Assembly (NCBI RefSeq): GCF_000425105.1 | Contig: NZ_AULD01000015.1 | Span: 1-64,000 of the forward strand | Length of the DNA stretch: 64,000 nucleotides | Source: Agrococcus lahaulensis DSM 17612 | Lineage (GTDB): Bacteria; Actinomycetota; Actinomycetes; Actinomycetales; Microbacteriaceae | Direction of reading: 5' to 3' | In this document: one piece after another, positions 1 to 64,000 of the stretch | How positions within the stretch are numbered: position 1 is the first letter of the stretch | How the letters are laid out: each line of letters starts with the position of its first letter | Made by a program: the position numbers and the translations under genes | Notes under the pieces: generated by a model | The model's input: only the letters and a program-made list of their open reading frames with translations | Databases searched by the model: none | What the model was told of the DNA's origin: nothing

Positions 1-223
1 GCTCAAGCCGCCGCACCCGCTCCGACTCGCTCGTCGAGGCGCCCTGCCGTTCGCCGGCGTCGATCTGAGCCTGCCGCACCCATCGGCGCAGCGACTCGGC
101 CCCGAAGCCGAGCCGTTTCGAGACCGTCTCGCACGCGGTCGTCAGGTTCGGGTACTCATCGAGATGGTCGAGCACGAGCCGGATCGCTCGCTGCTTCGTC
201 TCCTCCGGGATCTGCTTCGGCAT
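1..223 (-). CDS. IS3-family transposase OrfA (N-terminal part; continues beyond the window)
   Basis: This reads leftward from an ATG at 221-223, preceded by a GGAAGG ribosome-binding site. The protein begins MPKQIPEETKQRAIRLVLDH and continues into an HTH_Tnp_1-type helix-turn-helix, with SKRLGFGAESLRRWVRQAQ typical of the DNA-binding OrfA of IS3 elements. OrfA binds the terminal repeats and is joined to the OrfB integrase by programmed frameshifting in this family; orfB would lie to the left of the window. About 74 codons are visible and no stop is reached. The family assignment is firm; activity cannot be judged. Confidence 0.85.
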   Translation of the reverse strand, partial: MPKQIPEETKQRAIRLVLDHLDEYPNLTTACETVSKRLGFGAESLRRWVRQAQIDAGERQGASTSESERVRRLE

Positions 224-260
224 GATGACTATCTTCCTTCCAGACTCGAAAGGAACCGGC

Positions 261-280
261 ATCAAACCGGGGACGGTTCA
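261..280 (-). repeat. Terminal inverted repeat of the IS3 element
   Basis: Twenty bases reading TGAACCGTCCCCGGTTTGAT on the minus strand. They match the general pattern of IS3-family ends and fix the element boundary between 280 and 281. The partner repeat is outside the window. Confidence 0.65.
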
Positions 281-770
281 CTACCGGTTCGCGAACATGG
301 CAGGCGAACTCGACTACGTCACCATCGGCCGCTCCTATCCCGGCGTCGTGACCCCCAGCAGTAAGGGCGACTTCAAAGTGAACACCCGCCCGGTCGACGG
401 CGCGGGCTGGAACGACCACTTCTGGCACCTCAACGCCGCCCGCACGGCGACCGAGCCGATGCAAGACCGGACACGCTACGACCTGCGCTTTCGCATCACC
501 CCGCCCGAAGACGGCAGCGAACCGGAGCCGATGACTCTCGCCAGCCGGGCGCTCCACCACCGGTCGCTGCTGTTCACGCTCCGTGTCGGGTTCATCGGGG
601 ACCAGCCCGCCAGTATCTGGAAGTTCGAGGGAGCAAGCCCGTTCGCCCGCCCACACGCCGCCAACGACTACAACCGCGTCCAGCTCGACGCCCGCGGCAC
701 CGCGACCCTCACCCTGCGTGACGTCCACGGTGGCCTCTTCAACGGCTTCGCCTGGAGGTGGGACGCCTGA
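281..770 (+). pseudogene. Unidentified gene whose 5' end is replaced by the IS3 element
   Basis: An open plus-strand frame runs from the IS end to a TGA at 768-770, giving about 163 residues in register from YRFANMAGELDYVTIGRSYP to the C-terminal FNGFAWRWDA. The only start codons upstream in this frame (ATGATG at 222) lie inside the insertion sequence next to the OrfA start, so the native 5' end has been lost. The residual protein is rich in Trp, Phe and Arg and looks beta-rich, with no membrane segment. I do not recognise the family. It could still be expressed as an IS fusion from 222, but a broken remnant is the simpler reading. Confidence 0.55.
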
Positions 771-982
771 CCGAGGCCACAGGGTCTTCTCGAAAAGGCC
801 AGGTCATGAGATAATCACAGGTAGATCGCAGCGTCCGGTCGACGCGACACATGCTCCCGGCTGCATCGCCCCTCAGGCTCATGCCGCGCATGGCACCCGA
901 CCGACGTCAGTGCCTGGCGCTACGGTGAGGTTAACCCGCAACCCTAACTTAAGACGCGCCCCAGGCGCAGGAGACGAACCAC
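771..982 (+). promoter_or_regulatory. Leader region of the six-gene defence operon
   Basis: This 212-bp stretch between the truncated gene and hsdM has no convincing open frame. A ribosome-binding site AGGAGACG lies at about 969-976, just before the hsdM ATG at 983, and a TA-rich patch (TAACTTAAG) lies near 945. The operon has no other intergenic space, so its promoter should be here. I cannot point to a clear -35/-10 pair. Confidence 0.35.
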
Positions 983-2551
983 ATGGCACCGACCACCAAA
1001 GAAGGACAGCGCGCCGAACTGCACAAGACCATCTGGCGCATCGCGAACGACCTCCGCGGCTCCGTCGACGGCTGGGACTTCAAGTCGTACGTGCTCGGCA
1101 TGCTGTTCTACCGGTTCATCTCCGAGAACCTCACCGCCTACATCAACAAGAGCGAACGCGAAGCAGGCGACCCGAGCTTCGACTACGCCCAACTCGGCGA
1201 CGCCCAGGCAGAGTTCGGCCGCAAGGAGACGGTCGAGGAGAAGGGTTTCTATATCCTCCCGTCCGAGCTGTTCCAGAACGTCCGAAGGCGTGCTGCCAAC
1301 GACGCCAACCTCAACGAAACCCTCGCACGGGTCTTCAAGAACATCGAAGGCTCCGCCGTCGGCACCGACGCCGAAGACGACCTCAAAGGCCTGTTCGATG
1401 ACCTCGATGTCAACAGCTCGAAGCTCGGCGGCACTGTCGCCAAGCGCAACGAGAAGCTCGTCAAGCTGCTCGATGCGATCGGTGACCTGCCGCTGGGGAA
1501 CTTCGAAGACAACTCGATCGACCTCTTCGGTGACGCCTACGAGTACCTCATGCAGATGTATGCCTCCAGCGCCGGAAAGTCTGGTGGCGAGTACTACACG
1601 CCGCAGGAGGTCTCTGAACTCCTCGCCCGCATCACCGTGGTCGGCAAGACGAGCGTGAACAAGGTCTACGACCCCGCTGTCGGATCCGGGTCGCTGCTGC
1701 TGAAGTTCGCGAAGGTCCTCGGCAAAGACAACGTCCGTCAGGGCTTCTACGGCCAGGAGATCAACCTGACCACCTACAACCTCGCCCGCATCAACATGTT
1801 CCTGCACGATGTGAACTACGAGAAGTTCAACCTGGCCCACGGCGACACCCTCATCGACCCGGCGCACTGGGATGACGAGCCGTTCGAGGCCATCGTCTCC
1901 AACCCGCCGTATTCGATCAAGTGGGACGGCGACGCGAACCCGCTCCTGATCAACGACCCGCGCTTCGCGCCAGCCGGGGTGCTCGCACCGAAGTCGAAGG
2001 CCGACCTCGCGTTCACCATGCACATCCTGTCGTGGCTCGCCGTCAACGGCACCGCGGCGATCGTCGAGTTCCCCGGCGTGCTCTACCGAGGCGGAGCTGA
2101 GCGGAAGATCCGCAAATACCTCATCGATAACAACTATGTGGATGCTGTCATCCAGCTGCCGCCGGACTTGTTCTTCGGCACCACGATCGCAACCTGCATC
2201 ATCGTGCTCAAGAAATCCAAGACCGACAACTCTGTCCTCTTCATCGACGCATCCGCCGAGTTCAAACGCGTCGGCAACAAGAACAAACTCACCGAAGCCA
2301 ATCAGCAGCACATCCTCGACACCTTCACCACCCGCGAGGACGTCGACCATGTCGCCGCACTCGTGTCGAACGAAGACATCGCGGCCAACGACTACAACAT
2401 CGCCGTCTCCTCCTACGTCGAGCAAGAAGACACCCGCGAAGTTGTCGACATCACGGAACTGAACGCTGAGATAGCACGCATCGTCGCCCGCCAGGCAGAG
2501 TTGCGTACCTCCATCGACGAGATTGTCGCTGACCTGGAGGGCACGGCGTGA
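983..2551 (+). CDS. hsdM: Type I restriction-modification system DNA methyltransferase subunit HsdM
   Basis: This 522-residue protein is the modification subunit of a type I system. With HsdS it methylates adenine in the target sequence using S-adenosylmethionine. The N-terminal helical domain (HsdM_N, about residues 8-150) precedes an N6_Mtase domain with motif I DPAVGSGSLLLKF and catalytic motif IV NPPY, in SNPPYSIKW. Length is normal for the family. The start is an ATG with AGGAGACG upstream. The stop overlaps the next gene by four bases (GTGA), so HsdS is probably translated by coupling. It is the first gene of the defence operon, and base composition is lower in GC than the chromosomal genes after 12 kb. 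Confidence 0.96.
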   Translation: MAPTTKEGQRAELHKTIWRIANDLRGSVDGWDFKSYVLGMLFYRFISENLTAYINKSEREAGDPSFDYAQLGDAQAEFGRKETVEEKGFYILPSELFQNVRRRAANDANLNETLARVFKNIEGSAVGTDAEDDLKGLFDDLDVNSSKLGGTVAKRNEKLVKLLDAIGDLPLGNFEDNSIDLFGDAYEYLMQMYASSAGKSGGEYYTPQEVSELLARITVVGKTSVNKVYDPAVGSGSLLLKFAKVLGKDNVRQGFYGQEINLTTYNLARINMFLHDVNYEKFNLAHGDTLIDPAHWDDEPFEAIVSNPPYSIKWDGDANPLLINDPRFAPAGVLAPKSKADLAFTMHILSWLAVNGTAAIVEFPGVLYRGGAERKIRKYLIDNNYVDAVIQLPPDLFFGTTIATCIIVLKKSKTDNSVLFIDASAEFKRVGNKNKLTEANQQHILDTFTTREDVDHVAALVSNEDIAANDYNIAVSSYVEQEDTREVVDITELNAEIARIVARQAELRTSIDEIVADLEGTA

Positions 2552-3723
2552 GTCGCATCGACGAGCTGATTCACCAGCTATGCCCGGACGGGGTCGAGCT
2601 CAAGGCTCTAGGCAAGGTCGGCCAATTCATTCGAGGTAATGGCTTACAGAAAGTTGATCTTCGCGAGGAGGGTGTTCCCGCGGTCCACTACGGCCAGATC
2701 CACACCCACTACGGCGTATGGACAACCGAGACTAAGTCGTTCACTGACGGGGAGATCGCCGCGAAGCTACGTCACGCTCGACCAGGCGACCTGCTTATCG
2801 CGACGACCAGTGAAGACGACGATGCAGTCGCGAAAGCTACGGCGTGGCTCGGCAACACCGACGTTGTTCTGAGCGGTGATGCATACATCTACCGGCACGA
2901 CCTGGATCCAAAGTACGTGTCGTACTTCTTTCAGTCGACTTCATTCCAGGATCAGAAGCGCAGGTTTATCTCCGGCACGAAGGTTCGCCGAGTCTCGGGC
3001 GATTCATTGGCGAAGATCCAAATCCCCGTGCCGCCTCTCGAGGTGCAGCGGGAGATCGTGCGAGTACTGGATCAGTTCACTCAGCTGGAAGCGGAGCTGG
3101 AAGCGGAGCTGGAAGCGGAGCTGGAAGCCCGACGGCGGCAGTATGAGTACTACCGTGCCGTGTTGCTGAGCTCGTCAGATGACGCAGGCGTCCGGGACGT
3201 TTCGCTCGGTGAGATTATCCGGTTGAACTTTGGGGCGCGAATCACGAAGAAGGACAACGCAGGCACTATTTATCCAGTTTACGGGGGTGGCGGCGAGAGC
3301 TTCCGGACTAATGCTTTCAACCGCGAAGACGAATGGGTGATCTCGCGCTTTGCGATGTCCGCGAACTGCGTCAGGCGGGTTGCGGGCAAGTTCTGGATGC
3401 TTGACTCGGGCTTCACTTTCGATGTAACCGATGCATCCGTCGACAAGGACTTCGTGGGCCAGCTCCTCCTGAGTATGCAACCGACCATCTTCGCGACTTC
3501 GACGCAGTCTGCGCAGAAGAACATCGATGTGGACGGCTTCAAGCGCTTGCGTGTCCAGGTGCCCTCGCTCGAAACGCAGCGGCGGGTTGCTTTAGCGTTG
3601 GCGAGCTTCGACGGAATCGTGAATGACCTGTCCAGTGGTCTACCTGCCGAACTAAACGCGCGTCGCAAGCAGTACGAGTACTACCGCGACAAGCTTCTCA
3701 CCTTCGAGGAGGCTGCCGTATGA
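2548..3723 (+). CDS. hsdS: Type I restriction-modification system specificity subunit HsdS
   Basis: This 391-residue specificity subunit carries two target-recognition domains (about residues 1-175 and 215-350), each followed by a conserved coiled-coil spacer. The spacers are visibly duplicated: ELEARRRQYEYYRAVLL near residue 192 and ELNARRKQYEYYRDKLL near the C-terminus. The first contains three perfect 12-bp repeats encoding LEAE, placed like the TAEL repeats of EcoR124, which set the distance between the two half-sites. The start is a GTG overlapping the hsdM stop; the stop overlaps hsdR by four bases. The recognition domains are less GC-rich than neighbours, as is usual for exchanged specificity genes. 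The target sequence cannot be predicted by eye. Confidence 0.94.
   Translation: MSRIDELIHQLCPDGVELKALGKVGQFIRGNGLQKVDLREEGVPAVHYGQIHTHYGVWTTETKSFTDGEIAAKLRHARPGDLLIATTSEDDDAVAKATAWLGNTDVVLSGDAYIYRHDLDPKYVSYFFQSTSFQDQKRRFISGTKVRRVSGDSLAKIQIPVPPLEVQREIVRVLDQFTQLEAELEAELEAELEARRRQYEYYRAVLLSSSDDAGVRDVSLGEIIRLNFGARITKKDNAGTIYPVYGGGGESFRTNAFNREDEWVISRFAMSANCVRRVAGKFWMLDSGFTFDVTDASVDKDFVGQLLLSMQPTIFATSTQSAQKNIDVDGFKRLRVQVPSLETQRRVALALASFDGIVNDLSSGLPAELNARRKQYEYYRDKLLTFEEAAV
3085..3129 (+). repeat. 12-bp tandem repeat in the HsdS spacer
   Basis: CTGGAAGCGGAG occurs three times head to tail (3085-3096, 3097-3108, 3109-3120), followed by nine bases of a fourth copy that then diverges. Each copy encodes Leu-Glu-Ala-Glu, so gain or loss of a unit keeps the frame and lengthens or shortens the helix between the two recognition domains. 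Confidence 0.95.
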
Positions 3724-6700
3724 GTGATCTAGCTCCTCGGAAGTACGATCCGATCGCGGTGTCGTCTGAGAGCACGGTTGTTGCTGAGTACATTCCTGAC
3801 GCGGCTGGTGCTGGGTCGTATCAGTCGGAGGCGGAGCTTGAGCGTGAGCTGATCCGGCTGCTTGAGTCGCAGGCGTACGAGTATCTGCCGATCACATCGG
3901 AGGCGCAGCTGGTCGCGAATCTGCGTACCCAGCTTGAAGTGCTGAACTCGGTGACGTTCTCCGATGCTGAGTGGGATCAGTTCTTCTCGGAGCGGATAGC
4001 GGGCGCGAACGACGGCATCGTCGAAAAGACCGTCCGTATCCAGGAAGACCACGTTCAGCTGCTGAAGCGTGATGACGGTTCGGTGAAGAACATCCTGTTG
4101 ATCGATAAGCAGAACATTCACAACAACCGTCTGCAGGTGATCAACCAGTATGAGATCGGTCAGGGCGAGGGAGGCTCCGCGCGGTCGAACCGGTATGACG
4201 TGACGGTACTCGTCAACGGCCTGCCGATGGTGCACATCGAGTTGAAGCGTCGCGGCGTGGATATTCGTGAGGCGTTCAACCAGATCGACCGGTACCAGCG
4301 CGACAGTTTCTGGGCGGGCTCTGGGCTCTTCGAGTACGTGCAGCTGTTCGTCATTTCGAACGGCACGTTGACCAAGTACTACTCGAACACCACTCGTCGC
4401 CAGCACCTGAGTGAGGCGGCTGGTTCCAAGCGGGTGCGGAAGACGTCGAACAGTTTCGAGTTCACGTCGTGGTGGGCGGATGCGCAGAATAAGCCGATCC
4501 AGGATCTGTCGGCGTTTGCGAAGACGTTCTTTGCGAAGCACTCGCTGCTCAACATCCTGACGAAGTACTGCGTGCTGACCGCCGACCGGATGTTGCTCGT
4601 GATGCGCCCCTACCAGATCGTCGCGACCGAGCGGATCCTGCAGAAGATCGAGATTTCCACCAACTACAAGACCCTCGGCACTGTCGCCGCGGGCGGCTAC
4701 GTGTGGCACACGACCGGGTCTGGCAAGACCCTGACCTCGTTCAAGGCTGCGCAGCTCGCCTCGAAGCTGCCGAGCGTGGACAAGGTGCTGTTCGTGGTAG
4801 ATCGTAAGGATCTCGATTACCAGACGATGCGGGAGTATGACCGGTTCGAGAAGGGTGCGGCGAACTCAAACACCTCGACCAAGGTGCTCAAGAAGCAGCT
4901 CGAAAACCCGGGTGCGCGGATCATCATCACGACGATCCAGAAACTCTCGACATTCATCGCCGCGAACAAGGGGCATGCGATTTACGACGGGCATGTCGTG
5001 ATAATCTTCGACGAGTGCCACCGGTCGCAGTTCGGTGATATGCACACCGCGATCACGAAGGCGTTCAGGCGGTACAACCTGTTCGGTTTCACAGGTACTC
5101 CGATCTTCTCCGCCAACTCCGGCAGTGGCGGGAACCCGCAGTTGAAGACCACTGAACAGGCGTTCGGGGAGAAGCTGCACACGTACACGATCGTCGATGC
5201 GATCACGGACAAGAACGTGCTGCCGTTCCGGATCGACTACGTCAACACCATCAAGGTCGGCAATGTCATCGACAAGCAGGTCTCGGCGATCGACACCGAA
5301 AAGGCGCTCCTCGCACCGGAGCGAATCAGCGAGATCGTGAAGTACACGCTCGAGCACTTCGATCAGAAGACCAAGCGTGCTGAGCACTACACGCTCGGTG
5401 AGCGTCGCGTGCGTGGCTTCAACGCGCTGTTCGCGACCGCATCCATCGAGGCCGCCCGAACGTACTACAACCACTTCCAACTGCAGCAGGAAGGCCTGCC
5501 ATCAGACAAGCGACTGAAGATCGGCCTGATCTACTCGTACGGTGCGAACGATGCTGTCGAAGATGGCGCGCTCGATGAAGAGGGCTTCGACACCGGTGCG
5601 CTGAGTATGGACGCGCGGTCGTTCCTCGAAGATGCGATCCAGGACTACAACGACATGTTCGGCACGTCGTTTGACACTTCCGCCGACCGGTTCCAGAACT
5701 ACTACAAGGACCTCTCGCTCAAGCTCAAGACCCGCGAGATCGACCTGGTCATCGTCGTAAACATGTTCCTCACCGGCTTTGACGCGACCACGATGAACAC
5801 CCTGTTCGTCGACAAGAACCTGCGCGCGCACGGGCTCATCCAGGCGTACTCACGCACCAACCGCATCCTCAACTCCGTCAAGACATACGGCAACATCGTC
5901 AGCTTCCGCGACCTCGAAGAAGAGACCAACGACGCGATCGCACTGTTCGGCAACAAGGACGCTCGCGGTGTGGTGCTTCTCAAGCCGTACAGCGAGTACT
6001 ACAACGACTACGCCGAGAAGGTCACCGAGTTACTGAACGCTTTCCCACTCGGGGAGCAGATCATCGGCGAGGCTGCTCAGAAGGAGTTCATCAAGCTGTT
6101 CGGCGCGATCCTGCGCCTGCAGAACATCCTGACTTCGTTCGACGAGTTCGAGGGGTCTGCCCTGCTGACCGATCGTCAGGGTCAGGACTACCGCAGTGTC
6201 TACCTCGACCTGTATGCGGAGTTCCGCAAGGACAAGGACGCCGACAAGGAACAGATCAACGACGACGTCGTCTTCGAGATCGAGCTGATCAAGCAGGTCG
6301 AGATCAACGTCGACTACATCCTCATGCTCGTCCAGAAGTACCGGGATGAACGCGGCGATGGTGATGACAAGGAAATCCGCGCCGAGATCACCCGCGCCGT
6401 TGACGCCAGCCCGACCCTGCGCAACAAGAAAGACCTCATCGAAGACTTCGTCGACTCCCTCTCCGTGGACGGGGAAATTGACCAGGAATGGCGCGCCTTC
6501 ATCGCAGCCAAGCGCGAAGCCGAACTCGAGACGATCATCAACGAGGAGAACCTTCGTCCCGACGAGACCCGCGTCTTTGTCGAAACTGCGTTCCGCGACG
6601 GACAGATCCGCACCAGCGGCACCGCGATCACGAAGGTACTGCCTCCAGCGTCGAGGTTCTCCGCTGACGGTGGCCATGGCGAGAAGAAGCAACGCGTGAT

Positions 6701-6761
6701 TCAGAAGCTCGGTGCTTTCTTCGAGCGGTTTTTCGGGCTGAGCGCCGGGGGTGGCGACTGA
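3720..6761 (+). CDS. hsdR: Type I restriction-modification system endonuclease/translocase subunit HsdR
   Basis: This 1013-residue motor and nuclease subunit has the expected order. An N-terminal PD-(D/E)xK nuclease (HSDR_N) contains the E-x-K element in MVHIELKRRG, near residue 175. Two helicase domains follow, with Walker A TGSGKTLTSF (near residue 333), a DEAD-type box DECHRSQFG (near 430), motif III-like GFTGTPIF, and motif VI QAYSRTNRI (near 710). A C-terminal helical region contacts the methylase core. It translocates DNA with ATP and cuts unmodified DNA. The ATG overlaps the hsdS stop by four bases, and the TGA shares one base with the next ATG. Length is normal and no key motif is missing. 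Confidence 0.96.
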   Translation: MSDLAPRKYDPIAVSSESTVVAEYIPDAAGAGSYQSEAELERELIRLLESQAYEYLPITSEAQLVANLRTQLEVLNSVTFSDAEWDQFFSERIAGANDGIVEKTVRIQEDHVQLLKRDDGSVKNILLIDKQNIHNNRLQVINQYEIGQGEGGSARSNRYDVTVLVNGLPMVHIELKRRGVDIREAFNQIDRYQRDSFWAGSGLFEYVQLFVISNGTLTKYYSNTTRRQHLSEAAGSKRVRKTSNSFEFTSWWADAQNKPIQDLSAFAKTFFAKHSLLNILTKYCVLTADRMLLVMRPYQIVATERILQKIEISTNYKTLGTVAAGGYVWHTTGSGKTLTSFKAAQLASKLPSVDKVLFVVDRKDLDYQTMREYDRFEKGAANSNTSTKVLKKQLENPGARIIITTIQKLSTFIAANKGHAIYDGHVVIIFDECHRSQFGDMHTAITKAFRRYNLFGFTGTPIFSANSGSGGNPQLKTTEQAFGEKLHTYTIVDAITDKNVLPFRIDYVNTIKVGNVIDKQVSAIDTEKALLAPERISEIVKYTLEHFDQKTKRAEHYTLGERRVRGFNALFATASIEAARTYYNHFQLQQEGLPSDKRLKIGLIYSYGANDAVEDGALDEEGFDTGALSMDARSFLEDAIQDYNDMFGTSFDTSADRFQNYYKDLSLKLKTREIDLVIVVNMFLTGFDATTMNTLFVDKNLRAHGLIQAYSRTNRILNSVKTYGNIVSFRDLEEETNDAIALFGNKDARGVVLLKPYSEYYNDYAEKVTELLNAFPLGEQIIGEAAQKEFIKLFGAILRLQNILTSFDEFEGSALLTDRQGQDYRSVYLDLYAEFRKDKDADKEQINDDVVFEIELIKQVEINVDYILMLVQKYRDERGDGDDKEIRAEITRAVDASPTLRNKKDLIEDFVDSLSVDGEIDQEWRAFIAAKREAELETIINEENLRPDETRVFVETAFRDGQIRTSGTAITKVLPPASRFSADGGHGEKKQRVIQKLGAFFERFFGLSAGGGD

Positions 6762-9148
6762 TGCTGAAGCGAATCGAGTGGATGAAGGACTGTGGGTTCT
6801 TCGAGAATTACCAGTGGGACTCGACGCTGCCTGATCTTGCACGCATCAACGTCATCTATGGCCCGAACGGTACAGGCAAGACCTCGCTGGCCGGGGCCTT
6901 TGACGGGCTACGAAATGCGGCAGACGCAGAAGGTTTTCGACGTCTCTCTGTGTTAATTGACGACGGCGTAGCACGAACAACCCACGGCAGTGATGATGAT
7001 CTCTTCGATCGCGTCCACGTCTTCAGTGAGGCTTATGTCGCCCGTAGCCATAACTTCACCGCGGGTAACGCTGAAATGCCCGCCATTCTGACACTCGGAG
7101 AGAAACCCGCCGACGCAGAGCGGCAGCTTGAAAAGCTCCAAGAGGAGCTGGCGAGCAAACTTAGGGAACGTGAAGACCAAACGAAGATCGAGCGCGACGC
7201 CAACCATGCCATCAATACTGCGTACGGCACCGTGTCCCAGCAGGTCGTTGACGCCGCAAGTAAAGCCGGTGGTCGGTGGCATTCGAGGAGCAACTTCAGC
7301 GCTGGTATGGTGCGTAACGCCTTCGCAGGATCTCACGCTGCCTGGAGACTACTCACTGAGCAGGAGCTGCAGAACAATATCGGAGTCGTTAACTCCGACA
7401 AGGCCGATGCGATACCCGAGAATCAGCTTACGGTTGCCGCACCTGATGGGCTGCGCCAACGTCTGGCGATTGCGCTTTCCACAACCCCAACGACCATCAT
7501 CCTCGACACGTTGGAAGCCCATCCAGATGCGACGAGTTGGGTCGATGAAGGACGGCATCTCCACGGCGGCGTCGAGACCTGCATCTTCTGTGGCGCTCCG
7601 CTTTCTGACGAGCGGCGCACCCTCATTGACCAGCACTTCTCTGATGCCGTTCAGCGTCTGCAGTCGGATCTCCACTCCGCGGTCACTGACCTTCGAGCCG
7701 TAACAACTTCTGTAGACGCTGCGATTGCAGGTCTCCCAAGCAAGGGTCTCTTCTTCGGAGACCTCCGGCCACGCTACGACGAGGCGAACATCGAGGTTCG
7801 GACGGAACTGACAGCCCTCAAGTCCTGGGCGACCGAAGTACTGGCAAGAGCCGAGACGAAGCTAAACAACGTCCTGTGCCCAGTGGATACGGTCGTAGCG
7901 GAGCCACCAACAGTGTCGGCGACGGCAATGCTCAGGCTCAGAACTGAGCACAACGACCGTGTCAGCCAGCACGACCAACTGGTCCAGGCGGCAGCACAGG
8001 CAATCGAACTGCACTACCTGAAGGCGTCGGAGTCGAGCGTCAGCGACAACTCTGCCAAGTCCACCAAAGCCAAGACTACGGGTGAGGCTCTCGACGAGAC
8101 GATTGCTGGAATCCGTTCCGACATCGCCTCGCTCGAAACCGTTGACGGTGACCCGATGCCGAGTGCGAAGATTCTCACTGACGAGGTGACGCGACTGCTC
8201 GGTCGCAACGAGCTCAAGTTCGAGTTGGTGGACGGGCGTTACCGAGTCACCCGTGACGGGCAGCCTGCTCAGGGACTGAGTCTCGGCGAGCGAACCGCCA
8301 TCACGCTGATTCACTTCCTGGAGCAAGTCGCCAAGTTCGACTCGTCAAAGGGGAAGCCCATTGTGATCATCGACGACCCCGTCTCGAGCCTCGATAGCGA
8401 CATCTTTATGGGGGTCTCCACCTATATTTGGACTGAGACGATCGTGAAGGATCACGTCGCCCAGCTATTCCTGCTCTCGCACAACTTCGAGCTGTTCCGC
8501 CAGTGGGATATACAGATTGAGGCCCTACACAACAGCGGCAAGATGGAAGACGGTCGCAAGTTCAGGGACGTCTATCCGACCGAGTTCTACGAGATTCGCT
8601 CACGGCATCTAACGCAAGGCGGTACGACGAAGCGGCGTCCGGTGCTTGCAAAGTGGCCGCCATCAGAGCGAGCACGCAAGATGATTCGCTCGACTTATCA
8701 CCATGCATTCATGGCTCTGGCCGATGCACGGCTCCAGCTTGCCGAAGACGACTCCATGGAGAACCGGCTTGACGCTCAGTTGCTATTTCCGAACGTCATT
8801 CGGCGGGTTCTCGAGAGTTTCCTTGCATTCAAGCATCCCGAGTGGGTCGGCAATCTCAATAGTGCGATGCGGAAGTCGGCTGACCTGCTGCGAGCGGCGG
8901 GCTATCAGGGCGACGCGGACGCGCTTCGCCTTCGACTTACGAGATACGCTCACGCCTATTCGCACAGCGAGTCGCCGGCAACCGATATCACGGTCAGCCC
9001 CGACGAGGTTGCATCCGCTATCGCTTCGGTGTTCGAGTTCATGCACTGTTTGGACGAAGCTCACTTCGCCGGGCTTTGCGAGGTCACTGGCATCTTGCCA
9101 ACAGTCTTACTGCCTCCCGTGCCGCAGGTGGCGGAGGAAGTCTCGTGA
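6761..9148 (+). CDS. PrrC/RloC-like ABC-type ATPase (AAA_13 family), possible anticodon nuclease
   Basis: This 795-residue protein has a split ABC ATPase: Walker A GPNGTGKT (34-41), signature LSLGE (506-510), Walker B PIVIIDDPVSSLD (533-545) and an H-loop histidine at 574. Between the halves is a long charged, probably coiled-coil section carrying a CxxC pair (Cys274/Cys277 in CIFCG), as in Rad50-like hooks. After the ATPase, RRVLE (681-685) gives an R-x3-E pair and RYAHAYSHS provides His731/His735, resembling the R-E-H catalytic set of PrrC/RloC. In E. coli, PrrC is held inactive by a type I Hsd complex and cuts tRNA-Lys when phage disables it. The start overlaps hsdR by one base. Nuclease activity is inferred; this E-to-H spacing (46) is longer than I recall for PrrC, so another AAA_13 defence ATPase is possible. 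Confidence 0.7.
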   Translation: MLKRIEWMKDCGFFENYQWDSTLPDLARINVIYGPNGTGKTSLAGAFDGLRNAADAEGFRRLSVLIDDGVARTTHGSDDDLFDRVHVFSEAYVARSHNFTAGNAEMPAILTLGEKPADAERQLEKLQEELASKLREREDQTKIERDANHAINTAYGTVSQQVVDAASKAGGRWHSRSNFSAGMVRNAFAGSHAAWRLLTEQELQNNIGVVNSDKADAIPENQLTVAAPDGLRQRLAIALSTTPTTIILDTLEAHPDATSWVDEGRHLHGGVETCIFCGAPLSDERRTLIDQHFSDAVQRLQSDLHSAVTDLRAVTTSVDAAIAGLPSKGLFFGDLRPRYDEANIEVRTELTALKSWATEVLARAETKLNNVLCPVDTVVAEPPTVSATAMLRLRTEHNDRVSQHDQLVQAAAQAIELHYLKASESSVSDNSAKSTKAKTTGEALDETIAGIRSDIASLETVDGDPMPSAKILTDEVTRLLGRNELKFELVDGRYRVTRDGQPAQGLSLGERTAITLIHFLEQVAKFDSSKGKPIVIIDDPVSSLDSDIFMGVSTYIWTETIVKDHVAQLFLLSHNFELFRQWDIQIEALHNSGKMEDGRKFRDVYPTEFYEIRSRHLTQGGTTKRRPVLAKWPPSERARKMIRSTYHHAFMALADARLQLAEDDSMENRLDAQLLFPNVIRRVLESFLAFKHPEWVGNLNSAMRKSADLLRAAGYQGDADALRLRLTRYAHAYSHSESPATDITVSPDEVASAIASVFEFMHCLDEAHFAGLCEVTGILPTVLLPPVPQVAEEVS

Positions 9149-10113
9149 GTCAACGAGGATCATCCAACTCGAGTAGTTACCGCATCCTGACCATAGATGG
9201 GGGCGGCATCAAAGGTGTATTCGCGGCCTCCCTTCTGGCTGAGTTTGAGAAGACGCTTGGCAAGCCGATTGCTGAGCATTTCGACCTGATCGCTGGTACC
9301 TCGACCGGTGGCATCATCGCTATTGGCTTGGGGCTAGGGCTTTCAGCTCAGGAGATCCTCGACTTTTATGAGAAGAACGGTCCAGCAATCTTTGCAGGGC
9401 GTCGCCGTCGCTCGTTACGTCCGCTGTTCGTAGCGAAGTACAATTCCAGACCTCTACAAGATGCTCTGATCGAGGCATTTGGCGACAAGCTACTCGGCGA
9501 AAGCAAAACCCGGTTGCTAATTCCTTCCTTGAATTTGGAGACCGGCGAGGTCCACGTCTTCAAGACTGCGCACCATACGCGCTTCGTTCGGGATTATAAG
9601 GAGAAGGCAGTTGATGTCGCGCTGGCTACGGCTGCCGCTCCGACCTATTTCCCTACCCACCATCTGGGGACCGGCGAGCCGCTCGTGGACGGCGGGATGT
9701 GGGCGAACAACCCGATGGGAGTCGCAGCGGTTGAGGCGCTTGGCGTTCTCGAGTGGCAGCGTGGAGACATCAACCTCTTGGGGATCGGGTGCACGGAGTC
9801 TCCACCAGACACCGCGAATCGGCGATCTCGCGGCCTCGTCAATTACTGGGCAAAGCGGCTCGTGAGCATCTTTATGTCCGGCCAGTCTTCGTCCTCTTTG
9901 GGGACAGCTCAACTGCTACTCGGTCACAACAACGTGCACCGTATCTCTCCGCATGTCGGTGGTGGGCGCTACAAGTTGGATGGAGCCAACGCGATTAGTT
10001 CACTAAAGGGACTCGGGGCATCGGAGGCTCGGAAGGAGTACCCGAAAGTGCAGTCGATGTTCTTCACTGGTCGGCGTCAGCCCTTCGTGCCGTTGAAGGA
10101 GGTCGAACGATGA
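9145..10113 (+). CDS. capV: Patatin-like phospholipase, CBASS effector (CapV type)
   Basis: Read from a GTG overlapping the previous stop by four bases, this gives 322 residues with the full patatin signature: glycine-rich oxyanion loop DGGGIKG (18-24), nucleophile elbow GTSTG with Ser53, and catalytic Asp182 in VDGGMWANNP. Proteins of this type paired with a CD-NTase are CBASS effectors: binding of a cyclic dinucleotide turns on phospholipid hydrolysis and kills the infected cell. The next gene encodes a CD-NTase and overlaps this one by four bases, which is the main reason for the CapV call over a general patatin. No signal peptide or membrane segment is seen. A longer upstream start at 9076 would lie inside the ATPase gene and is not needed. 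Confidence 0.88.
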   Translation: MSQRGSSNSSSYRILTIDGGGIKGVFAASLLAEFEKTLGKPIAEHFDLIAGTSTGGIIAIGLGLGLSAQEILDFYEKNGPAIFAGRRRRSLRPLFVAKYNSRPLQDALIEAFGDKLLGESKTRLLIPSLNLETGEVHVFKTAHHTRFVRDYKEKAVDVALATAAAPTYFPTHHLGTGEPLVDGGMWANNPMGVAAVEALGVLEWQRGDINLLGIGCTESPPDTANRRSRGLVNYWAKRLVSIFMSGQSSSSLGTAQLLLGHNNVHRISPHVGGGRYKLDGANAISSLKGLGASEARKEYPKVQSMFFTGRRQPFVPLKEVER

Positions 10114-11456
10114 AGCTGATTAAGCACTTCGACGCCTTCCTCAAGAACAGGGTCAATTTGAGTGACGGGCGCATCGAGACGCTCGACAAGCGGGTTGACG
10201 CAGTGAGTAGTTTTCTTTCGAGTGACGACGACGTCATCTCGAACAACTACATCGACCTGATTCCGCAGGGTTCCTACGCCCATCGCACGATCATCAATCC
10301 GGTCGACGCGAACGACGAGTTTGACGCCGATGTATTGCTGGATATGAACGAAGTCGATGGCTGGGAGGCAGAGGACTACGTCGAGCATCTCTACCAGGTC
10401 TTCCGATCGAACGGCACCTACAAGGACAAGGTCAGTCGCCGAAGCCGATGCGTCACGGTGAACTATGCGGGTGAGTTCCACATGGACGTGGTGCCGTTCT
10501 TGACTCGGCACGGCGAGCGGTTCATCACGAACCGCAGCACCAACCAGTTCGAGCGTACGAACCCTGAGGGGTTCAATGAGTGGCTCGATGGCCAGAATCG
10601 CATCACGAGCGGGCGACTGGTCAAGGTCATCCGCTTGCTCAAGTACATCCGGGACTTCAAGAACAACTTCTCGGTGAAGTCCGTGATCCTGACGATCTTA
10701 GTTGGCGAGCAGGTGAACGATGCGGCGCTCTGGGCAGACCCAGATCACTATAAGGACGTGCCGACGGCGCTCGTTAACCTCCTGACAGACCTCAACGACT
10801 ACCTGCAAGCGAATCCGTCGATGCCGAGCATCGATGACCCAAGTTGTCCGACAGAGAACTTCAATCATCGTTGGGATCAAGATCAGTACGCCAACTTCCG
10901 TAACTGGATTGCGACGTACACCAGCTGGGCGAAGGATGCCTACGATGAGACAGACGTAGACGAGAGTCACACGAAGTGGCGGAAGCTTTTCGGCGACAAG
11001 TTCGGCACCTACGATACGAACAGCTCTAAAGCATCGGAGGCCCACCGTTCGATTGCGGGTGTCCGCGATACAGAGGAGTTCATCGAGCACAAGTTCGCAG
11101 GCGTTGCACTCAACCCGGCCTATTCCATCAAGCTGCAGGCAAAGACCGTAAGTCGAAACGGGTGGCGCAACTTTGTGCTCGCGACCCGCGGCAACAAAGT
11201 TAGCCCTGGGCGAAGCATCAAATTCAGTATCAAATCGTCGAACCTTCCTGGCTCGTACGAGCTGTGGTGGAAGGTTCGAAACGTCGGAGCGGAAGCGATC
11301 GCCAAGAACATGATCCGAGGGCAAATTGAGCCAGACGATGGAAGCCGCTCCCGAACGGAGCCCGCAAGTTTTCGAGGGAGCCATTACGTCGAAATCTACG
11401 CAGTCCAGAACGGTGTCGTCGTTGCCAAAGATCACCACCCAGTTCTCATCCAGTGA
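10110..11456 (+). CDS. CBASS nucleotidyltransferase (CD-NTase) with C-terminal AGS-C sensor domain
   Basis: This 448-residue cGAS/DncV-like enzyme has a nucleotidyltransferase core with the GS motif (QGSYAHRT, Gly54-Ser55), metal-binding Asp72 and Asp74 in DEFDADVLLDM, and a third carboxylate, Asp126, in FHMDVVPF, so all catalytic positions are present. A helical domain of the OAS1_C/tRNA-NTase type follows. From about residue 325 comes a beta-rich AGS-C (adenylyl/guanylyl cyclase and SMODS C-terminal sensor) domain, with YELWWKVRNVG and the terminal GSHYVEIYAVQNG region. The enzyme would make a cyclic oligonucleotide on infection to activate the patatin encoded just before. No ubiquitin-like transfer genes (cap2/cap3) or HORMA/TRIP13 genes accompany it, so it resembles the short type I CBASS. 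The nucleotide made cannot be told by eye. Confidence 0.88.
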   Translation: MKLIKHFDAFLKNRVNLSDGRIETLDKRVDAVSSFLSSDDDVISNNYIDLIPQGSYAHRTIINPVDANDEFDADVLLDMNEVDGWEAEDYVEHLYQVFRSNGTYKDKVSRRSRCVTVNYAGEFHMDVVPFLTRHGERFITNRSTNQFERTNPEGFNEWLDGQNRITSGRLVKVIRLLKYIRDFKNNFSVKSVILTILVGEQVNDAALWADPDHYKDVPTALVNLLTDLNDYLQANPSMPSIDDPSCPTENFNHRWDQDQYANFRNWIATYTSWAKDAYDETDVDESHTKWRKLFGDKFGTYDTNSSKASEAHRSIAGVRDTEEFIEHKFAGVALNPAYSIKLQAKTVSRNGWRNFVLATRGNKVSPGRSIKFSIKSSNLPGSYELWWKVRNVGAEAIAKNMIRGQIEPDDGSRSRTEPASFRGSHYVEIYAVQNGVVVAKDHHPVLIQ

Positions 11457-11479
11457 CAAGGGTCGACTGCTCAAGTTCC

Positions 11480-11908
11480 TTACCGCGTACGTGTCGGCAC
11501 GCCTCTCTTGCGCAATTGGGCTAAGACCGTGCTGGCGTGCACGTCAAAGCGCTCACTTACTTTGGCCAGCGAGAGACCAGACTGATATAGCCGCACCATC
11601 TCAAGCGCCTGCTCCTCGGTCGGAGAGGCACGACGCAGAGATATACCTCGCCGCTTCAAGAGGGCGCTGACCGTGACTCGGTGACATTTGAATTCGTCGG
11701 CAAGCTCGTAAACTGTCTTCCCTGCCGTGTAGCCTTCAACGATTCGATCGGCACCTTCACTAGAGATACGAGGTTGAGCTTTACGCGGAGTCCGTGAGGT
11801 CGACTCTGATCGTTCCTGGTACGAACTGCGACGAAGGTGCCGATGGGCCTTCCGCAGTTCGTTTGCATGCGAGGAGAATAGGTCCACCAATGTGATGACG
11901 CGGGACAT
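11480..11908 (-). CDS. Small protein with two helix-turn-helix motifs, possible recombinase remnant
   Basis: This 142-residue basic protein lies at the right edge of the island, convergent with the CD-NTase. Two similar HTH repeats are visible: one around VYELADEFKCHRVTVSALLKR and one around LAKVSERFDVHASTVLAQLR. These resemble the resolvase-type HTH at the C-terminus of serine recombinases, but no catalytic serine domain is seen. The ATG at 11906-11908 lies inside an inverted repeat, so the first residues may result from an integration or rearrangement junction, and an internal start is possible. It could be a stand-alone regulator, an excisionase-like helper, or a fragment of a longer integrase. 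Confidence 0.5.
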   Translation of the reverse strand: MSRVITLVDLFSSHANELRKAHRHLRRSSYQERSESTSRTPRKAQPRISSEGADRIVEGYTAGKTVYELADEFKCHRVTVSALLKRRGISLRRASPTEEQALEMVRLYQSGLSLAKVSERFDVHASTVLAQLRKRGVPTRTR

Positions 11909-11932
11909 CGTTCATAGATGTCCCGCGTCATC
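11894..11932. repeat. Perfect 16-bp inverted repeat at the island edge
   Basis: GATGACGCGGGACATC (11894-11909) and its exact reverse complement (11917-11932) are separated by seven bases, GTTCATA. The short run CATCGTTCATA after the left arm recurs after the right arm, ending in T, so a direct repeat overlaps the inverted one. The left arm contains the start codon of the HTH gene. It lies at the point where base composition changes to the chromosomal style. It may be a recombinase crossover site or a recently duplicated junction. Confidence 0.75.
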
Positions 11933-11946
11933 GTTCATATCGGGGA

Positions 11947-11973
11947 GAAGCCCTGGCCATCGGCCGGGGCTTC
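11947..11973 (+). terminator. Terminator-like hairpin just outside the island
   Basis: GAAGCCC pairs with GGGCTTC, and inside it GGCC pairs with GGCC, giving about 12 pairs with one wobble around a 3-base loop, followed by TGTCGTTCT. No plus-strand chromosomal gene ends here now, so it is probably the terminator of a host gene displaced to the far side of the island. Confidence 0.5.
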
Positions 11974-12153
11974 TGTCGTTCTCGCGAGCCGCGCGGTTGA
12001 CGTCGACCTGCCGCCGAGGGGACTCCATCGGAGGGTTGATGTCGAGCCGTGGACGTCATTCCAACGTCCGATGCGAACCGTCGGCCTGAGGCATAGCGTC
12101 GTAGGCGAACCGATGATCGCTGCCGCTTGTGCGGGCGCGGAAGGGAACCCTGC

Positions 12154-13890
12154 ATGCTCTCCATCTCCGGCCGCTCGCGGCACGCTCGACCCGGAGCGCG
12201 CTCGCGCGGGACCGCGCCGGTCGTTGCAGGCCTGGCGCTCGTGATCGGTTCGGCGGTGCTCGTCGGATGCACGCCCGCAGCAGCCACCCCGGAGGAGCGG
12301 GCGACCACTGCTCTGGACTCAGCATCGGACGAGCTCAGCGCAATCGTCGCGGGCTTCGCTCCCGAGGACTGCATCGATGGGGCGCTTCCCGTCAGCGTGG
12401 AGGAGGAGCGGCTGACGGCGGTCTTGCCCGCCGCGGACGACCCGTCGCAGGCGGCCGACCGCTCGTTCGCGCGCACGATGGTCGAGGGCGCCGGGCTCGG
12501 CGACTTCACCGCTGCCTTCGCCGAGGAGGTCTGCGGGCAGGAGTCTCTCGCCGATGCAGTGGCCGTCATCGAGCGGCTGGGGTCCACGCTGTGGCAGGAC
12601 GCCGTCGCTCGCGCGCAAGCGATCGGCGAGGTCGACGGGGACCTGCCCGCGAGCGATGACCGCCCGCTCTACTGGGCGCGCCTCGAGGCCATGGCCGTGC
12701 TGCACCAGTGGAGCCCGGGCTTCGCGCTCTCCACCGAGGAGCGCGCGTCGCTGGTCGACGCCTTCGACCGCGCGGCCCGCGGCATGCTCGACATCGACCT
12801 ACCTGCCGGCGACCAGGTGACCCGCGTGCTGGTGAGCGGTTTCGACCCCTTCACCCTCGACGGCGGCGCGACGGGCGACGCCAGCGGGACCGTCGGCAAC
12901 CACATCCGCCACGGCAACCCGTCGGGCGCGATCGCTCTGGCGCTCGACGGCACCACGACGGCCGCGCCCGACGGCAGCACGGTGCACTACGAGGCGTACA
13001 CGCTGCCGGTGAACTACCCCGAGTTCGAGCGCGGGTATCTGGAGGACACCGTCGGGCCGCTGCTCGGGGCAGGCGACGACTGGCTCGACGCATCGATCAC
13101 CGTGAGCCAGGCGGGCGGCTCGTTCTTCGCGCTCGAGCAGTGGAACGGCCGCTATCACGGCGACGTCGCCGGCAACGACGGCTTCGCGCCCTGCCCGCCC
13201 GCCGCGTTGACCGGAACCCCGCAGCTGGCGCAGGACAACGACGGCTGCAACATCCAGGTGCCGGAGCGCTGGGGCGGCGGCGACAGCCTGACGGATCCGC
13301 CGCAGTGGACCGAGACGACGCTGCCGATCGAGCAGATGATCGCGGCGCGCACCGGCGCGGACGTGCCCCGCCCGGCCGGCAGCAGCTGGGAGGACGAGTC
13401 GGTCGCCTTCGGCGTCGTCTGGAACACCAACTACACCTACTTCCCGGACTGCGAGTCCGCCGACCTGGCGGACGCCTGGCAGCGCGAGGAGGCGTACCCG
13501 CCCGCCGTCGAACCGACGCCCCCGCCCGCGGACTCCTGTGCGCGCAGCGGGGGAGGCGGCGCCTACCTCTCGAACGAGTCGGGCTACCGCAACACGCTCC
13601 TGCGCGATCGGGCCGGCCTCGACATGCCCGCGGGACACATCCACACGCCCGACATGCAGCACTTCGACACGGACTTCGCCGTGACGGATGCGACGTTCGA
13701 GGCGTGGCGGGACGCCATCGTCGCGCAGGCACGCGAGCTCATCGAGGTCGTGGGGGGCGCACAGCTGACGAGCGCGCCGCGCGTCAAGGCTCCGCAGCCG
13801 CTGGCTGCGTCGGCGCGGCGAGTCCGGGCTCCTCAGTGCTCGGCACGACCGCGACCGGGCACGGCATGTTCATCAGGAGATCGTGGCTGA
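12154..13890 (+). CDS. Secreted lipoprotein related to pyroglutamyl peptidase (family C15 fold)
   Basis: The ATG at 12154 is chosen because AAGGGA lies seven bases upstream and a lipoprotein signal follows, with the lipobox LVGC at Cys39. After a helical region (40-220) comes a C15-like domain: VLVSGFDPFT near residue 225, NPSGAIALAL, and SQAGGSFFALEQWNGRYHG, which matches the segment around the family's catalytic Glu. Near the end, LSNESGYRN replaces the usual SNxAGxxxCN and appears to lack the nucleophilic Cys, while GHIHTP keeps the His. It may therefore be a non-peptidase member. At about 578 residues it is far longer than cytosolic Pcp (about 215). The last 107 bases overlap the convergent stress-protein gene. 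Confidence 0.75.
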   Translation: MLSISGRSRHARPGARSRGTAPVVAGLALVIGSAVLVGCTPAAATPEERATTALDSASDELSAIVAGFAPEDCIDGALPVSVEEERLTAVLPAADDPSQAADRSFARTMVEGAGLGDFTAAFAEEVCGQESLADAVAVIERLGSTLWQDAVARAQAIGEVDGDLPASDDRPLYWARLEAMAVLHQWSPGFALSTEERASLVDAFDRAARGMLDIDLPAGDQVTRVLVSGFDPFTLDGGATGDASGTVGNHIRHGNPSGAIALALDGTTTAAPDGSTVHYEAYTLPVNYPEFERGYLEDTVGPLLGAGDDWLDASITVSQAGGSFFALEQWNGRYHGDVAGNDGFAPCPPAALTGTPQLAQDNDGCNIQVPERWGGGDSLTDPPQWTETTLPIEQMIAARTGADVPRPAGSSWEDESVAFGVVWNTNYTYFPDCESADLADAWQREEAYPPAVEPTPPPADSCARSGGGGAYLSNESGYRNTLLRDRAGLDMPAGHIHTPDMQHFDTDFAVTDATFEAWRDAIVAQARELIEVVGGAQLTSAPRVKAPQPLAASARRVRAPQCSARPRPGTACSSGDRG

Positions 13891-14671
13891 CGGAGCCGAG
13901 CAGGAGCCCGGCGAGCCTGCCTCGCCCATGCGTGCCGACCACCGCGAGCCGCGCCCCCTCCGCGCGCTGCGCGAGCACGACGGACGCGCGGCCGTACTCG
14001 AGGATCGCCTCGACCGGGAGGGCCGGGTGCATTGCGCTGAGCCGTGCCACCGCGCGGTCGAGCACAGCCCGTTCGCTGGATTCGAAGGCTTCGATGGGGG
14101 ACTCCATCGCCTCCCAAGCGCCGTTGACGAGCGGAGGGACGTCCCACGCCCGGACCGCGACGAGGGTGTCCCGCTCGCGCTCGGCCTCGCCGGCCGCGAA
14201 CGCCATGGCCGCGCCGCCGGTCTCGTCATCGACGCCGACGACGACCCGCGCGCCGCCTGGCCGCCAGTCGACGGGCACGACGACGAGCGGGCAGTGCGTC
14301 CTCGCTGCGACGGCGAGCGGCAGCGTGCCGTGGATGAGCCCGACCGCTCCGCGCGTCTTGTGGGAGCCGATCACGAGCAGGTCCGCACGCCGCGAGGCCG
14401 CCTCCAGACCCGGGAGCCGGCGCGCGTGCTGCACGGTCGTCGAGACCTCGGCGGAGACACCGCTGAACCTGATGCGCTTGCCGGCCTCGTCGACGATGCG
14501 CTCGTGCTCTAGCAGCACCGGATCGGCGTTGGTCTGGGGGAACCAGTCGATGTCGACCACGGTGGTGATCTCCACGTGCATGTCGACGCTGCGCGCCCGG
14601 TCGACCACCCAGTCCAGCGCCGCTGCGCTCGCCGCGCCGCCGTCGACGGCGACCACGATGTGGTGAGGCAT
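13784..14671 (-). CDS. Universal stress protein with tandem UspA domains
   Basis: Starting at MPHHIVVAVDGG, this 295-residue protein contains two UspA domains. The first has a C-terminal ATP-binding-like signature around VIGSHKTRGAVGLIHGTLP, and the second around VVGTHGRGRLAGLLLGSVS, which fits G-2x-G-9x-G(S/T). It is probably an ATP-binding stress protein of the actinobacterial tandem type. The start is preceded by GGGGGTGCGGG; an upstream in-frame ATG exists but would add 12 residues without family support. Its 3' end overlaps the lipoprotein gene. The 222 bases upstream are shared with the divergent satD operon. Confidence 0.9.
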   Translation of the reverse strand: MPHHIVVAVDGGAASAAALDWVVDRARSVDMHVEITTVVDIDWFPQTNADPVLLEHERIVDEAGKRIRFSGVSAEVSTTVQHARRLPGLEAASRRADLLVIGSHKTRGAVGLIHGTLPLAVAARTHCPLVVVPVDWRPGGARVVVGVDDETGGAAMAFAAGEAERERDTLVAVRAWDVPPLVNGAWEAMESPIEAFESSERAVLDRAVARLSAMHPALPVEAILEYGRASVVLAQRAEGARLAVVGTHGRGRLAGLLLGSVSHDLLMNMPCPVAVVPSTEEPGLAAPTQPAAAEP

Positions 14672-14826
14672 CCCGCACCCCCGTCCTAAGTCGGATAGCC
14701 CCATCATGCGGTAGGAAGCTTCTGGCCGGAAGGGTTGGCAGGTGCATCAGCGGCTGCTGACGGGCTCGAATGGGGCGCAGGATGAGACCGCCGTGGGCGT
14801 CGCGGAACGGCTCGAGCGGCCAACAT

Positions 14827-14886
14827 GACTGATATTGCGCTTCTATAAGCCGGTGGCTTATCAACGATCGATATCAGTCGTACACT
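14827..14886 (+). promoter_or_regulatory. satD promoter with nested inverted repeats
   Basis: A promoter reads TTATCA (14858-14863), a 17-bp spacer, then TACACT (14881-14886). An outer perfect inverted repeat, GACTGATAT (14827-14835) and ATATCAGTC (14871-14879), and an inner one, ATAAGCC (14845-14851) and GGCTTAT (14855-14861), overlap the -35 and the spacer. A bound regulator would block the promoter. The ATG at 14894 is only seven bases after the -10, suggesting a leaderless mRNA. Confidence 0.6.
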
Positions 14887-14893
14887 TATGTGC

Positions 14894-15529
14894 ATGGGAC
14901 GAGACGCCGTGGCTGTGATCGCCGACATCATCGGCTCGCGCGAGCTGCCTGACAGGCGAGCCGGGCAGGAGCAGGTGCTGCGCGCCTTCGCGCGGGCCGA
15001 GGAGCACGCCGGCGCCACGGTGCCCGCCTACGCCGCGGTGGGCGACGAGTTCCAGGCGGTCTACGACAGCGCGGAGCAAGCCGTCGTGTCGACGACGATC
15101 GTCGCGCTCTCGCTACCCGAGGGGCTCGAGCTGCGCTTCGGCATCGGCGCGGGGGAGGACCGCATCGTAGACGAGAGCGGCAGCGTGCCGATCAGGGACG
15201 GCAGCGCCTGGTGGCGGGCTCGAGAGGCGATCGACCACGTCAAGCAGGCCCAGCGCTCGGGGCGCAGCCGTGCGACGACGGCGTTCGTGCACGACGGTGG
15301 CGGCGAGGAGCGAGCCATTCGGGGGCTCCTGCTGCTGCGCGACCACATCGTCGGCGACATGCGAGCGCGCGACCGGCGGATCGCACTCGCGGGCCTCGAG
15401 GAGGTGCCACAAGCGCGCACTGCCGAGGCTGAGGGCATCCGCCAGTCAGCCGTCTCGCAGAGCTGGCACCGCTCGGGCGCGGCGGCGGTCGTCGAGATGC
15501 TGCGCCAGCTCGAGGGAGCCCGGTCGTGA
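14894..15529 (+). CDS. satD: SatD family protein
   Basis: This 211-residue protein fits the SatD family, named from an acid-tolerance gene of Streptococcus mutans; its biochemical role is not established. The N-terminal AVIADIIGSRELPDR is the conserved opening of the family, and the GIGAGEDR and WWRAREAID elements also fit. I chose MGRDAV at 14894 because the -10 box lies seven bases upstream; an alternative ATG is at 14888. The next gene, a membrane protein, overlaps its stop by four bases, the usual SatD arrangement in actinobacteria. The nested palindromes upstream suggest tight repression. Confidence 0.85.
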   Translation: MGRDAVAVIADIIGSRELPDRRAGQEQVLRAFARAEEHAGATVPAYAAVGDEFQAVYDSAEQAVVSTTIVALSLPEGLELRFGIGAGEDRIVDESGSVPIRDGSAWWRAREAIDHVKQAQRSGRSRATTAFVHDGGGEERAIRGLLLLRDHIVGDMRARDRRIALAGLEEVPQARTAEAEGIRQSAVSQSWHRSGAAAVVEMLRQLEGARS

Positions 15530-16380
15530 CCGCGGCAGCGATCATGCTCGTCATGGGGCTCGGGCACCTCGCGCTCAGCGCCCGGTCGCTCGCCACGGGG
15601 CACGCGGCCGACGAGGCGCCGGCCGCCGATGCCTCGCGAACCCCTCGCATCGCGCTGCGGGGAGCCGACTGGGCCTGGGCGGGCGCCGCATGGGTGATCG
15701 CCGCCGTCGCGCTCCTCTCGACCGGGCTGCCCTGGGCGTCGGCCGTCGTCGCGCTCGCGGTCTCCACCGTTGCGACCGCGCTGCTTGCCGCTCGAGCGCG
15801 GCTCGCCGCCATCTCGGGGTTCGTGCTGACCGCTGCCGCGATCGCGCTCGCGGTGCTGCTCGATGGCTCGGGCATCGACGCCGACGCGCCGCTCGCTCGC
15901 GCCCTCGACGGCAGCGTGCACGCGGACGCGCTCGCGCCGACCGTCGTCGTGGTCGCCGCCGCGGCGCTGCTCTTCCTCGGGCCGACGAGCAACGCGCTCG
16001 TGCGCGCGGTCGTCGGCGCGGCACGCCGCACGGATGAGCCGAGCGACGCGCCGCCGCGCCCGAGCGCGGCGTGGCGCGTGCTGCGCCGCGACAAGGAGCT
16101 CGCCGTCGTGCGGAAGGACGAGCCGGAGGCGACCGCGAGCGGCTTCCGCGGCGGGCGCGTCGTCGGCCCGCTCGAGCGCGTGCTCGTCTTCGCGTCGCTG
16201 CTCGCAGGGATGCCGGTCGTCATCGCGGGGCTCGTCGCGGCGAAGGGCGTCGTCCGCTTCCCCGAGATCTCGGCCGACCGCTCTGGCGGCACGAAGGCGG
16301 AGGAGTTCCTCGTCGGCACGCTCTGCAGCTTCCTGCTCGCGAGCCTGGCGGTGCTGACGGTCGTCGCTCGGCCGCAGTAG
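15526..16380 (+). CDS. SatD-associated membrane protein
   Basis: Read from GTG at 15526, overlapping the satD stop by four bases, this 284-residue protein has several hydrophobic segments: near residues 1-20, 40-85, 90-110 and 130-150, plus two near the C-terminus (about 220-240 and 260-280). A charged cytoplasmic region lies around 165-215. It has no recognisable catalytic motif. Such membrane proteins commonly follow satD, so the two probably act together at the membrane, but I know of no defined function. Confidence 0.75.
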   Translation: MTAAAIMLVMGLGHLALSARSLATGHAADEAPAADASRTPRIALRGADWAWAGAAWVIAAVALLSTGLPWASAVVALAVSTVATALLAARARLAAISGFVLTAAAIALAVLLDGSGIDADAPLARALDGSVHADALAPTVVVVAAAALLFLGPTSNALVRAVVGAARRTDEPSDAPPRPSAAWRVLRRDKELAVVRKDEPEATASGFRGGRVVGPLERVLVFASLLAGMPVVIAGLVAAKGVVRFPEISADRSGGTKAEEFLVGTLCSFLLASLAVLTVVARPQ

Positions 16381-16387
16381 GCGGGCG

Positions 16388-16894
16388 TCAGCCGCCGAGA
16401 GCTGCGCAGACGTCGAGCTGCCGGCCCGACACGCGCTCGACCGTGAACGTCGAGCCGTCCGCGCCGACCGAGAGCACGACGCGGCCGGAGTGCACCGTGG
16501 TCGACGGACCCGCGGGCGTGTCGGTGGGGAAGAGGATGAGCGCGTTGTGCCCCGTGAGGATCCTCGTCTCGGAGCCATCGGCGTTGGCGTGCGTGCGCGT
16601 GACGCTGCCGTTCGATCGCGTCGACAGCGAGGCGCCCGTCTCGGCATTCGTGAACGTCAGCGAGGAGCCGGTCCCAGCAGTGATCGTCCGCACCCGCCCG
16701 TCGCGGTCGGTGAACGTCTTCGTCAACTGGCGCCCGTCGCCGAAGATCGCGATGTCGAGGGCGAACGAGCACGCACTGCCGGCGGGCAGCGGGATCACCG
16801 TGGGCGGGTCGGCCGCGTTCGCGCTCGAGCCGGCGCTGAGCAGCAGGAAGGCGGTGGCTGCGACCGCAGCTGCGCTCTTCGTCGTGGTCCTCAT
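16388..16894 (-). CDS. Small secreted protein of unknown function
   Basis: This 168-residue protein starts with a clear Sec signal peptide (MRTTTKSAAAVAATAFLLLS, cleavage after SANA near residue 28). The mature part is Thr/Ser/Gly-rich and contains repeated beta-strand patterns such as TKTFTDRDGRVRTITAG. Only two Cys residues remain (near 42 and 163), which could form one disulfide. Similar small secreted proteins are common in Microbacteriaceae and unassigned. The stop is seven bases from the convergent SatD-associated gene. Confidence 0.7.
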   Translation of the reverse strand: MRTTTKSAAAVAATAFLLLSAGSSANAADPPTVIPLPAGSACSFALDIAIFGDGRQLTKTFTDRDGRVRTITAGTGSSLTFTNAETGASLSTRSNGSVTRTHANADGSETRILTGHNALILFPTDTPAGPSTTVHSGRVVLSVGADGSTFTVERVSGRQLDVCAALGG

Positions 16895-17050
16895 GGTGCC
16901 GACCTCCTCACGCCGCTGCTGCGGCGCGGTCTCTGGATGGGAGCGTTGCCGCCGAGAGGGTCGCTTGCTCGACGCGTGCGGCCGTCCCCAGCGGGTCCAG
17001 TGAACGCCCGGCGCGGGTGCCGGTCAAGACGCGATCGGCCGGCGCGCGCG

Positions 17051-17056
17051 TAGGAT
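17051..17056 (+). promoter_or_regulatory. -10 box of the MarR/OhrR gene (leaderless)
   Basis: TAGGAT lies six bases before the GTG start at 17063, so transcription would begin at or next to the start codon. No convincing -35 hexamer is seen. The same spacing occurs before the genes at 42672 and 50796. Confidence 0.4.
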
Positions 17057-17062
17057 CGTCGC

Positions 17063-17527
17063 GTGGCGCACGACGAGCTGCCCGTGCAGGAGCGGGACGA
17101 CCTGGCGCTCGAGCGCCAGGTGTGCTTCGCGCTGTCGGTCGCATCCCGCAGCGTCGTCGGCGCCTACCGCCCCGTGCTCGAGCCACTCGGCCTCTCGCAC
17201 CCGCAGTACCTCGTGATGCTCGCGCTCTGGGGCTCGCGCTCGCTCTCGCTGCGCCAGCTGGCCGAGCAGCTGCGCCTCGAGCCGGCGACGCTCTCGCCGC
17301 TGGTCAAGCGGCTCGAGGCCGCGGGTCTCGTCGCGCGCGCGAGGCGCGCCGACGACGTGCGCACGCTCGACATCACGCTCACCGAGCGTGGCGCGGAGCT
17401 GCGCGAGCAGGCGCTCGCCGTGCCGGGGGAGATGATGCAGCGACTCGGGCTCGACCGCGACGAGCTCGAGCAGCTGCACCGCCTCATGACGCGGCTCATC
17501 GCGGCGGTCGACGGCGCCGAGGCCTGA
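17063..17527 (+). CDS. MarR/OhrR-family transcriptional regulator
   Basis: This 154-residue winged-helix protein has the OhrR layout. LERQVCFALSVASR carries the single Cys21 where OhrR has its peroxide-sensing cysteine. It is followed by the conserved AYRPVLEPLGLSHPQYLVML with its tyrosines, the recognition helix around LEPATLSPLVKRLEAAGL, and the wing RADDVRTLDITLT. There is no second Cys, so a one-Cys sensor is likely. OhrR represses the organic hydroperoxide reductase gene ohr, but no ohr gene is seen nearby, so its target is unknown here. The start is a GTG right after a -10-like TAGGAT. Confidence 0.85.
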   Translation: MAHDELPVQERDDLALERQVCFALSVASRSVVGAYRPVLEPLGLSHPQYLVMLALWGSRSLSLRQLAEQLRLEPATLSPLVKRLEAAGLVARARRADDVRTLDITLTERGAELREQALAVPGEMMQRLGLDRDELEQLHRLMTRLIAAVDGAEA

Positions 17528-17534
17528 CGCCCGC

Positions 17535-17705
17535 TCAGGCGTTCGCGAGCACCACGAAGGCGATCACGGCGGCGGTCGTGCCGACGACCGTCACGGCTGC
17601 CGCGCAGTAGCCGACGACCCGCCAGGCGAGGATGTCGCCGCGCGTGAAGCTCTGCGGGTCGCGGTCGTGGGGCCAGCCCTGGTGGCGCGCGGTCGGCTCC
17701 TGCAT
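17535..17705 (-). CDS. Small single-pass membrane protein
   Basis: Read from MQEPTARHQGWPHD at 17705, this gives 56 residues: a polar, His/Asp-rich N-terminus, then one hydrophobic segment of about 28 residues (VVGYCAAAVTVVGTTAAVIA onward). No family is recognised. An upstream in-frame ATG at 17753 would place the start inside the palindrome at 17737-17750, so the shorter form is preferred. It lies convergent to the MarR gene with seven bases between. Confidence 0.5.
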   Translation of the reverse strand: MQEPTARHQGWPHDRDPQSFTRGDILAWRVVGYCAAAVTVVGTTAAVIAFVVLANA

Positions 17706-17736
17706 GGTCGGACCGGTCTCCTCGGATCGCCGAATA

Positions 17737-17750
17737 CTTAGCGCACTAAG
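17737..17750. promoter_or_regulatory. Operator-like palindrome upstream of the small membrane gene
   Basis: CTTAG-CGCA-CTAAG is a 14-bp interrupted palindrome in an AT-rich patch (ATACTTAG...CTAAGCATAT) 31 bases before the small gene's start. The size and symmetry suit a winged-helix regulator of the MarR type, and one is encoded 200 bases away. The link is inference. Confidence 0.35.
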
Positions 17751-17799
17751 CATATCGTCGATCCGAGCCGCGCCCGACCGGTCGGCGCGAGACAGAGCC

Positions 17800-20022
17800 T
17801 CAGTCCTCCTGCGCGACCGGCTCGAGCGTGAGGAACAGCCCGCCGTAGGGCGGCAGGCTCACGCTGAAGCTCTGCAGGTCGTCGACGTGGGCGATGCCCT
17901 CGCCGGTCGCGGCATCGATCACCGCGTGCTGCGTCGGCAGCGCCTCGGAGTGCACGGTGCCGTCGACGCCCTCGCCCGAGAAGTTCAGCACCGTCACCTG
18001 GATCGGCGCGTCGTCGGCGTCGGGCTTGCCGTCGTCGAGCCGGTGCACGAGCACGAGCATCGCGGGGTGCGCGACGTGCGGCACGTCGAGCTGCGTCGCG
18101 GTCGCAACGCCGTGGTCGCGGCGGATCCGCAGCACCTCGGCGAGCCGGTTCACGAAGGATCCCGGCTGCTCGATCTGCGCGGGGAGCGAGCCGTAGAGCG
18201 AGCGGCCGCGGGGCATGCCGGCCGACGACGTCATGGCGTCGGGCGCAGCGTCGATGAGGTCGTGCGCGCCGCGCTCGATCCAGCGGGTGTCGCCGGTGTC
18301 GATGAGGTCGCGCACGTCGTCGGCGGGGAGCGTCAGCATGCCGGTGAGGTCCCACCCCGAGAGCGCGAAGACGCCCGGCTGCCACGCGTTGTACTTCGCG
18401 AGCAGGATGTGGGCGTCGCGGATCGCGGGCACGGCGTCCTCGGTGATGTCGTCGAGGGTCGCGAAGCCCTGCGTCGCCGCGATGAGCGACGCGGTCGTGC
18501 AGGCGATGCCGTTCTGCGTGAAGACGCGGTTGTAGTCGGCCTGCTCGGTGAGCGTCTCGGTGAGCTCGGCGCGGATGAGCTCGGCGAGGTCGCCGCCGGT
18601 GATCTCCTTGTGGCGGAAGGGGTAGACCTCGTCGCGGTGCCGCGTCGCCCAGTGCACGAGCTCGTAGGTGAGCTCGTCGTGGTTCTGCAGGCCGTGCACG
18701 AGCCCGACCGGCTCGACGCCCAGCTCGAGCGACGACATGAGCGTGAGCCGCAGGAATTCGGTGTCGCCGGTCGCGAGCGCGTGGTGGTAGCCGGGGCGGC
18801 TGACGAAGTCGTAGGAGAGATCGGCGCCGACCGCGCTCGTGTCGCGGATGTCCTCGATCGTGAGGTTGAGCTCCTGGAACGTGAAGCCGCCGACCTTCCG
18901 CACCATGCCGGCGATGATGTGGTTCGCGGCGTGCGAGAGCGGATGCCCCTCCGACCAGGCGGGCAGGCCCTCCGCGCTCTTCTCGACGCCGAGGAAGCCG
19001 TTCGCGTCGAGGCGCAGGGCGCTCGTGCCGAGGTCGCCGAGCGAGTGGAGCGCGTCGCCGATCACGAGCCGCATGCCCGCGAACGTGGGGTCGAGCCAGT
19101 TGATCGAGGGCTGCCCCTGCTTGAAGTAGTGGAGGTAGACCCAGCGGCGCTCGACGCCGTCGACGCCGAGCACGGGCGGGGTCGCGCTCCAGTTCGTCTC
19201 CTTCACGCCGGGCATGTAGAAGATGACGCGCTGCAGCTCGCCGATGATGTAGCCGCGGTCGCTCAGCTCGCGTTCGGCGGCCGCGTCGAGGTTCGCCGCA
19301 TCGCGGCCCTCCGGCACCTCGGGCAGCAGGTGCCAGTCCTCCGGCGGGATCTCGACCATGTGATAGATGCCGGGGTAGTCCTTGAACGCCATCTCGGCGA
19401 GCCGGAAGTCGGCGCCCTTGCCCGTGTGGCCCGGCACGATGTCGTCGATGATCGAGCCGCTGTGGTCGTCGGCGACGTCGGAGAGCCGACGGAACGCATC
19501 CTCGTCGCCGAAGGCGGGATCGATCTGCGTGCTGATCCGGTCGAAGTGGCCGTCGACGCTCGGCGTCTCCATCCAGCCGGTGATGCCGCCGGCGCGCTTG
19601 ACGGGGCCGGTGTGGAGGCCGTTGATGCCGATGTGCTCGAACGCCTCCCAGAGCGCCTCCTCGCCGAGCGCGTCGAGGAACGACTGGCCGGGCTTCGTGA
19701 TGAGCGAGATCGGGTAGGCGGTGAACCACACGTCGGCGACGCCGATCGCGCGCCGCGCGTCGGGGCGGGCATAGGGATTGCGCCACATCGACGGCTGGCC
19801 CGAGAGCTGCCGGCTGAGCACATCCGCGTCCTTGAGCATCGACTGGCGCACGAGCCACTCGACGTAGGAGGGGTTGGATGCGTTGGCGGTACGGGGGTCG
19901 GTGCGGAACCGCCGCACGCTGCCGCTGCGGAACTGGTCGCGCGGGCGCAGGCGACGGGGACGAGCGGGGTAGCGCTGCTCGTCGTAGGTGATCTCGGTGC
20001 CGTGCTCGTCGGGGTCATCCAC
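17800..20022 (-). CDS. GH13 alpha-amylase family enzyme, trehalose synthase-like
   Basis: This protein of about 740 residues starts at a GTG ([16 protein letters not shown]). It has a GH13 barrel with RLDANGFLG (nucleophile Asp near residue 338), [11 protein letters not shown] and a C-terminal beta domain ending [12 protein letters not shown]. Distinctive stretches such as [11 protein letters not shown] and [14 protein letters not shown] suggest a trehalose synthase or glucosyltransferase branch rather than a secreted amylase; there is no signal peptide. Classical TreS openings (YKDAVFYEL) are absent, so the exact reaction is uncertain. The same frame remains open far upstream through other genes, which is only a GC effect. 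A second GH13 gene lies 1.1 kb away. Confidence 0.75.
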
Positions 20023-20076
20023 GCATGCAGTCCTATCACGCCAGGGTGGGCGCTCCCGTGGTGCGAGGATCGACCC

Positions 20077-21114
20077 ATGCGCGCCCTCCTGATCGATGCC
20101 GTCCGCTCGAGCCCCGCGGTGCGCGAGGCGCCCGCGCCGGCCGCTCCCGCGGGCGGCGTGGTGGTCGAGGTGCACGCGACGGGCCTGTGCCGCAGCGACT
20201 GGCACGCGTGGGCCGGGCACGACGACATCGCCTTCCCGCACGTGCCCGGTCACGAGCTCGCGGGCGTCGTCGCCGAGATCGGCGAGGGGGTCGAGCGGTG
20301 GCGCGTCGGCGACCGCGTGACGGTGCCGTTCGTGTGCGGCTGCGGGCGATGCGAGTGGTGCCTCGCGGGCGATGCGCAGGTGTGCCCGGCGCAGCAGCAG
20401 CCGGGCTTCACGCACTGGGGCTCGTTCGCCGAGCGCGTCGCGCTCCACGCGGCCGACGCCAACCTCGTCCGGATCCCCGACGGCGTCGACTTCGCGACCG
20501 CGGCCGCGCTCGGCTGCCGCTTCGCGACCGCCTACCGCGCCCTCGTGGCGCGAGCGCGCGTGCAGGCGGGGGAGTGGGTCGCGGTCGTCGGCGCCGGCGG
20601 TGTCGGCCTCAGCGCCGTGATGATCGCTCGCGCGCTCGGCGCACGGATCGTGGCGGTCGACCGCAATCCGGCGGCGCTCGAGCTCGCCGCCTCGCTCGGG
20701 GCGGAGGCGACCGTGCTCGCCGACGGGCGCGACGTGCCCGCGGACGTCACGGTGATCACGGGCGGCGGCGCGCACGTCGCGGTCGACGCCGTCGGGAGCG
20801 AGCAGACGGCGTCGGATGCGGTGCTGGGCTTGCGCCGTCGCGGCCGGCACGTGCAGATCGGCCTCCTGCCGCCGGTCGACGGGCACCCGCGCGTGCCGAT
20901 GGATCGCGTGATCGCGTGGGAGCTCGACGTGCTGGGCAGCCACGGGATGGCGGCCGCCGACTACCCGGGGATGCTCGAGCTCATCGAGCGGGGCGTGCTC
21001 GAGCCGCAGCGCCTCATCGAGCGCACCGTCTCGCTCGCGGAGGCGGCGGCGCTGCTGCCGGGCTTCGACCGCTCGAGCGCCGCGGGCGTGACGATGATCG
21101 ACCCGCGCCGCTGA
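20077..21114 (+). CDS. Zinc-dependent alcohol dehydrogenase
   Basis: This 345-residue medium-chain dehydrogenase has catalytic zinc ligands in GLCRSDWH and PGHELAG, and structural zinc cysteines in [17 protein letters not shown]. Its Rossmann fold has [20 protein letters not shown] near residue 175. The substrate is not evident; the closest general pattern is the zinc-binding alcohol dehydrogenase group acting on primary alcohols or aldehydes. It lies between two minus-strand GH13 genes, reading the other way, so it is not in their operon. A TTG/CTG start is not needed: ATG at 20077 gives the usual N-terminus. Confidence 0.88.
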
Positions 21115-21121
21115 CGAGCGA

Positions 21122-22474
21122 CTAGGAGAGCACCGCCCAGCCGCGCGGGCCGAGCCCCACGGCGCCGCTCGAGAGCTCGCCGTCGCCGGCCTCGACGCTC
21201 GTCGCGTCGGCGGCCGGCAGCCGGACCGGCTCGTCGGCGAGGTTGAGCGCGGTGATGACGCGGTCGCTCGCGGTCGCCGTGCGGAGCACGATGGATGCGT
21301 TGTCGACGTGCACGACGTCGGTCTGCGCGCGGTGCACCCACGCGTGCCGTCGGCGGAGCGCGAGCAGCGCCGCGTGCACGCCGTACGCGCGCGCCGCCGC
21401 GGGCTCCAGCGCGTCGGGCGCCGACGGCTCCGCGGGGAACTGCGGCCGCACGGCGTCGTCGCCGCCGAGCCGCTCCTCCTTGCGCCCCGTGAAGCCGAGC
21501 TCATCGCCCGCGTAGACCGACGGCGTGCCGGCGACGGTCGCGAGCACGGCCATCGCGTGCGGCACGAAGGCCGGGCCGACCGCGGTCGCGATGCGGGTGA
21601 CGTCGTGGTTGCCGATGAAGGTCGAGGGCACGAAGTCGCGCACGAGCGCGCTGTGGCGCTCGATCGCGTGCGCGAGCTCGTGGCAGTTGCGGTCGGCGAT
21701 GCCGTGCCAGATGCCCTGCCACAGCTCGTACTGCGTGAGCGAGTCCATCGTCGACGCGCGCACGATCGCCGCGGCATCGCCGTGGATGACCTCGCCGGTG
21801 AAGTAGGCGCCGGGGAAGCGCTCGCGCACGCGCGGCAGCACGCGCGCCCAGAACGCCGGCGGCACGGCGTAGGCCGCGTCGAGCCGCCAGCCGTCGATCC
21901 CGCGCTCGAGCCAGTGGGTCATGACGTCGACGACGAGGTCGGCCACGGCATCCGACTCGTGGTCGAGCGCGACGAGCTGCTCGTGCCCCTCGAACACGTC
22001 GGCGGGGACTTGCTCGCCCGGCGACCAGGCGTCCCAGTGGACGCGGAAGAGCCCGGCGGTCTCGGCCCCCGGCCCGTGCGCCTCGAGGGCGCGGAAGGCG
22101 GGATGCGCGCGGCCGACGTGGTTGAAGACACCGTCGAGCAGCACGCGGATGCCGCGCTCGCGGCACGCGGCGACGAGCCGGTCGAAGTCGGCCTCGTCGC
22201 CGAGCCGCGGGTCGATGCGGAAGTGGTCGATCGTGTCGTAGCCGTGCGTCGCGGAGGCGAAGATCGGCCCGAGCTGCAGGCCGTTGAGCCCGAGCGCGAC
22301 GAGATGGTCGAGCCACGCCTCGAGGTGGCCGAGCCGGTGCTCGATCGCGGTCTCGGCCGGCGGCGCTTCGGGGCGGATGGGCGCGCCGACGAAGCCGAGC
22401 GGGTAGACGTGCCACCACATGACGTGCTGCACCCAGTCGGGCTCGGCGTGCGGTCGCGCTGCGGGATCGGTCAC
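21122..22474 (-). CDS. GH13 alpha-amylase family glycosyl hydrolase
   Basis: This 450-residue cytosolic protein starts at one of two adjacent GTG codons (22474 preferred, after GGATGGAG). It shows the GH13 catalytic set: GVFNHVG (region I), GWRLDAAYA with the nucleophile Asp near residue 198, [10 protein letters not shown] with the acid/base Glu near 226, and [10 protein letters not shown] with the third acid near 290. It lacks a signal peptide and carbohydrate-binding modules, so it probably works on intracellular malto-oligosaccharides. It may share a role with the larger GH13 enzyme at 17800-20022. Exact specificity is not assigned. Confidence 0.88.
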
Positions 22475-22500
22475 CACTCCATCCTGCACCGCCGCTGCTG

Positions 22501-23214
22501 TCAGGCCTCTCCGAGCAGCGACAGGCCGGCCGCGACAGCGAAGCCGACGACGGTTGCGAGGCCCGTGAGCGACTGCGCCTTCTCGCGCGCCTCGGGGATC
22601 ATCGCGTCGATGAGCATGACGAGCAGCGCGCCGGCCGCGATGCCGTCGATCGTGCCGACGACTGCCGGCGATGCGGCGTCGGCGAGCAGTCGGCCGGCGA
22701 CGGCCGCGAGCGCGCAGACGACCGCGACGGCGGCCCAGAGCCCGAGCACGAAGCGCCTCGAGCGGCCGTCGCGCAGCATGTCGGCGGATGCGCCGATCGA
22801 CTCGGGTAGGTTGGAGACGAAGATCGAGACGAGCAGCGCCACGCTCACGCCGCCGCCCGCCGCCAGGCCGATCCCGAGCACCGCTTGCTCGGGGATGCCG
22901 TCGAGCAGCGCGCCGACCGCGAGCGGGAAGCCGGCCGCGCCGCCGCCGCGCCGGCCCGACCAGCGCTCGACGGCGCGATCGGCGGCGAAGTAGGCGAGCG
23001 CACCGAGCGCGAGGCCGATCCCGACCCCGACGGGGCCGCCCTGCTCGACGCCGGCCTCGGCGAGCTCGAACGCGACCGAGGCGATGAGCGCGCCCGCTCC
23101 GAAGGCGAGCACGACGCCGACGGTGTGGTCGGACCACGGCCGGACGACGGCGAGCAGCGCCCCCGCGAGCAGGGAGCCGGCAGCGATCCCGCCCCACAGC
23201 AGCGCCTCGAGCAC
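22501..23214 (-). CDS. ZIP-family metal transporter
   Basis: This 237-residue protein has about seven to eight hydrophobic segments and the ZIP pattern. DGIPEQ near residue 106 stands where ZIP proteins carry HNxPEG in TM4, and DAMIPEAREKAQ lies near residue 205. The loss of His in the TM4 motif is unusual and may alter metal choice or mean a non-classical substrate. It lies 28 bases after the SMP-30 gene on the same strand and 26 bases before the GH13 gene. Confidence 0.8.
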   Translation of the reverse strand: MLEALLWGGIAAGSLLAGALLAVVRPWSDHTVGVVLAFGAGALIASVAFELAEAGVEQGGPVGVGIGLALGALAYFAADRAVERWSGRRGGGAAGFPLAVGALLDGIPEQAVLGIGLAAGGGVSVALLVSIFVSNLPESIGASADMLRDGRSRRFVLGLWAAVAVVCALAAVAGRLLADAASPAVVGTIDGIAAGALLVMLIDAMIPEAREKAQSLTGLATVVGFAVAAGLSLLGEA

Positions 23215-23241
23215 CGCTCCTCCTCCTGCCCAGAGCCCGGC

Positions 23242-24087
23242 TCAGCCCGCGAACTCCCGCACCGGCAGCCCCGTGACGCCGGGATCGACGGCGAAGAGCG
23301 CGCCGGCGGTCGGCTCCTCGTCATCGGGGAGGTCCTCGCGCGAGCTGGTGATGAAGAGCCGGTCGAGGCGCTCGCCGCCGAACGCGCACGCGGTGACCTT
23401 CGTCACGCCGGGCACCTCGATGCGCCCGTCGAGCGTGCCGTCGGGACGGAACCGCAGCACCGCGCCCTGGTTCACGGCCGCGACCCACACGCATCCCTCG
23501 GCATCGACCGTGAGCCCGTCGGGGTGGCCGTCGTCGGGGAGCGAGGCGAGCTCGCGCCGGTTTGTCAGCCCCGTCTCGCGCGCGTAGTCGAAGACCGCGA
23601 CGGCGCCCGTCGGGGTGTCGTCGTAGTAGGCGAGCGAGCCGTCGGGGCTCCACTCGAGGCCGTTGGAGACGGTCACGCCGGTCAGCACCGTGCTCGTCGC
23701 GCCGTCGGGATCGAGGCGGTGGAGGGATGCGGCGCCGGGGGACTGGTCGTAGGCCATCGAGCCGCAGTAGAAGCGCCCGTCGGGATCGCAGCCGCCCTCG
23801 TTCATGCGGATGTCACCCGACGACCAGAGCTCCGGCAGCCGGTGGATCGTGCCGTCGAGGTCCTCGAGCGCGAAGCCCCGCTCGATGCCGATGACCGCGC
23901 CGCCGCCGCGCCGCGGGCGCACGCACGCGACGATGTCGTCGACGTGCCGCCGCTCGATGCCGGTCTCGGTGAGCGTGAGGATGTCGCCGGCGAGCATGTC
24001 GAGCCAGCGCAGCCCGCCCCACCACTCCGACCAGACGGGCCCCTCGCCGTGGTAGGCGATCGGGTCGGTGATCTGCTCGGCGCGCAT
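23242..24087 (-). CDS. SMP-30/gluconolactonase/LRE family protein
   Basis: This 281-residue six-bladed beta-propeller of the SMP-30 family has the characteristic HGEGPVWSE near the start (metal ligand Glu), MNEGGCDPDGRFYCGSM (Asn/Asp ligands) and SNGLEWSPDGSLAYYDD. Members are lactonases acting on sugar lactones, with one divalent metal in the central channel. No sugar dehydrogenase is immediately adjacent. No signal peptide, so it is cytosolic. Confidence 0.9.
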   Translation of the reverse strand: MRAEQITDPIAYHGEGPVWSEWWGGLRWLDMLAGDILTLTETGIERRHVDDIVACVRPRRGGGAVIGIERGFALEDLDGTIHRLPELWSSGDIRMNEGGCDPDGRFYCGSMAYDQSPGAASLHRLDPDGATSTVLTGVTVSNGLEWSPDGSLAYYDDTPTGAVAVFDYARETGLTNRRELASLPDDGHPDGLTVDAEGCVWVAAVNQGAVLRFRPDGTLDGRIEVPGVTKVTACAFGGERLDRLFITSSREDLPDDEEPTAGALFAVDPGVTGLPVREFAG

Positions 24088-24160
24088 CGGCTCTCCTTCG
24101 CTCGGGACTGGAGCCAGCCAAGCGCGCCGACCTGGGAGCCCGCGGAGGAGCGGGGCGCCG

Positions 24161-24787
24161 TCAGCGCTTGACCGCCGCGATCCGCTCGACCGTGCCCGCC
24201 TTCAGCCGCTCGGCCTCGACGACCTCGAAGCCTGCTGCCTCGACGAGCGGCCGCTGCCGGCGCGTGAAGTGCTCGCCCGCGACGCGGATCGTCAGCTGCT
24301 CGACGAGCCGCTGACCCGCGCGCAGCGGCCACGCGGTGCTCGCGACGTGGTCGAGCAGCAGCAGCGCGCCGCCGGCCACGAGCACGCGGTGCATCTCGGC
24401 GATCGCGGCCTCGGGCCGCGGGATGCTGCAGAGGCCGAGCGCGCACACGACGGTGTCGAACGACGCGTCGGCGAACGGCAGCCGCTCGGCGTCGCCCTCG
24501 ACGAGCTCGACGACGCGGCCGAGCTCCGCCGCGCGCCGCCGCGCCTCGGCCAGCATGCGCGGGCTCAGGTCGAGGCCGGTGACGGATGCGTCGGGCGGGT
24601 AGTGCGGGAGGTTCGCCCCGGTGCCGACGGCGACGTCGAGCACGCGGCCGCGCGCCCTCGCGCCGAGCCACTCGTGGCCGCCCGCGAACCAGAGCCGCTC
24701 GAGCGGCCGCACGCCCCGGTCGTAGCGGGGCGCGGCCTCGTCCCACAGCCGGCGCTGCCGCGCCGTCGGATCCTCGCGCCTCGCCAT
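24161..24787 (-). CDS. Class I SAM-dependent methyltransferase
   Basis: This 208-residue protein of the Methyltransf_11 group has motif I VLDVAVGTGANLPHYP, motif II region EGDAERLPFADASFDTVV, and post-motif ALGLCSIPRPEAAIAEMHRVL, the pattern of UbiE-like and phospholipid-type methyltransferases. The start ATG is fixed by AGGAGGATCGGCG upstream. The substrate is unknown. The gene lies between the SMP-30 and FAD oxidoreductase genes on the same strand, with gaps of 73 and 46 bases, so they may share a transcript. Confidence 0.85.
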   Translation of the reverse strand: MARREDPTARQRRLWDEAAPRYDRGVRPLERLWFAGGHEWLGARARGRVLDVAVGTGANLPHYPPDASVTGLDLSPRMLAEARRRAAELGRVVELVEGDAERLPFADASFDTVVCALGLCSIPRPEAAIAEMHRVLVAGGALLLLDHVASTAWPLRAGQRLVEQLTIRVAGEHFTRRQRPLVEAAGFEVVEAERLKAGTVERIAAVKR

Positions 24788-24833
24788 CGCCGATCCTCCT
24801 CGTCGGCGATGCTCGTCGCCCGCGCCGCGGTCG

Positions 24834-26390
24834 TCAAGACGGCAGCGGCAGCCCCTCGAGCGCCCGCACGTCGACGTCCTGCACGGCGATGCCCGCGCGA
24901 GCGGCGGCGGCCGCCGCGATCCCTGCCGCCTCGCCGAGCATCTGGTACTGCGGCTCCATCCGCACCGACGAGAACGCGACGTGCGACGCCGAGAGGCACA
25001 CGGGCACGAGCAGGTTCTCGCAGTCCTCGCGCCGCGGCGTGAGGCTCCGGTACGGGATCGGGTAGCGCGGTGCCGGCACCGAGAGGTAGCCCTCCGTGAC
25101 GACCATCGCGACCGGCCGCGGATGCTCGTAGACCCAGCGCCAGCCGCGCTGCACCTCGCGGATGTCGAGGTGGTACGAGCCGAGGGCCACGGCGTCGTCG
25201 TGCGGCCGCGCATCCAGCACGTCGTGCTCGGTGAGCACGTGCGCGCCGATCATCCTGCGGGCCTCGCGCACGTAGAGCTGGTGGGGGAAGTGCGCCGTGT
25301 CGGCGAACTCGTCGGCCGGCAGCCCCCACCGCGTGAGCTCGTCGCGCACGTGGCGCGGCACGGCCGGATCGCTCGAGAGGAAGTGCAGGAAGCCGCGGGC
25401 GTGCCGCTCGTGGTGGAGCCGCAGCTGCTCGCGCCGCTCCGGGCTCGCGAGCGGGTACTCCCACGCCGAGCCGTCGAGCACGCTGAGCGAGAAGGGACCG
25501 AGGGAGTTCGCGTCGCACTTGCCGCCCGGCAGGTTGGGCTCGAGCCCGAGCAGGCGCTCGGCGGTCACGTCGACGCGATCGCGCCGCCAGCGGGCGAAGA
25601 GGCGGCGCCCGAGCTCCCAATGGGCCTCGTCGTAGTCGTCCGGACGGGAGAGGGGGATGCGGTCGGTCGCCGTCGTGAGGCACACCCGGTAGCCGTACGA
25701 CATGACGCCGCCGTCGCCGGCGCCGACGGGCGCGAGCGGCTGCGGGCGGATCTGCGGCAGGAGCGGGCCCTCGATGAAGCCATCGGGATCGTCGGCGAAG
25801 GGCGAGATCCACGGGGGCATGACGTGCCGGCCCGGCACGAGCTCCTGCCGGCCGGCGAAGCGCTCGCCGTGCAGGGCTCGGTCCTCGCGCCCGACCGCGG
25901 CCGGCACGCCGACCGCTGCCAGCAGGTCGCCCTCGTAGCTCGCGTCGATGAAGACCGCCGCCTGCGCTTCGAGCGACGGCACGGACGGGGCCGAGCCCGG
26001 CCCGAACGACGCCGCCCGGATGCGGCCGAGCTCGAGGTCGGCGGCGACGACCCGCGCGTGGAGCTGCACCTCGACGCCGGCCTCCTCGAGCCAGCGCACG
26101 AGGATGGCCTCGGCGACGTGCGGCTCGGGCCCCGCGAAGCGGCCGGGGGCGACGCCGTAGTGCTCGGCGACGGCGGTGCGCAAGCGCTGCGCGGCGCCCG
26201 CGATCGCGCGGAGGTCGCCGATGTCGGTGTAGCTGAGGCCTCCGCTCGTCATGCCGCCGAGGTGGCCGCCCGGCTCGACGAGCAGCACCGCGGCGCCGTG
26301 CGCGGCCGCGGCCACGGCCGCGCACACCCCGGCCGCGGTGCCGCCGTAGACCAGCACGTCGGCCGAGCGCCGTGCGGGCTCCGTCGCCAT
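24834..26390 (-). CDS. FAD-dependent oxidoreductase (FAD_oxidored family)
   Basis: This 518-residue flavoprotein has an N-terminal dinucleotide-binding loop, VLVYGGTAAGVCAAVAAA, followed by GGHLGGMTSGGLSYTDIG, the signature of the FAD_oxidored (pfam12831) family. A second FAD contact, FIDASYEGDLLAAVG, follows near residue 155, and the C-terminal VCLSASHVAFSSVRMEPQYQ closes the family pattern. Family members act on diverse small organic substrates and many are uncharacterised. Cytosolic; no signal or membrane segment. Confidence 0.85.
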   Translation of the reverse strand: MATEPARRSADVLVYGGTAAGVCAAVAAAAHGAAVLLVEPGGHLGGMTSGGLSYTDIGDLRAIAGAAQRLRTAVAEHYGVAPGRFAGPEPHVAEAILVRWLEEAGVEVQLHARVVAADLELGRIRAASFGPGSAPSVPSLEAQAAVFIDASYEGDLLAAVGVPAAVGREDRALHGERFAGRQELVPGRHVMPPWISPFADDPDGFIEGPLLPQIRPQPLAPVGAGDGGVMSYGYRVCLTTATDRIPLSRPDDYDEAHWELGRRLFARWRRDRVDVTAERLLGLEPNLPGGKCDANSLGPFSLSVLDGSAWEYPLASPERREQLRLHHERHARGFLHFLSSDPAVPRHVRDELTRWGLPADEFADTAHFPHQLYVREARRMIGAHVLTEHDVLDARPHDDAVALGSYHLDIREVQRGWRWVYEHPRPVAMVVTEGYLSVPAPRYPIPYRSLTPRREDCENLLVPVCLSASHVAFSSVRMEPQYQMLGEAAGIAAAAAARAGIAVQDVDVRALEGLPLPS

Positions 26391-26531
26391 GCCGCGATCC
26401 TAGGGGGCCGGCCGGACGGGAATAGTTCTGATTTGAAGTGGTTGGATCGACTGTGCGGGTTCGGATCCCGCGCGACAGCAGCTCGAAGCGTCGCACCACG
26501 CGACGCCGATCACCATCCAAGGAGACGATTC

Positions 26532-27107
26532 ATGTCGAAGATCGCCATCATCACCGGCAGCACCCGCCCCGGCCGCATCAACCGCGGTGTCGCGGACTGG
26601 GTCCTCGAGCTCGCGCAGCAGCGCGGTGACGCGGAGTACGAGCTGGTCGACATCGCCGACTACGACCTGCCGCTCTACGACGAGCCGCTGCCCGCCGGCT
26701 ACCAGCAGTACACGAAGGACCACACGAAGGCGTGGTCGGCGAAGATCGCCGAGTTCGACGGCTACGTGTTCGTCACGGGCGAGTACAACCACTCGGTGAC
26801 GCCGGCGCTCGCGAACGCGATCTCCTTCCTCAACGCCGAGTGGAACAACAAGGCAGCCGGCATCGTCGGCTACGGCTCGGCGATGGGCGTCCGCGCGATC
26901 GAGCACCTGCGCGGCATCCTCTCCGAGCTCCAGGTCGCGCACGTGCAGAAGACGGGCATGTTCTCGCTCTTCACCGACTTCGAGAACTTCTCCACCTTCA
27001 AGCCGACCGAGCTGCAGGCCGAGTCGGTGCCGCCGATGCTCGACCAGCTGATCGTCTGGACGAAGGCGATGGAGTCGGTGCGCGAGGGCGCGCTCGTCAA
27101 CGCCTGA
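26532..27107 (+). CDS. NAD(P)H-dependent FMN reductase
   Basis: This 191-residue flavodoxin-fold protein has ITGSTRPGRINR (phosphate-binding loop for FMN), then GYVFVTGEYNHSVTPALANA, the FMN_red signature, and VGYGSAMGVRAIEHLR. Such enzymes reduce FMN or quinones with NAD(P)H. The start is fixed by GGAGACG nine bases upstream. A terminator hairpin follows immediately. Expression is probably monocistronic. Confidence 0.92.
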   Translation: MSKIAIITGSTRPGRINRGVADWVLELAQQRGDAEYELVDIADYDLPLYDEPLPAGYQQYTKDHTKAWSAKIAEFDGYVFVTGEYNHSVTPALANAISFLNAEWNNKAAGIVGYGSAMGVRAIEHLRGILSELQVAHVQKTGMFSLFTDFENFSTFKPTELQAESVPPMLDQLIVWTKAMESVREGALVNA

Positions 27108-27120
27108 CGCATCCTGCCGC

Positions 27121-27150
27121 GAAGCGGGCTCCCGATCGGGGGCCCGCTTC
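27121..27150 (+). terminator. Rho-independent-type hairpin after the FMN reductase
   Basis: GAAGCGGGC (27121-27129) pairs with GCCCGCTTC (27142-27150), nine perfect pairs, and the loop itself contains CCCGATCGGG. The following bases (GTGCTTGTC) are only moderately T-rich, normal for this GC content. Confidence 0.75.
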
Positions 27151-27190
27151 GTGCTTGTCACGGGCGGTGCTCGTGTGGTGCGCTTGCGCC

Positions 27191-27805
27191 GTGAGCTTCT
27201 TCTCCGCCGAGCCCGAGCCTCCCGAGCCCGACGAGCCGACGCAGCCCGAGCGCCCCGCGTGGTGGGGGCCGCCGGACGACGAGCTGCCGGCCATCGTGCC
27301 GGCCACCGAGGTGCTCGCGGCGACGCCGCGCCTGAGCATCGCGCTCGCGGGCGCGTTCGTCTACCGGGCGGGGCTCGAGCTGCGCATCGAGCGACGCCTC
27401 CGCCGCGGGGACCTGCCCGCGACCGAGTGGCACCGGCTCGTCGCCGCCTTCATGGAGCACGGCCCCATGCCGGGCCCTGAGGATCCGGCGGCGCGCCTGC
27501 GCTTCGGGCTCGTGCTCGGCGATGGCACCCGAGTGCTCGACGACCAGCTCTTCCGCCCGCGCTCCGACCCGATGGAGCGACCCGAGGGGCACACGCTCAT
27601 GCGCATGGGCGGCGGCGGCGGGGGCGGCGACCGCAGCTACACCGGTAGCGAGACGCTCTGGCTGTGGCCGCTGCCGCCGGACGGGCCGCTCGAGCTCGTC
27701 ATGCAGTGGCCGGCGCTCGGCGTCGACGAGACGCGCGCCGTGCTCGACGGCACCGCCATCCGTCGGCGTGCGGACGACGCGGTGGCGGTCTGGCCGGAGG
27801 AGTGA
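27191..27805 (+). CDS. Conserved actinobacterial hypothetical protein
   Basis: This 204-residue protein starts at GTG (VSFFSAEPEPPEPDEP). The acidic, Pro-rich N-terminus is followed by a compact domain with VLAATPRLSIALAGAFVYRAGLEL, a poly-Gly loop (MRMGGGGGGGDRSYTGSETL) and WLWPLPPDGPLELVMQWPALG. The last part resembles proteins whose domain ends with WPLPP...W.PGI.ET, common in actinobacteria and without known function. A gene of about this length directly upstream of a bidirectional terminator is consistent with a single transcription unit. The start is inferred from the hairpin that precedes it. Confidence 0.65.
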   Translation: MSFFSAEPEPPEPDEPTQPERPAWWGPPDDELPAIVPATEVLAATPRLSIALAGAFVYRAGLELRIERRLRRGDLPATEWHRLVAAFMEHGPMPGPEDPAARLRFGLVLGDGTRVLDDQLFRPRSDPMERPEGHTLMRMGGGGGGGDRSYTGSETLWLWPLPPDGPLELVMQWPALGVDETRAVLDGTAIRRRADDAVAVWPEE

Positions 27806-27806
27806 A

Positions 27807-27850
27807 GCGGATGCGTCCGGTCACCCTCGAGCGCGACCGGACGCATCCGC
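27807..27850. terminator. Bidirectional terminator hairpin
   Basis: GCGGATGCGTCCGGTC (27807-27822) is perfectly complementary to 27835-27850, 16 pairs around a 12-base loop. It sits between the stop codons of two convergent genes and would serve both. Confidence 0.85.
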
Positions 27851-27857
27851 CCGCTCG

Positions 27858-29417
27858 TCAGGGGAGGACGTTGCGATCGGCCGCGGCCGACGGGCTCACG
27901 TCGACCGGCTGGTCGCGCTTGATCGCGACGATGCGACCCGTGCGGGTGAACTCCTCCTGCACATCGTCGTCGTGGCGCTGCGTCGCGAGGCTCACGAGCA
28001 TCGCGACGAGCAGGTTGAGCGCGAAGCCCGGCACGATCTCGTAGAGCGTGAAGAAGGCGATGTCGGTCGCCTGCTCGATCGCATCCCAGATGAACACGGT
28101 CGCGGCACCGACGATCATGCCGGCGAGCGCGCCCCAGCTCGTCAGGCGGCGCCAGAAGAGGCTCAGCAGCACGATCGGGCCGAACGCGGCACCGAAGCCG
28201 GCCCATGCGAAGCCGACGAGGCCGAGGATCGTGTCGGACGGGCTGATCGCGAGCACCGCGGCGATCGCCGCGACCGCGAGCACGCACGCGCGGCCGAGCA
28301 GCACGAGCGTGCGCTGCGAGGGCTGGCGCTTGACGAAGACCTGGAACAGGTCCTCGACGAGCGCCGACGAGCACACGATGAGCTGGCTCGAGAGCGTCGA
28401 CATGATCGCCGCGAGCACCGCCGCGAGCACGAGGCCCGCGACGAACGGGTGCAGCAGTGCCTGCGACATCGCGAGCACGATCGTCTCGGGGTTGTCGAGC
28501 CCGAGGCCCGACTGCTGCACGTAGGCGATGCCGATGAAGCCGGAGACGACGGCGCCGACGAGCGAGATGATCATCCACGAGATGCCGATGCGGCGGGCGG
28601 GCCGTGCCGCCGGCACCGACTTGAGGGCCATGAAGCGCACGATGATGTGCGGCTGGCCGACGTAGCCGAGCCCCCACGCGAGCGAGGAGACGATGCCGAG
28701 CACCGCGAGGCCGTCGAGGTCGGCGGGGATGAGGCCCTGCAGCTCGGCGCCGGAGTCGGCGATGCCCTCCTGCACGCCCGCGAGCCCGCCGACCGTGAAG
28801 AACGCGATGACGGGGATGATGATGAGCGCGAGGAGCATCATGAGGCCCTGCACGACGTCGGTGAGCGATGCGCCGAGGAAGCCTCCGAAGAGCGTGTAGA
28901 GGAGCGTGACGCCGCTCACGAGCAGCATGCCCCAGACGTACTCGGCGCCGAACGACGACTCGAAGAAGACGCCGCCGGCCACCATGCCGGAGGAGACGTA
29001 GAACGTGAAGAACACGAGGATGATGAGGCCCGAGACGATGCGGAGCGAGCGGGAGCGGTCGCGCAGCCGGTTCTCGAAGAAGCTCGGGATCGTGATGGAG
29101 TTCTTCGCCACCTCGGTGTAGGCGCGCAGTCGCGGTGCGACGAACTTCCAGTTGAGGTAGGCGCCGATCGTCAGGCCGATCGCGATCCACGCCTCGATGA
29201 GCCCTGCCGCGTAGATCGCGCCGGGGAGGCCCATGAGCAGCCAGCCCGACATGTCGGACGCGCCTGCCGAGAGCGCCGCGGTGACGGGGCTCAGCTCTCG
29301 GCCCGCGAGCATGTAGTCCTCGTGGCTCTTCGTCTTCCGCGCGGCGTAGACGCCGATGGCGATCATCGCCGCGAAGTAGAGCCCGATGGCGAGCAGCTGG
29401 AAGGTCACGTCAGACAT
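27858..29417 (-). CDS. putP: Sodium/proline symporter PutP
   Basis: This 519-residue transporter of the sodium:solute symporter family has about 13 membrane segments. The opening DYMLAGRELSPVTAALSAGASDMSGW and WKFVAPRLRAYTEVAKNSITIPSFFENR are the hallmark of PutP within the family, as are GLGYVGQPHIIVRFMA and LAAIMSTLSSQLIVCSSALVEDL. It imports proline with sodium. The ATG is preceded by AGAGGAGACGACG. No proline dehydrogenase is seen in the window. Confidence 0.92.
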   Translation of the reverse strand: MSDVTFQLLAIGLYFAAMIAIGVYAARKTKSHEDYMLAGRELSPVTAALSAGASDMSGWLLMGLPGAIYAAGLIEAWIAIGLTIGAYLNWKFVAPRLRAYTEVAKNSITIPSFFENRLRDRSRSLRIVSGLIILVFFTFYVSSGMVAGGVFFESSFGAEYVWGMLLVSGVTLLYTLFGGFLGASLTDVVQGLMMLLALIIIPVIAFFTVGGLAGVQEGIADSGAELQGLIPADLDGLAVLGIVSSLAWGLGYVGQPHIIVRFMALKSVPAARPARRIGISWMIISLVGAVVSGFIGIAYVQQSGLGLDNPETIVLAMSQALLHPFVAGLVLAAVLAAIMSTLSSQLIVCSSALVEDLFQVFVKRQPSQRTLVLLGRACVLAVAAIAAVLAISPSDTILGLVGFAWAGFGAAFGPIVLLSLFWRRLTSWGALAGMIVGAATVFIWDAIEQATDIAFFTLYEIVPGFALNLLVAMLVSLATQRHDDDVQEEFTRTGRIVAIKRDQPVDVSPSAAADRNVLP

Positions 29418-29497
29418 CGTCGTCTCCTCTGTCGGTGCGCTGCCCAGCCTATCCGGACGCCGTTCCGATGACGTCCGCCCTCTTCCGCTCGCGGCGC

Positions 29498-29523
29498 GAG
29501 CGATATATCGTTCGGTATCGCTC
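29498..29523 (+). promoter_or_regulatory. Operator-like palindrome upstream of the PadR gene
   Basis: GAGCGATA (29498-29505) and TATCGCTC (29516-29523) form a perfect inverted repeat, and CGATATATCG (29501-29510) inside it is itself palindromic. The site lies 22 bases before the GTG of a PadR regulator, an arrangement typical of PadR autoregulation. Confidence 0.55.
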
Positions 29524-29545
29524 ACGCGACGACGAGGAGGTCATC

Positions 29546-30166
29546 GTGCACGGTGAAAGGAGCGGCTACGGGCCGCCGAGGAACGGCTTCGAGCGCGGCA
29601 GGGACGGCTTCGGCTCCGGCCGCGACGGCTACGGGCCGCGGGGCTTCGGGTTCGGGCCGCCGGGAGCTGGCATGTGGGAGGCGATGGAGCAGCTGCGCTC
29701 GGCGTTCGACAAGCGCGGGGGACCGACGCGCATGGGCCGCGGGGACGTGCGGGCCGCGATCATCGCGCTGCTCGCCGAGCGACCCATGCACGGCTACCAG
29801 ATCATCCGCGAGATCGAGGAGCGCAGCGGCGGCGCGTGGCGGCCGAGCGCCGGCTCCGTCTACCCGACGCTGCAGCTGCTCGCCGACGAGGGGTTCATCA
29901 CGGCCGAGGAGGCGAGCGGGCGGAAGACCTACTCGCTCACCGAGGCGGGGCGCGCGGAGGCCGACGAGGCCGCAGACCGCCCGGCGCCGTGGCTCGCGAC
30001 CGAGCGCGGGCCCGGAAGCCACGGCGCGCTCCCGCGAGCGGGCATGGACCTCGCGCAAGCGGCGGCCCAGGTGCATCGCTCCGGCAGCCCGGAGCAGGTG
30101 CAGCAAGCGGTGGAGGTGCTCGACGCGGCACGGCGTAGGCTCTACGCCATCCTCGCCCAGGACTGA
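29546..30166 (+). CDS. PadR-family transcriptional regulator
   Basis: Starting at GTG 29546 with GAGGAGG upstream, this 206-residue protein has a low-complexity Gly/Arg/Phe-rich N-terminus (about residues 1-45), then a PadR winged helix: MGRGDVRAAIIALLAERPMHGYQII, RPSAGSVYPTLQLLADEGF and GRKTYSLTEAG. The C-terminal helix (about 165-206) should mediate dimerisation. It probably represses its own promoter through the palindrome just upstream. The following ABC1 kinase gene starts 35 bases after its stop and may be cotranscribed. Confidence 0.88.
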   Translation: MHGERSGYGPPRNGFERGRDGFGSGRDGYGPRGFGFGPPGAGMWEAMEQLRSAFDKRGGPTRMGRGDVRAAIIALLAERPMHGYQIIREIEERSGGAWRPSAGSVYPTLQLLADEGFITAEEASGRKTYSLTEAGRAEADEAADRPAPWLATERGPGSHGALPRAGMDLAQAAAQVHRSGSPEQVQQAVEVLDAARRRLYAILAQD

Positions 30167-30201
30167 CCCGGATCCCGCCGCGGCGGGCGCAAGGAGTGGC
30201 C

Positions 30202-31917
30202 ATGCCCGACGCCGGCAGCACGCGAGCGCGCTACCGGCGCATCCTGCGCTTCGCCGCTCGCCACCTGGCGGTCGTGTGGTGGTTCGAGCTCGTGCTGCCG
30301 CGCTTCGGCCTCGGCGCGCTCGCCGCCCGCGGCCGCAGCGCGCGGCTGCGGCGGCTCGCGCGCCGCTTCCACGTGCTCGCCGTCGACCTCGGCGGCCTCA
30401 TGATCAAGGTCGGCCAGTTCATGTCGTCGCGGCTCGACGTGCTGCCGCCCGAGATCACGCGCGAGCTCGAGGGGCTGCAGGACGAGGCGCCTGCCGTGCC
30501 GTTCGAGGCGATCCGGGCGCTCGCCGAGGCGGAGCTCGGGATGCCGCTAGAACGCGCGCTCGCGTGGATCGAGCCCGAGCCGCTCGCGGCCGCCTCGCTC
30601 GGCCAGGCGCACCGCGCCCGCCTGACCGAGGCCGACGCATCCGAGACCGGCATCGACGCGGCGATCGTCAAAGTGCAGCGACCGGGTATCGACGCGATCG
30701 TCGCCGTCGATCTCGCGGCGCTGCGCCGCGTCGCTCGGTGGCTCAGCCGCGTGCGGGTCGTCGCGACCCGCGTCGACGTGCCCGCGCTCATCGAGGAGTT
30801 CGCCGTCACGAGCATCGAGGAGATCGACTACCTGCACGAGGCCGCGAACGCCGAGCGCTTCGCCGAGTCGTTCGCGGGCGACGCGCGCGTCGGCGTGCCC
30901 GAGGTCGTGTGGGAGCGCACGAGCCGCCGCGTGCTCGTGCTGCGCGACGTCGCGGCGATCAAGATCAACGACCGCGAGGGGCTCCTGGCGGCGGGCATCG
31001 ACCCCGCCGAGGTCGCCGCGACCTTCGCCGCCGTCATGTTCGACCAGCTCTTCTCGCACGGCTTCTTCCACGCCGACCCGCACCCGGGGAACCTCTTCGT
31101 CACCCCGGCGGGGCCGGATGCGTCGGGAACGGATGCTTCGAGCCCGGCCTGGCGCATCACCTTCGTCGACTTCGGGATGATGGGGGAGGTGCCGCCCGGC
31201 ACGCGCGCGGGGCTGCGTCGCATGCTCATCGCGGCCGCCGGGCGCGACGGCCGCGGCCTCGTCGCCGCGATGCGCGACCTCGGCGCGCTGCTGCCGACCG
31301 CCGACGCCGACGCACTCGAGCGGGCGATGGCGCACGCGTTCGCACGCTTCGGCGGCATGGGGTTCGCGGAGCTCCGCGAGGTCGACCCGCGCGAGTTCCG
31401 CGACTTCGCGGTCGAGTTCGGCGACCTGCTGCGCACGATGCCGTTCCAGCTGCCGGAGGACTTCCTGCTCATCGTGCGCGCGATGTCGCTCACCTCGGGC
31501 ATGTGCTCCTCGCTCGACCCCGCGTTCAACCTGTGGGACGCCGTCGAGCCCTACGCCGCGAGGCTGCTGCGGGAGGAGCGCGGCGGCCTCGTGCGATCGC
31601 TCGCGCAGGAGGCGCTCGACGAGGCCGCGGTCGCCGTGCGGCTGCCCGCCCGCATCGACCGCGTCGTCACGCGGCTCGAGGAGGGGCGGCTCGCCGTCAC
31701 CGCTCCCGCGCTCGAGCGGCGGATCGCGCGCGTCGAGCGAGCGCTCCGGCGGCTCGTCTCGGCGATCCTCTTCGCGGGCCTGCTCGTGGCCGGCGCGGTG
31801 CTGCTGCCGCAGGACGGCGTGCTCGGCACGACGCTCATGGTCCTCTCGGCCCTGCCTCTCACGCACGTGGTCGTCGCCGGGCTGGTCGCGAGAGCCAGGC
31901 GGCACGGGCCCCGCTGA
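30202..31917 (+). CDS. ABC1/UbiB-family atypical protein kinase
   Basis: This 571-residue protein of the ABC1 (ADCK/UbiB) family has the KxGQ-type IKVGQFMSSR motif near residue 71, the Ala-rich AAASLGQAHRA loop, nucleotide-binding Lys in IVKVQRPGI, catalytic HADPHPGNLF and metal-binding FVDFGMMG. Two hydrophobic segments at the C-terminus anchor it in the membrane, as in UbiB. The family supports isoprenoid quinone or lipid metabolism; the exact role in actinobacteria is uncertain. ATG at 30202 is chosen over the GTG two codons earlier because AAGGAG is better spaced. Confidence 0.9.
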   Translation: MPDAGSTRARYRRILRFAARHLAVVWWFELVLPRFGLGALAARGRSARLRRLARRFHVLAVDLGGLMIKVGQFMSSRLDVLPPEITRELEGLQDEAPAVPFEAIRALAEAELGMPLERALAWIEPEPLAAASLGQAHRARLTEADASETGIDAAIVKVQRPGIDAIVAVDLAALRRVARWLSRVRVVATRVDVPALIEEFAVTSIEEIDYLHEAANAERFAESFAGDARVGVPEVVWERTSRRVLVLRDVAAIKINDREGLLAAGIDPAEVAATFAAVMFDQLFSHGFFHADPHPGNLFVTPAGPDASGTDASSPAWRITFVDFGMMGEVPPGTRAGLRRMLIAAAGRDGRGLVAAMRDLGALLPTADADALERAMAHAFARFGGMGFAELREVDPREFRDFAVEFGDLLRTMPFQLPEDFLLIVRAMSLTSGMCSSLDPAFNLWDAVEPYAARLLREERGGLVRSLAQEALDEAAVAVRLPARIDRVVTRLEEGRLAVTAPALERRIARVERALRRLVSAILFAGLLVAGAVLLPQDGVLGTTLMVLSALPLTHVVVAGLVARARRHGPR

Positions 31918-31933
31918 CGGCCAGCGCGATCGA

Positions 31934-32170
31934 TCAGCTGCTCGAGCCGCCTCCCGAAGAGCCGCCGTCGTCGAGCACGAACGTGACCTCGAGGTTCACC
32001 TGCCACGACGTGATCTGCCCGTCTGCGATGTTGACGACGTGGTCCTTGACCCACGCGCCCTCGATGCCGCGCAGCGTCTCGTTGGCGCGGGCGATGCCCT
32101 GCCGCACGGCGTCCTCGAAGCCCTCGTCCGAGCGCGAGCTGATGGTGGTGATGCGAGCGATCGAAGCCAT
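31934..32170 (-). CDS. Dodecin family protein
   Basis: This 78-residue protein matches dodecin, a dodecameric flavin-storage protein. SDEGFEDAVRQGIARANETLRG, VKDHVVNIADGQITSWQVNLEVTF show the helix-flanked three-stranded sheet, with the aromatic Trp that stacks on flavin in SWQVNL. The C-terminal Ser/Gly tail is extra. ATG at 32168-32170 is preceded by AAGGAGGACC. It stands alone, convergent with the ABC1 kinase gene. Confidence 0.93.
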   Translation of the reverse strand: MASIARITTISSRSDEGFEDAVRQGIARANETLRGIEGAWVKDHVVNIADGQITSWQVNLEVTFVLDDGGSSGGGSSS

Positions 32171-32350
32171 GATCGTGGTCCTCCTTGACCGATGCGAGGG
32201 ATCTCCTCGCGTCGAGCCAAGCGCGCATCGGGCAGGAGCGCTAGCCCCGTGTCCCGGCGTCCCACCGACGTGTGACGAAGCGTGACTCGGGCGGCTTCCG
32301 GCGCCGCTCCCGCCGGGGATAGCGTGCGGGCACCGACCAGGAGGAATCCC

Positions 32351-33580
32351 ATGACCCGCATCGACGTCTCCCACGCCGGCAGCCTGCCGCGCACGCCACA
32401 GCTCATCGCCGCGAACGCGGCGCGCTCGCTCGCCGACGACGGCTTGACCCTCGAGCGCCCGCCCGAGTTCGAGCGCCTGCTCGCGGCCGCGGTCGCCGAC
32501 CTCGTGCGGCGCCAGCGCGACCTCGGCATCACGATCATCGGCGACGGCGAGTACGGGAAGACGATGTCGAGCGCCCTCGACTACGGCGCGTGGTGGAGCT
32601 ACGTCTTCCAGCGGGTCGCCGGCCTCGAGGTCACGGGCGAGGACATCTTCACCCAAGCCCCGCAGCGCTCCGCGCCCGGGGACATCCGGCTCACGTCGTT
32701 CCCGGACCGCCGCGACTGGGTGCGCTTCGCCGACGCATACCTCGATCCCGAGCACCCGCTGCTCGACTCGACCCCCGCGACGGCCTTCCCGGCGACGACG
32801 GGGGACCTGCGCTACATCGGGCAGGACGCGCTCGCGACCGACATCGCCAATCTGCGAGCCGGGCTCGATGCGGCCGGCGCCGACCAGGGCTTCCTGACCG
32901 CGCTCTCGCCCGGCTCGGCGTCGCGCATCGCGAACCGCCACTACGCGACCGACGAGGAGCACATCTGGGCGTGGGCCGAGGTGCTGCGCGAGGAGTACCG
33001 CGCGATCGTCGACGCGGGGCTCATCGTGCAGATCGACGACCCGTCGCTCGCCGAGAACTGGGACCAGATCAACCCCGAGCCGTCGATCGAGGACTACCTG
33101 GCGTTCACGCGCATCCGCATCGACGCGCTCAACCACGCCATCCGCGGCCTGCCCGAGGAGCAGGTGCGGCTCCACATCTGCTGGGGCTCGTGGCACGGCC
33201 CGCACACGACCGACGTGCCGTTCCGCGACATCGTCGAGCTCGTGCTCGAGGCGAACGCGGGCACCTACTCCTTCGAGGCCGCGAACGCGCGCCACGAGCA
33301 CGAGTGGCGCATCTGGGAGGACGTCGAGCTGCCTGCCGGCAAGCGGATCGCTCCCGGCGTCGTCGGCCACGCGACGAACGTCGTCGAGCACCCGGAGCTC
33401 GTCGCCGACCGCATCGAGCGCTTCGCGCGGCTCGTCGGCCCTGAGCGCGTCGTCGCCTCGACCGACTGCGGCCTCGGCGGCCGCATCCACCCGTCGATCG
33501 CCGCGGCGAAGCTCGAGGCGCTCGGACAGGGCGCGCGGCTCGCCCAGCAGCGGCTCGGGGCGTCGACCGCGATCGTCTGA
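32351..33580 (+). CDS. Cobalamin-independent methionine synthase (MetE C-terminal) family protein
   Basis: This 409-residue protein corresponds to the catalytic C-terminal barrel of MetE without the N-terminal half. All zinc ligands appear conserved: His275 and Cys277 in LHICWG, Glu309 in YSFEAAN, and Cys373 in STDCGLGG. Stand-alone proteins of this kind use varied methyl donors or acceptors, and their reaction is often not that of full MetE. It starts at ATG 32351 after GAGGAA. The MetY-type and MalY/PatB-type genes lie convergent just downstream, which hints at a methionine/sulfur role. Confidence 0.85.
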   Translation: MTRIDVSHAGSLPRTPQLIAANAARSLADDGLTLERPPEFERLLAAAVADLVRRQRDLGITIIGDGEYGKTMSSALDYGAWWSYVFQRVAGLEVTGEDIFTQAPQRSAPGDIRLTSFPDRRDWVRFADAYLDPEHPLLDSTPATAFPATTGDLRYIGQDALATDIANLRAGLDAAGADQGFLTALSPGSASRIANRHYATDEEHIWAWAEVLREEYRAIVDAGLIVQIDDPSLAENWDQINPEPSIEDYLAFTRIRIDALNHAIRGLPEEQVRLHICWGSWHGPHTTDVPFRDIVELVLEANAGTYSFEAANARHEHEWRIWEDVELPAGKRIAPGVVGHATNVVEHPELVADRIERFARLVGPERVVASTDCGLGGRIHPSIAAAKLEALGQGARLAQQRLGASTAIV

Positions 33581-33689
33581 GGCTGCGCTCGCTCGACGCC
33601 GTGATCCTGCTTCGTCAGGGCCCCGGCGTCGAGCGCTGCCCACCGGGGCCGCCGCGGCGCGCACCGGCACCGGAGCCCGCCCGCCCGCG

Positions 33690-34970
33690 TCAACCGTGCA
33701 GCGGCGCCAGCGCCCCGAGGAGGTCGGCGACGATGTCGTCGGCGCGCTCCAGGCCGATGGAGAGGCGCACGAGCCCGGGCGTGATGCCGATCGTGCGTCG
33801 CTCGTGCTCGGCGAGCTTGCCGTGGATCGTGCTCCCCGTGTGGATCGCGAGCGTGCGCACGTCGCCGATGTGCGTCATCTGGCTCACGAGCTCGAGCCCG
33901 TCGAGGAACGCGCGCGCTGCGTCGCGGCCGCCCGCGAGCTCGATCGAGACGACGGATCCCGCGCCGCGCGGGAGCAGGCGCGCCACGAGCTCGTGCCGGC
34001 CGTCATCGAGCCCGGGATAGTGCACGCGCGCGACCGCCGGGTGCCGGTCGAGCGCCTCGACGACCGCGCGCGCATTGGCGACGTGCCGCTCCATGCGCAG
34101 CGAGAGGGTCTCGATGCCGTGCAGCAGCAGGAACGCGCTCGCCGGCGGGAACGTCGGACCCTGCTCGAGCACGACCACGGAGCGCAGGAACGCCCCGAAC
34201 GCCGCGTCGCCCGATCGCTCGACGAAGGAGGGCGCGCCGTGCGGACGTGGCTCGTGCAGGTGCGGGAAGCGCTCGGCCGCCCACGCGAAGCCGCCGCCGT
34301 CGACGATCGCGCCGCCGATGACGGAGCCGTGCCCGCCGAGCCACTTCGAGGTCGAGTGGATGACGACGGCCGCGCCGTGCTCGATCGGCCGGCAGAGGTA
34401 GGGGGTCGCGACGGTGTTGTCGACGACGAGCGGCACGCCCGTGCGCGCGGAGACGCGGCCGAGGAGCGCGAGGTCGGCGACTTCGCCGAGCGGGTTGGCG
34501 ATCGACTCGGCGTAGATGGCGCGGGTCGAGGGGCGCACGGCCGCGACCCAGCGCTCCTCGACGGCGTCGAGCGGCAGCTGCTCGAACTCGAGGCCCTGCC
34601 GCCGCAGCACGCCGCGCATCATCTCGCGCGTGCCCTCGTAGAGCCGGTCGGTCGTGAGGATGTGGTCGCCCGCTTGCGCGAGCGCCCCGAGGGCGGCGGC
34701 GATCGCCGCTTGCCCGCTCGCGACGAGCACGGCGTCGACGCCTCCCTCGAGGTCGGCGATGCGGCGCGCGGCGACGACGTTCGTCGGGTTGTCGTTGCGC
34801 GAGTACGCGCGCCGGGCGCTGCGACCCGCGAAGCGCTCGACGCCGTCGTCGAAGCTGTCGAAGACGTACCCGGCGCTCTGGTAGATCGGCGTCACGCGAG
34901 CGCCCGCCTCGCCGTCGAGGATCGCGCCCGCGTGCACCTGCCGGGTCTCGAAGCCCCACTCGCGGCTCAT
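33690..34970 (-). CDS. O-acetylhomoserine sulfhydrylase-type PLP enzyme (MetY-like)
   Basis: This 426-residue Cys/Met-metabolism PLP enzyme has ETRQVHAG at the start, YSRNDNPTNVVAARRIADLEGG, and the PLP lysine in HSTSKWLGGHGSVIGG, followed by the C-terminal LVRLSIGLERADDIVADL. The extended FETRQVHAG opening and the length favour O-acetylhomoserine aminocarboxypropyltransferase (direct sulfhydrylation) over cystathionine synthase. Its ATG overlaps the stop of the upstream MalY/PatB-type gene by four bases, so the two form an operon. Confidence 0.87.
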   Translation of the reverse strand: MSREWGFETRQVHAGAILDGEAGARVTPIYQSAGYVFDSFDDGVERFAGRSARRAYSRNDNPTNVVAARRIADLEGGVDAVLVASGQAAIAAALGALAQAGDHILTTDRLYEGTREMMRGVLRRQGLEFEQLPLDAVEERWVAAVRPSTRAIYAESIANPLGEVADLALLGRVSARTGVPLVVDNTVATPYLCRPIEHGAAVVIHSTSKWLGGHGSVIGGAIVDGGGFAWAAERFPHLHEPRPHGAPSFVERSGDAAFGAFLRSVVVLEQGPTFPPASAFLLLHGIETLSLRMERHVANARAVVEALDRHPAVARVHYPGLDDGRHELVARLLPRGAGSVVSIELAGGRDAARAFLDGLELVSQMTHIGDVRTLAIHTGSTIHGKLAEHERRTIGITPGLVRLSIGLERADDIVADLLGALAPLHG

Positions 34971-36160
34971 CGGGCGACGCCCGTCGTGATCGGCGCGAGC
35001 GCGTCGGCGAGGCGGTCGACGAGCTCCTCGAGCACGGCGGCCGGCGTCGCGAAGACGAGCCGCACGTGGTCGTCGAAGCCCCGACCGCAGAGCGCGCCGT
35101 CCGTGAGCGTGACGGCCGCGCGCTCGCGCACGAGCTCGGCCCTCGATCTCGGCGGCAGCTCGAGCCTCGCGAGGTCGAGCCACGCGAAGTACGTCGCCTC
35201 GGGTGGCGTCCACCGCACGAGCGGGAGCCGCTCGTCGAGCAGCCGCCCGAGCAGGTCGCGGTTGCGCTGCAGGTAGCCGAGCGTCTCCGCGAGCCACGGA
35301 CCGCCGTCGCGGTACGCGGCCGTCGACGCGATGGCGCCGAGCGTCGAGGCGCCGTGGGGGACGGCGAAGCCGAGTCGTCGGTAGACCGCCTCATCGGCGT
35401 CGTTCGAGGTGATGAGCTGCGCGGCCTTGAGACCCGCGATGTTCCACCCCTTCGAAGCGCTCGTGCCGGTGACGGTGTGCGCCGCGGCGGCATCGCTCAC
35501 CGACGCGTACGGCACGTGTTCGTGACCGTCGAAGCGCAGGGGAGCGTGGATCTCGTCGGCGAAGACGCGCCCGCCGTGAGCGTCGACGACCCGGGCGATC
35601 GCCTCGAGCTCCGCGCGCGGCACCACGGCGCCCGTCGGGTTGTGCGGGTTGCACAGCACGAGGGTGCGCGCGCCGGCGGTGAACGCGCGGTCGATCCCCT
35701 CGACGTCATGGCACCAGCGGCCGCCGACCTCGACGCCCGGCACCTCGATGACCTCCCGGCCGAGCGCGGCGAGGGCGGTGTGGAACGGCATGTACGCGGG
35801 CGTCGGGACGATGACGGGCGATCCCGCCGGCGAGTACAGGGCGACCGCGACGCCGAGCGCCGCCATGACGTCGGAGACCGCGTGCACGCGCTCCGGATCG
35901 ACGGCCCAGCCGTGCTCGCGGCGCTGGAACGTCGCGGTCGCCTCCGCGAGGTCCGCTGCCGTCGCTGGGGAGAGGTAGCCCAGCACGTCGTCGCGCACGG
36001 CGCGCTCGAGCGCCTCGCGCACCGCGGGAGCGGTGCCGAAGTCCATCTCGGCGACCCACGCGCCGATCGTGCCGGGGTGGAGGCTCCACTTGCGGCTCGA
36101 CGGCCGCTCGAGACAGGAGCGGTCGATCCGGTCGTAGGGGTGCTCGTCCCGCGTGCGCAT
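34967..36160 (-). CDS. MalY/PatB-type aminotransferase, probable C-S lyase
   Basis: This 397-residue fold-type I PLP enzyme has the N-terminal RKWSLHPGTIGAWVAEMDF typical of the MalY/PatB group, LCNPHNPTGAV, VFADEIHAPL, and the PLP lysine in SASKGWNIAGLKAA. Enzymes of this group cleave cystathionine or cysteine conjugates by beta-elimination. Coupling to the MetY-type gene points to sulfur amino acid metabolism. The start is placed at MRTRDEHPYDRIDR after a GGGAGCGGC region. Confidence 0.85.
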   Translation of the reverse strand: MRTRDEHPYDRIDRSCLERPSSRKWSLHPGTIGAWVAEMDFGTAPAVREALERAVRDDVLGYLSPATAADLAEATATFQRREHGWAVDPERVHAVSDVMAALGVAVALYSPAGSPVIVPTPAYMPFHTALAALGREVIEVPGVEVGGRWCHDVEGIDRAFTAGARTLVLCNPHNPTGAVVPRAELEAIARVVDAHGGRVFADEIHAPLRFDGHEHVPYASVSDAAAAHTVTGTSASKGWNIAGLKAAQLITSNDADEAVYRRLGFAVPHGASTLGAIASTAAYRDGGPWLAETLGYLQRNRDLLGRLLDERLPLVRWTPPEATYFAWLDLARLELPPRSRAELVRERAAVTLTDGALCGRGFDDHVRLVFATPAAVLEELVDRLADALAPITTGVAR

Positions 36161-36266
36161 GCCGCTCCCTCCGCCGCTCGCTCGAGCGGGCGGGGCCAGC
36201 CTCGCATCGGCGGCGCGGGACGCCGAAGCCGCTCGGTAACGCGGCGCAACCTGCGGCGGCGCCGCG

Positions 36267-36791
36267 CTACTCCGGATCGCCCGCGACGGCGCGGTGGCGC
36301 GCGGCGAGCGCGAGCGCCCAGAGCGCGAGGACGACGACGCCGCTCACCGCGGCGGCCCAGACTCCGGCGCCGAGCGAGACGACGAGGGCGAAGATGAAGC
36401 TCGTGACGCCCACCACGAGCAGCGAGACGACCGCGATCGTCGCGATGAGCAGCCGGTCGCTCACCCGCACGATGCGGCTCTTGACGCGCTTCGCGAAGTG
36501 CAGCCGGTGCACCATCACCGGGGTCAGCCCCAGCAGCGTCGCGGCGGCGGAGGCCCCGACGAGCACGAGGTAGTGCACGACCTCGTGCGGCTCGAGATCG
36601 CGGAAGGCGTCGGTGAACGCGACGGCGAGCAGGAAGCCGGAGATCAGCTGCGTGCCGGTCAGCGCGACGCGCAGCTCCTGCAGGATGTCGTTGAAGTTGC
36701 GGTCGGCCCGCTCCTCCGGCGTCTCGTCGCGCCCGTGCCGGCCGTTCGCCGTGCTCGAGGCCGCGCTCGCGTGCTCCTCCATGCTGGGCAT
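36267..36791 (-). CDS. DUF6328-type membrane protein
   Basis: This 174-residue protein has a charged N-terminus (EERADRNFNDILQELRVALTG) followed by four hydrophobic segments: around residues 48-65, 75-92, 112-133 and 138-160. The pattern ELRVALTGTQLISGFLLAVAF matches the DUF6328 family, whose function is unknown. A second in-frame ATG three codons later (36782) has a better spaced AGGA and could be the true start. It lies 18 bases after the next gene upstream on the same strand. Confidence 0.75.
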   Translation of the reverse strand: MPSMEEHASAASSTANGRHGRDETPEERADRNFNDILQELRVALTGTQLISGFLLAVAFTDAFRDLEPHEVVHYLVLVGASAAATLLGLTPVMVHRLHFAKRVKSRIVRVSDRLLIATIAVVSLLVVGVTSFIFALVVSLGAGVWAAAVSGVVVLALWALALAARHRAVAGDPE

Positions 36792-36809
36792 CCTGCCACC
36801 GCGGAGGCG

Positions 36810-37067
36810 TCAGTGGTCGCGCAAGCGCTCGACGAGCTCGGCCTTCTTGAGCTTCGACGTGCCCTCGATGCCGAGCTCCTTCGCGCGGTCGCGGAGCTCG
36901 TCGACGGTGCGATCCTCGTAGCGCTCCGCGTCGCCGCCGCGCTCGCCGAGCTTGTCCCGCCCGTCGCGCGCGGCCGCGTTCGCGATCCTCGCCGCCTTCT
37001 CCGACGAGTTCCCCTCGTCCTTGAGCTTCCGGTAGAGCTCCTCGTCCTTGATGCTCGAGTTCGGCAT
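36810..37067 (-). CDS. Small Rho_N-domain protein (DUF7218 type)
   Basis: This 85-residue, highly charged protein has an N-terminal SSIKDEELYRKLKDEGNSSEKAARIANA segment, and its C-terminal half (DRTVDELRDRAKELGIEGTS then KLKKAELVERLRDH) is a Rho termination factor N-terminal/SAP-like helix pair that binds nucleic acid or packs against other proteins. Such proteins are common in actinobacteria and of unknown function. AGGAGGATCGG upstream sets the start. Confidence 0.85.
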   Translation of the reverse strand: MPNSSIKDEELYRKLKDEGNSSEKAARIANAAARDGRDKLGERGGDAERYEDRTVDELRDRAKELGIEGTSKLKKAELVERLRDH

Positions 37068-37122
37068 CCGATCCTCCTCGCCTCCGCGCCCGACGGATGC
37101 GGGCGCCCGGTGGGCGGCGATG

Positions 37123-38061
37123 CTACGCCCGTCGGCTGGAAGCGCCTCGGGAGGGGAGCGCGAGCAGCGCGATGCCCGCCGCGACGACCGCGAGCCCTGC
37201 CCAGCCGACGGTGCTCGGCCGCTCGCCGACGACGAGCACCGCGAGCAGCGTCGCCACGACCGGCTCGGCGAGCGCGAGCGTCGTCGCGCTCGACGAGGAG
37301 AGGGCCCGCAGCGCGTACCCGAAGAGCAGGTAGGCGAGTGCCATCGGCACGAGCGCGAGGTAGCCGATCGTCAGGAGGCCCGCGGGCGCGCTGAGCGGGC
37401 CGAGCCCGACAACCGCGAGCCAGCCGAGGCACACGGCGCCGCCGACGAGGAAGAGCGCGCCCATCGCGCCGGACGCCGGCTCGCCGCGACCGATGATGCG
37501 CGCGCCGGCGAACGCGTAGAGCGCGTACCCGAAGCCCGCCGCGAGGGCGAGCGCGACGCCCGCGAGCGCGCCCGACGCATCCGCCGCGCCGACGCCGCCG
37601 TGCCCGCCGATCGCGAGCAGCACGATGCCGACGAGCGCGAGCGCGGTCGCGAGGCTCCAGCGGCGATCCGGACGGCGGCGATCGACCGCCCACTCGAGCA
37701 GCGCGGCGAAGATCGGCCCGGAGCCGAGCGCGACGACGTTGCCGACCGCGACGCCCGCGAGCGCCATCGACGGGTAGTAGGCGGTCGGGTAGAGCACGAC
37801 GCCCGCGGCGCCCGCGAGCACCCAGCCGAGGTGCGCGCGCTGCCGCAGCACGCCGAGCACGCGGCGCGCCGAGACGAGCGCGAGCACGACGCCGCCGATG
37901 CCGAAGGTCGCGAGCCCGATCGCGAGCGACGACGAGCCGGCGGGCGCGAAGTGCGCGACCGTGCCGGTCGTGCCCCACAGCACCGCCGCGAGCAGCACCG
38001 CGACCGCGTGCGAGGCGCCCGGCACCGCGATCGCGCGCGGCGGGGCGGCTGGCTCGGGCAC
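37123..38061 (-). CDS. EamA-family transporter (DMT superfamily)
   Basis: This 312-residue protein has ten hydrophobic segments arranged as two EamA repeats. AAVLWGTTGTVAHFAPAGSS opens the first, and ALAAGFGYALYAFAGARI opens the second. The C-terminal SATTLALAEPVVATLLAVLVVGE is the classic EamA closing motif. Likely exports a metabolite or amino acid; the substrate is not evident. Confidence 0.9.
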   Translation of the reverse strand: MPEPAAPPRAIAVPGASHAVAVLLAAVLWGTTGTVAHFAPAGSSSLAIGLATFGIGGVVLALVSARRVLGVLRQRAHLGWVLAGAAGVVLYPTAYYPSMALAGVAVGNVVALGSGPIFAALLEWAVDRRRPDRRWSLATALALVGIVLLAIGGHGGVGAADASGALAGVALALAAGFGYALYAFAGARIIGRGEPASGAMGALFLVGGAVCLGWLAVVGLGPLSAPAGLLTIGYLALVPMALAYLLFGYALRALSSSSATTLALAEPVVATLLAVLVVGERPSTVGWAGLAVVAAGIALLALPSRGASSRRA

Positions 38062-38108
38062 CCTCGATCCTAAGCACGAGCGGCGCCGCCGCGTGCGAGC
38101 ATGGCGGC

Positions 38109-38885
38109 ATGGGCAACCGCATCTCCGAGCTGCTCGCCGGCGCCGGCCTCATGCTGCGCGGCTTCGGCACCTGGGCGCGCGATCCGCGGCTCATGCTGCT
38201 CGGCGCCGTGCCCGCGCTCATCGTCGGCGCGCTCATGCTCGCCGTCGTGGTCGTCGTGAGCTTCCAGGTGGGCGGATGGGCGACATGGCTCACGCCGTTC
38301 GCCGACGGGTGGGACCCGGGCTGGGCGGGCGCGCTGCGCGTCGCGCTCGCGCTCGGGCTCATGGTCGGCGTCGTGGTGATGTGCGTGCTGACATTCGCCG
38401 CGATCACGCTCGCCGTCGGCGATCCCTTCTACGAGCGCATCTCGCGCACGGTCGACGAGCGGCTCGGCCGTGCGGGCGAGGCGCCGGAGCTCGGCTTCTG
38501 GCGGTCGGCGGCGAAGGGCGTGCGCGACGCGGTCAAGCTCATCGCCATGGCGATCGGCACGGCGGCCGTCGTCTTCGTCGTCGGGCTCGTGCCGCTCGTC
38601 GGCACGGTGCTCGGCCTCGTCGTCGGCGCGGTGCTCGGCGGCCGGGCGCTCGCGCGCGAGCTCACGGGCTACGCGGGCGACGCGCGCGGACTGAGTCTCG
38701 ACGAGCGTCGCGCGCTGCTCGCGGCGCACCGGTGGCGCTCGACGGGCTTCGGGATGGTCGCCTACGTGCTGCTGCTCGTGCCGGTCGTCGCGGTCGTCGC
38801 GACCCCCGTCGCGGTCGTCGGCGCGACCCTGCTCGTGCGCGACCTCCGCGGCGAGCCGACGACCGCTCCGTCGCCCTCGTCGTAG
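38109..38885 (+). CDS. EI24 domain-containing membrane protein
   Basis: This 258-residue protein has four to six hydrophobic segments and the EI24/CysZ pattern: an N-terminal GAGLMLRGFGTWARDPRLML, then AVGDPFYERISRTVDERLG and the late GLSLDERRALLAAHRWRSTGFG. In E. coli the related CysZ carries sulfate; in actinobacteria the family's role is not settled. It reads away from the EamA gene, with 47 bases between the starts, and is followed 29 bases later by the first FemX-like gene. Confidence 0.88.
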   Translation: MGNRISELLAGAGLMLRGFGTWARDPRLMLLGAVPALIVGALMLAVVVVVSFQVGGWATWLTPFADGWDPGWAGALRVALALGLMVGVVVMCVLTFAAITLAVGDPFYERISRTVDERLGRAGEAPELGFWRSAAKGVRDAVKLIAMAIGTAAVVFVVGLVPLVGTVLGLVVGAVLGGRALARELTGYAGDARGLSLDERRALLAAHRWRSTGFGMVAYVLLLVPVVAVVATPVAVVGATLLVRDLRGEPTTAPSPSS

Positions 38886-38914
38886 GCTGGGGGATCCCCC
38901 GACCGAGAGGTTCC

Positions 38915-40000
38915 ATGCCCGCTGCAACCGTCCGCCGCGCGACCCCTGGCGAGATCGCCGACTGGGATGCGCTCATCGAGGCGAACCCCGACGGCGGGCA
39001 CATGGTGCAGTCGAGCGCGTTCGCCGCGACGAAGCGCTTCGACGGGCTCGAGCCCGTGCACCTCGTGATCGACGCCCCGCTGCCCGCCGGGGCGCCGTCA
39101 GGGGAGTCGACCGAGCGCATCTACGCCCTCGCGCTCGAGGGCAAGGTGTCGCTCGGCCGCTACTGGTACCTGCCGATGGGGCCGACGGCGACCGACATGG
39201 CGCCCGTCGTCGAGGCGCTCCGCGCGTTCGCGAAGGCCGAGCCGGGCCTGCTCGTCGTGAAGGTCGAGCCGCACCTCGAGCGCAGCCCCGAGCGCATCAA
39301 CGAGCTCGTCGCGCTCGGCCTCGAGCAGAGCCGCGACATGCAGGTCATGACCCACACCGTCGTGCTCGACCTCGCGCAGGGGGAGGAGGCGCTCTTCGCG
39401 TCGTTCTCGCAGATGATCCGCCGGCAGGTGCGCGGCGCGATCAAGAAGGGCTACCGCGTCGAGCGGCCCGAGCCGAGCCCCGAGACCTTCGACCGCATGC
39501 ACGCGATGATGCTGACGGTCGCGGGCGGCAAGGGCATGGCGGGCATGCGCGAGCGCGCCTACTACGACCGCTTCTGGAGCGAGTTCGCCAAGGCCGGCAC
39601 CGGCCGCTTCTACTTCGGCTACGACGACGACTCCGGCGAGCCGCAAGCCGGCATCTTCGTCACGACCGCGGGTCGCACGGCCGTCTACAAGGACGGCGGC
39701 TCGCGCCCCGACCGCAAGATCAACGGCGGCTCGGCGCTGCTGCTGTGGACGGCGATGCAGGACGCGATCGCGGACGGCAAGCTCGCCTTCGACCTCGCCG
39801 GCACGCCGCCGCCCGAGCGCGCCGACGACCCGACGCATCCCTTCCACGGCCTCGCGCAGTTCAAGCTGCGCTTCGGGCCGATCACGAGCTTCCTGCCGTC
39901 CTTCGACCTCGTGCTGCACCCCGTGCGCCATCGCTTGTGGGAGGACGTCGTGCGGCGCGTCGAGTGGCGCATCAAGAAGGGCCCGGACACGCTGCGATGA
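38915..40000 (+). CDS. FemA/B/X-like peptidyltransferase, first of three
   Basis: This 361-residue protein belongs to the Fem family (two GNAT-like folds), which transfers amino acids from aminoacyl-tRNA to peptidoglycan precursors in the cytoplasm. Family features: DWDALIEANPDGGHMVQSSAFA at the start, LFASFSQMIRRQVRGAIKKGYRVE, and a C-terminal half with RTAVYKDGGSRPDRKINGGSALLLW and FKLRFGP. It lacks the coiled-coil arm of staphylococcal FemA. Its stop overlaps the next paralogue by four bases. The amino acid transferred cannot be deduced. Confidence 0.87.
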   Translation: MPAATVRRATPGEIADWDALIEANPDGGHMVQSSAFAATKRFDGLEPVHLVIDAPLPAGAPSGESTERIYALALEGKVSLGRYWYLPMGPTATDMAPVVEALRAFAKAEPGLLVVKVEPHLERSPERINELVALGLEQSRDMQVMTHTVVLDLAQGEEALFASFSQMIRRQVRGAIKKGYRVERPEPSPETFDRMHAMMLTVAGGKGMAGMRERAYYDRFWSEFAKAGTGRFYFGYDDDSGEPQAGIFVTTAGRTAVYKDGGSRPDRKINGGSALLLWTAMQDAIADGKLAFDLAGTPPPERADDPTHPFHGLAQFKLRFGPITSFLPSFDLVLHPVRHRLWEDVVRRVEWRIKKGPDTLR

Positions 40001-41049
40001 CCGACATGCGACTGCGACGGGCGACCGAGGCCGAGCTGCGCGACTGGGACGAGCTCGTGCTGTCGAACCCCGACGGCGGCCAGTTCACCCAGACGCTCGC
40101 GTTCGCCGAGCTCAAGCGCTGGGACGGCTTCGAGACCCACCACCTCGTCTTCGACGCCGAGCAGCCGGTCTACGCGCTCGCGCTCGAGCGCGACGCGTGG
40201 ATCGGCCGCTTCTGGTACTTCCCGTGCGCGCCCTTCCACCCCGACATGGCGGCCGTCGTGCGCGCCGTGCGCGCCTTCGTCGAGCGCGAGCACCCGCGGC
40301 TCATCTCGGTCAAGCTCGAGCCGAGGCTCCCGCGCGACGCGACGACGCTCTCGATGCTCGCGGATGCCGGGCTCGCGCAAGCGGAGGACGTCCAGCTCCA
40401 CACGCACACCGTGATCATCGACCTCGAGCGCACCGAGGAGGAGATCCTGGCCTCGTTCTCGAAGACGGCGCGGAAGCTCATCCGCCGCGCCGAGCGCGAC
40501 GGCTTCACGGTCGAGCGCGTCGAGGGCGACGAGGCGCTCTTCGACCTCGCGTGGCAGCGGATGCAGACGATCCGCGGCGGGCAGGGCCTCGAGGGCATGC
40601 GCGGCGAGGACTACTACAAGACGATCTGGCGCGCCTTCACGAAGCGCGGGCAAGCGGACTGGTGGCTCGGGCACGACGGCGGCGAGGGGCCGCAGACGGT
40701 GACCTTCACGATCCCGTTCGGCCGCATCGCGATCGACAAGGACGAGGGCTCGCGGCCCGATCGCCGCATCGAGGGCGGCGCGCACTACGGCCGCTGGATG
40801 CGCGCGCGGCACTACCGCGAGCGGGGCTTCGCCGGGCTCGACATGATGGGCGCACCGCCGACGTGGGCGAAGGACGACCCGGACCACTGGATGGCCGGGC
40901 TCAGCCGCTTCAAGCAGCAGTTCGGCGAGGTCGTCGACTTCGCGCCGAGCCACGACCTCGTGCTGCGGCCCGGCGCGCAGCGGCTGTGGCGGAAGGCCGT
41001 GCGCCCCGTCGAGTGGCGCGTGAAGAAGCGGTACACGGGTGTCTGGTGA
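39997..41049 (+). CDS. FemA/B/X-like peptidyltransferase, second of three
   Basis: This 350-residue protein is a paralogue of its neighbours: DWDELVLSNPDGGQFTQTLAFA, ILASFSKTARKLIRRAERDGFTVE, IAIDKDEGSRPDRRIEGGAHYG, and a C-terminal RFKQQFG region. The ATG overlaps the previous stop by four bases, so the pair is translationally coupled. Divergence from the other two suggests a different amino acid or acceptor position on the peptide stem, but that is inference. Confidence 0.87.
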   Translation: MTDMRLRRATEAELRDWDELVLSNPDGGQFTQTLAFAELKRWDGFETHHLVFDAEQPVYALALERDAWIGRFWYFPCAPFHPDMAAVVRAVRAFVEREHPRLISVKLEPRLPRDATTLSMLADAGLAQAEDVQLHTHTVIIDLERTEEEILASFSKTARKLIRRAERDGFTVERVEGDEALFDLAWQRMQTIRGGQGLEGMRGEDYYKTIWRAFTKRGQADWWLGHDGGEGPQTVTFTIPFGRIAIDKDEGSRPDRRIEGGAHYGRWMRARHYRERGFAGLDMMGAPPTWAKDDPDHWMAGLSRFKQQFGEVVDFAPSHDLVLRPGAQRLWRKAVRPVEWRVKKRYTGVW

Positions 41050-41089
41050 CGGCACGTCTAGTGGCGGCACGTCTGGTGATGGAGGAGTG

Positions 41090-42157
41090 ATGCAGGGCTC
41101 GGGCTTCGCGCTGCGCGACGCGACCGCGGCGGAGATCGCGGACTGGGACGCGCTCGTCCTCACGAACCCGGACGGCGGGCAGTGGACCCAGTCGAGCGCC
41201 TACGCGACGCTCAAGCGCACCGAGCGGCTGCACCCGCGGCACCTCGTGCTCGAGGGGCCCGAGACGGTCTACGCGCTCGCGCTCGAGCACCGCTCGCTCG
41301 CGGGCCGCTTCTGGTACTTCGCGACGGGGCCCGGCGCCTCCTTCGAGCACTTCGGCGCGATCGCCGACGCCATCCGCGCAGCACGCGACGGCGCGGCGAA
41401 GGGCGTCTACGCCGTCAAGGTCGAGCCGTTCGAGGTCGACACCCCCGAGCGCCGCCAGGCGCTCGCGGCCGCCGGCTACCGCGCGGCGAACCCCGTCCAG
41501 CAGAACACCTACACGGTGCTCGTCGACCTCACGCGGCCGGTCGACGAGATCTTCGCCGGCTTCAAGAAGAGCCTGCGCAACCACATCCGCTACGCCGAGC
41601 GCAACGGCTACCGGGTCGAGAAGGTCGAGCCGGGCGAGGAGACGTACCGCACGATGTACGCGCTCATGCAGACCGTCTCGGGCGGCAAGGGCGTCGAGGG
41701 CATGAAGCCCTACGAGTACTACCGCACCCTGTGGGGCGCCGCCGTCGCGCAGGGGAGCGGCCACTTCTGGTTCGGGTACGACGGCGCGCACGACGGGCCC
41801 CAGGCATCCGCCTTCATGATCCGCTTCGGTCGCTACGCCCTCGCGAAGGACGGCGGCTCGGTGCCCGACCGCGCGATCCGCGGCGGCGCGCACCTCATCC
41901 GCTGGAGAGCGATGCAGTGGTTCAAGGAGCAGGGCGCGGAGGTCTACGACGCGTACGCGACCCCGCCGTCGTGGCAGGCGGACGACACCTCGCACCGCCT
42001 GCACGGACCGGGCGTCTTCAAGCGCGTCTTCGGACCGATCGTCGACCACGTGCCGACGCACGACCTCGTGCTCGACGCGCGCCGCTACCGCCTCTTCCTG
42101 CGCCTGCTGCTGCCGATCGAGCGCCGGGTGCGGCGCCGCCCGTGGGGCATCTGGTAG
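41090..42157 (+). CDS. FemA/B/X-like peptidyltransferase, third of three
   Basis: This 355-residue protein is closest in layout to the first: DWDALVLTNPDGGQWTQSSAYA, IFAGFKKSLRNHIRYAERNGY, YALAKDGGSVPDRAIRGGAHL. I start at ATG 41090 behind GGAGGAG; a GTG at 41039 would add a low-complexity Gly/Ser/Thr stretch encoded by short direct repeats and overlap the previous gene by 11 bases. With the two genes before it, it forms a compact three-gene unit. Confidence 0.85.
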   Translation: MQGSGFALRDATAAEIADWDALVLTNPDGGQWTQSSAYATLKRTERLHPRHLVLEGPETVYALALEHRSLAGRFWYFATGPGASFEHFGAIADAIRAARDGAAKGVYAVKVEPFEVDTPERRQALAAAGYRAANPVQQNTYTVLVDLTRPVDEIFAGFKKSLRNHIRYAERNGYRVEKVEPGEETYRTMYALMQTVSGGKGVEGMKPYEYYRTLWGAAVAQGSGHFWFGYDGAHDGPQASAFMIRFGRYALAKDGGSVPDRAIRGGAHLIRWRAMQWFKEQGAEVYDAYATPPSWQADDTSHRLHGPGVFKRVFGPIVDHVPTHDLVLDARRYRLFLRLLLPIERRVRRRPWGIW

Positions 42158-42172
42158 CGCGAGCGGCTCGGG

Positions 42173-42637
42173 TCAGCTCACTGCGCGGCCGCAGATCTCG
42201 TCGAGGGTCGTGCCGAGCAGCTCGGCCGAGCGGCGGTACTTGCGCAGCATCTTCTCGCGCGTCGCGGCGTCGGGCATCGCGTCGAGGCGCCACTGCTGCG
42301 CGTTGTCGCGGAGGTCGGCGCGCTTGACCTCGAGCGCGAGCTCGTCCTCGAGGATGCGCGCCATCCACTCGCGCATCGGCTCGTCGTCGCGACGCGTCAT
42401 CGCGTCGATCGCGCGCATGATGCGCGGCGGGAATCGCTCCCCGACGAGCTCCTGCACGGTGATCGACCCCCACTCGAGCACATCGTGGAGGATCGCGACC
42501 GTGCGCTCCTCGTCGCCCTCGACGTCGAGCATCACGCGCATCGCGTGGGCGACGTAGGGCTCGCCCTGACGGTCGGTGCGACCGTCGTAGGCGCGCGCGG
42601 CGACCGAGATCGCGTGCAGCAGGTCACCGTCCACCAT
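42173..42637 (-). CDS. HD-domain protein, (p)ppGpp hydrolase-like fold
   Basis: This 154-residue protein has the HD fold as in the RelA/SpoT hydrolase domain and Mesh1: AARAYDGRTDRQGEPYVAHAMRV (first His), AILHDVLEWG (His-Asp pair) and KRADLRDNA (last Asp). This order (H...HD...D) suits a metal-dependent phosphohydrolase. It is a stand-alone domain without synthetase or regulatory parts. Substrate: possibly (p)ppGpp or another nucleotide; not proven. Confidence 0.75.
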   Translation of the reverse strand: MVDGDLLHAISVAARAYDGRTDRQGEPYVAHAMRVMLDVEGDEERTVAILHDVLEWGSITVQELVGERFPPRIMRAIDAMTRRDDEPMREWMARILEDELALEVKRADLRDNAQQWRLDAMPDAATREKMLRKYRRSAELLGTTLDEICGRAVS

Positions 42638-42659
42638 GCCTCCGAGGGTATCCGGCGGC

Positions 42660-42665
42660 TATCCT
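42660..42665 (+). promoter_or_regulatory. -10 box of the gene at 42672 (leaderless)
   Basis: TATCCT lies six bases before the ATG, so transcription would start at the start codon. No clear -35 box. Confidence 0.4.
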
Positions 42666-42671
42666 GATCGC

Positions 42672-43187
42672 ATGTCACGCGTCGCCGACCCCGCACAGCT
42701 CGCTCGCCTGCTGCGCGGCACCTGGGCGATCCGCGCGACGACCTTCCCGTACTGGACGCACGCGCAGCGCAAGAACCCGCGGGTGACGTTCGAGCTCGTG
42801 CAGAGCTCGCCGCTCCAGCTGCGCGAGGTCTACGAGTACCACCGGCCCGACAAGGGCGACCGCGAGGTGATCGCCGAGGCGCTCTGGGCCGGCCGGCACT
42901 TCTCGTGGCGCATGCTCGGCCGCTCGCGGCTGCTCTCGAGCGCCTACGTCGTCTCCGACACGCCCGCGACGCCCGACATCGTCGCGATCCACTACGGCAA
43001 GTCGTCGCTGCTCGGGCAGAGCGCGGTCTCGATCCTCGCGCGCGCCCACCTCGACCCCGACGCGGTGCGCCGCGCGGTCGCGATCGACACGCACTCGTTC
43101 GAGCTCACCGCCGAGGAGTTCTGGCGCCTCCAGTGGCTGACGCCCTACGCGCCCTCGGCGCCCGCCTCGAGCGACTCCCGCGCCTGA
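42672..43187 (+). CDS. Conserved hypothetical, lipocalin-like
   Basis: This 171-residue protein starts with LARLLRGTWAIRATTFPYW and continues with alternating short strands (VTFELVQSSPLQLREVYEYH, HFSWRMLGRSRLLSSAYVV), which suggests a small beta-barrel of the lipocalin or DUF6314 type that binds a hydrophobic ligand. No signal peptide. I cannot name the family with certainty. Its 3' end overlaps the convergent FUSC-type gene by 43 bases. Confidence 0.6.
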   Translation: MSRVADPAQLARLLRGTWAIRATTFPYWTHAQRKNPRVTFELVQSSPLQLREVYEYHRPDKGDREVIAEALWAGRHFSWRMLGRSRLLSSAYVVSDTPATPDIVAIHYGKSSLLGQSAVSILARAHLDPDAVRRAVAIDTHSFELTAEEFWRLQWLTPYAPSAPASSDSRA

Positions 43188-44197
43188 CGCACGTCCTCGA
43201 GCAGCGCGCCGATCAGCACCCAGTGGCGCGGGTGCGGCCGGGGCACGGCGATGGGTGCGGTGAAGCCCGGCCCCTCGATCGCGGGCAGGGTCGTCGTGCG
43301 CCCGTCCTCGAGCGCCTGCCGGTCGACGAGCACGCGCACCTCGCGGGCGATGCGGCGCGACTCGCCCGCGATGCGGCGCACGCTCGCGTCGTCGACGAGG
43401 GATGCGTCGAAGCGGTCGACGATCGTGCGCGTCATCCCGATCGCGCGGTTCACGAGCACCGTGAGCGTGAGCAGCAGCCGCTCGTCGCGCTCGATGCGGT
43501 CGCTGAGCCGCCGCGCCCTGGGGTTCAGGCGCGTCGACTCCTCGAGCGCGTCCATGGCAGCGCGCGTGCGCTTGATGCCGGCCCGCAGCTCGCGCGCCTC
43601 GGCGAGCATCGCCTCGCCGCGCTCCGCGTCGGCGACGGTGAGGGCGTGGGCGATGCGCTCGAAGGCGTCCGCGACGGCGTGGGCGAGCTCGCGCATCGAG
43701 CGCTCGGCCGGTTCGTGGTGCACGGGCGCCACGACGACGAGGTTGATGACGAGCGCCACGACCGCGCCGATGATCGTCTCGACGACGCGCTCGAAGCCGA
43801 ACAGCGGCCCGGTGCCCGCGCCGAGCGCGAGCAGCACCATCGCGCTGATCGGCAGCTGGTTCGCGGCCATCGGCGCGAGCCGCAGGAGTCGCGCGAGCAC
43901 GACGCCCAGGAGCGACACCGAGAGCACGACGAGCCCCGTCGTGGGCAGGACGAGCGTGGCGAGCCACGCGAGCAGCACACCGCCGATGACCCCGACCGAG
44001 CGCCCGATGCCCTTGCCGAGCGACTGGTTGACGCTCGGCGCGACGACGAGCAGCGCGGCGATCGCCGCGAAGATCGGCAGCTCCATGCCGAGCAGCAGCC
44101 GACTCGCCGCCCAGGCGATGACGATCGCGACGGCGACCTTGAGCACCTGCAGCCACGATTCCTGCTCGCCGGTCGTGAACCGCTCGAGCCACCGCAT
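43145..44197 (-). CDS. FUSC/aromatic acid exporter-family membrane protein
   Basis: This 350-residue protein has six membrane segments in the first half (about residues 18-155), with VAPSVNQSLGKGIGRSVGVIGGVLLAW, the conserved loop of FUSC/ArAE permeases, then a long cytoplasmic helical region. The family includes AaeB-type aromatic acid exporters; the substrate here is unknown. The start ATG at 44197 reads away from the phosphotransferase gene. Confidence 0.85.
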   Translation of the reverse strand: MRWLERFTTGEQESWLQVLKVAVAIVIAWAASRLLLGMELPIFAAIAALLVVAPSVNQSLGKGIGRSVGVIGGVLLAWLATLVLPTTGLVVLSVSLLGVVLARLLRLAPMAANQLPISAMVLLALGAGTGPLFGFERVVETIIGAVVALVINLVVVAPVHHEPAERSMRELAHAVADAFERIAHALTVADAERGEAMLAEARELRAGIKRTRAAMDALEESTRLNPRARRLSDRIERDERLLLTLTVLVNRAIGMTRTIVDRFDASLVDDASVRRIAGESRRIAREVRVLVDRQALEDGRTTTLPAIEGPGFTAPIAVPRPHPRHWVLIGALLEDVRQARESLEAGAEGA

Positions 44198-44247
44198 GGA
44201 TCCACGATACGCATCTCTCGGCGCACGCCCGGCTGCCGGGGTGTTGG

Positions 44248-45432
44248 ATGGGGCCCATGCTCGACAATCCCGCCGGAGTGCTCTCGAGGCTCGTCGCCGA
44301 GAGCGGCAGGGAGCTCGTCGACTTCCAGCAGAAGGATGTCGAACCGGTCAGCGAGGGCTTCGTGGTCGGCTACGCGTGCGGTGTCCGCACGCGCGAGGAC
44401 GCGATCGAGCGACTGACGATCTACGTCAACACCTCGCCGAGCGCGCCCGTCGACGAGCACACCGTCGAGCTCCTCGATGCGGCGGGCCGCCGGCTCACCG
44501 CGTGGGTGTACCCGCAGGACCCGTCGCTGCCGTCCCTGCCCGCCGTCTCGTACCCGGAGGCCGCAGGCGTCGTGCTCGCGAAGTTCGGCATCGCCGCCGA
44601 GGGCGCGACGCTGCGGATGGAGGCGTACCGCCCCGGCAAGCGGGCGGTGCTGCAGGTCGCGACCGCGACCGAGCGCTGGTTCGCCAAGGTCGTGCAGCCG
44701 TCGCTCGCCGCGACCATCCACGACCTGCACGAGCGCTTCCGCGCCGCGGGCGTGCCCGTGCCGCGGTCGATCGGCTTCTCCGACGCCGGCCTCGTGCTGC
44801 TCGGGGAGCTCCCCGGGGTGCCGGCGATCGACGTGTTCGAGCGCATCGACCGCGCCCGGTTCGCGCGCGGCCTCGACGAGCTCACCCAGCACATCGCCCA
44901 GGTGCCGGTGACGGTCGGCGCGCGGGAGTCGCTCGCTCGGCGGGTCGACTGGTACGCCGAGCGGATGGAGGAGACGGCGCCGGTGTTCGCGCGCCAGACC
45001 ACGCGGCTCGCCGCGATGATCGCGGAGCGCTACGCCGCGACGAGCGTGCCCCGGCCCGTCACGATCCACGGCGACCTCCACCTGGGCCAGATCTTCGTCG
45101 CCGAGGACGACCCGTCGCGCATCACGGGCATCCTCGACATCGACACCGCGGGGCTCGGCGACCCCGCCGACGATCGCGGGGCGCTCTTCGGGCACGTCGT
45201 CGTGTCGTCGGTCGAGCGGGAGGCCGGCTCGCCGGGGGTCGCGGCCCTCGCGGCCTTCGCCGACGAGCTGCAGTCAGGCTGGCGCGGCGACGAGCGCGTG
45301 ACCGCGATCGCAGCGACGCACCTGCTGGGCCATGCGCTCGCGAACGCCGGCCGCGGCGACGACCGCGGGGCGGCTGCGGCGCAGCGGCTGCTCGAGCGCG
45401 CCGCCTCCGTGCTCGGCGCGCCGCCCGCCTAG
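44248..45432 (+). CDS. Phosphotransferase with APH/maltokinase-like fold
   Basis: This protein of about 394 residues has a kinase-like fold: ATP-binding Lys in ERWFAKVVQP, catalytic ITIHGDLHLGQIF, and metal-binding GILDIDTAGLGDPADDRG. In the catalytic motif Gln replaces the usual Asn (HGDxHxxN), as in maltokinases, so a sugar kinase is as likely as an antibiotic-resistance enzyme. Start at 44248 or 44257; both are in frame. The stop overlaps the convergent luciferase-like gene by four bases. Confidence 0.75.
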   Translation: MGPMLDNPAGVLSRLVAESGRELVDFQQKDVEPVSEGFVVGYACGVRTREDAIERLTIYVNTSPSAPVDEHTVELLDAAGRRLTAWVYPQDPSLPSLPAVSYPEAAGVVLAKFGIAAEGATLRMEAYRPGKRAVLQVATATERWFAKVVQPSLAATIHDLHERFRAAGVPVPRSIGFSDAGLVLLGELPGVPAIDVFERIDRARFARGLDELTQHIAQVPVTVGARESLARRVDWYAERMEETAPVFARQTTRLAAMIAERYAATSVPRPVTIHGDLHLGQIFVAEDDPSRITGILDIDTAGLGDPADDRGALFGHVVVSSVEREAGSPGVAALAAFADELQSGWRGDERVTAIAATHLLGHALANAGRGDDRGAAAAQRLLERAASVLGAPPA

Positions 45433-46466
45433 CGGTCGAGCAGGGCGCGCACGCGCGGCACGACCTCGGTGCCGAGCAGCTCGATCGAGCGCAGGTTGTC
45501 CTCGTGCGACGTGCCCGAGTCGTACTTGAGGTCGAACCGCTCGACGCCGAGCGTCTCGACCGCCCAGCCGATCTTCTGCGCGACGGTCTCGGGACTCCCG
45601 ACGAAGATGGCGCCGTGCTCGGCAGCGCTCGCGTCGAACTCGCGCTCGGTCGCGTCGCCCCAGCCGCGCTCGCGCCCGATGCGGTTGCGGTAGACCATCC
45701 ACTGCGGCATGAGGATGCGCTTCGCCTCCTCGTCCGTCTCGGCGATGAGCCCGGGGGAGTGCATCCCGACGCGACCGCCCGAGTGCCCGAACTGCTCCAT
45801 CGCGCGCCGGTAGAGCCCCGAGAAGGGCGCGAACTGCGCGGGGCTGCCGCCGATGATCGCGAGCATCATGTCGAAGCCGTGGCGAGCGGTGCGGATGACG
45901 GAGTCGGGCGTGCCGCCGACGCCGACCCACACGGGGATGCGACCGCCGTGCTCGGCCGCGTGGGAGCGCGGGTGCACGCGCTGCTCGGTGAGCGACGAGC
46001 GCAGCCGGCCCGACCACGTGACGGGCTCCTCCTCCACGAGCTCGGCGAGCAGCTCGAGCCGCTCGTCGAAGAGCGCCTCGTAGTCCTCGAGCCGGTAGCC
46101 GAACAGCGGGAACGACTCGACGAACGAGCCGCGGCCGACGATCATCTCGGCCCGGCCGCTCGAGATGCCGTCGAGGGTTGAGAACTGCTCGAACACGCGC
46201 ACGGGGTCGTTCGACGAGAGCACCGTGACGGCCGTGCCGAGGCGGATGCGCTCGGTCACGCTCGCGAGGGCGCCGAGGACGATCTCGGGCGCGCTCGCCG
46301 CGAAGTCGGCGCGGTGGTGCTCGCCGACGCCGAAGAACGACAGCCCGGCGCGATCGGCGGCGATGCCCTCGGCCACGACGTCGCGGAGCACGCGCGAGTG
46401 GGGGATCGGCGCGCCGTCCTGCTCGGGGACGGCGGCGAACGTGTGGACTCCGAAGTCGAGGGGCAT
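45429..46466 (-). CDS. LLM-class flavin-dependent oxidoreductase (luciferase-like)
   Basis: Starting at MPLDFGVHTFAAVPEQDG, this 345-residue TIM-barrel protein shows the luciferase-like monooxygenase family: LSFFGVGEHHRADFAASAPEIVLGAL, TERIRLGTAVTVLSSNDPVRVFEQFSTLD and GRAEMIVGRGSFVESFPLFG. It should use reduced FMN or F420 to oxidise an unknown substrate. Eleven extra codons upstream are possible but would run toward the terminator hairpin of qcrB. Confidence 0.88.
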   Translation of the reverse strand: MPLDFGVHTFAAVPEQDGAPIPHSRVLRDVVAEGIAADRAGLSFFGVGEHHRADFAASAPEIVLGALASVTERIRLGTAVTVLSSNDPVRVFEQFSTLDGISSGRAEMIVGRGSFVESFPLFGYRLEDYEALFDERLELLAELVEEEPVTWSGRLRSSLTEQRVHPRSHAAEHGGRIPVWVGVGGTPDSVIRTARHGFDMMLAIIGGSPAQFAPFSGLYRRAMEQFGHSGGRVGMHSPGLIAETDEEAKRILMPQWMVYRNRIGRERGWGDATEREFDASAAEHGAIFVGSPETVAQKIGWAVETLGVERFDLKYDSGTSHEDNLRSIELLGTEVVPRVRALLDR

Positions 46467-46480
46467 GCCGGGGACAACGA

Positions 46481-46512
46481 CGGAGGGCCCGGGAATCATC
46501 CCGGGCCCTCCG
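46481..46512 (-). terminator. Terminator hairpin of the ctaE-qcrCAB operon
   Basis: CGGAGGGCCCGGGA (46481-46494) is perfectly complementary to 46499-46512, 14 pairs around a 4-base loop, 15 bases after the qcrB stop. It lies just ahead of the luciferase-like gene on the same strand and should separate the two transcripts. Confidence 0.85.
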
Positions 46513-46526
46513 TCTCGGTCGCCGAC

Positions 46527-48119
46527 CTAGTGGTCGTCGTGCCGCTTGGCGATCTCGAGCTCGCGCGGCGTCACGGGGCTCACGCGGTCCTCGAAGAACC
46601 AGCGGGTGAGCGCTGCCCGCAGGTGCGTCGCCGGCGTGATCCTGCCCTTCGCGTTCGGGCGCACCATGACCGGCGCGTACGACTCGTAGGCCTTGAGCTT
46701 CCACGCCTCGTACTCGTCGAGGGGCTGGTGCACCTCGATGTACTCGCCGCCGGGGCGGCGCACGATGCGGCCGCTCTCGTAGCCGTGCAGCAGGATCTCG
46801 CGATCCTTCTTCTGCAGGCCGAGCGCGATGCGCTTCGTGAGCCAGTACACGACGACCGTGCCGACGATGAGCATCGCCTGGAGGGCGTAGGTGACGTGGA
46901 ACACGTTGAGGCGGAAGTGCGTCGCGATGAGGTCGGACGAGGCAGCCGCCCACATGATCGCGTAGAACCAGACGCCGGCGGCGCCGATGGCCGTGCGCGT
47001 CGGGTTGTTGCGGGGGCGCTCGGCGATGTGGTGCTCGCGCTCGTCGCCCGTGATCCACTGCTCGATGAACGGGTAGATCATCACGATCACGATGAACAGC
47101 CCGAGCACCGCGATGGGCACGAGGATGTTCCACGAGATCGTCCAGTTGAAGATCTCGGTCTCCCAGCCCGGCATGAGGCGCAGGGCGCCGTCGGCGAAGC
47201 CGATGTACCAGTCGGGCTGCGTGCCGGCCGAGACGGGCGATGGGTCGTAGGGCCCGTACTCCCACAGCGGGAGGATCGTGAAGGTCGAGGCGATCGCGAC
47301 GAGCACGCCGAACACGATGAAGAAGAACGAGCCGGCCTTCGCGGCGAACAGCGGCATGATCGGCGCGCCCACGACGTTGTCGTTGGTCTTGCCGGGGCCC
47401 GCGAACTGCGTGTGCTTGTTGACCACGAGCAGCACCATGTGGATGCCGATGAACGCGATCACGAGCGCCGGCAGCAGCATGATGTGCAGCACGAAGAGCC
47501 GCGGCACGATGTCGTCGCCCGGGAACACGCCGCCGAAGAGCAGGTACGAGATCCAGGTGCCGACGATCGGGATGCCCTTGACCATGCCGTTGATGATGGC
47601 GAGGCCGTTGCCCGAGAGCAGGTCGTCGGGGAGCGAGTAGCCGGTGAAGCCCTCGGCGAGCGCGAGGATGAACAGGATGAAGCCGACGACCCAGTTGATC
47701 TCGCGCGGCTTGCGGAACGCGCCCGTGAAGAACACGCGCAGCATGTGCAGGCCAATCGCGGCGATGAACAGCAGCGCCGCCCAGTGGTGCAGCTGGCGCA
47801 TGAGCAGGCCGCCGCGCACGTCGAACGACAGGTCGAGGGCCGAGGCGTATGCCGCCGACATCGCGACGCCCTTGAGCGGGACGTAGGAGCCGTCGTAGTG
47901 CACCTCGGTCATCGACGGCTCGAAGAAGAACGTCAGGAACGTGCCCGAGAGCAGGATCGCGACGAACGAGTACAGGATGATCTCGCCGAGCATGAACGAC
48001 CAGTGGTCCGGGAAGACCTTCCGGCCGAGGGTCGCCACGAGGGTCGAGATGCTGGTGCGCTCGTCGAGGTAGTTCGACGCCTTCGCGGTGAGGCTGGGGC
48101 GCGTGGCGGTCGCGGTCAT
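46527..48119 (-). CDS. qcrB: Cytochrome bc complex cytochrome b subunit QcrB
   Basis: This 530-residue heme b subunit of the actinobacterial bcc complex has paired heme histidines in MRQLHHWAALLFIAAIGLHMLR and VLHIMLLPALVIAFIGIHM. The Qo-site PEWY-type motif reads PDWY (TQPDWYIGF). About nine membrane helices, plus the C-terminal extension typical of actinobacteria, ending in RHDDH. It oxidises menaquinol and passes electrons to QcrA/QcrC. The start overlaps the qcrA stop by four bases. Confidence 0.97.
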   Translation of the reverse strand: MTATATRPSLTAKASNYLDERTSISTLVATLGRKVFPDHWSFMLGEIILYSFVAILLSGTFLTFFFEPSMTEVHYDGSYVPLKGVAMSAAYASALDLSFDVRGGLLMRQLHHWAALLFIAAIGLHMLRVFFTGAFRKPREINWVVGFILFILALAEGFTGYSLPDDLLSGNGLAIINGMVKGIPIVGTWISYLLFGGVFPGDDIVPRLFVLHIMLLPALVIAFIGIHMVLLVVNKHTQFAGPGKTNDNVVGAPIMPLFAAKAGSFFFIVFGVLVAIASTFTILPLWEYGPYDPSPVSAGTQPDWYIGFADGALRLMPGWETEIFNWTISWNILVPIAVLGLFIVIVMIYPFIEQWITGDEREHHIAERPRNNPTRTAIGAAGVWFYAIMWAAASSDLIATHFRLNVFHVTYALQAMLIVGTVVVYWLTKRIALGLQKKDREILLHGYESGRIVRRPGGEYIEVHQPLDEYEAWKLKAYESYAPVMVRPNAKGRITPATHLRAALTRWFFEDRVSPVTPRELEIAKRHDDH

Positions 48120-49228
48120 GCGCGGGTCTCCGTCTCAGCGGCCGACACCGGCACGTGGTCCGGGTCGATGTGGTTCAGGCGCTCCCAGAACGACGGGCCG
48201 ATGGGCTCGGTGAAGTCGCGCTGGGCGATGAGGTAGCCCTCGTCGTCCACGGTGATCGGCAGCTGCGGGAGCGGCCGCTTCGCGGGGCCGAAGACGACCT
48301 TCGCGTGCTCGGTGACGTCGAACGTCGACTGGTGGCACGGGCAGAGGAGGTGGTGCGTCTGCTGCTCGTACAGCGCCACGGGGCAGCCGACGTGCGTGCA
48401 GATCTTGGAGTAGGCGACGATGCCGTCGTACGACCAGCCCTCGCGGCCGGGGGCCTCCTTGAGGCGGTCGACGGGGAGCCGGACGAGCAGCACCGCGGCG
48501 AGCGCCTTCTTGTCGAGGTAGCCCTCGTTGTGGCCGATGTCCTTGAGCGACTCGGGGATCACGTGGAACGCCGAGCCGATCGTGACGTCGTCCGCGCGGA
48601 TGGGCGTGCCGGTCGGGTCGAGGGCGAGGCGCTCGCCCGAGGTCCACATCGTGTGCGCGATCGCCTCGACGGCATCCTCGGCGGGCGCGAGGTCGCGGAA
48701 GAGCACGATGGCGGGCAGCGGCATGAGCGCGACGGCGCCGATGAGCGTGTTGCGGATGAGCGTGCGGCGGGAGAAGCCCGACTCCTGGTCGCCGAGCTGG
48801 AAGATCTCGACGGCGCGGGCGCGGCTCTTCTCGGAGCCGCGCGACAGGTGCCGCTCCTCGACGACCTCGTGGCTGCTCATGAGCTGACGCGCCCAGTGCA
48901 TGCCGCCGATGCCGACGGCGAGCAGCGCGAGCGCGATCGCGAGGCCGAGGAAGAGGTTGTTCGCCCGGACGCTCGCCATGTTGCCCGGCTCGATCGGCAG
49001 CGCGATGTACGCGACGATCGCGAGCACCGAGCCGAGCATCGAGATCAGGAACCAGGCGACGACCTGCCGCTCCGCGCGGCGCTCCTTCTCGGGGTGGAGG
49101 TCGGTCTGGCGCGGCCGGTGCGGCGGCAGGCCCGGGTTCGTGAAGCCGTCCGACTGCTCGATCGCTGCGCCACGGTCGTAGGCGACGACGCTCTGCTCGC
49201 TAGGAGCCGACTGGTCTTCAGCCGACAT
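48116..49228 (-). CDS. qcrA: Cytochrome bc complex Rieske iron-sulfur subunit QcrA
   Basis: This 370-residue subunit has three membrane helices (near residues 57, 90 and 155) and a C-terminal Rieske domain with the 2Fe-2S ligands in CTHVGC and CPCHQS; a twin Arg (SRRTLIRN) precedes the last helix. I place the start at MSAEDQSAPSE because GAGAGGAACAGC precedes it well; an in-frame ATG nine codons earlier (49255), close to the qcrC stop, is the alternative. Confidence 0.95.
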   Translation of the reverse strand: MSAEDQSAPSEQSVVAYDRGAAIEQSDGFTNPGLPPHRPRQTDLHPEKERRAERQVVAWFLISMLGSVLAIVAYIALPIEPGNMASVRANNLFLGLAIALALLAVGIGGMHWARQLMSSHEVVEERHLSRGSEKSRARAVEIFQLGDQESGFSRRTLIRNTLIGAVALMPLPAIVLFRDLAPAEDAVEAIAHTMWTSGERLALDPTGTPIRADDVTIGSAFHVIPESLKDIGHNEGYLDKKALAAVLLVRLPVDRLKEAPGREGWSYDGIVAYSKICTHVGCPVALYEQQTHHLLCPCHQSTFDVTEHAKVVFGPAKRPLPQLPITVDDEGYLIAQRDFTEPIGPSFWERLNHIDPDHVPVSAAETETRA

Positions 49229-49258
49229 GCTGTTCCTCTCGTTGTCGTTCGCCATGGA

Positions 49259-50074
49259 TCAGTTCGGCCTCGAGGTGAGCCACACGGAGACGGCCACGAG
49301 GCCGCCGAGGCCGAAGATCCAGATGAACAGGCCCTCCGACACCGGGCCGAGGCTGCCGAGGTCGAAGCCGCCGACCGACGGGTTCTCGTCGAGGTAGTTC
49401 AGGTACGCGATGATCTCGCGCTTCTGCTCCGGGCTGATGTTCGCGTCGTTGAAGACCGGCATGTTCTGCGGGCCGGTGAGCATCGCCTCGTAGACGTGCA
49501 CGGGGTCGATGTCGCGCAGGTGCGGGGCCCACTTGCCCTCGGTCAGCGCGCCGCCGGCGCCCGCGACGTTGTGGCACATCGCGCAGTTGATGCGGAAGAG
49601 CTCGCCACCGCGGGCGATGCCCTCGTCGTCGACCTGGCTGATGTCGAGCCACTGCTCGTCGGGCACGTCGGGACCGGGCGCGAGCGCGGCGATGTACTCG
49701 CCCATCGCGTCCGACTGCTCCTGCGTGAACTGCGGGTCGCGCTGCTCGGCCTGCGGGCCCTGGAAGGCCATCGGCATGCGGCCGGTCATGACCTGGAAGT
49801 CGACGGATGCGGCGCCCACGCCGATCAGGCTCGGCCCGGCCTCCGTGCCCTCGGCCTCGAGGCCGTGGCACGAGGCGCAGTTGGCGCGGAAGAGCAGCTC
49901 GCCGTCCTCGGCGGTCAGCTGCTGCGCGTGCGGGGCGACGGCGGGCTCAGCGTTCGCGACGCTGCTCACCGCGACCGACGCGCCGCCAGCGACGACGAGG
50001 CCGATCATGAGCAGGGCGGCGCTGGCGAGCGGGTGCCTGCGTCCGGTCTTCTTGCGTGCTGTCAAGATCCTCAC
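49259..50074 (-). CDS. qcrC: Cytochrome bc complex diheme cytochrome c subunit QcrC
   Basis: This subunit of about 271 residues has an N-terminal membrane anchor (about residues 17-40) and two heme c sites, CASCH and CAMCH, with Met ligands in MPMAFQGP and NMPVFNDAN, then a C-terminal helix (GLFIWIFGLGGLVAVSVW). The diheme form is the actinobacterial version that passes electrons directly to cytochrome aa3 in a supercomplex. The GTG start at 50074 has a weak binding site; a TTG three codons on is possible. Confidence 0.95.
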   Translation of the reverse strand: MRILTARKKTGRRHPLASAALLMIGLVVAGGASVAVSSVANAEPAVAPHAQQLTAEDGELLFRANCASCHGLEAEGTEAGPSLIGVGAASVDFQVMTGRMPMAFQGPQAEQRDPQFTQEQSDAMGEYIAALAPGPDVPDEQWLDISQVDDEGIARGGELFRINCAMCHNVAGAGGALTEGKWAPHLRDIDPVHVYEAMLTGPQNMPVFNDANISPEQKREIIAYLNYLDENPSVGGFDLGSLGPVSEGLFIWIFGLGGLVAVSVWLTSRPN

Positions 50075-50081
50075 CCAACCG

Positions 50082-50726
50082 TTACTTGAGCCAGTAGATG
50101 ACGAGGTACAGGCCGATCCAGACCACGTCGACGAAGTGCCAGTAGTAGGAGATGACGTGCGCGCTCGTCGCCTCCTTGTGTCCGAAGCGCTTGACCGCGT
50201 AGGCGCGGCCGATCACGAAGAGGAAGGCGAAGAGCCCGCCGGTGACGTGCAGGCCGTGGAAGCCCGTCGTGAGGTAGAACGCCGACGCGTAAGAGTTCGA
50301 CTGGATCGCGACCCCGTGGTGCACGAGCTCCACGTACTCGAAGACCTGCAGCATGATGAAGATCGCGCCCATCGCGTAGGTCAGGTAGAACCACTCGACC
50401 ATGCCCCACTTGGAGAACTGCAGCGCTCGACCGGTGCGGAACACCTGGTGGTGCTCGGCGGCGTTCGCGCCCGCCTGGCACGTGAAGCTCGACAGCAGCA
50501 GGATCGTCGTGTTGATCGTGGCGAAGAGCACGTTGAGCTTCTCGGCCTCGGTCGCGAACAGGTCGCCCGACATCGATCGGAGCGTGAAGTAGATCGCGAA
50601 GAGGCCGGCGAAGAACATGACTTCGCTGCCGAGCCAGACGATGGTGCCGACCGCCACGGTGTTCGGCCGGCGGATCATCGGCGCTGAGGGCGACGAGGAG
50701 AGCGCAGTAGTGGACACGATGTCCAT
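50082..50726 (-). CDS. ctaE: Cytochrome c oxidase subunit III CtaE
   Basis: This 214-residue protein has five membrane helices with [23 protein letters not shown], the conserved HGLHVTGG and the closing [19 protein letters not shown] of subunit III. Read from [12 protein letters not shown]. The qcrC start follows eight bases after its stop, so ctaE-qcrC-qcrA-qcrB is one operon, as usual in actinobacteria. Confidence 0.96.
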
Positions 50727-50783
50727 CCTAGTGACAGTTCTACGCGCCGTAGTGACCCGACGAGCCAGTCGAGCGCAAAAAGA

Positions 50784-50789
50784 TAGGCT
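50784..50789 (+). promoter_or_regulatory. -10 box of trpD (leaderless)
   Basis: TAGGCT lies six bases before the trpD ATG in an A-rich patch (GCAAAAAGA). The 69-bp region also serves the divergent ctaE operon. Confidence 0.4.
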
Positions 50790-50795
50790 CGAGCC

Positions 50796-51851
50796 ATGGA
50801 TCGCCTCTTGACCTGGCCGTGCGTGCTCGAGACCCTGCTCGAAGGCGACGACCTGGCGATCCGGCAGGCCGAGTGGGCGATGGCCGAGGTGGTCACCGGG
50901 CGCGCCTCGGAGGCGCAGATCGCGGGCTTCCTCATCGCCCTGCGGGCGAAGGGCGTCGTCGCCGAGGAGCTCGTCGGCTTCCGCGACGCCATCCTCGAGG
51001 CGGCCGTGCCGCTCCCGGGCGACACGCGCGTCGTCGACATCGTCGGCACGGGCGGCGACCGCCAGCACACCGTCAACATCTCGACGACCGCGAGCATCGT
51101 CGTCGCCGCCTCGGGCGTGCCGGTGCTCAAGCACGGCAATCGGGCGGTCTCCTCCTCCTCGGGCGCGTCGGACGTGCTCGACGCGCTCGGGCTCGTGCCG
51201 GCCGACGACGACCCGGCGGTCGTGCGCCGCATCCTCGAGCGCGCGGGCATCTCGTTCGCGTGGGCGACGCGCTTCCACCCCGGCTTCCGCCACGCGGGAC
51301 CCGTGCGCGCCGGGCTCGGGGTGCCGACGGTCTTCAACTACCTCGGCCCGCTCGTCAACCCCGCGCGCCCCGAGGTCTCGCTCGTCGGCGTCGCCGACAA
51401 GCACATCATCGAGCAGTTCGTCGGCGTCTTCGCGACCCGCGGCGCGACCGCGCTCGTCGTGCGCGGCGAGGACGGGCTCGACGAGCTCACGACGACCGGT
51501 CACTCCGAGCTCTGGGAGGTCGCTCGCGGCGACGTCGTGGAGCACGACATCGACCCGCGCGAGCTCGGCATCCGCCGGGCGAGCCTCGACGACCTGCGCG
51601 GCGGCTCGGCCGAGCACAACGCCGACGTGCTGCGCCGCACGATCGCGGGCGAGCAGGGGCCCGTGCGCGACGTCGTGCTGCTCAACGCCGCCGCCGCGCT
51701 CGTGGCCTGGCGGCTCGACGGCGACCCGCGACAGAAGGACCGCCCGCTCGTGGAGCGCTTGCGCGAGGAGCTCGACGTCGCCGCCGGCGCGATCGACTCC
51801 GGGGCCGCGACGCGCACGCTCGAGGCGTGGCGCGCCGCGGCTGCGGCATGA
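50796..51851 (+). CDS. trpD: Anthranilate phosphoribosyltransferase
   Basis: This 351-residue enzyme of tryptophan synthesis couples anthranilate to PRPP. The glycine-rich [14 protein letters not shown] loop, [15 protein letters not shown], and the C-terminal [23 protein letters not shown] are all conserved. It stands next to ctaE-qcrCAB without other trp genes, a common actinobacterial arrangement. The following membrane protein starts eight bases after its stop. Confidence 0.96.
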
Positions 51852-51858
51852 TGCCGAG

Positions 51859-52803
51859 GTGAGCAGCCGGGTCATCGAGCGCGCCGAGCGTCAGACGACG
51901 TGGTCGAGCGCCGAGGTGTGGCACGCGTGGCCGCTCGCGTGGGCCGACCGCACGTCGCGCTCGCTGCTGCTCGTCGCGCTCGCCATCAGCGGGCTGCTCT
52001 CGTGCTACGGGCTCACGCTCCTGCTGCACCGCCCGCCCGAGCTCACGCCGTCGCTCACGCTGCGCGGCATCGGCGCGCTGCTGCTCGTGCTCGCGGCGAT
52101 CGTCGCGCCGGCGTCGCGCAGCTACCGGCTCGGCGCCTTCTACTGCATCGTGCTCTTCGCGTGCACGCAGGCGGCGGTGCTGCTGCTGCAGTCGACGTCG
52201 CTCATCGGCGCCTCGACCTACGGCGCGCTCGACGCGATCGACTTCATCTCCTTCGGCACGCTCGTCGTCGCCTGGATGCTCGTGCGCATGCGGCATCCGC
52301 TCACGATCCTCGTCGTCGTGACCGGCTACGCGATAGCGGGTGCCGCCTTCTTCGCCAGGGCGCTGCCGGCGATCCGCGAGCGGCTGTTCGACCACCCCTG
52401 GCAGGAGGCGTCGAGCTCGATCGACGAGGCGATCGGGCGCACCGGCGCGCTCGTGCTCGTCATCATGCTCGTGCTGCTCGCGTGGTGGCTCGACGGCTGG
52501 ATGCGCGCGCTCCTGCCGGTCGCGCACGTCGCGGAGCCGCACGGCTCGGGCCGCGCGCACCGCACGGGCGAGCGCCCGCGCGTGCGCGTCGCGGTGGTCG
52601 CGATGCTCTGCTGCCTCGACCTGCTCGCCCTCGCCGTCGCGATCTCGGCGAAGCAGCCGACGTCGCGCGGCAGGCTCTCCGAGGCCGACGACTGGTGGTG
52701 CTCGGTCGTGATCGCCGTCTCGACCGCGCGCACGGCGCTCGTGATCCTCGCGATCGCCGCTGCCGTCATCTGGATCAGTGACCCGGTGCAGCGAGCGGTC
52801 TGA
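51859..52803 (+). CDS. Polytopic membrane protein of unknown function
   Basis: This 314-residue protein starts at GTG ([15 protein letters not shown]) and has about eight hydrophobic segments: near residues 35-55, 68-85, 92-113, 125-147, 152-172, 195-213, 245-265 and 290-310. A short charged loop, [16 protein letters not shown], lies between the last two pairs. I do not recognise the family. Probably cotranscribed with trpD given the 7-base gap, though a functional link is not evident. Confidence 0.7.
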
Positions 52804-52820
52804 AGCCGTCGCGCACGCGA

Positions 52821-52848
52821 GAGCGGGGCGGCTCCCGCCACCCCGCTC
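52821..52848. terminator. Terminator hairpin between convergent genes
   Basis: GAGCGGGG (52821-52828) pairs with CCCCGCTC (52841-52848), eight GC-rich pairs around a 12-base loop, between the membrane-protein stop and the glpK stop. Confidence 0.65.
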
Positions 52849-52867
52849 CGTGCCTCCGCTCCAGCGG

Positions 52868-54379
52868 TCAGTCGACGTCCTCGTCGACCCAGTCGAGGGT
52901 CTTCTGCACCGCCTTCTTCCAGTTGCGGTACGTGCGGTCGCGCGCCTCCTGGTCCATCTGCGGCTCCCAGCGGCGGTCCTCCTGCCAGTTCTGGCGCAGC
53001 TCGTCGAGCGAGCCCCAGAAGCCGACCGCGAGCCCCGCGGCGTAGGCGGCGCCGAGCGCGGTCGTCTCGGCGACGACGGGCCGCACGACCGGCACGCGCA
53101 GCAGGTCGGCCTGGAACTGCATGAGCGTGTCGTTCGCGATCATGCCGCCGTCGACCTTGAGCTCCGTGAGGTCGACGCCGGAGTCGGCGTTGACGGCGTC
53201 GACGACCTCGGCGGTCTGGAACGCCGTCGCCTCAAGCGCCGCGCGCGCGATGTGGCCCTTGTTGACGTACCGCGTGAGCCCCACGAGCGCGCCCCGCGCA
53301 TCCGGCCGCCAGTAGGGCGCGAACAGGCCGGAGAACGCCGGCACGAAGTACGCGCCGCCGTTGTCGTCGACGCTCTTCGCGAGCTCCTCGACCGCGGGCG
53401 CGTTCGGGATGATCCCGAGGTTGTCGCGCAGCCACTGGATGAGCGAGCCCGTGACGGCGATCGAGCCCTCGAGCGCGTAGTGGGTGGGCTCGTCGCCGAT
53501 CTTGTAGCCGACGGTCGTGATGAGCCCGTTCTTCGAGTGGACGATCTCCTCGCCCGTGTTGAAGATGAGGAAGTTGCCGGTGCCGTAGGTGTTCTTCGCC
53601 TCGCCCGTGTCGAACGCTGCCTGGCCGAACGTCGCCGCCTGCTGATCGCCCAGGATGCCGGTGATCGGCGTCTCGCGCAGGAGCGACTCCGACGCCGCGA
53701 CGCCGAACTCGCCCGACGACGGCCGGATGTCGGGGAGCATCGAGCGCGGCACGCCGAAGTCGGCGAGGATCTCGTCGTCCCACTCGAGCGACTCGAGGTC
53801 CATGAACAGCGTGCGCGACGCGTTCGTGACGTCGGTCGCGTGCACGCCGCCGTTGACGCCGCCCGTGAGGTTCCACAGCACCCACGAGTCGGTCGTGCCG
53901 AAGAGGAGGTCACCGGCTTCGGCGGCCTCCCGCGCGCCCTCGACGTTCTCGAGGATCCAGACGATCTTCGTGCCCGAGAAGTAGGTCGCGAGCGGCAGCC
54001 CGGTCCTCTGCTTGTAGCGGTCGGTGTCGCCGTCGGCGAGGCGGTCGACGATCTTCTGCGTGCGGGTGTCCTGCCAGACGATCGCGTTGTAGACCGGCTC
54101 GCCCGTCTGCTTGTTCCACACCACCGCGGTCTCGCGCTGGTTCGTGATGCCGATGGCCTTGACGTTGTGCCGGGTGACGTTGGCCTTCGAGAGCGCCTGG
54201 CCGATCACCTCGCGGGTGTTGTTCCAGATCTCCATCGGGTCGTGCTCGACCCAGCCGGCGTGCGGGAAGATCTGCTCGTGCTCGAGCTGGCCGGTCGAGA
54301 CGATGCTGCCGGCGTGGTCGAAGAGGATGGCGCGGGTCGAGGTCGTGCCCTGGTCGATCGCGATGACGTAGTCGGTCAT
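52868..54379 (-). CDS. glpK: Glycerol kinase
   Basis: This 503-residue kinase converts glycerol to glycerol 3-phosphate. [18 protein letters not shown] (phosphate loop), [35 protein letters not shown] and [20 protein letters not shown] are FGGY-family signatures specific to GlpK. It lies 76 bases downstream of glpF on the same strand. The start ATG 54379 is preceded by AAGGAGCACTG. Confidence 0.97.
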
Positions 54380-54420
54380 CAGTGCTCCTTGGTTCGGTGA
54401 CGGATGCGGTGGTGGAAGCA

Positions 54421-54449
54421 GAGGAGGGAGCCCGGCGGGCCCCCTCCTC
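54421..54449 (-). terminator. Hairpin between glpF and glpK, possible attenuator
   Basis: GAGGAGGG pairs with CCCTCCTC and, inside an A-C mismatch, GCCC pairs with GGGC. It sits seven bases after the glpF stop and before glpK. Without a T-run it may reduce rather than stop read-through, or stabilise the glpF message. Confidence 0.5.
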
Positions 54450-54455
54450 GACCGC

Positions 54456-55238
54456 TCAGGCTGCGAAGCCGGCGACGCCGGCGATCATCGTGGGCGCGAG
54501 CAGGCCGGCGAGCACGCCGCCGACGACCGGGCCGACGACCGGGATCCACGAGTAGCCCCAGTCGCTCGAGCCCTTGCCCCTGATGGGCAGCACCGCGTGG
54601 GCGATGCGCGGGCCGAGGTCGCGCGCGGGGTTGATGGCGTAGCCGGTCGGCCCACCGAGCGACGCGCCGATCCCGACGACGAGCAGCGCCACGGGGAGCG
54701 CGCCGAGCGAGGCGAGGCCGGCGGGCACCGACGCATCCGCATCGCCGTTCTGCACGCCGAACGCGATGACGACGAACACGAGCACGAAGGTGCCGATGAT
54801 CTCTGTGATGAGGTTCCAGCCGGTCGAGCGCAGCGCGGGGCCGGTCGAGAACGTGCCGAGCTTGGCGCCCGGGTCCTCCTCGACGTCGAAGTGCTGCTTG
54901 TAGGCGAGCCAGCACAGCACCGCGCCGAGGAAGGCACCGAGGAACTGGCCGGCGAGGTACATCGGCAGCAGCGCCCAGTCGTACTCGTTGCCCTTCACGA
55001 GGTCCTGCGCGAGCAGTCCGAGGGTCACGGCCGGGTTGATGTGGGCGCCGGAGTAGATCGACACGATGACGCCCGCGAAGACCGCCAGGCCCCAGCCGAA
55101 GTTGATCATGAGGAAGCCGCCGCCGAAGCCCTTCGTGCCCTTCAGCACGACGTTCGCGACGACACCGCAGCCGAGGAGCACGAGCATCGCGGTGCCGACC
55201 AGCTCTGAGAGGAATACCAGACCGGGGTTCAGATCCAC
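54456..55238 (-). CDS. glpF: Glycerol facilitator (MIP/aquaporin family)
   Basis: This 260-residue channel has six membrane helices and two half-helices with NPA-type signatures: [14 protein letters not shown] (first NPA) and [13 protein letters not shown] (second NPA, with Asp following as in glycerol-conducting channels). It admits glycerol, which the next gene product phosphorylates. Upstream of its ATG lies a 20-bp palindrome (55276-55295), a likely operator. Confidence 0.95.
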
Positions 55239-55275
55239 AGGTCCCTGCTTTCTCTTCCACGAGCGTCATCGCTCG

Positions 55276-55295
55276 TACCGCTCGCTCGAGCGGTA
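55276..55295. promoter_or_regulatory. Palindromic operator candidate upstream of glpF
   Basis: TACCGCTCG (55276-55284) and CGAGCGGTA (55287-55295) form a perfect inverted repeat with two central bases, 38 bases before the glpF start. Size and position suit a glycerol-responsive repressor. Confidence 0.5.
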
Positions 55296-55327
55296 GCCAC
55301 ACTGTAACCGGGCACCGCCCGATCTTG

Positions 55328-55341
55328 CGCAACCGGTTGCG
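55328..55341. promoter_or_regulatory. LacI-type operator palindrome upstream of dhaK
   Basis: CGCAACCGGTTGCG is a perfect 14-bp palindrome with the central CG typical of LacI/PurR-family operators, 82 bases before dhaK. No LacI-family gene is in the window. Confidence 0.6.
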
Positions 55342-55422
55342 ATTTCCTCAGATCCATCGCGAGATCAGCATCCTGGGCGTACGGTGTGAGCGACCGACAC
55401 CCCGAGGGAGAGGACCGACGTC

Positions 55423-56423
<1,001 letters not shown>

Positions 56424-56427
<4 letters not shown>

Positions 56428-57062
56428 GCACCGAGGGATCCGTGGCGCTCGACGGCGCGTGGACGCGCCGCTGGATCGAGGCGGTCGCCGCCGAGGTCTC
56501 GCGCCGGAAGGCCGAGCTCACCGCGCTCGACCGCGCGATCGGCGACGCCGACCACGGCGAGAACCTCGACCGCGGGTTCCAGGCGGTGCTCGGCAAGCTC
56601 GACGCGCTCGACGACGGCGCGACCCCCGCGGCGGTGCTCCGGCTCGTCGCGACGACGCTGATCTCGACGGTCGGCGGAGCGGCGGGGCCGCTCTACGGCA
56701 CGGCGTTCCTCAAGGCGTCGATGGCGGCGGGCGATCGCGACGCGCTCGACGCGGCGGCGCTCGTCGAGGTGCTGACCGCGGCGCGCGACGGCATCGTCGC
56801 GCGGGGCAAGGCGGAGTCGGGCGACAAGACGATGGTGGATGCGTGGACGCCGGCCGTCGAGGCGGCGTCCGCTGCCGGCGACGACGTGCGGGCGGCGCTC
56901 GCTGCCGCGGCCGAGGCCGCCGCCGAGGGCGCGATCGCGACGGAGCCGCTCGTCGCCCACAAGGGCCGGGCCTCCTACCTCGGCGAGCGGGCCGTCGGGC
57001 ACCGCGACCCGGGGGCGGAGTCGACCGCGCTCATCCTCGCCGCGGCGGCGGAGACGCCGTGA
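56424..57062 (+). CDS. dhaL: Dihydroxyacetone kinase ADP-binding subunit DhaL
   Basis: This 212-residue helical barrel carries the ADP coenzyme. [21 protein letters not shown] contains the Mg-binding Asp cluster, and [25 protein letters not shown] and [19 protein letters not shown] are conserved. Starts at a GTG overlapping the dhaK stop by four bases. Confidence 0.95.
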
Positions 57063-57745
57063 CCGTCGGGCTCGCGATCGTCTCGCACTCGGCGCGCATC
57101 GCCGAGGGCGTCGTCGAGCTCGCGGCGCAGATGGCGCCGAGCGTCGCGATCGCCGCGGCCGGCGGCACCGACGACGGCTCGCTCGGCACGAGCTTCGACC
57201 GCGTGCAGGCCGCGATCGCCGAGGCCGACTCGGGCGACGGCGTCGTCGTGCTGTGCGACCTCGGATCGGCGGTGCTGACCGCCCAGACCGCCCTCGACTT
57301 CGCCGAGGCGCCCGAGCGCATCCGCATCGCCGACGCGCCGCTCGTCGAGGGCGCGGTCGCCGCCGCGGTCGCCGCCGAGGGCGGCGCGGGCCTCGAGCAG
57401 GTCGTGGCGGCCGCCGAGTCGGGGCCGCAGGGGGCGGCGCGGCCGGAGCCCACCGAGGGCGGGGGCGCGGTCGTCGAGCCGGAGGACGGCGCGGCGGTGC
57501 TCGAGCTCGAGCTCGAGAACGAGCACGGGCTGCACGCGAGGCCGGCGGCGCTGCTCGTGCGCGCCGCGGGCGGCTTCGAGGCGGAGGTGACGGTGAACGG
57601 CGTCGACGCCTCGAGCCTGCTGCGCGTGCTCGCGCTCGGCCTCGACCGGGGCGCGATCGCGCGCTTCGAGGCGACCGGGCCGCAGGCGCGCGAGGCGATC
57701 GCGGCGATCCGCGAGCTCGCGGAGAGCGGGTTCGGGGAGGGGTAG
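57059..57745 (+). CDS. dhaM: PTS-dependent dihydroxyacetone kinase phosphotransferase subunit DhaM
   Basis: This 228-residue protein has an N-terminal EIIA-like domain (GLAIVSHSARIAEGV with the phospho-accepting His9; GVVVLCDLGSAVLTAQ) and a C-terminal HPr domain (LENEHGLHARPAALLVRAAGG with phospho-His near 157), separated by a Gly/Pro/Glu linker (about 120-142). The EI domain found in the E. coli DhaM is absent, so it must be phosphorylated by a general EI encoded elsewhere. GTG start overlaps the dhaL stop by four bases. Confidence 0.93.
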   Translation: MTVGLAIVSHSARIAEGVVELAAQMAPSVAIAAAGGTDDGSLGTSFDRVQAAIAEADSGDGVVVLCDLGSAVLTAQTALDFAEAPERIRIADAPLVEGAVAAAVAAEGGAGLEQVVAAAESGPQGAARPEPTEGGGAVVEPEDGAAVLELELENEHGLHARPAALLVRAAGGFEAEVTVNGVDASSLLRVLALGLDRGAIARFEATGPQAREAIAAIRELAESGFGEG

Positions 57746-57748
57746 TCG

Positions 57749-58030
57749 CTAGGCGCGGTGCGCGGCGAACTCGTCGAGCGCCGCCCGGGCGACGACGAAC
57801 GAGCACTGGGGTCGGATGCGCTTGCCCTCGGCGATCGTCGCGCGGAGCGCCTCGTCGACGAGCCGGGAGCCGATGCCGCGGCCACCGAAGGACGGGTCGA
57901 CCTCGGTGTGGGGGAAGGCGCGGACGTCGTCGGCGTCGCGGTAGTCGGCGAAGCCGGCGAGCGCGCCGTCGACGCGCGCCTCGAAGCGCTGCGATGTCGG
58001 GTTGTCGACGATCTCGATCTGCTCGCTCAT
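57749..58030 (-). CDS. Small GNAT-fold acetyltransferase (YidJ/GTLF-like)
   Basis: This 93-residue protein has IEIVDNPTSQRFEARVDGALAGF, FPHTEVDPSFGGRGIGSRLVDEAL (acetyl-CoA pyrophosphate loop) and KRIRPQCSFVVARAA. It belongs to the minimal one-domain Gcn5-like N-acetyltransferases (pfam14542). The substrate is unknown. It ends three bases after dhaM on the other strand. Confidence 0.88.
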   Translation of the reverse strand: MSEQIEIVDNPTSQRFEARVDGALAGFADYRDADDVRAFPHTEVDPSFGGRGIGSRLVDEALRATIAEGKRIRPQCSFVVARAALDEFAAHRA

Positions 58031-58094
58031 GGCCGCGAGCGTAGCCCGCGAGGCTGGGTGCGCCGTGAGCGGCGGGGTGCGGCATGCTGGAGCC

Positions 58095-58988
58095 ATGCAG
58101 CTCGACCCGCGACGCATCCTGATCTTCCGCACCGTCGCGCGCGAGGGCTCCGTCTCGGGCGGCGCCCGGGTGCTCGGGTGGACGCAGCCGGCCGTGAGCC
58201 AGCACATCCGCCTGCTCGAGGAGGAGGTCGGCCAGGCACTGCTGCTGCGCTCGTCGACCGGCGTCACGCTCACCGAGGCGGGGGAGCGCCTGCTGCGGCA
58301 CGCCGACGGGATCGCCGGGCTGCTCGGCTCGGCGGAGGCCGAGCTCGCGTCGCTCGCCGAGGGCGCCGGCAGCGTCACGATCGCGGCGTTCCCCTCGGCG
58401 CTCGCCGACTTCGTGCCCCGCTCGATCGCGGCGGCGCGGCTCGCCGTGCCGGGGCTCACCGCGCGCGTCATCGAGCTCGAGCCGCCGGAGGCGATCGATG
58501 CGGTGCTCGCGGGCGACGCCGACGTCGCGGTCGCGTTCGAGTACGACGAGCTGCACGACGACGTGCAGCTCGCGCGCATCGAGCTCGGGCCCGACCCCTC
58601 GCGCATCGTGCTGCCCGCCTCGCACGAGCTCGCGGACGGCGCCCCGGTCGACATCGCGGCGCTCGCCGGCGCCGAGTGGGTCGGCGGGTGCGAGCGATGC
58701 CGCTCCCACCTCGAATCGCTCGCGACCGACGCGGGCTTCGCCCCGCGCATCCACTTCGAGACGGACGACTTCGTCGCCGCGCAGTCGTTCGTCGCGGCGA
58801 CCGGCTCCGTCACCCTGCTGCCCGACATGGCGCTGCGGGTGCTCACGCGCGACGACGTCGTCGTCGCGCCGCTCTCCGACGGCTCGGGCCGCACCGTCTC
58901 GCTGCGGCACCGGCACGGCGCCGAGCGGGTGCCGGCCGTGCTCACGGTGCTCGAGGCGATGCAGCGGCTCTGGGCCGAGGGGCGCTGA
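58095..58988 (+). CDS. LysR-family transcriptional regulator
   Basis: This 297-residue regulator has an N-terminal winged helix (ILIFRTVAREGSVSGGARVL, TQPAVSQHIRLLEEEVGQAL) and a periplasmic-binding-like effector domain from about residue 90. The target is not evident; the neighbours are a GNAT and a YhhN-like membrane protein, both reading the other way. AGCC precedes the ATG and a CATGCT box lies six bases upstream, so the mRNA could be leaderless. Confidence 0.9.
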   Translation: MQLDPRRILIFRTVAREGSVSGGARVLGWTQPAVSQHIRLLEEEVGQALLLRSSTGVTLTEAGERLLRHADGIAGLLGSAEAELASLAEGAGSVTIAAFPSALADFVPRSIAAARLAVPGLTARVIELEPPEAIDAVLAGDADVAVAFEYDELHDDVQLARIELGPDPSRIVLPASHELADGAPVDIAALAGAEWVGGCERCRSHLESLATDAGFAPRIHFETDDFVAAQSFVAATGSVTLLPDMALRVLTRDDVVVAPLSDGSGRTVSLRHRHGAERVPAVLTVLEAMQRLWAEGR

Positions 58989-58991
58989 GGG

Positions 58992-59699
58992 TCAGGCGCG
59001 CGCGGGCTGCGGGACCGCGCGGCCGAGGCCGAGCCGCTGCTGCAGGCTGACCGCGAGCAGCGCCTGCCCGAGCACGTACATCACGAGCACCGCGAACGCG
59101 CGGAGCGCATCCGGGATCTCGATGAGGAACAGGCCGATGCCGAGCACGAGCACGCTCGAGAGCAGCAGCAGGCCGCCGAGCAGGCCGGCGGTGTCGATCG
59201 CCGCGAACGCCGCGACGGCGGCGATGAGGAGCGCGTAGAGCAGCACGGGCACCGCGAGCGGACCCGCGCCGATCGCGATGACGCCGCCCGAGATGGCGCC
59301 GACGAGGCCGTAGCCGATCGCCGCCCAGCCCCACGCGAGCGAGCGGCGGCGCGACGGCCACAGCGCGGCCAGGAACGCGACGGCGGCGAGCAGGAACATG
59401 CCCAGCAGCACGATCGTCTCGCCGGTCAGGGAGCCGAGGCCGTCGCCGAGCCAGCACAGCTGCACCGCGGTGACGTGGCAGACGCCCGTCGCGCTCCGCC
59501 AGGCGCCCAGCACGAGCAGCGCGACGGCGATCGGCAGCGCGAGGAGCCACATCGTCAGGTCGCGCGCGAGCGTGAGGAGCGCAGGCTCGCCCACCTCGAG
59601 GTCGAGCAGCAGCGCCGCCGCGAGGTTGATCGCGAGCGCCGTGCCGGAGACCGCGAACCCCGCGCGGAGGGCTCGAGGCAGCGGCGGCATGCCAGCCAT
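58992..59699 (-). CDS. YhhN/TMEM86-family membrane protein, probable lysoplasmalogenase
   Basis: This 235-residue protein has about eight hydrophobic segments and matches the YhhN pattern by eye: CWLGDGLGSL and the closing VMYVLGQALLAVS, where the family has an Asp-rich fourth helix and a YxxGQ end. Known members cleave the vinyl ether of lysoplasmalogens. The match is partial and the call is tentative. Confidence 0.55.
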   Translation of the reverse strand: MAGMPPLPRALRAGFAVSGTALAINLAAALLLDLEVGEPALLTLARDLTMWLLALPIAVALLVLGAWRSATGVCHVTAVQLCWLGDGLGSLTGETIVLLGMFLLAAVAFLAALWPSRRRSLAWGWAAIGYGLVGAISGGVIAIGAGPLAVPVLLYALLIAAVAAFAAIDTAGLLGGLLLLSSVLVLGIGLFLIEIPDALRAFAVLVMYVLGQALLAVSLQQRLGLGRAVPQPARA

Positions 59700-59791
59700 G
59701 CAACCACGGGCCTCGCGATCGGGCGCGGCGGCGTGCGCGTGTCGAGGCCGGTGCTCCGCGATCGCCGTTCCGCGTCGGCGCGGCGCTCGAC

Positions 59792-59927
59792 TAGCATCGA
59801 CTCGTCAGGCGCCCTCGGCGCCGGTCACGACAAAGGCGACCACGCGCTCCGCGCGCGACACACATGGACCCTCGCAGACGAGGCTCCGTGCGTGCCGCGC
59901 GAGCCTCCGGAACCCCTGGAGCGCATC
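59792..59927 (+). promoter_or_regulatory. Promoter and long leader of the TPP-enzyme gene
   Basis: TAGCAT (59792-59797) could be a -10 box. The 130 bases from there to the GTG start hold a small hairpin, GGCGCC-CTC-GGCGCC (59808-59822), and no gene. The length suggests a regulated leader, but I see no known riboswitch pattern. Confidence 0.35.
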
Positions 59928-61643
59928 GTGCCCGACACCGCCGCCTCGACCGCCGACCGCGCCGCGACCGCGGCGACCACCGTCTCCGCCGCCATCGCCG
60001 CCGAGCTTGAGCGCCACGCATCCGTCGTGTTCGCGCTCATGGGCAACGGCAACGCCTGGTTCCTCGACGCCGTCGTGCGGCGCGGCGCCATGGCCGTCAC
60101 GACCGTGCGCCACGAGGCGGCGACGGTCGCCGCCGCCGACGCCCACCACCGGGCGAGCGGTGCGCTGGCGATCGCGACGACGACCTACGGGCCCGGCTAC
60201 ACGAACGCCATCACGCCGCTCGCCGAGGCGGCGATCGCGCGCGTGCCGCTCGTGCTGGTCGTCGGCGACCAGCCGATCGCCGGCCCGCGCCCGTGGGACG
60301 TCGATCAGCGGGCGATCGCGACCGCGGTCGGCGCCCCGACGATCGTCGCGACGCGCGCCGACGCAGCAGCGGCGGCCCGTCGCGCCGTCGAGACGGCGCT
60401 CGTCGAGCGCCGCCCGGTCGTGCTCGCCATCCCGTACGACATCGCGCACCTCGAGGTCGAGGAGGGCGCGGCCGAGTCCGTCGCCGAGGCGGTGGCGGAG
60501 CCGTTCCTCTCGATCGACGCCGAGCAGCTCGCCGGGGTCGCCGAGCAGCTGCTCGAGGCGCGGCGGCCGCTCCTGCTCGCGGGCCGCGGCGCCCACCTCG
60601 CCGGCGCCGCCGAGCCGCTGCGCGCCCTCGCCGCGGCGCTCGGCGCCCGCACCGCGTCGAGCGTGCTCGGCAGCGGCATCTTCGCCGACGACCACCGGCA
60701 CCTCGGCATCTCGGGCGGCTTCGCGTCGGAGCGGGCGGCGGCGGCGATCGAGCGCGCCGACGTCGTGCTCGTCGTGGGCGCGGGCCTCAACCAGTTCCAG
60801 ACCCGCTTCGGCGACGCCTTCGCGCCCGACGCGCGCGTCGTGCAGGTCGACGTGCTCGAGGCCGCGACGAACCCGCGCGTCGACGAGCACGTGCGCGGCG
60901 ACGCGCGGCTCGTCGCCGACGCGCTCGTCGCGCTCGTCGGGGCCGAGGGGGCGGATGCGCGGGGCGACGAGGGGTGGGCCGAGGCCGGCTTCGGCGACGT
61001 CACGGGAGCGCAGCGCGACCGCGAGCCGGGCGACCTGCTCGCGCCCGACGGCCGCCTCGACCCGCGCAGCCTCTTCCACGCGCTCGAGCGCATCCTGCCC
61101 GAGGATCGCGTCATCGTCTCGGACGGCGGCCACTTCATCGGCTGGGCGCCCACGCACCTCTCGGTCGCCGACCCCGAGCGGCTGCTCCTCGTCGGCACCG
61201 CCTTCCAGACGATCGGGCTCGGCTTCCCGAGCGCCGTCGGCGCGGGGGTCGCCCGGCCGGAGTCGACGATCGTGCTCGTCTCGGGCGACGGCGGTGCGCT
61301 CATGGGGATCGCCGACCTCGACTCCGTCGTCCGCTCGGTGCGGCGCGGCGTCATCGTGCTCGTCAACGACGCCGCCTACGGCGCCGAGATCCACCAGTAC
61401 GCGGTGCGCGGCGTCGCGGAGGAGCCGATGCTCATCGAGCAGGTCGACTTCGCCGCGGTCGCGCGCGGCTTCGGCGCCGAGGGCGCGGTCATCGAATCGC
61501 TCGACGACCTCCGCCACCTCGAGGCGTGGCTCGCGAGCGGAGCGGAGGGCGTCTTCCTCGCCGACTGCCGCGTGAGCCGCGAGGTCGTCGCGCCCTACAT
61601 GCTCGAGGTCGTCGACGCCGCGAAGCGAGCCTCGGGGCGCTGA
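59928..61643 (+). CDS. Thiamine pyrophosphate-binding enzyme (acetolactate synthase-like)
   Basis: This 571-residue protein has the three-domain layout of the TPP enzyme family. The cofactor-activating Glu is in VRHEAATVAAADAHHRASG, a central domain spans about residues 190-330, and the TPP/Mg motif GDGGALMGIADLDSVV...VNDAAYG lies near residue 445. It resembles the large subunit of acetolactate synthase or benzoylformate decarboxylase-like proteins; no small subunit gene follows. Starts at GTG after TGGAGCG. The true substrate is unknown. Confidence 0.82.
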   Translation: MPDTAASTADRAATAATTVSAAIAAELERHASVVFALMGNGNAWFLDAVVRRGAMAVTTVRHEAATVAAADAHHRASGALAIATTTYGPGYTNAITPLAEAAIARVPLVLVVGDQPIAGPRPWDVDQRAIATAVGAPTIVATRADAAAAARRAVETALVERRPVVLAIPYDIAHLEVEEGAAESVAEAVAEPFLSIDAEQLAGVAEQLLEARRPLLLAGRGAHLAGAAEPLRALAAALGARTASSVLGSGIFADDHRHLGISGGFASERAAAAIERADVVLVVGAGLNQFQTRFGDAFAPDARVVQVDVLEAATNPRVDEHVRGDARLVADALVALVGAEGADARGDEGWAEAGFGDVTGAQRDREPGDLLAPDGRLDPRSLFHALERILPEDRVIVSDGGHFIGWAPTHLSVADPERLLLVGTAFQTIGLGFPSAVGAGVARPESTIVLVSGDGGALMGIADLDSVVRSVRRGVIVLVNDAAYGAEIHQYAVRGVAEEPMLIEQVDFAAVARGFGAEGAVIESLDDLRHLEAWLASGAEGVFLADCRVSREVVAPYMLEVVDAAKRASGR

Positions 61644-61647
61644 CGCC

Positions 61648-63825
61648 TCAGCGCTCGTCGAGCTCGAGCAGCCGGCGGAAGAGCGAGAGCACCTCGTCGG
61701 GCAGGAGGGGCTCGGCGACCGTGACGTCGCAGCGCGTCTCGATCGTCACGCGCCACAGCGGCGCGTCGGGCAGCACCTGCCCGTCGAGCTCGGCGAGCAC
61801 ACCCGAGGCGACGAGGGTGTCGAGCCGATCGCGATCCTCGCCCGGGATGATCTCGAGCTCGAGCGTCGCGGCGCGCGTGCGGCCGAGCATCCCGCCCGTC
61901 CGCGCGACGCGCACCGCGTCCTCGATCGGCGCGTCCGGCTCCGCGCCCTCGGTCACGCCGACCTCGCGCCACGCCGCGCGCACCGCCTCGGTCTCGCGCG
62001 CATCCGCCCCGAACCTCGCCTCGGCGGCCGCCTCGGTCGCCCGTGCGAACGCGACGAAGTCGGCCTCGGCCGAGAGGCCGCCGGTGAGCGCGTCGAACCA
62101 GATCCGGCCCGGCGCCTCCCACGAGGGGCCGCCGATCGCGGTGGCGACGAGGTGGAACGCGCGGTTGGGGATGCCGGAGTTGATGTGCACGCCGCCGAGG
62201 TCGTCGCGCGTGACGACGAAGTCGCGCATGTGGCCCGGCTGCGGGTCCTTGCCGAGCACGGGGTCGTCGAAGGCGGTGCCGGGCGCGGCCATCGAGCGCA
62301 GCGCGACGCCCTGCACGCGATCGGTGAAGACGCCCGCGCCGATGAGCCAATCCGCCTCGACGGCGTCCTGGCCGAGCGAGTGCTGCTTCACGAGCGAGCC
62401 GAGCACGTCGGCGATCGACTCGTTGAGCGCGCCGGGCTGGTCGCGGTAGACGAGGTCGGCGGTCGCGGCGATCACGCCGTGCCCGAGCTCGTGCCCGATG
62501 ACGTCGATCGCGCCGGTGAAGCCGGCGAACACCTCGCCGTCGCCGTCGCCGAACACCATGCGCTCGCCGTCCCAGAACGCGTTGTCGTAGCGCGTGCCGT
62601 AGTGGACCGTCGCTCGGAGCGGCATGCCGCGCCCGTCGAGCGAGTCGCGGCCGAAGGCCTCGAGCAGCATGCGCCACGCCGCGCCGAGCCCGTCGTAGGC
62701 CTCGTCGGCGGCCGTGTCGCCCGTCGCGGGGCCGCCCTCGGTGCGCACCTCCTCGCCCGGGAGCGTCGTCGTGCCGCGCGCGTCGCTGATGACGCGATCG
62801 GGCGAGGGCTCGCCCGGCACGCGCGCCGGTGCCGGGAGCCCGATGCCCTGTCGGGAGCGACCGGCTCGCTCGCCGCGCACGTCGCGGTCGACGCCGAGCG
62901 TGCGCTCGGCGATGCGCGCGGCGGGCACGTCGGCGGCGGCGAGCCGCTCGAGCAGGTAGGGCGGCACGATGCCGCGGCGCACGGCGTGCACCGCGTCGTC
63001 GGCGCGGGGCGCGGCCGAGCGGGCCTCGAGCGCGTCGTGGATCGCGGGCGCGATGAGCCCGGCCCACAGCTCGTAGCCGGCGGCGGAGGGGTGGAAGCCG
63101 TCGGATGCGTGCCACTGCGGCTCGAGGATCGCGGGCGTGGGGAGGTGGAGCACGTCGGGCGCCGCGGCGGCGATGCGCTGGAGGGCGTCGTCGAGGCTGC
63201 GCGCGTGGCCGCCGAGGAGCGAGCGGATCGGCTGCGGGAGCCACTCGAAGGTGTCGATCTGCGGGGCGCCCGCGACGCACAGCACGCCGCTGGGCCGCAG
63301 GTGGCGCCGGAGGCCGTCGAGGAGCGAGCGCACGGTCGCCGTGAACGCGCCTCGGCTGACGAGCTGCAGCGCGTCGTTGGCGCCGACGAGCAGCAGGATG
63401 GCGTCGAAGGGCTCGTGCGCCTGCCGGTCGAGCACGGGGAGGTGCCGCTCGAGCACCGCCGCGGCCGTCGACCCCTCCTGCCCCTCGATGCGCCACGCGA
63501 CGCTCCGGTCGCCGAGCGATGCGAGCCGCTCGGCGAGCCGCACGGCGAGCGCCTGTTCGAGCCGCTCCGAGCCCACGCCGGTCGCGGTCGAGTCGCCGAC
63601 GAGCAGCAGCCGCAGCGGCTCGGCGCCGCTCGCCGGGCCTACCGTGCCCCAGCGCCGCCCCTGCGGCTCGGGCAGCCACACGAGCGCCGACTGCAGCTGC
63701 TTGGCCTGCCGCAGCAGCACCGGCGCGAGGGCGAAGGTCGCTGGCCGCGCGAGCCGGTGGATGCCGCGCTCCGCTCGGCGCAACGCGGTCGCGCCGAGCG
63801 CTCCGAGCCGTTCCGCGAATCCCAT
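61648..63825 (-). CDS. Three-domain protein: SGNH hydrolase, protealysin-like M4 peptidase, emfourin-like inhibitor domain
   Basis: This 725-residue protein reads as one frame. Residues 72-265 form an SGNH/GDSL hydrolase: VGDSTATGVG (Ser79), LVGANDALQ (148-151 GxND) and DGFHPS (Asp242, His245). Residues 278-300, VHAVRRGIVPPYLLERLA, match the PPxxL propeptide of protealysin-type peptidases. The M4 catalytic domain follows: HELGH (445-449), Glu469 in ALNESIADVLG, and His547 in GGVHINSGIPNRAF. Residues 637-725 resemble emfourin, the small protealysin inhibitor (VRVARTGGMLGRT...LFRRLLELDER), usually encoded by a separate gene. No Sec signal peptide, as in protealysins. The ATG is preceded by GAGGGGGCG. 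An assembly fusion is unlikely because domains and frame are intact throughout. Confidence 0.85.
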   Translation of the reverse strand: MGFAERLGALGATALRRAERGIHRLARPATFALAPVLLRQAKQLQSALVWLPEPQGRRWGTVGPASGAEPLRLLLVGDSTATGVGSERLEQALAVRLAERLASLGDRSVAWRIEGQEGSTAAAVLERHLPVLDRQAHEPFDAILLLVGANDALQLVSRGAFTATVRSLLDGLRRHLRPSGVLCVAGAPQIDTFEWLPQPIRSLLGGHARSLDDALQRIAAAAPDVLHLPTPAILEPQWHASDGFHPSAAGYELWAGLIAPAIHDALEARSAAPRADDAVHAVRRGIVPPYLLERLAAADVPAARIAERTLGVDRDVRGERAGRSRQGIGLPAPARVPGEPSPDRVISDARGTTTLPGEEVRTEGGPATGDTAADEAYDGLGAAWRMLLEAFGRDSLDGRGMPLRATVHYGTRYDNAFWDGERMVFGDGDGEVFAGFTGAIDVIGHELGHGVIAATADLVYRDQPGALNESIADVLGSLVKQHSLGQDAVEADWLIGAGVFTDRVQGVALRSMAAPGTAFDDPVLGKDPQPGHMRDFVVTRDDLGGVHINSGIPNRAFHLVATAIGGPSWEAPGRIWFDALTGGLSAEADFVAFARATEAAAEARFGADARETEAVRAAWREVGVTEGAEPDAPIEDAVRVARTGGMLGRTRAATLELEIIPGEDRDRLDTLVASGVLAELDGQVLPDAPLWRVTIETRCDVTVAEPLLPDEVLSLFRRLLELDER

Positions 63826-63907
63826 CGACGCCCCCTCGTCCTCCGATCGCGGCGATGCTACTCCCGGCCGCTGACGGTCGGCTCGTCGCCCGCGGCCACC
63901 GATCGCG

Positions 63908-64000
63908 CTACCGGCCCACGCGCATCCGCACCTCGACCTCGTCGCCGAGCCCGACGCCCTCCGCCCGCTGCACGGCGACCTTGAGCGGCAGCAGGTAGCG
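63908..64000 (-). CDS. DUF1905-type protein, C-terminal end (continues beyond the window)
   Basis: The last 30 codons of a minus-strand gene enter from the right edge and stop at TAG (63908-63910). The residues RYLLPLKVAVQRAEGVGLGD followed by EVEVRMRVGR match the closing strands of the small DUF1905 beta-barrel domain (YLLPLK...GD.V.V). The 82 bases between it and the next gene hold nothing I can name. Confidence 0.6.
   Translation of the reverse strand, partial: RYLLPLKVAVQRAEGVGLGDEVEVRMRVGR

Follow-up and report, generated by a model that had tools for sequence, protein, structure and literature searches.

The FemX-like genes of the window

Three genes lie head-to-tail on the plus strand of the window, the whole stretch of 64,000 nt that was analyzed. 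Gene A (38915..40000, 361 aa) encodes a FemX-like aminoacyltransferase and is shared by every one of the 21 Agrococcus arrays. Gene B (39997..41049, 350 aa) is FemX-like and represents one of two forms of the middle gene, designated B1, and gene C (41090..42157, 355 aa) is FemX-like and of the type associated with B1. The Pfam FemAB (PF02388) scores of A, B, and C were 48.8, 41.5, and 24.4 bits, all above the cut-off of 24 bits, C barely so. Pairwise identity among the three proteins was 43-45% (45% for B and 43% for C relative to A).

The preliminary description, made from the sequence, had proposed that three FemX-like genes form a compact unit in which the first two overlap by four bases, the third is close behind, and each keeps the same landmarks despite clear divergence. 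All of this was borne out. The overlap of A and B is the ATGA at 39997-40000, the ATG of C stands 40 bases past the stop codon of B with GGAGGAG just 5' of it, and one Phe-Lys pair is found in all three proteins at the identities given above. The B-C junction also carries an imperfect tandem repeat on the plus strand (41041..41079, 2.6 copies of a 15-base unit), and an in-frame GTG at 41039 offers an alternative start from which a longer C, overlapping B, would be produced. The four-base A-B overlap is kept in 20 of the 21 Agrococcus arrays, and B and C stand 7 to 60 bases apart in the 18 arrays of three genes. Promoter and terminator scans gave no signal above chance, and scanning the window for Rfam families and tRNA genes returned 0 matches. 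Another, more distant FemAB gene lies elsewhere in the genome (G000:C4:262101-263075).

The FemX-like fold of A and the active-site residues of the array proteins

The relationship to solved structures was assessed with a profile built from 64 relatives. The profile matched FemX of S. aureus with an E value of 4e-38 and FemX of Weissella with an E value of 5e-21, followed by FemA and then by the Fem-like enzymes of streptothricin formation. The AlphaFold2 model of A (pLDDT 93) has the double-GNAT fold of FemX, with Z scores of 29.0-31.8 against eight FemX/FemA entries. B probably has the double-GNAT fold as well, judging from its identity to A. The model of C was poor (pLDDT 66); the relatives available for it were only near-identical ones. 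Residues 240-304 of 6SNR, which form the helical arm of the S. aureus type, were without counterpart in the profile alignment, and no long helical insert was found in the model of A.

PMC4964394 assigns the precursor to the N-terminal domain and the tRNA to the C-terminal domain of FemX, and the residue roles used here were taken from there. The survey covered 66 array genes, namely 21 A, 11 B1, 10 B2, 3 C', and 21 C. The catalytic Phe-Lys pair (F304-K305 of Weissella FemX) was kept in 66/66 and aligns with F316-K317 of A, F305-K306 of B, and F310-K311 of C. The equivalents of K36 and Y215, which contact the precursor in Weissella FemX, were likewise kept in 66/66, and the precursor-binding R211 was represented by Arg in 45 genes and by Lys in 21. 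At the position of Y254, a tRNA contact, Tyr was found in 31 of the 66 (A and B2), Asp in 11 (B1), and Ala in 24 (C and C'), and the position of Weissella FemX Y256 was Asp in all 66. These substitutions at Y254 point to a donor end that differs among A, B1, and C.

Given the profile matches, the fold of A, and the catalytic residues, the FemX-type identity proposed earlier is supported, and it is highly likely that A, B, and C are FemX-type wall ligases. They very probably depend on aminoacyl-tRNA. An acceptor other than peptidoglycan, such as a lipid, protein, or small molecule, was also considered. The fold of A does match the streptothricin enzymes (Z 22.6-23.1, or about 23) and the MprF-type lipid enzymes (Z 15-17), C weakly matches LPG_synthase_C at 13.9 bits, under the cut-off, and Y256 is lost in all array genes and Y254 in B1 and C. 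However, both fold and sequence are clearly nearer to the wall enzymes FemX and FemA, the precursor contacts K36 and Y215 are never lost, and no biosynthetic gene cluster was found among the flanking genes examined. A non-wall acceptor is therefore improbable.

The array occupies a fixed chromosomal slot

The left edge of the slot is the gene of an EI24/CysZ-like membrane protein (38109..38885, plus strand; Pfam EI24, 5.6e-38), which ends 29 bases before the start of A and may be co-transcribed with it. The right edge is an HD-domain gene on the minus strand (42173..42637) whose HD_4 score of 27.0 is just under the cut-off of 27.2. The right flank continues on the plus strand with gene x (42636..43187), which is without a Pfam family, and further out with the gene of an APH-type phosphotransferase (44248..45432).

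A complete array was found between EI24 and the HD, x, and APH genes in 21 of 24 Agrococcus genomes, and this recurrence indicates that the trio is not a chance assembly. In 20 of the 21 genomes EI24 preceded the array, and in 20 of the 21 gene x followed it, the lone miss being in each case a contig end. Two genomes had extra DNA between EI24 and A, and the HD gene gave no match in the three arrays that comprise four genes. The slot was empty in the remaining three genomes (G003, G013, and G015), in which EI24 and the HD match are about 95-111 bases apart. These three carry two or three FemX-like matches at other loci, one of which, from G015, shares 55% identity with C. The same three genomes form a branch of their own in the flanking-gene tree. 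The slot thus gained the array, or gave it up, close to the base of Agrococcus.

The middle gene exists in two forms

In the protein tree, all 21 A genes formed one group, as did the C genes. The middle gene did not form one group: B1, the type of the window, was present in 11 of the 21 arrays and B2 in the other 10, and B2 adjoined A. A single clade of B1 and B2 was rejected by the AU test (p 0.0008), as was the idea that B2 arose late, by copying of A inside the ten genomes that carry it (p 0.0096), both p-values being optimistic, as the groups for B were named after the tree had been seen. The test did not reject a group made up of B2 and the 18 A genes of the three-gene genomes (AU p 0.20), and B2 branched near A, before or about the split of these 18 genomes.

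Three of the 21 arrays have four genes in the order A-B1-C'-C, and B1 and B2 were found together in none of the 21 genomes. Among named species, A. pavilionensis carries B1, A. baldri, A. terreus, and A. sediminis carry B2, and A. jejuensis has four genes. By the protein tree, B1 and B2 are non-orthologous forms of the middle slot.

The type of C follows the type of B in the three-gene arrays

The C genes fell into clades that match the type of B, the eight B1 and the ten B2 three-gene genomes being separated with supports of 100/99.9 and 100/99.5. Thirty-six amino-acid sites of C were diagnostic, that is, without a residue common to both types; 1000 random labellings of C gave at most one. 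No type-diagnostic site was detected in A, in any of the five flanking genes, or in rpoB+gyrB, EI24 offering only 49 gap-free columns and rpoB+gyrB 654, with one genome lacking rpoB. The amino-acid difference in C was 25.3% between types versus 10.8 and 12.2% within them, and in A it was 13.0% between types versus 10.3 and 12.2% within. Nucleotide identity behaved in the same manner, with 79.5% between types versus 88.9 and 87.4% within for C, and 87.6% versus 89.7 and 87.9% for A. Silent change in C was slightly raised, 32.9% of four-fold sites differing between types versus 26.9 and 31.4% within. Along C, the identity between types was 66.5% in the first 150 bases and climbed to about 86-88% at the end.

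The 36 sites were not clustered in the acceptor domain (16 of 171 versus 20 of 181 columns; Fisher p 0.73). Co-adaptation of C to its acceptor, looked for as a clustering in domain 1, was not found. The split of C was also recovered from third positions alone, so plain linkage to B may explain the type of C. The C genes of the three four-gene arrays, which bear B1, were not of the C1 type; 10 of the 36 sites were C1-like, 13 were C2-like, and 13 were neither. This and the spread of the 36 sites over both domains speak against an adaptation of C to B as the source of its two types. Collectively, B and C behave as a cassette in two versions that has been exchanged or alternately lost.

The B-C block conflicts with the species tree

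A species tree was inferred from rpoB+gyrB (21 genomes, 5649 columns). It placed the three four-gene genomes together and 17 three-gene genomes together, and B1 and B2 were mixed among the latter. On the best tree, B1 and B2 each needed four changes of state, and well-supported branches forced at least two. The rpoB+gyrB data rejected the B1 genomes as a clade (p 2.6e-4) and the B2 genomes as a clade (p 2.0e-4), tests whose labels came from the middle gene and which are unaffected by the after-the-fact naming of groups. The EI24 and APH trees also rejected both groupings. The tree of A rejected the B2 grouping (p 0.020) and the B1 grouping only marginally (p 0.052), and gene x alone rejected neither (AU p 0.26 for B1 and 0.16 for B2). 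Given this conflict, and given that the slot edges and A carry no trace of the types, the B-C block has a history separate from theirs.

Exchange of B-C between species is the simplest account of this history. The same pattern could have arisen with no exchange if a longer ancestral array had held both B and both C forms and each lineage had lost one pair. The existence of A-B1-C'-C arrays is in keeping with such an ancestor, and so are the branching of B2 near A, before or about the three-gene split, and the tolerated grouping of B2 with the 18 A genes. Yet no surveyed genome holds B1 together with B2, several parallel losses would be needed to produce the changes counted on the rpoB+gyrB tree, and the climb of identity along C resembles a recombination edge. 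We consider the loss of pairs from a long ancestral array a serious possibility, although one that is more doubtful than not.

Distribution of the array and its relation to group-B peptidoglycan

A model of the trio matched 31 of 60 genomes (the own genome and its relatives), 24 of them Agrococcus; the seven other genomes had fewer and more distant matches. The Pfam FemAB model matched 33 of the same 60. Across Microbacteriaceae, any FemAB match was found in 36 of 249 sampled genomes, representing 21 of 85 genera, and was absent from the other 213. In named genomes, homologues of C were confined to Agrococcus (11 of 11 loci), the closest being that of A. pavilionensis RW1 (98% identical).

Group-B walls are the rule in Microbacteriaceae, and L-aminoacyl-tRNA enzymes are not known to deliver D residues. 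The group-B bridge of Clavibacter is a single D-Dab (PMC9603630), and the walls of Agrococcus contain diaminobutyric acid (PMC6196244). The canonical group-B bridge was rejected as the product of the trio, most of the family being without FemAB and the bridge of Clavibacter being D-Dab. The preliminary description had linked the trio to group-B peptidoglycan in general. This part of its interpretation did not hold, since the family-wide presence expected of group-B bridge enzymes was not seen, whereas the part concerning a compact unit of FemX-like proteins did, and this unit is conserved. The rarity of FemAB in the family, together with the D-Dab bridge of Clavibacter, indicates that the trio is not the general maker of group-B bridges; any action on the wall would therefore be an addition to a group-B wall. 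Our literature search turned up no report dealing with Fem enzymes of Agrococcus or of group-B walls.

The patchy presence in Microbacteriaceae and the two alternative versions would also suit immunity. Lif/Epr and Zif confer immunity against lysostaphin and zoocin, and the arrays could similarly guard against a wall-cutting enzyme, their variety being a response to such cutting enzymes or to phage lysins. However, the array sits in a fixed chromosomal slot throughout the genus, and no hydrolase gene was found among the flanking genes examined. We regard an immunity role as improbable, marginally more so than a non-wall acceptor.

A proposed wall-modification pathway

Considering these results, we propose that A, B, and C would act as cytoplasmic FemX-type ligases, each of which transfers an amino acid from aminoacyl-tRNA to a peptidoglycan precursor and joins it to an amino group there. 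The acceptor would most likely be a nucleotide-linked precursor, because the array proteins, like Weissella FemX, have no arm and retain the residues with which that enzyme binds its precursor. Two candidates for the acceptor amine are the side chain of L-Dab, the residue at position 3, and the amine left free on the D-Dab of the bridge. The three genes would constitute a one-operon pathway in Agrococcus, added onto the diaminobutyrate (group-B) wall. A would catalyze the step common to all species, and B would catalyze a variable step, taken by one or the other of two non-orthologous enzymes in the middle slot according to species. C would act with B, its two forms matched to those of B. B and C are inherited as a block whose distribution departs from the species tree. 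We give this pathway, with A common and B-C variable within one operon, about an even chance.

If the enzymes built a chain stepwise, an altered second residue would present an altered acceptor to the third enzyme. Of the two uses suggested in the preliminary description, a multi-residue bridge built in sequence and different acceptor sites, the pattern of a common A and a variable B and C leans towards a sequence, with A first, and we hold such an order to be about as probable as not. Alternatively, the enzymes could work in parallel and in no order, each on a different amino group of the precursor, such as the two Dab amines named above. FemABX enzymes are site-specific, and the same precursor-binding residues are kept in A, B, and C, which speaks for parallel modification. 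Nevertheless, a uniform A beside co-varying B and C is easier to understand if C meets the product of B, although linkage would give the same pattern. Parallel modification seems unlikely to us, if less so than either immunity or a non-wall acceptor.

A dedicated wall tRNA was rejected as a component of the pathway: of 45 tRNA genes, none duplicated an anticodon except those for Met (three). An odd 96-base Thr tRNA prediction in L150 was absent from the Rfam matches and was taken as spurious. The lack of an extra tRNA gene, which might have told the transferred residue, and the changes at Y254 and Y256 count against the proposed pathway.

The stepwise pathway might extend to two wall chemotypes set by the B-C cassette, a possibility that we advance only tentatively. 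Equally speculative is a reading of the array as a wall-chemotype locus, in which an extension or branch of L residues on the D-diaminobutyrate wall would have a constant first residue, added by A, and outer residues that are swapped with the B1-C1 or B2-C2 cassette; a four-step A-B1-C'-C version in A. jejuensis and its relatives, as part of the same reading, is no less conjectural. The dimorphism of B-C offers a plain comparison among cultured, named Agrococcus species. If muropeptides differ along the line of the B types, the step and the residue of each enzyme could be read from them. Two matched versions of B-C that run off the species tree hint that species differ in a wall feature and may exchange it. 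More broadly, a genus-wide FemX set in a group-B genus suggests either an undescribed wall feature or another use of the family.

Comparison with known FemABX systems

The closest likeness is to FemX of Weissella viridescens (4II9, 1NE9), which A matches in its double-GNAT fold (Z 29) and with which the array shares the lack of an arm, the Phe-Lys pair, and the equivalents of K36 and Y215. However, identity is only about 19-20%, residues other than Tyr stand at the Y254 position in part of the array genes and at the Y256 position in all of them, and the Weissella enzyme acts on a Lys-type precursor, unlike the diaminobutyrate wall of Agrococcus. In S. aureus, femX is located apart from femAB. 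FemX, FemA, and FemB of S. aureus are likewise three related enzymes, and they build one bridge in order, according to PMC4964394. The fold of A is close to those of S. aureus FemX (Z 31.8) and FemA (Z 30.1), but the helical arm of the S. aureus enzymes is absent from the Agrococcus array, and the S. aureus wall is of Lys type with pentaglycine, unlike that of Agrococcus. FemABX enzymes are described in PMC4964394 for walls whose position-3 residue is Lys or Dap.

The Fem-like enzymes of streptothricin formation (Sbb17, Sba18, and Orf11) depend on aminoacyl-tRNA and have the same fold as A, but they are less similar to the array proteins and use a small-molecule acceptor; they belong to antibiotic pathways (PMC12945691). 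MurM and MurN of pneumococcus, by comparison, are members of FemABX and add branches to the stem peptide. Recombination gives rise to mosaic alleles of murM in pneumococcus, a precedent for recombining alleles in this family. The murM alleles are versions of one gene, whereas the middle slot of Agrococcus is held by two non-orthologous enzymes and C follows. The FemABX family is known; what is new is the B-C block in two versions and its place in a group-B genus.

FemX-like genes and further FemAB genes

The junction between the second and third FemX-like genes of the trio, B and C, contains a tandem repeat (window 41041-41079) with a unit of 15 bases and 2.6 copies. When read from the GTG at 41039, this repeat is open and in frame with gene C. 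Outside the window, the same genome carries a fourth gene of the FemAB family (PF02388), distant from the trio (G000:C4:262101-263075, corresponding to 6057-7121 of the extracted locus L054). Most of the Agrococcus genomes have a counterpart of this gene, which is itself nearer to single genes from two further genera (genomes G031 and G035). In another Microbacteriaceae genus (genome G060), three FemX-like genes adjoin one another in partly opposite orientation (locus L118, 7062-10276) and are 27-35% identical to the trio.

Other features of the window

A 1325-aa open frame on the reverse strand (17800-21777) has a coding-like GC3, and the Pfam search of this frame gave no match. Also on the reverse strand, a single frame (61648-63825) matches a GDSL lipase, a thermolysin-type M4 peptidase and emfourin, and is a predicted unusual fusion. 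On the forward strand, a CBASS-type oligonucleotide cyclase (SMODS/AGS_C; 10110-11456) is adjoined by a 587-aa ORF (12127-13890) that had no match in Pfam or PADLOC. The forward-strand stretch at 983-9148, whose GC3 is low, is likely a defence island; it encodes HsdM, HsdS and HsdR, which together make up a complete type I restriction-modification system, and after these an AAA_13 ATPase that matches PADLOC PDC-S06.

Follow-up and report, generated by a model that had tools for sequence, protein, structure and literature searches.

Fusion of an SGNH hydrolase, a protealysin-type M4 peptidase and an emfourin domain in a single protein of Agrococcus

The stretch of DNA analysed in this study, referred to as the window, comprises 64,000 nucleotides from Agrococcus lahaulensis DSM 17612 (contig NZ_AULD01000015.1, positions 1 to 64,000); its host genus, Agrococcus, is a soil-type actinobacterium. 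Close to the end of the window lies a gene of 725 codons (61648..63825, minus strand, as are all of its parts given below), which starts with ATG and has no internal stop. On the basis of the open reading frame, Pfam matches, and 13 further full-length orthologues, the encoded protein consists of an SGNH hydrolase, a protealysin-type propeptide, an M4 peptidase, and an emfourin domain. One Agrococcus protein unites an esterase-like enzyme, a protease, and the protease's own inhibitor, which are separate proteins in other bacteria. Domain assignments were made with the curated cut-offs of Pfam, and every domain named in this gene, the propeptide apart, scores above its cut-off. An earlier note, made from the sequence alone, had proposed that the SGNH, M4, and emfourin parts are joined in this protein. 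The Pfam search agrees with this, with Lipase_GDSL_2, Peptidase_M4/M4_C, and Emfourin all over their cut-offs, and so do the orthologues. The entire genome contains one Peptidase_M4_C match and one emfourin match, both inside the fusion gene.

The neighbouring gene on one side encodes a thiamine-pyrophosphate (TPP) enzyme (59475-61643, plus strand; three TPP domains in Pfam); it is convergent with the fusion gene and adjoins it in many Agrococcus species. DhaK-DhaL-DhaM-like dihydroxyacetone kinase genes are located at 55423-57745 (plus strand), and the translation of the last of them, as judged by eye, has an HPr-like domain behind a DhaM domain. On the other side and beyond the window, a DsbA-like thioredoxin gene (10262-10930 of locus L002; 64261-64929 of contig C6) is divergent from the fusion gene.

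The N-terminal helical region (63619..63825, residues 1-69) has a helix predicted at residues 3-47 with low confidence. No signal peptide or membrane segment was seen by hydropathy, the maximum over 17 residues being 1.05 in this protein and 1.0-1.4 among the 14 orthologues, and by this measure the precursor lacks a secretion signal, as do protealysin-like proteases. The SGNH/GDSL hydrolase domain follows (63019..63618, residues ~70-269), with a Lipase_GDSL_2 (PF13472) match at residues 76-253 (68 bits, cut-off 33). All four SGNH blocks (Ser, Gly, Asn, and Asp-x-x-His) are present, and S79, G118, N150, D242, and H245 are invariant in 14 of 14 fused orthologues. The fold search returned several esterase families at similar scores (Z 16-19), and therefore the substrate of the SGNH domain cannot be named. 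A linker (62980..63018, residues ~270-282) that differs in length and sequence among species connects this domain to the propeptide.

The M4 metallopeptidase (61951..62835, residues ~331-625; PF01447 and PF02868) is matched by Peptidase_M4 at residues 370-452 (95 bits) and by Peptidase_M4_C at residues 456-624 (163 bits). The zinc-binding motif HELGH (62479..62493, residues 445-449), the downstream Glu, and the catalytic His are all present; H445, E446, H449, E469, and H547 are invariant in 14 of 14 fused orthologues, and D473 is a further key residue of the domain. The nearest solved structure is that of the protealysin precursor (PDB code: 2vqx), which matches residues 283-624, propeptide included, with an E-value of 1e-104, as compared with 1e-48 for the next chain. 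The same structure leads the fold search (Z 42.2 vs 37.2 for the next one; 1.6 A rmsd over 289 residues, 55% identity), in which the matches listed are M4 and SGNH structures. The M4 part is therefore closer to protealysin than to secreted enzymes of the thermolysin type.

The protealysin-type propeptide (62836..62970, residues ~286-330) was delimited by the phmmer alignment to the 2vqx precursor. It is short (~50 residues) and carries the PPL motif, IVPPYLLERL as against VIPPYMLRRI in protealysin, from which the alignment runs on through the propeptide; its match to PLN_propep (PF16485) is below threshold (13.6 bits, cut-off 28.1). The first self-cut of protealysin occurs at RS↓VI (PMC6778150). 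In the alignment, ARS↓VIPPYMLRR of the protealysin precursor corresponds to RRG↓IVPPYLLER of the fusion protein (62944..62979, residues 283-294), which places the predicted cut between G285 and I286. Every Agrococcus orthologue has the motif [RHQ]GIVPP[YF], whereas the linker that precedes it varies in length and content. Since the cut bond of protealysin aligns to this position and GIVPP is retained next to a variable linker, the joint between SGNH hydrolase and protease is, by analogy with protealysin, a probable self-cleavage site; the conservation of GIVPP could also reflect the PPL motif alone. In relatives, a Cys is common ahead of the PPL motif (CSIVPPYLL); Agrococcus, Agromyces, and some others have another residue at this position. 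An internal restart of translation at the joint was considered and set aside, since the only nearby in-frame starts in the window (GTG) have no sequence resembling a ribosome site.

Emfourins, a recently described group of proteins, inhibit proteases of the thermolysin family. In the fusion protein, the emfourin domain (61669..61908, residues 640-719) is separated from the peptidase by a short linker (61909..61950, residues ~626-639), on which constraint is weakest in several pairs of orthologues. As the earlier note had suspected, the C-terminus belongs to the emfourin family, with a PF20242 score above the gathering cut-off (32.6 bits, cut-off 27; ~35 bits, up to 35.4, with the C-terminus alone). 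The solved protealysin-associated protein (PDB code: 6zyg) gives a weak profile match to the domain (E 0.37). The family-conserved RxGG, D, and E (R642, G644, G645, D687, and E705) are retained, being invariant columns both in an alignment of fused and stand-alone emfourins and in 14 of 14 fused orthologues. In the NMR structure of an emfourin, an Asp reportedly binds the zinc. As the emfourin domain still has the R, GG, D, and E typical of the family, it is likely to inhibit the M4 peptidase. The reading of the protein as a self-restrained protease is plausible from the retained emfourin residues and from the purifying selection on the domain. In AlphaFold2 models, most of each domain is modelled well while their mutual arrangement is not fixed (pTM 0.50 for the full length and 0.67 for M4-emfourin), and pLDDT falls below 50 at residues 274-286, the joint between SGNH domain and propeptide, and at residues 628-634, in the linker between M4 and emfourin.

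The full three-part frame, free of stops, is present in 14 of the 24 Agrococcus genomes sampled, this one included. The other 13 assemblies, several of which consist of a single contig, carry the fusion at 71-89% identity, and the same full-length gene is also present in an Agrococcus metagenome-assembled genome. Three of the 24 (G003, G004, and G020) have the SGNH hydrolase and M4-emfourin as separate genes, and three others (G007, G008, and G013) have M4-emfourin without this SGNH hydrolase. Of the remaining four genomes, one (G005) has none of these parts, one (G017) has a contig edge within the gene, and in two incomplete assemblies (G011 and G022) the M4 peptidase was not seen. Seventeen key positions (five in SGNH, seven in M4, and five in emfourin) are invariant in 14 of 14 fused orthologues, so that the intact catalytic residues described in the earlier note are now seen to be conserved across the fused forms of the genus. 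Pairwise dN/dS by the Nei-Gojobori method, which is rough at these GC contents, is 0.16-0.55 for the SGNH domain, 0.06-0.37 for M4, and 0.11-0.38 for emfourin; it is 0.36-0.74 for the SGNH-M4 linker with the propeptide and 0.16-1.25 for the M4-emfourin linker. Purifying selection acts on each of the folded parts, and this, together with the invariant catalytic residues, shows that the fusion is no assembly error. Misassembly had been named beforehand as an outcome that would overturn the finding; the occurrence of the fusion in 13 further assemblies (71-89% identity) excludes both misassembly and chance.

Most of the actinomycete loci that were examined encode M4 and emfourin in separate neighbouring genes. 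They are fused in Agrococcus, Microbacterium barkeri, M. oryzae, Intrasporangiaceae, and Micropruina, which can be summed up as one Micrococcales lineage, and the M4 tree groups the fused and the separate arrangements coherently, with two label changes. The SGNH hydrolase joined to M4, on the other hand, was seen only in Agrococcus among the matches listed in the family and order searches: no triple fusion was found outside the genus among those from 300 family genomes (E up to 1e-10) or among those from 396 order-level genomes (E up to 1e-130). Nor was the SGNH part found near M4 in the examined named loci of other genera. The M4-emfourin fusion predates the addition of the SGNH domain, and the SGNH partner, which the earlier note found unexpected, is a recent addition at the level of the genus that is still a separate, overlapping gene in two species. 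In Agrococcus species without the SGNH hydrolase, the DsbA-like gene directly adjoins M4-emfourin, whereas elsewhere the SGNH hydrolase sits between the two; therefore, it was most simply inserted there, and the neighbourhood of DsbA-like gene and M4-emfourin is probably older than the insertion.

The search for relatives with the parts split also throws light on how the arrangements change. In G004 and G020, the stop of the SGNH gene overlaps the start of the protease gene as ATGA, with an AGGAG-type ribosome site in front. The fused frame of another species (G002; locus L014, 1501-3753) still holds ATGAGC at the joint with AGAGGA ahead of it, and this joint looks, from its sequence, like a recent fusion. 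In G003, the SGNH and M4-emfourin genes (loci L130 and L131) lie 1.3 Mb apart, the former with the DsbA-like gene and an alanine symporter gene and the latter with the TPP enzyme gene, a layout which fits a chromosomal rearrangement with its breakpoint at the SGNH/M4 joint. The 14 fused forms do not make up one clade, and fused and split forms are intermixed on the tree. On the protein tree, the AU test rejected a topology in which the three-part fusion arose once and the split species branch off outside it (p 1.7e-5). This pattern fits both fusion followed by fission and repeated fusion of overlapping genes; the second of these does not require a start and a ribosome site to be made anew.

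A proposed function of the fusion protein, to which we assign a probability of about 0.5, can be described as follows. The protein would be a cytosolic self-processing precursor, in which a single mRNA frame encodes first an SGNH esterase and then a protealysin-type zymogen that has emfourin tethered at its C-terminus. As protealysin does inside the cell, the protease would cut its own chain between G285 and I286, directly before the PPL motif, and thereby free the SGNH domain, which would then act as an independent esterase made 1:1 with the protease. The remaining propeptide and the tethered emfourin would keep the protease inactive. Since dilution cannot separate an inhibitor from the chain it belongs to, the protease would become fully active only when, in addition to removal of the propeptide, the short, unconstrained linker between M4 and emfourin is cut or opens, for example after cell damage. 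A strong cis inhibition by emfourin might prevent the first cut as well.

If the joint is indeed cut, the fused gene would yield the same products as the overlapping gene pair. A broader scheme, which is offered tentatively as one possibility, regards the protein as a self-splitting bacterial polyprotein: the first cleavage site of a zymogen would have become the joint between two enzymes, fused and split genes would give the same products, and the genus would drift between them, while tethering of the emfourin would shift control from a dilution-sensitive to a cleavage-dependent mode. The predicted cut could explain near-neutral switches between gene arrangements. With fused, overlapping, and unlinked layouts in one genus, Agrococcus offers a natural experiment on gene fusion, and a natural enzyme with its inhibitor in the same chain raises the question of what could ever activate such a protease.

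Other explanations have been weighed against the self-processing precursor. The SGNH hydrolase and the protease may instead stay joined as a stable bifunctional enzyme with a shared target, such as complex or cell-surface material; emfourin would then be an internal brake. This would agree with the retention of the fusion, and of two invariant active sites, in 14 of the 24 genomes; however, three relatives have separate genes, in one case far apart, the linker is not constant in either length or sequence, and the likely self-cleavage bond is situated exactly at the join, which makes a lasting union somewhat unlikely. It is also conceivable, though unlikely, that the emfourin domain has lost its inhibitory function and now serves the folding or stability of the protease. 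A tight inhibitor that is permanently tethered would be hard to switch off, and AlphaFold2 docking did not place the domain confidently (pTM 0.67), but every position that is constant in both fused and stand-alone emfourins keeps its residue here, and the evolutionary rate of the domain is as low as that of the catalytic domain.

The earlier note had also suggested a cell-envelope or interbacterial effector, which would be exported. In Serratia, a role of protealysin in competition has been proposed with emfourin as the immunity protein, an effector-immunity-like pair (PMC9505478). In Agrococcus, however, the protein has no signal peptide, secretion marker, or membrane segment by hydropathy, no known delivery domain among its Pfam matches, and no separate immunity gene; the genes on either side encode a TPP enzyme and a DsbA-like protein, and protealysin itself accumulates inside cells (PMC6778150). 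The effector idea is thus weak, and export appears quite improbable. An artefact of assembly or annotation has a negligible chance, given the same frame in 14 genomes, several of them single-contig, and the purifying selection in each folded part.

Among known systems, the pln-m4in operon of Serratia proteamaculans resembles the Agrococcus fusion in the protease subgroup (55% identity to 2vqx) and in the short propeptide with the PPL motif. Its emfourin-family inhibitor comes from the same operon as the protease, whereas in Agrococcus inhibitor and protease form one covalent chain, which also has an SGNH hydrolase ahead of the propeptide. In Leifsonia, Agromyces, Arthrobacter, Cryobacterium, and others, homologous M4 and emfourin are adjacent but encoded by two genes, and therefore the inhibitor can dissociate. 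The fusions of Intrasporangiaceae, Micropruina, and Microbacterium barkeri and M. oryzae have propeptide, M4, and emfourin in one frame (~49-61% identity), but they are without the SGNH domain and many of them have longer M4-emfourin linkers. Stand-alone SGNH/GDSL hydrolases of Microbacteriaceae share the domain and the N-terminal helical region (40-45% identity) but have their own genes, which in the one example checked (G044) lies far from the M4 gene of that genome. In the literature outside subscription papers, neither a fused emfourin nor the SGNH fusion was found to be described. Overall, the Agrococcus fusion is a control variant of the known protealysin-emfourin pair and not a new kind of system.
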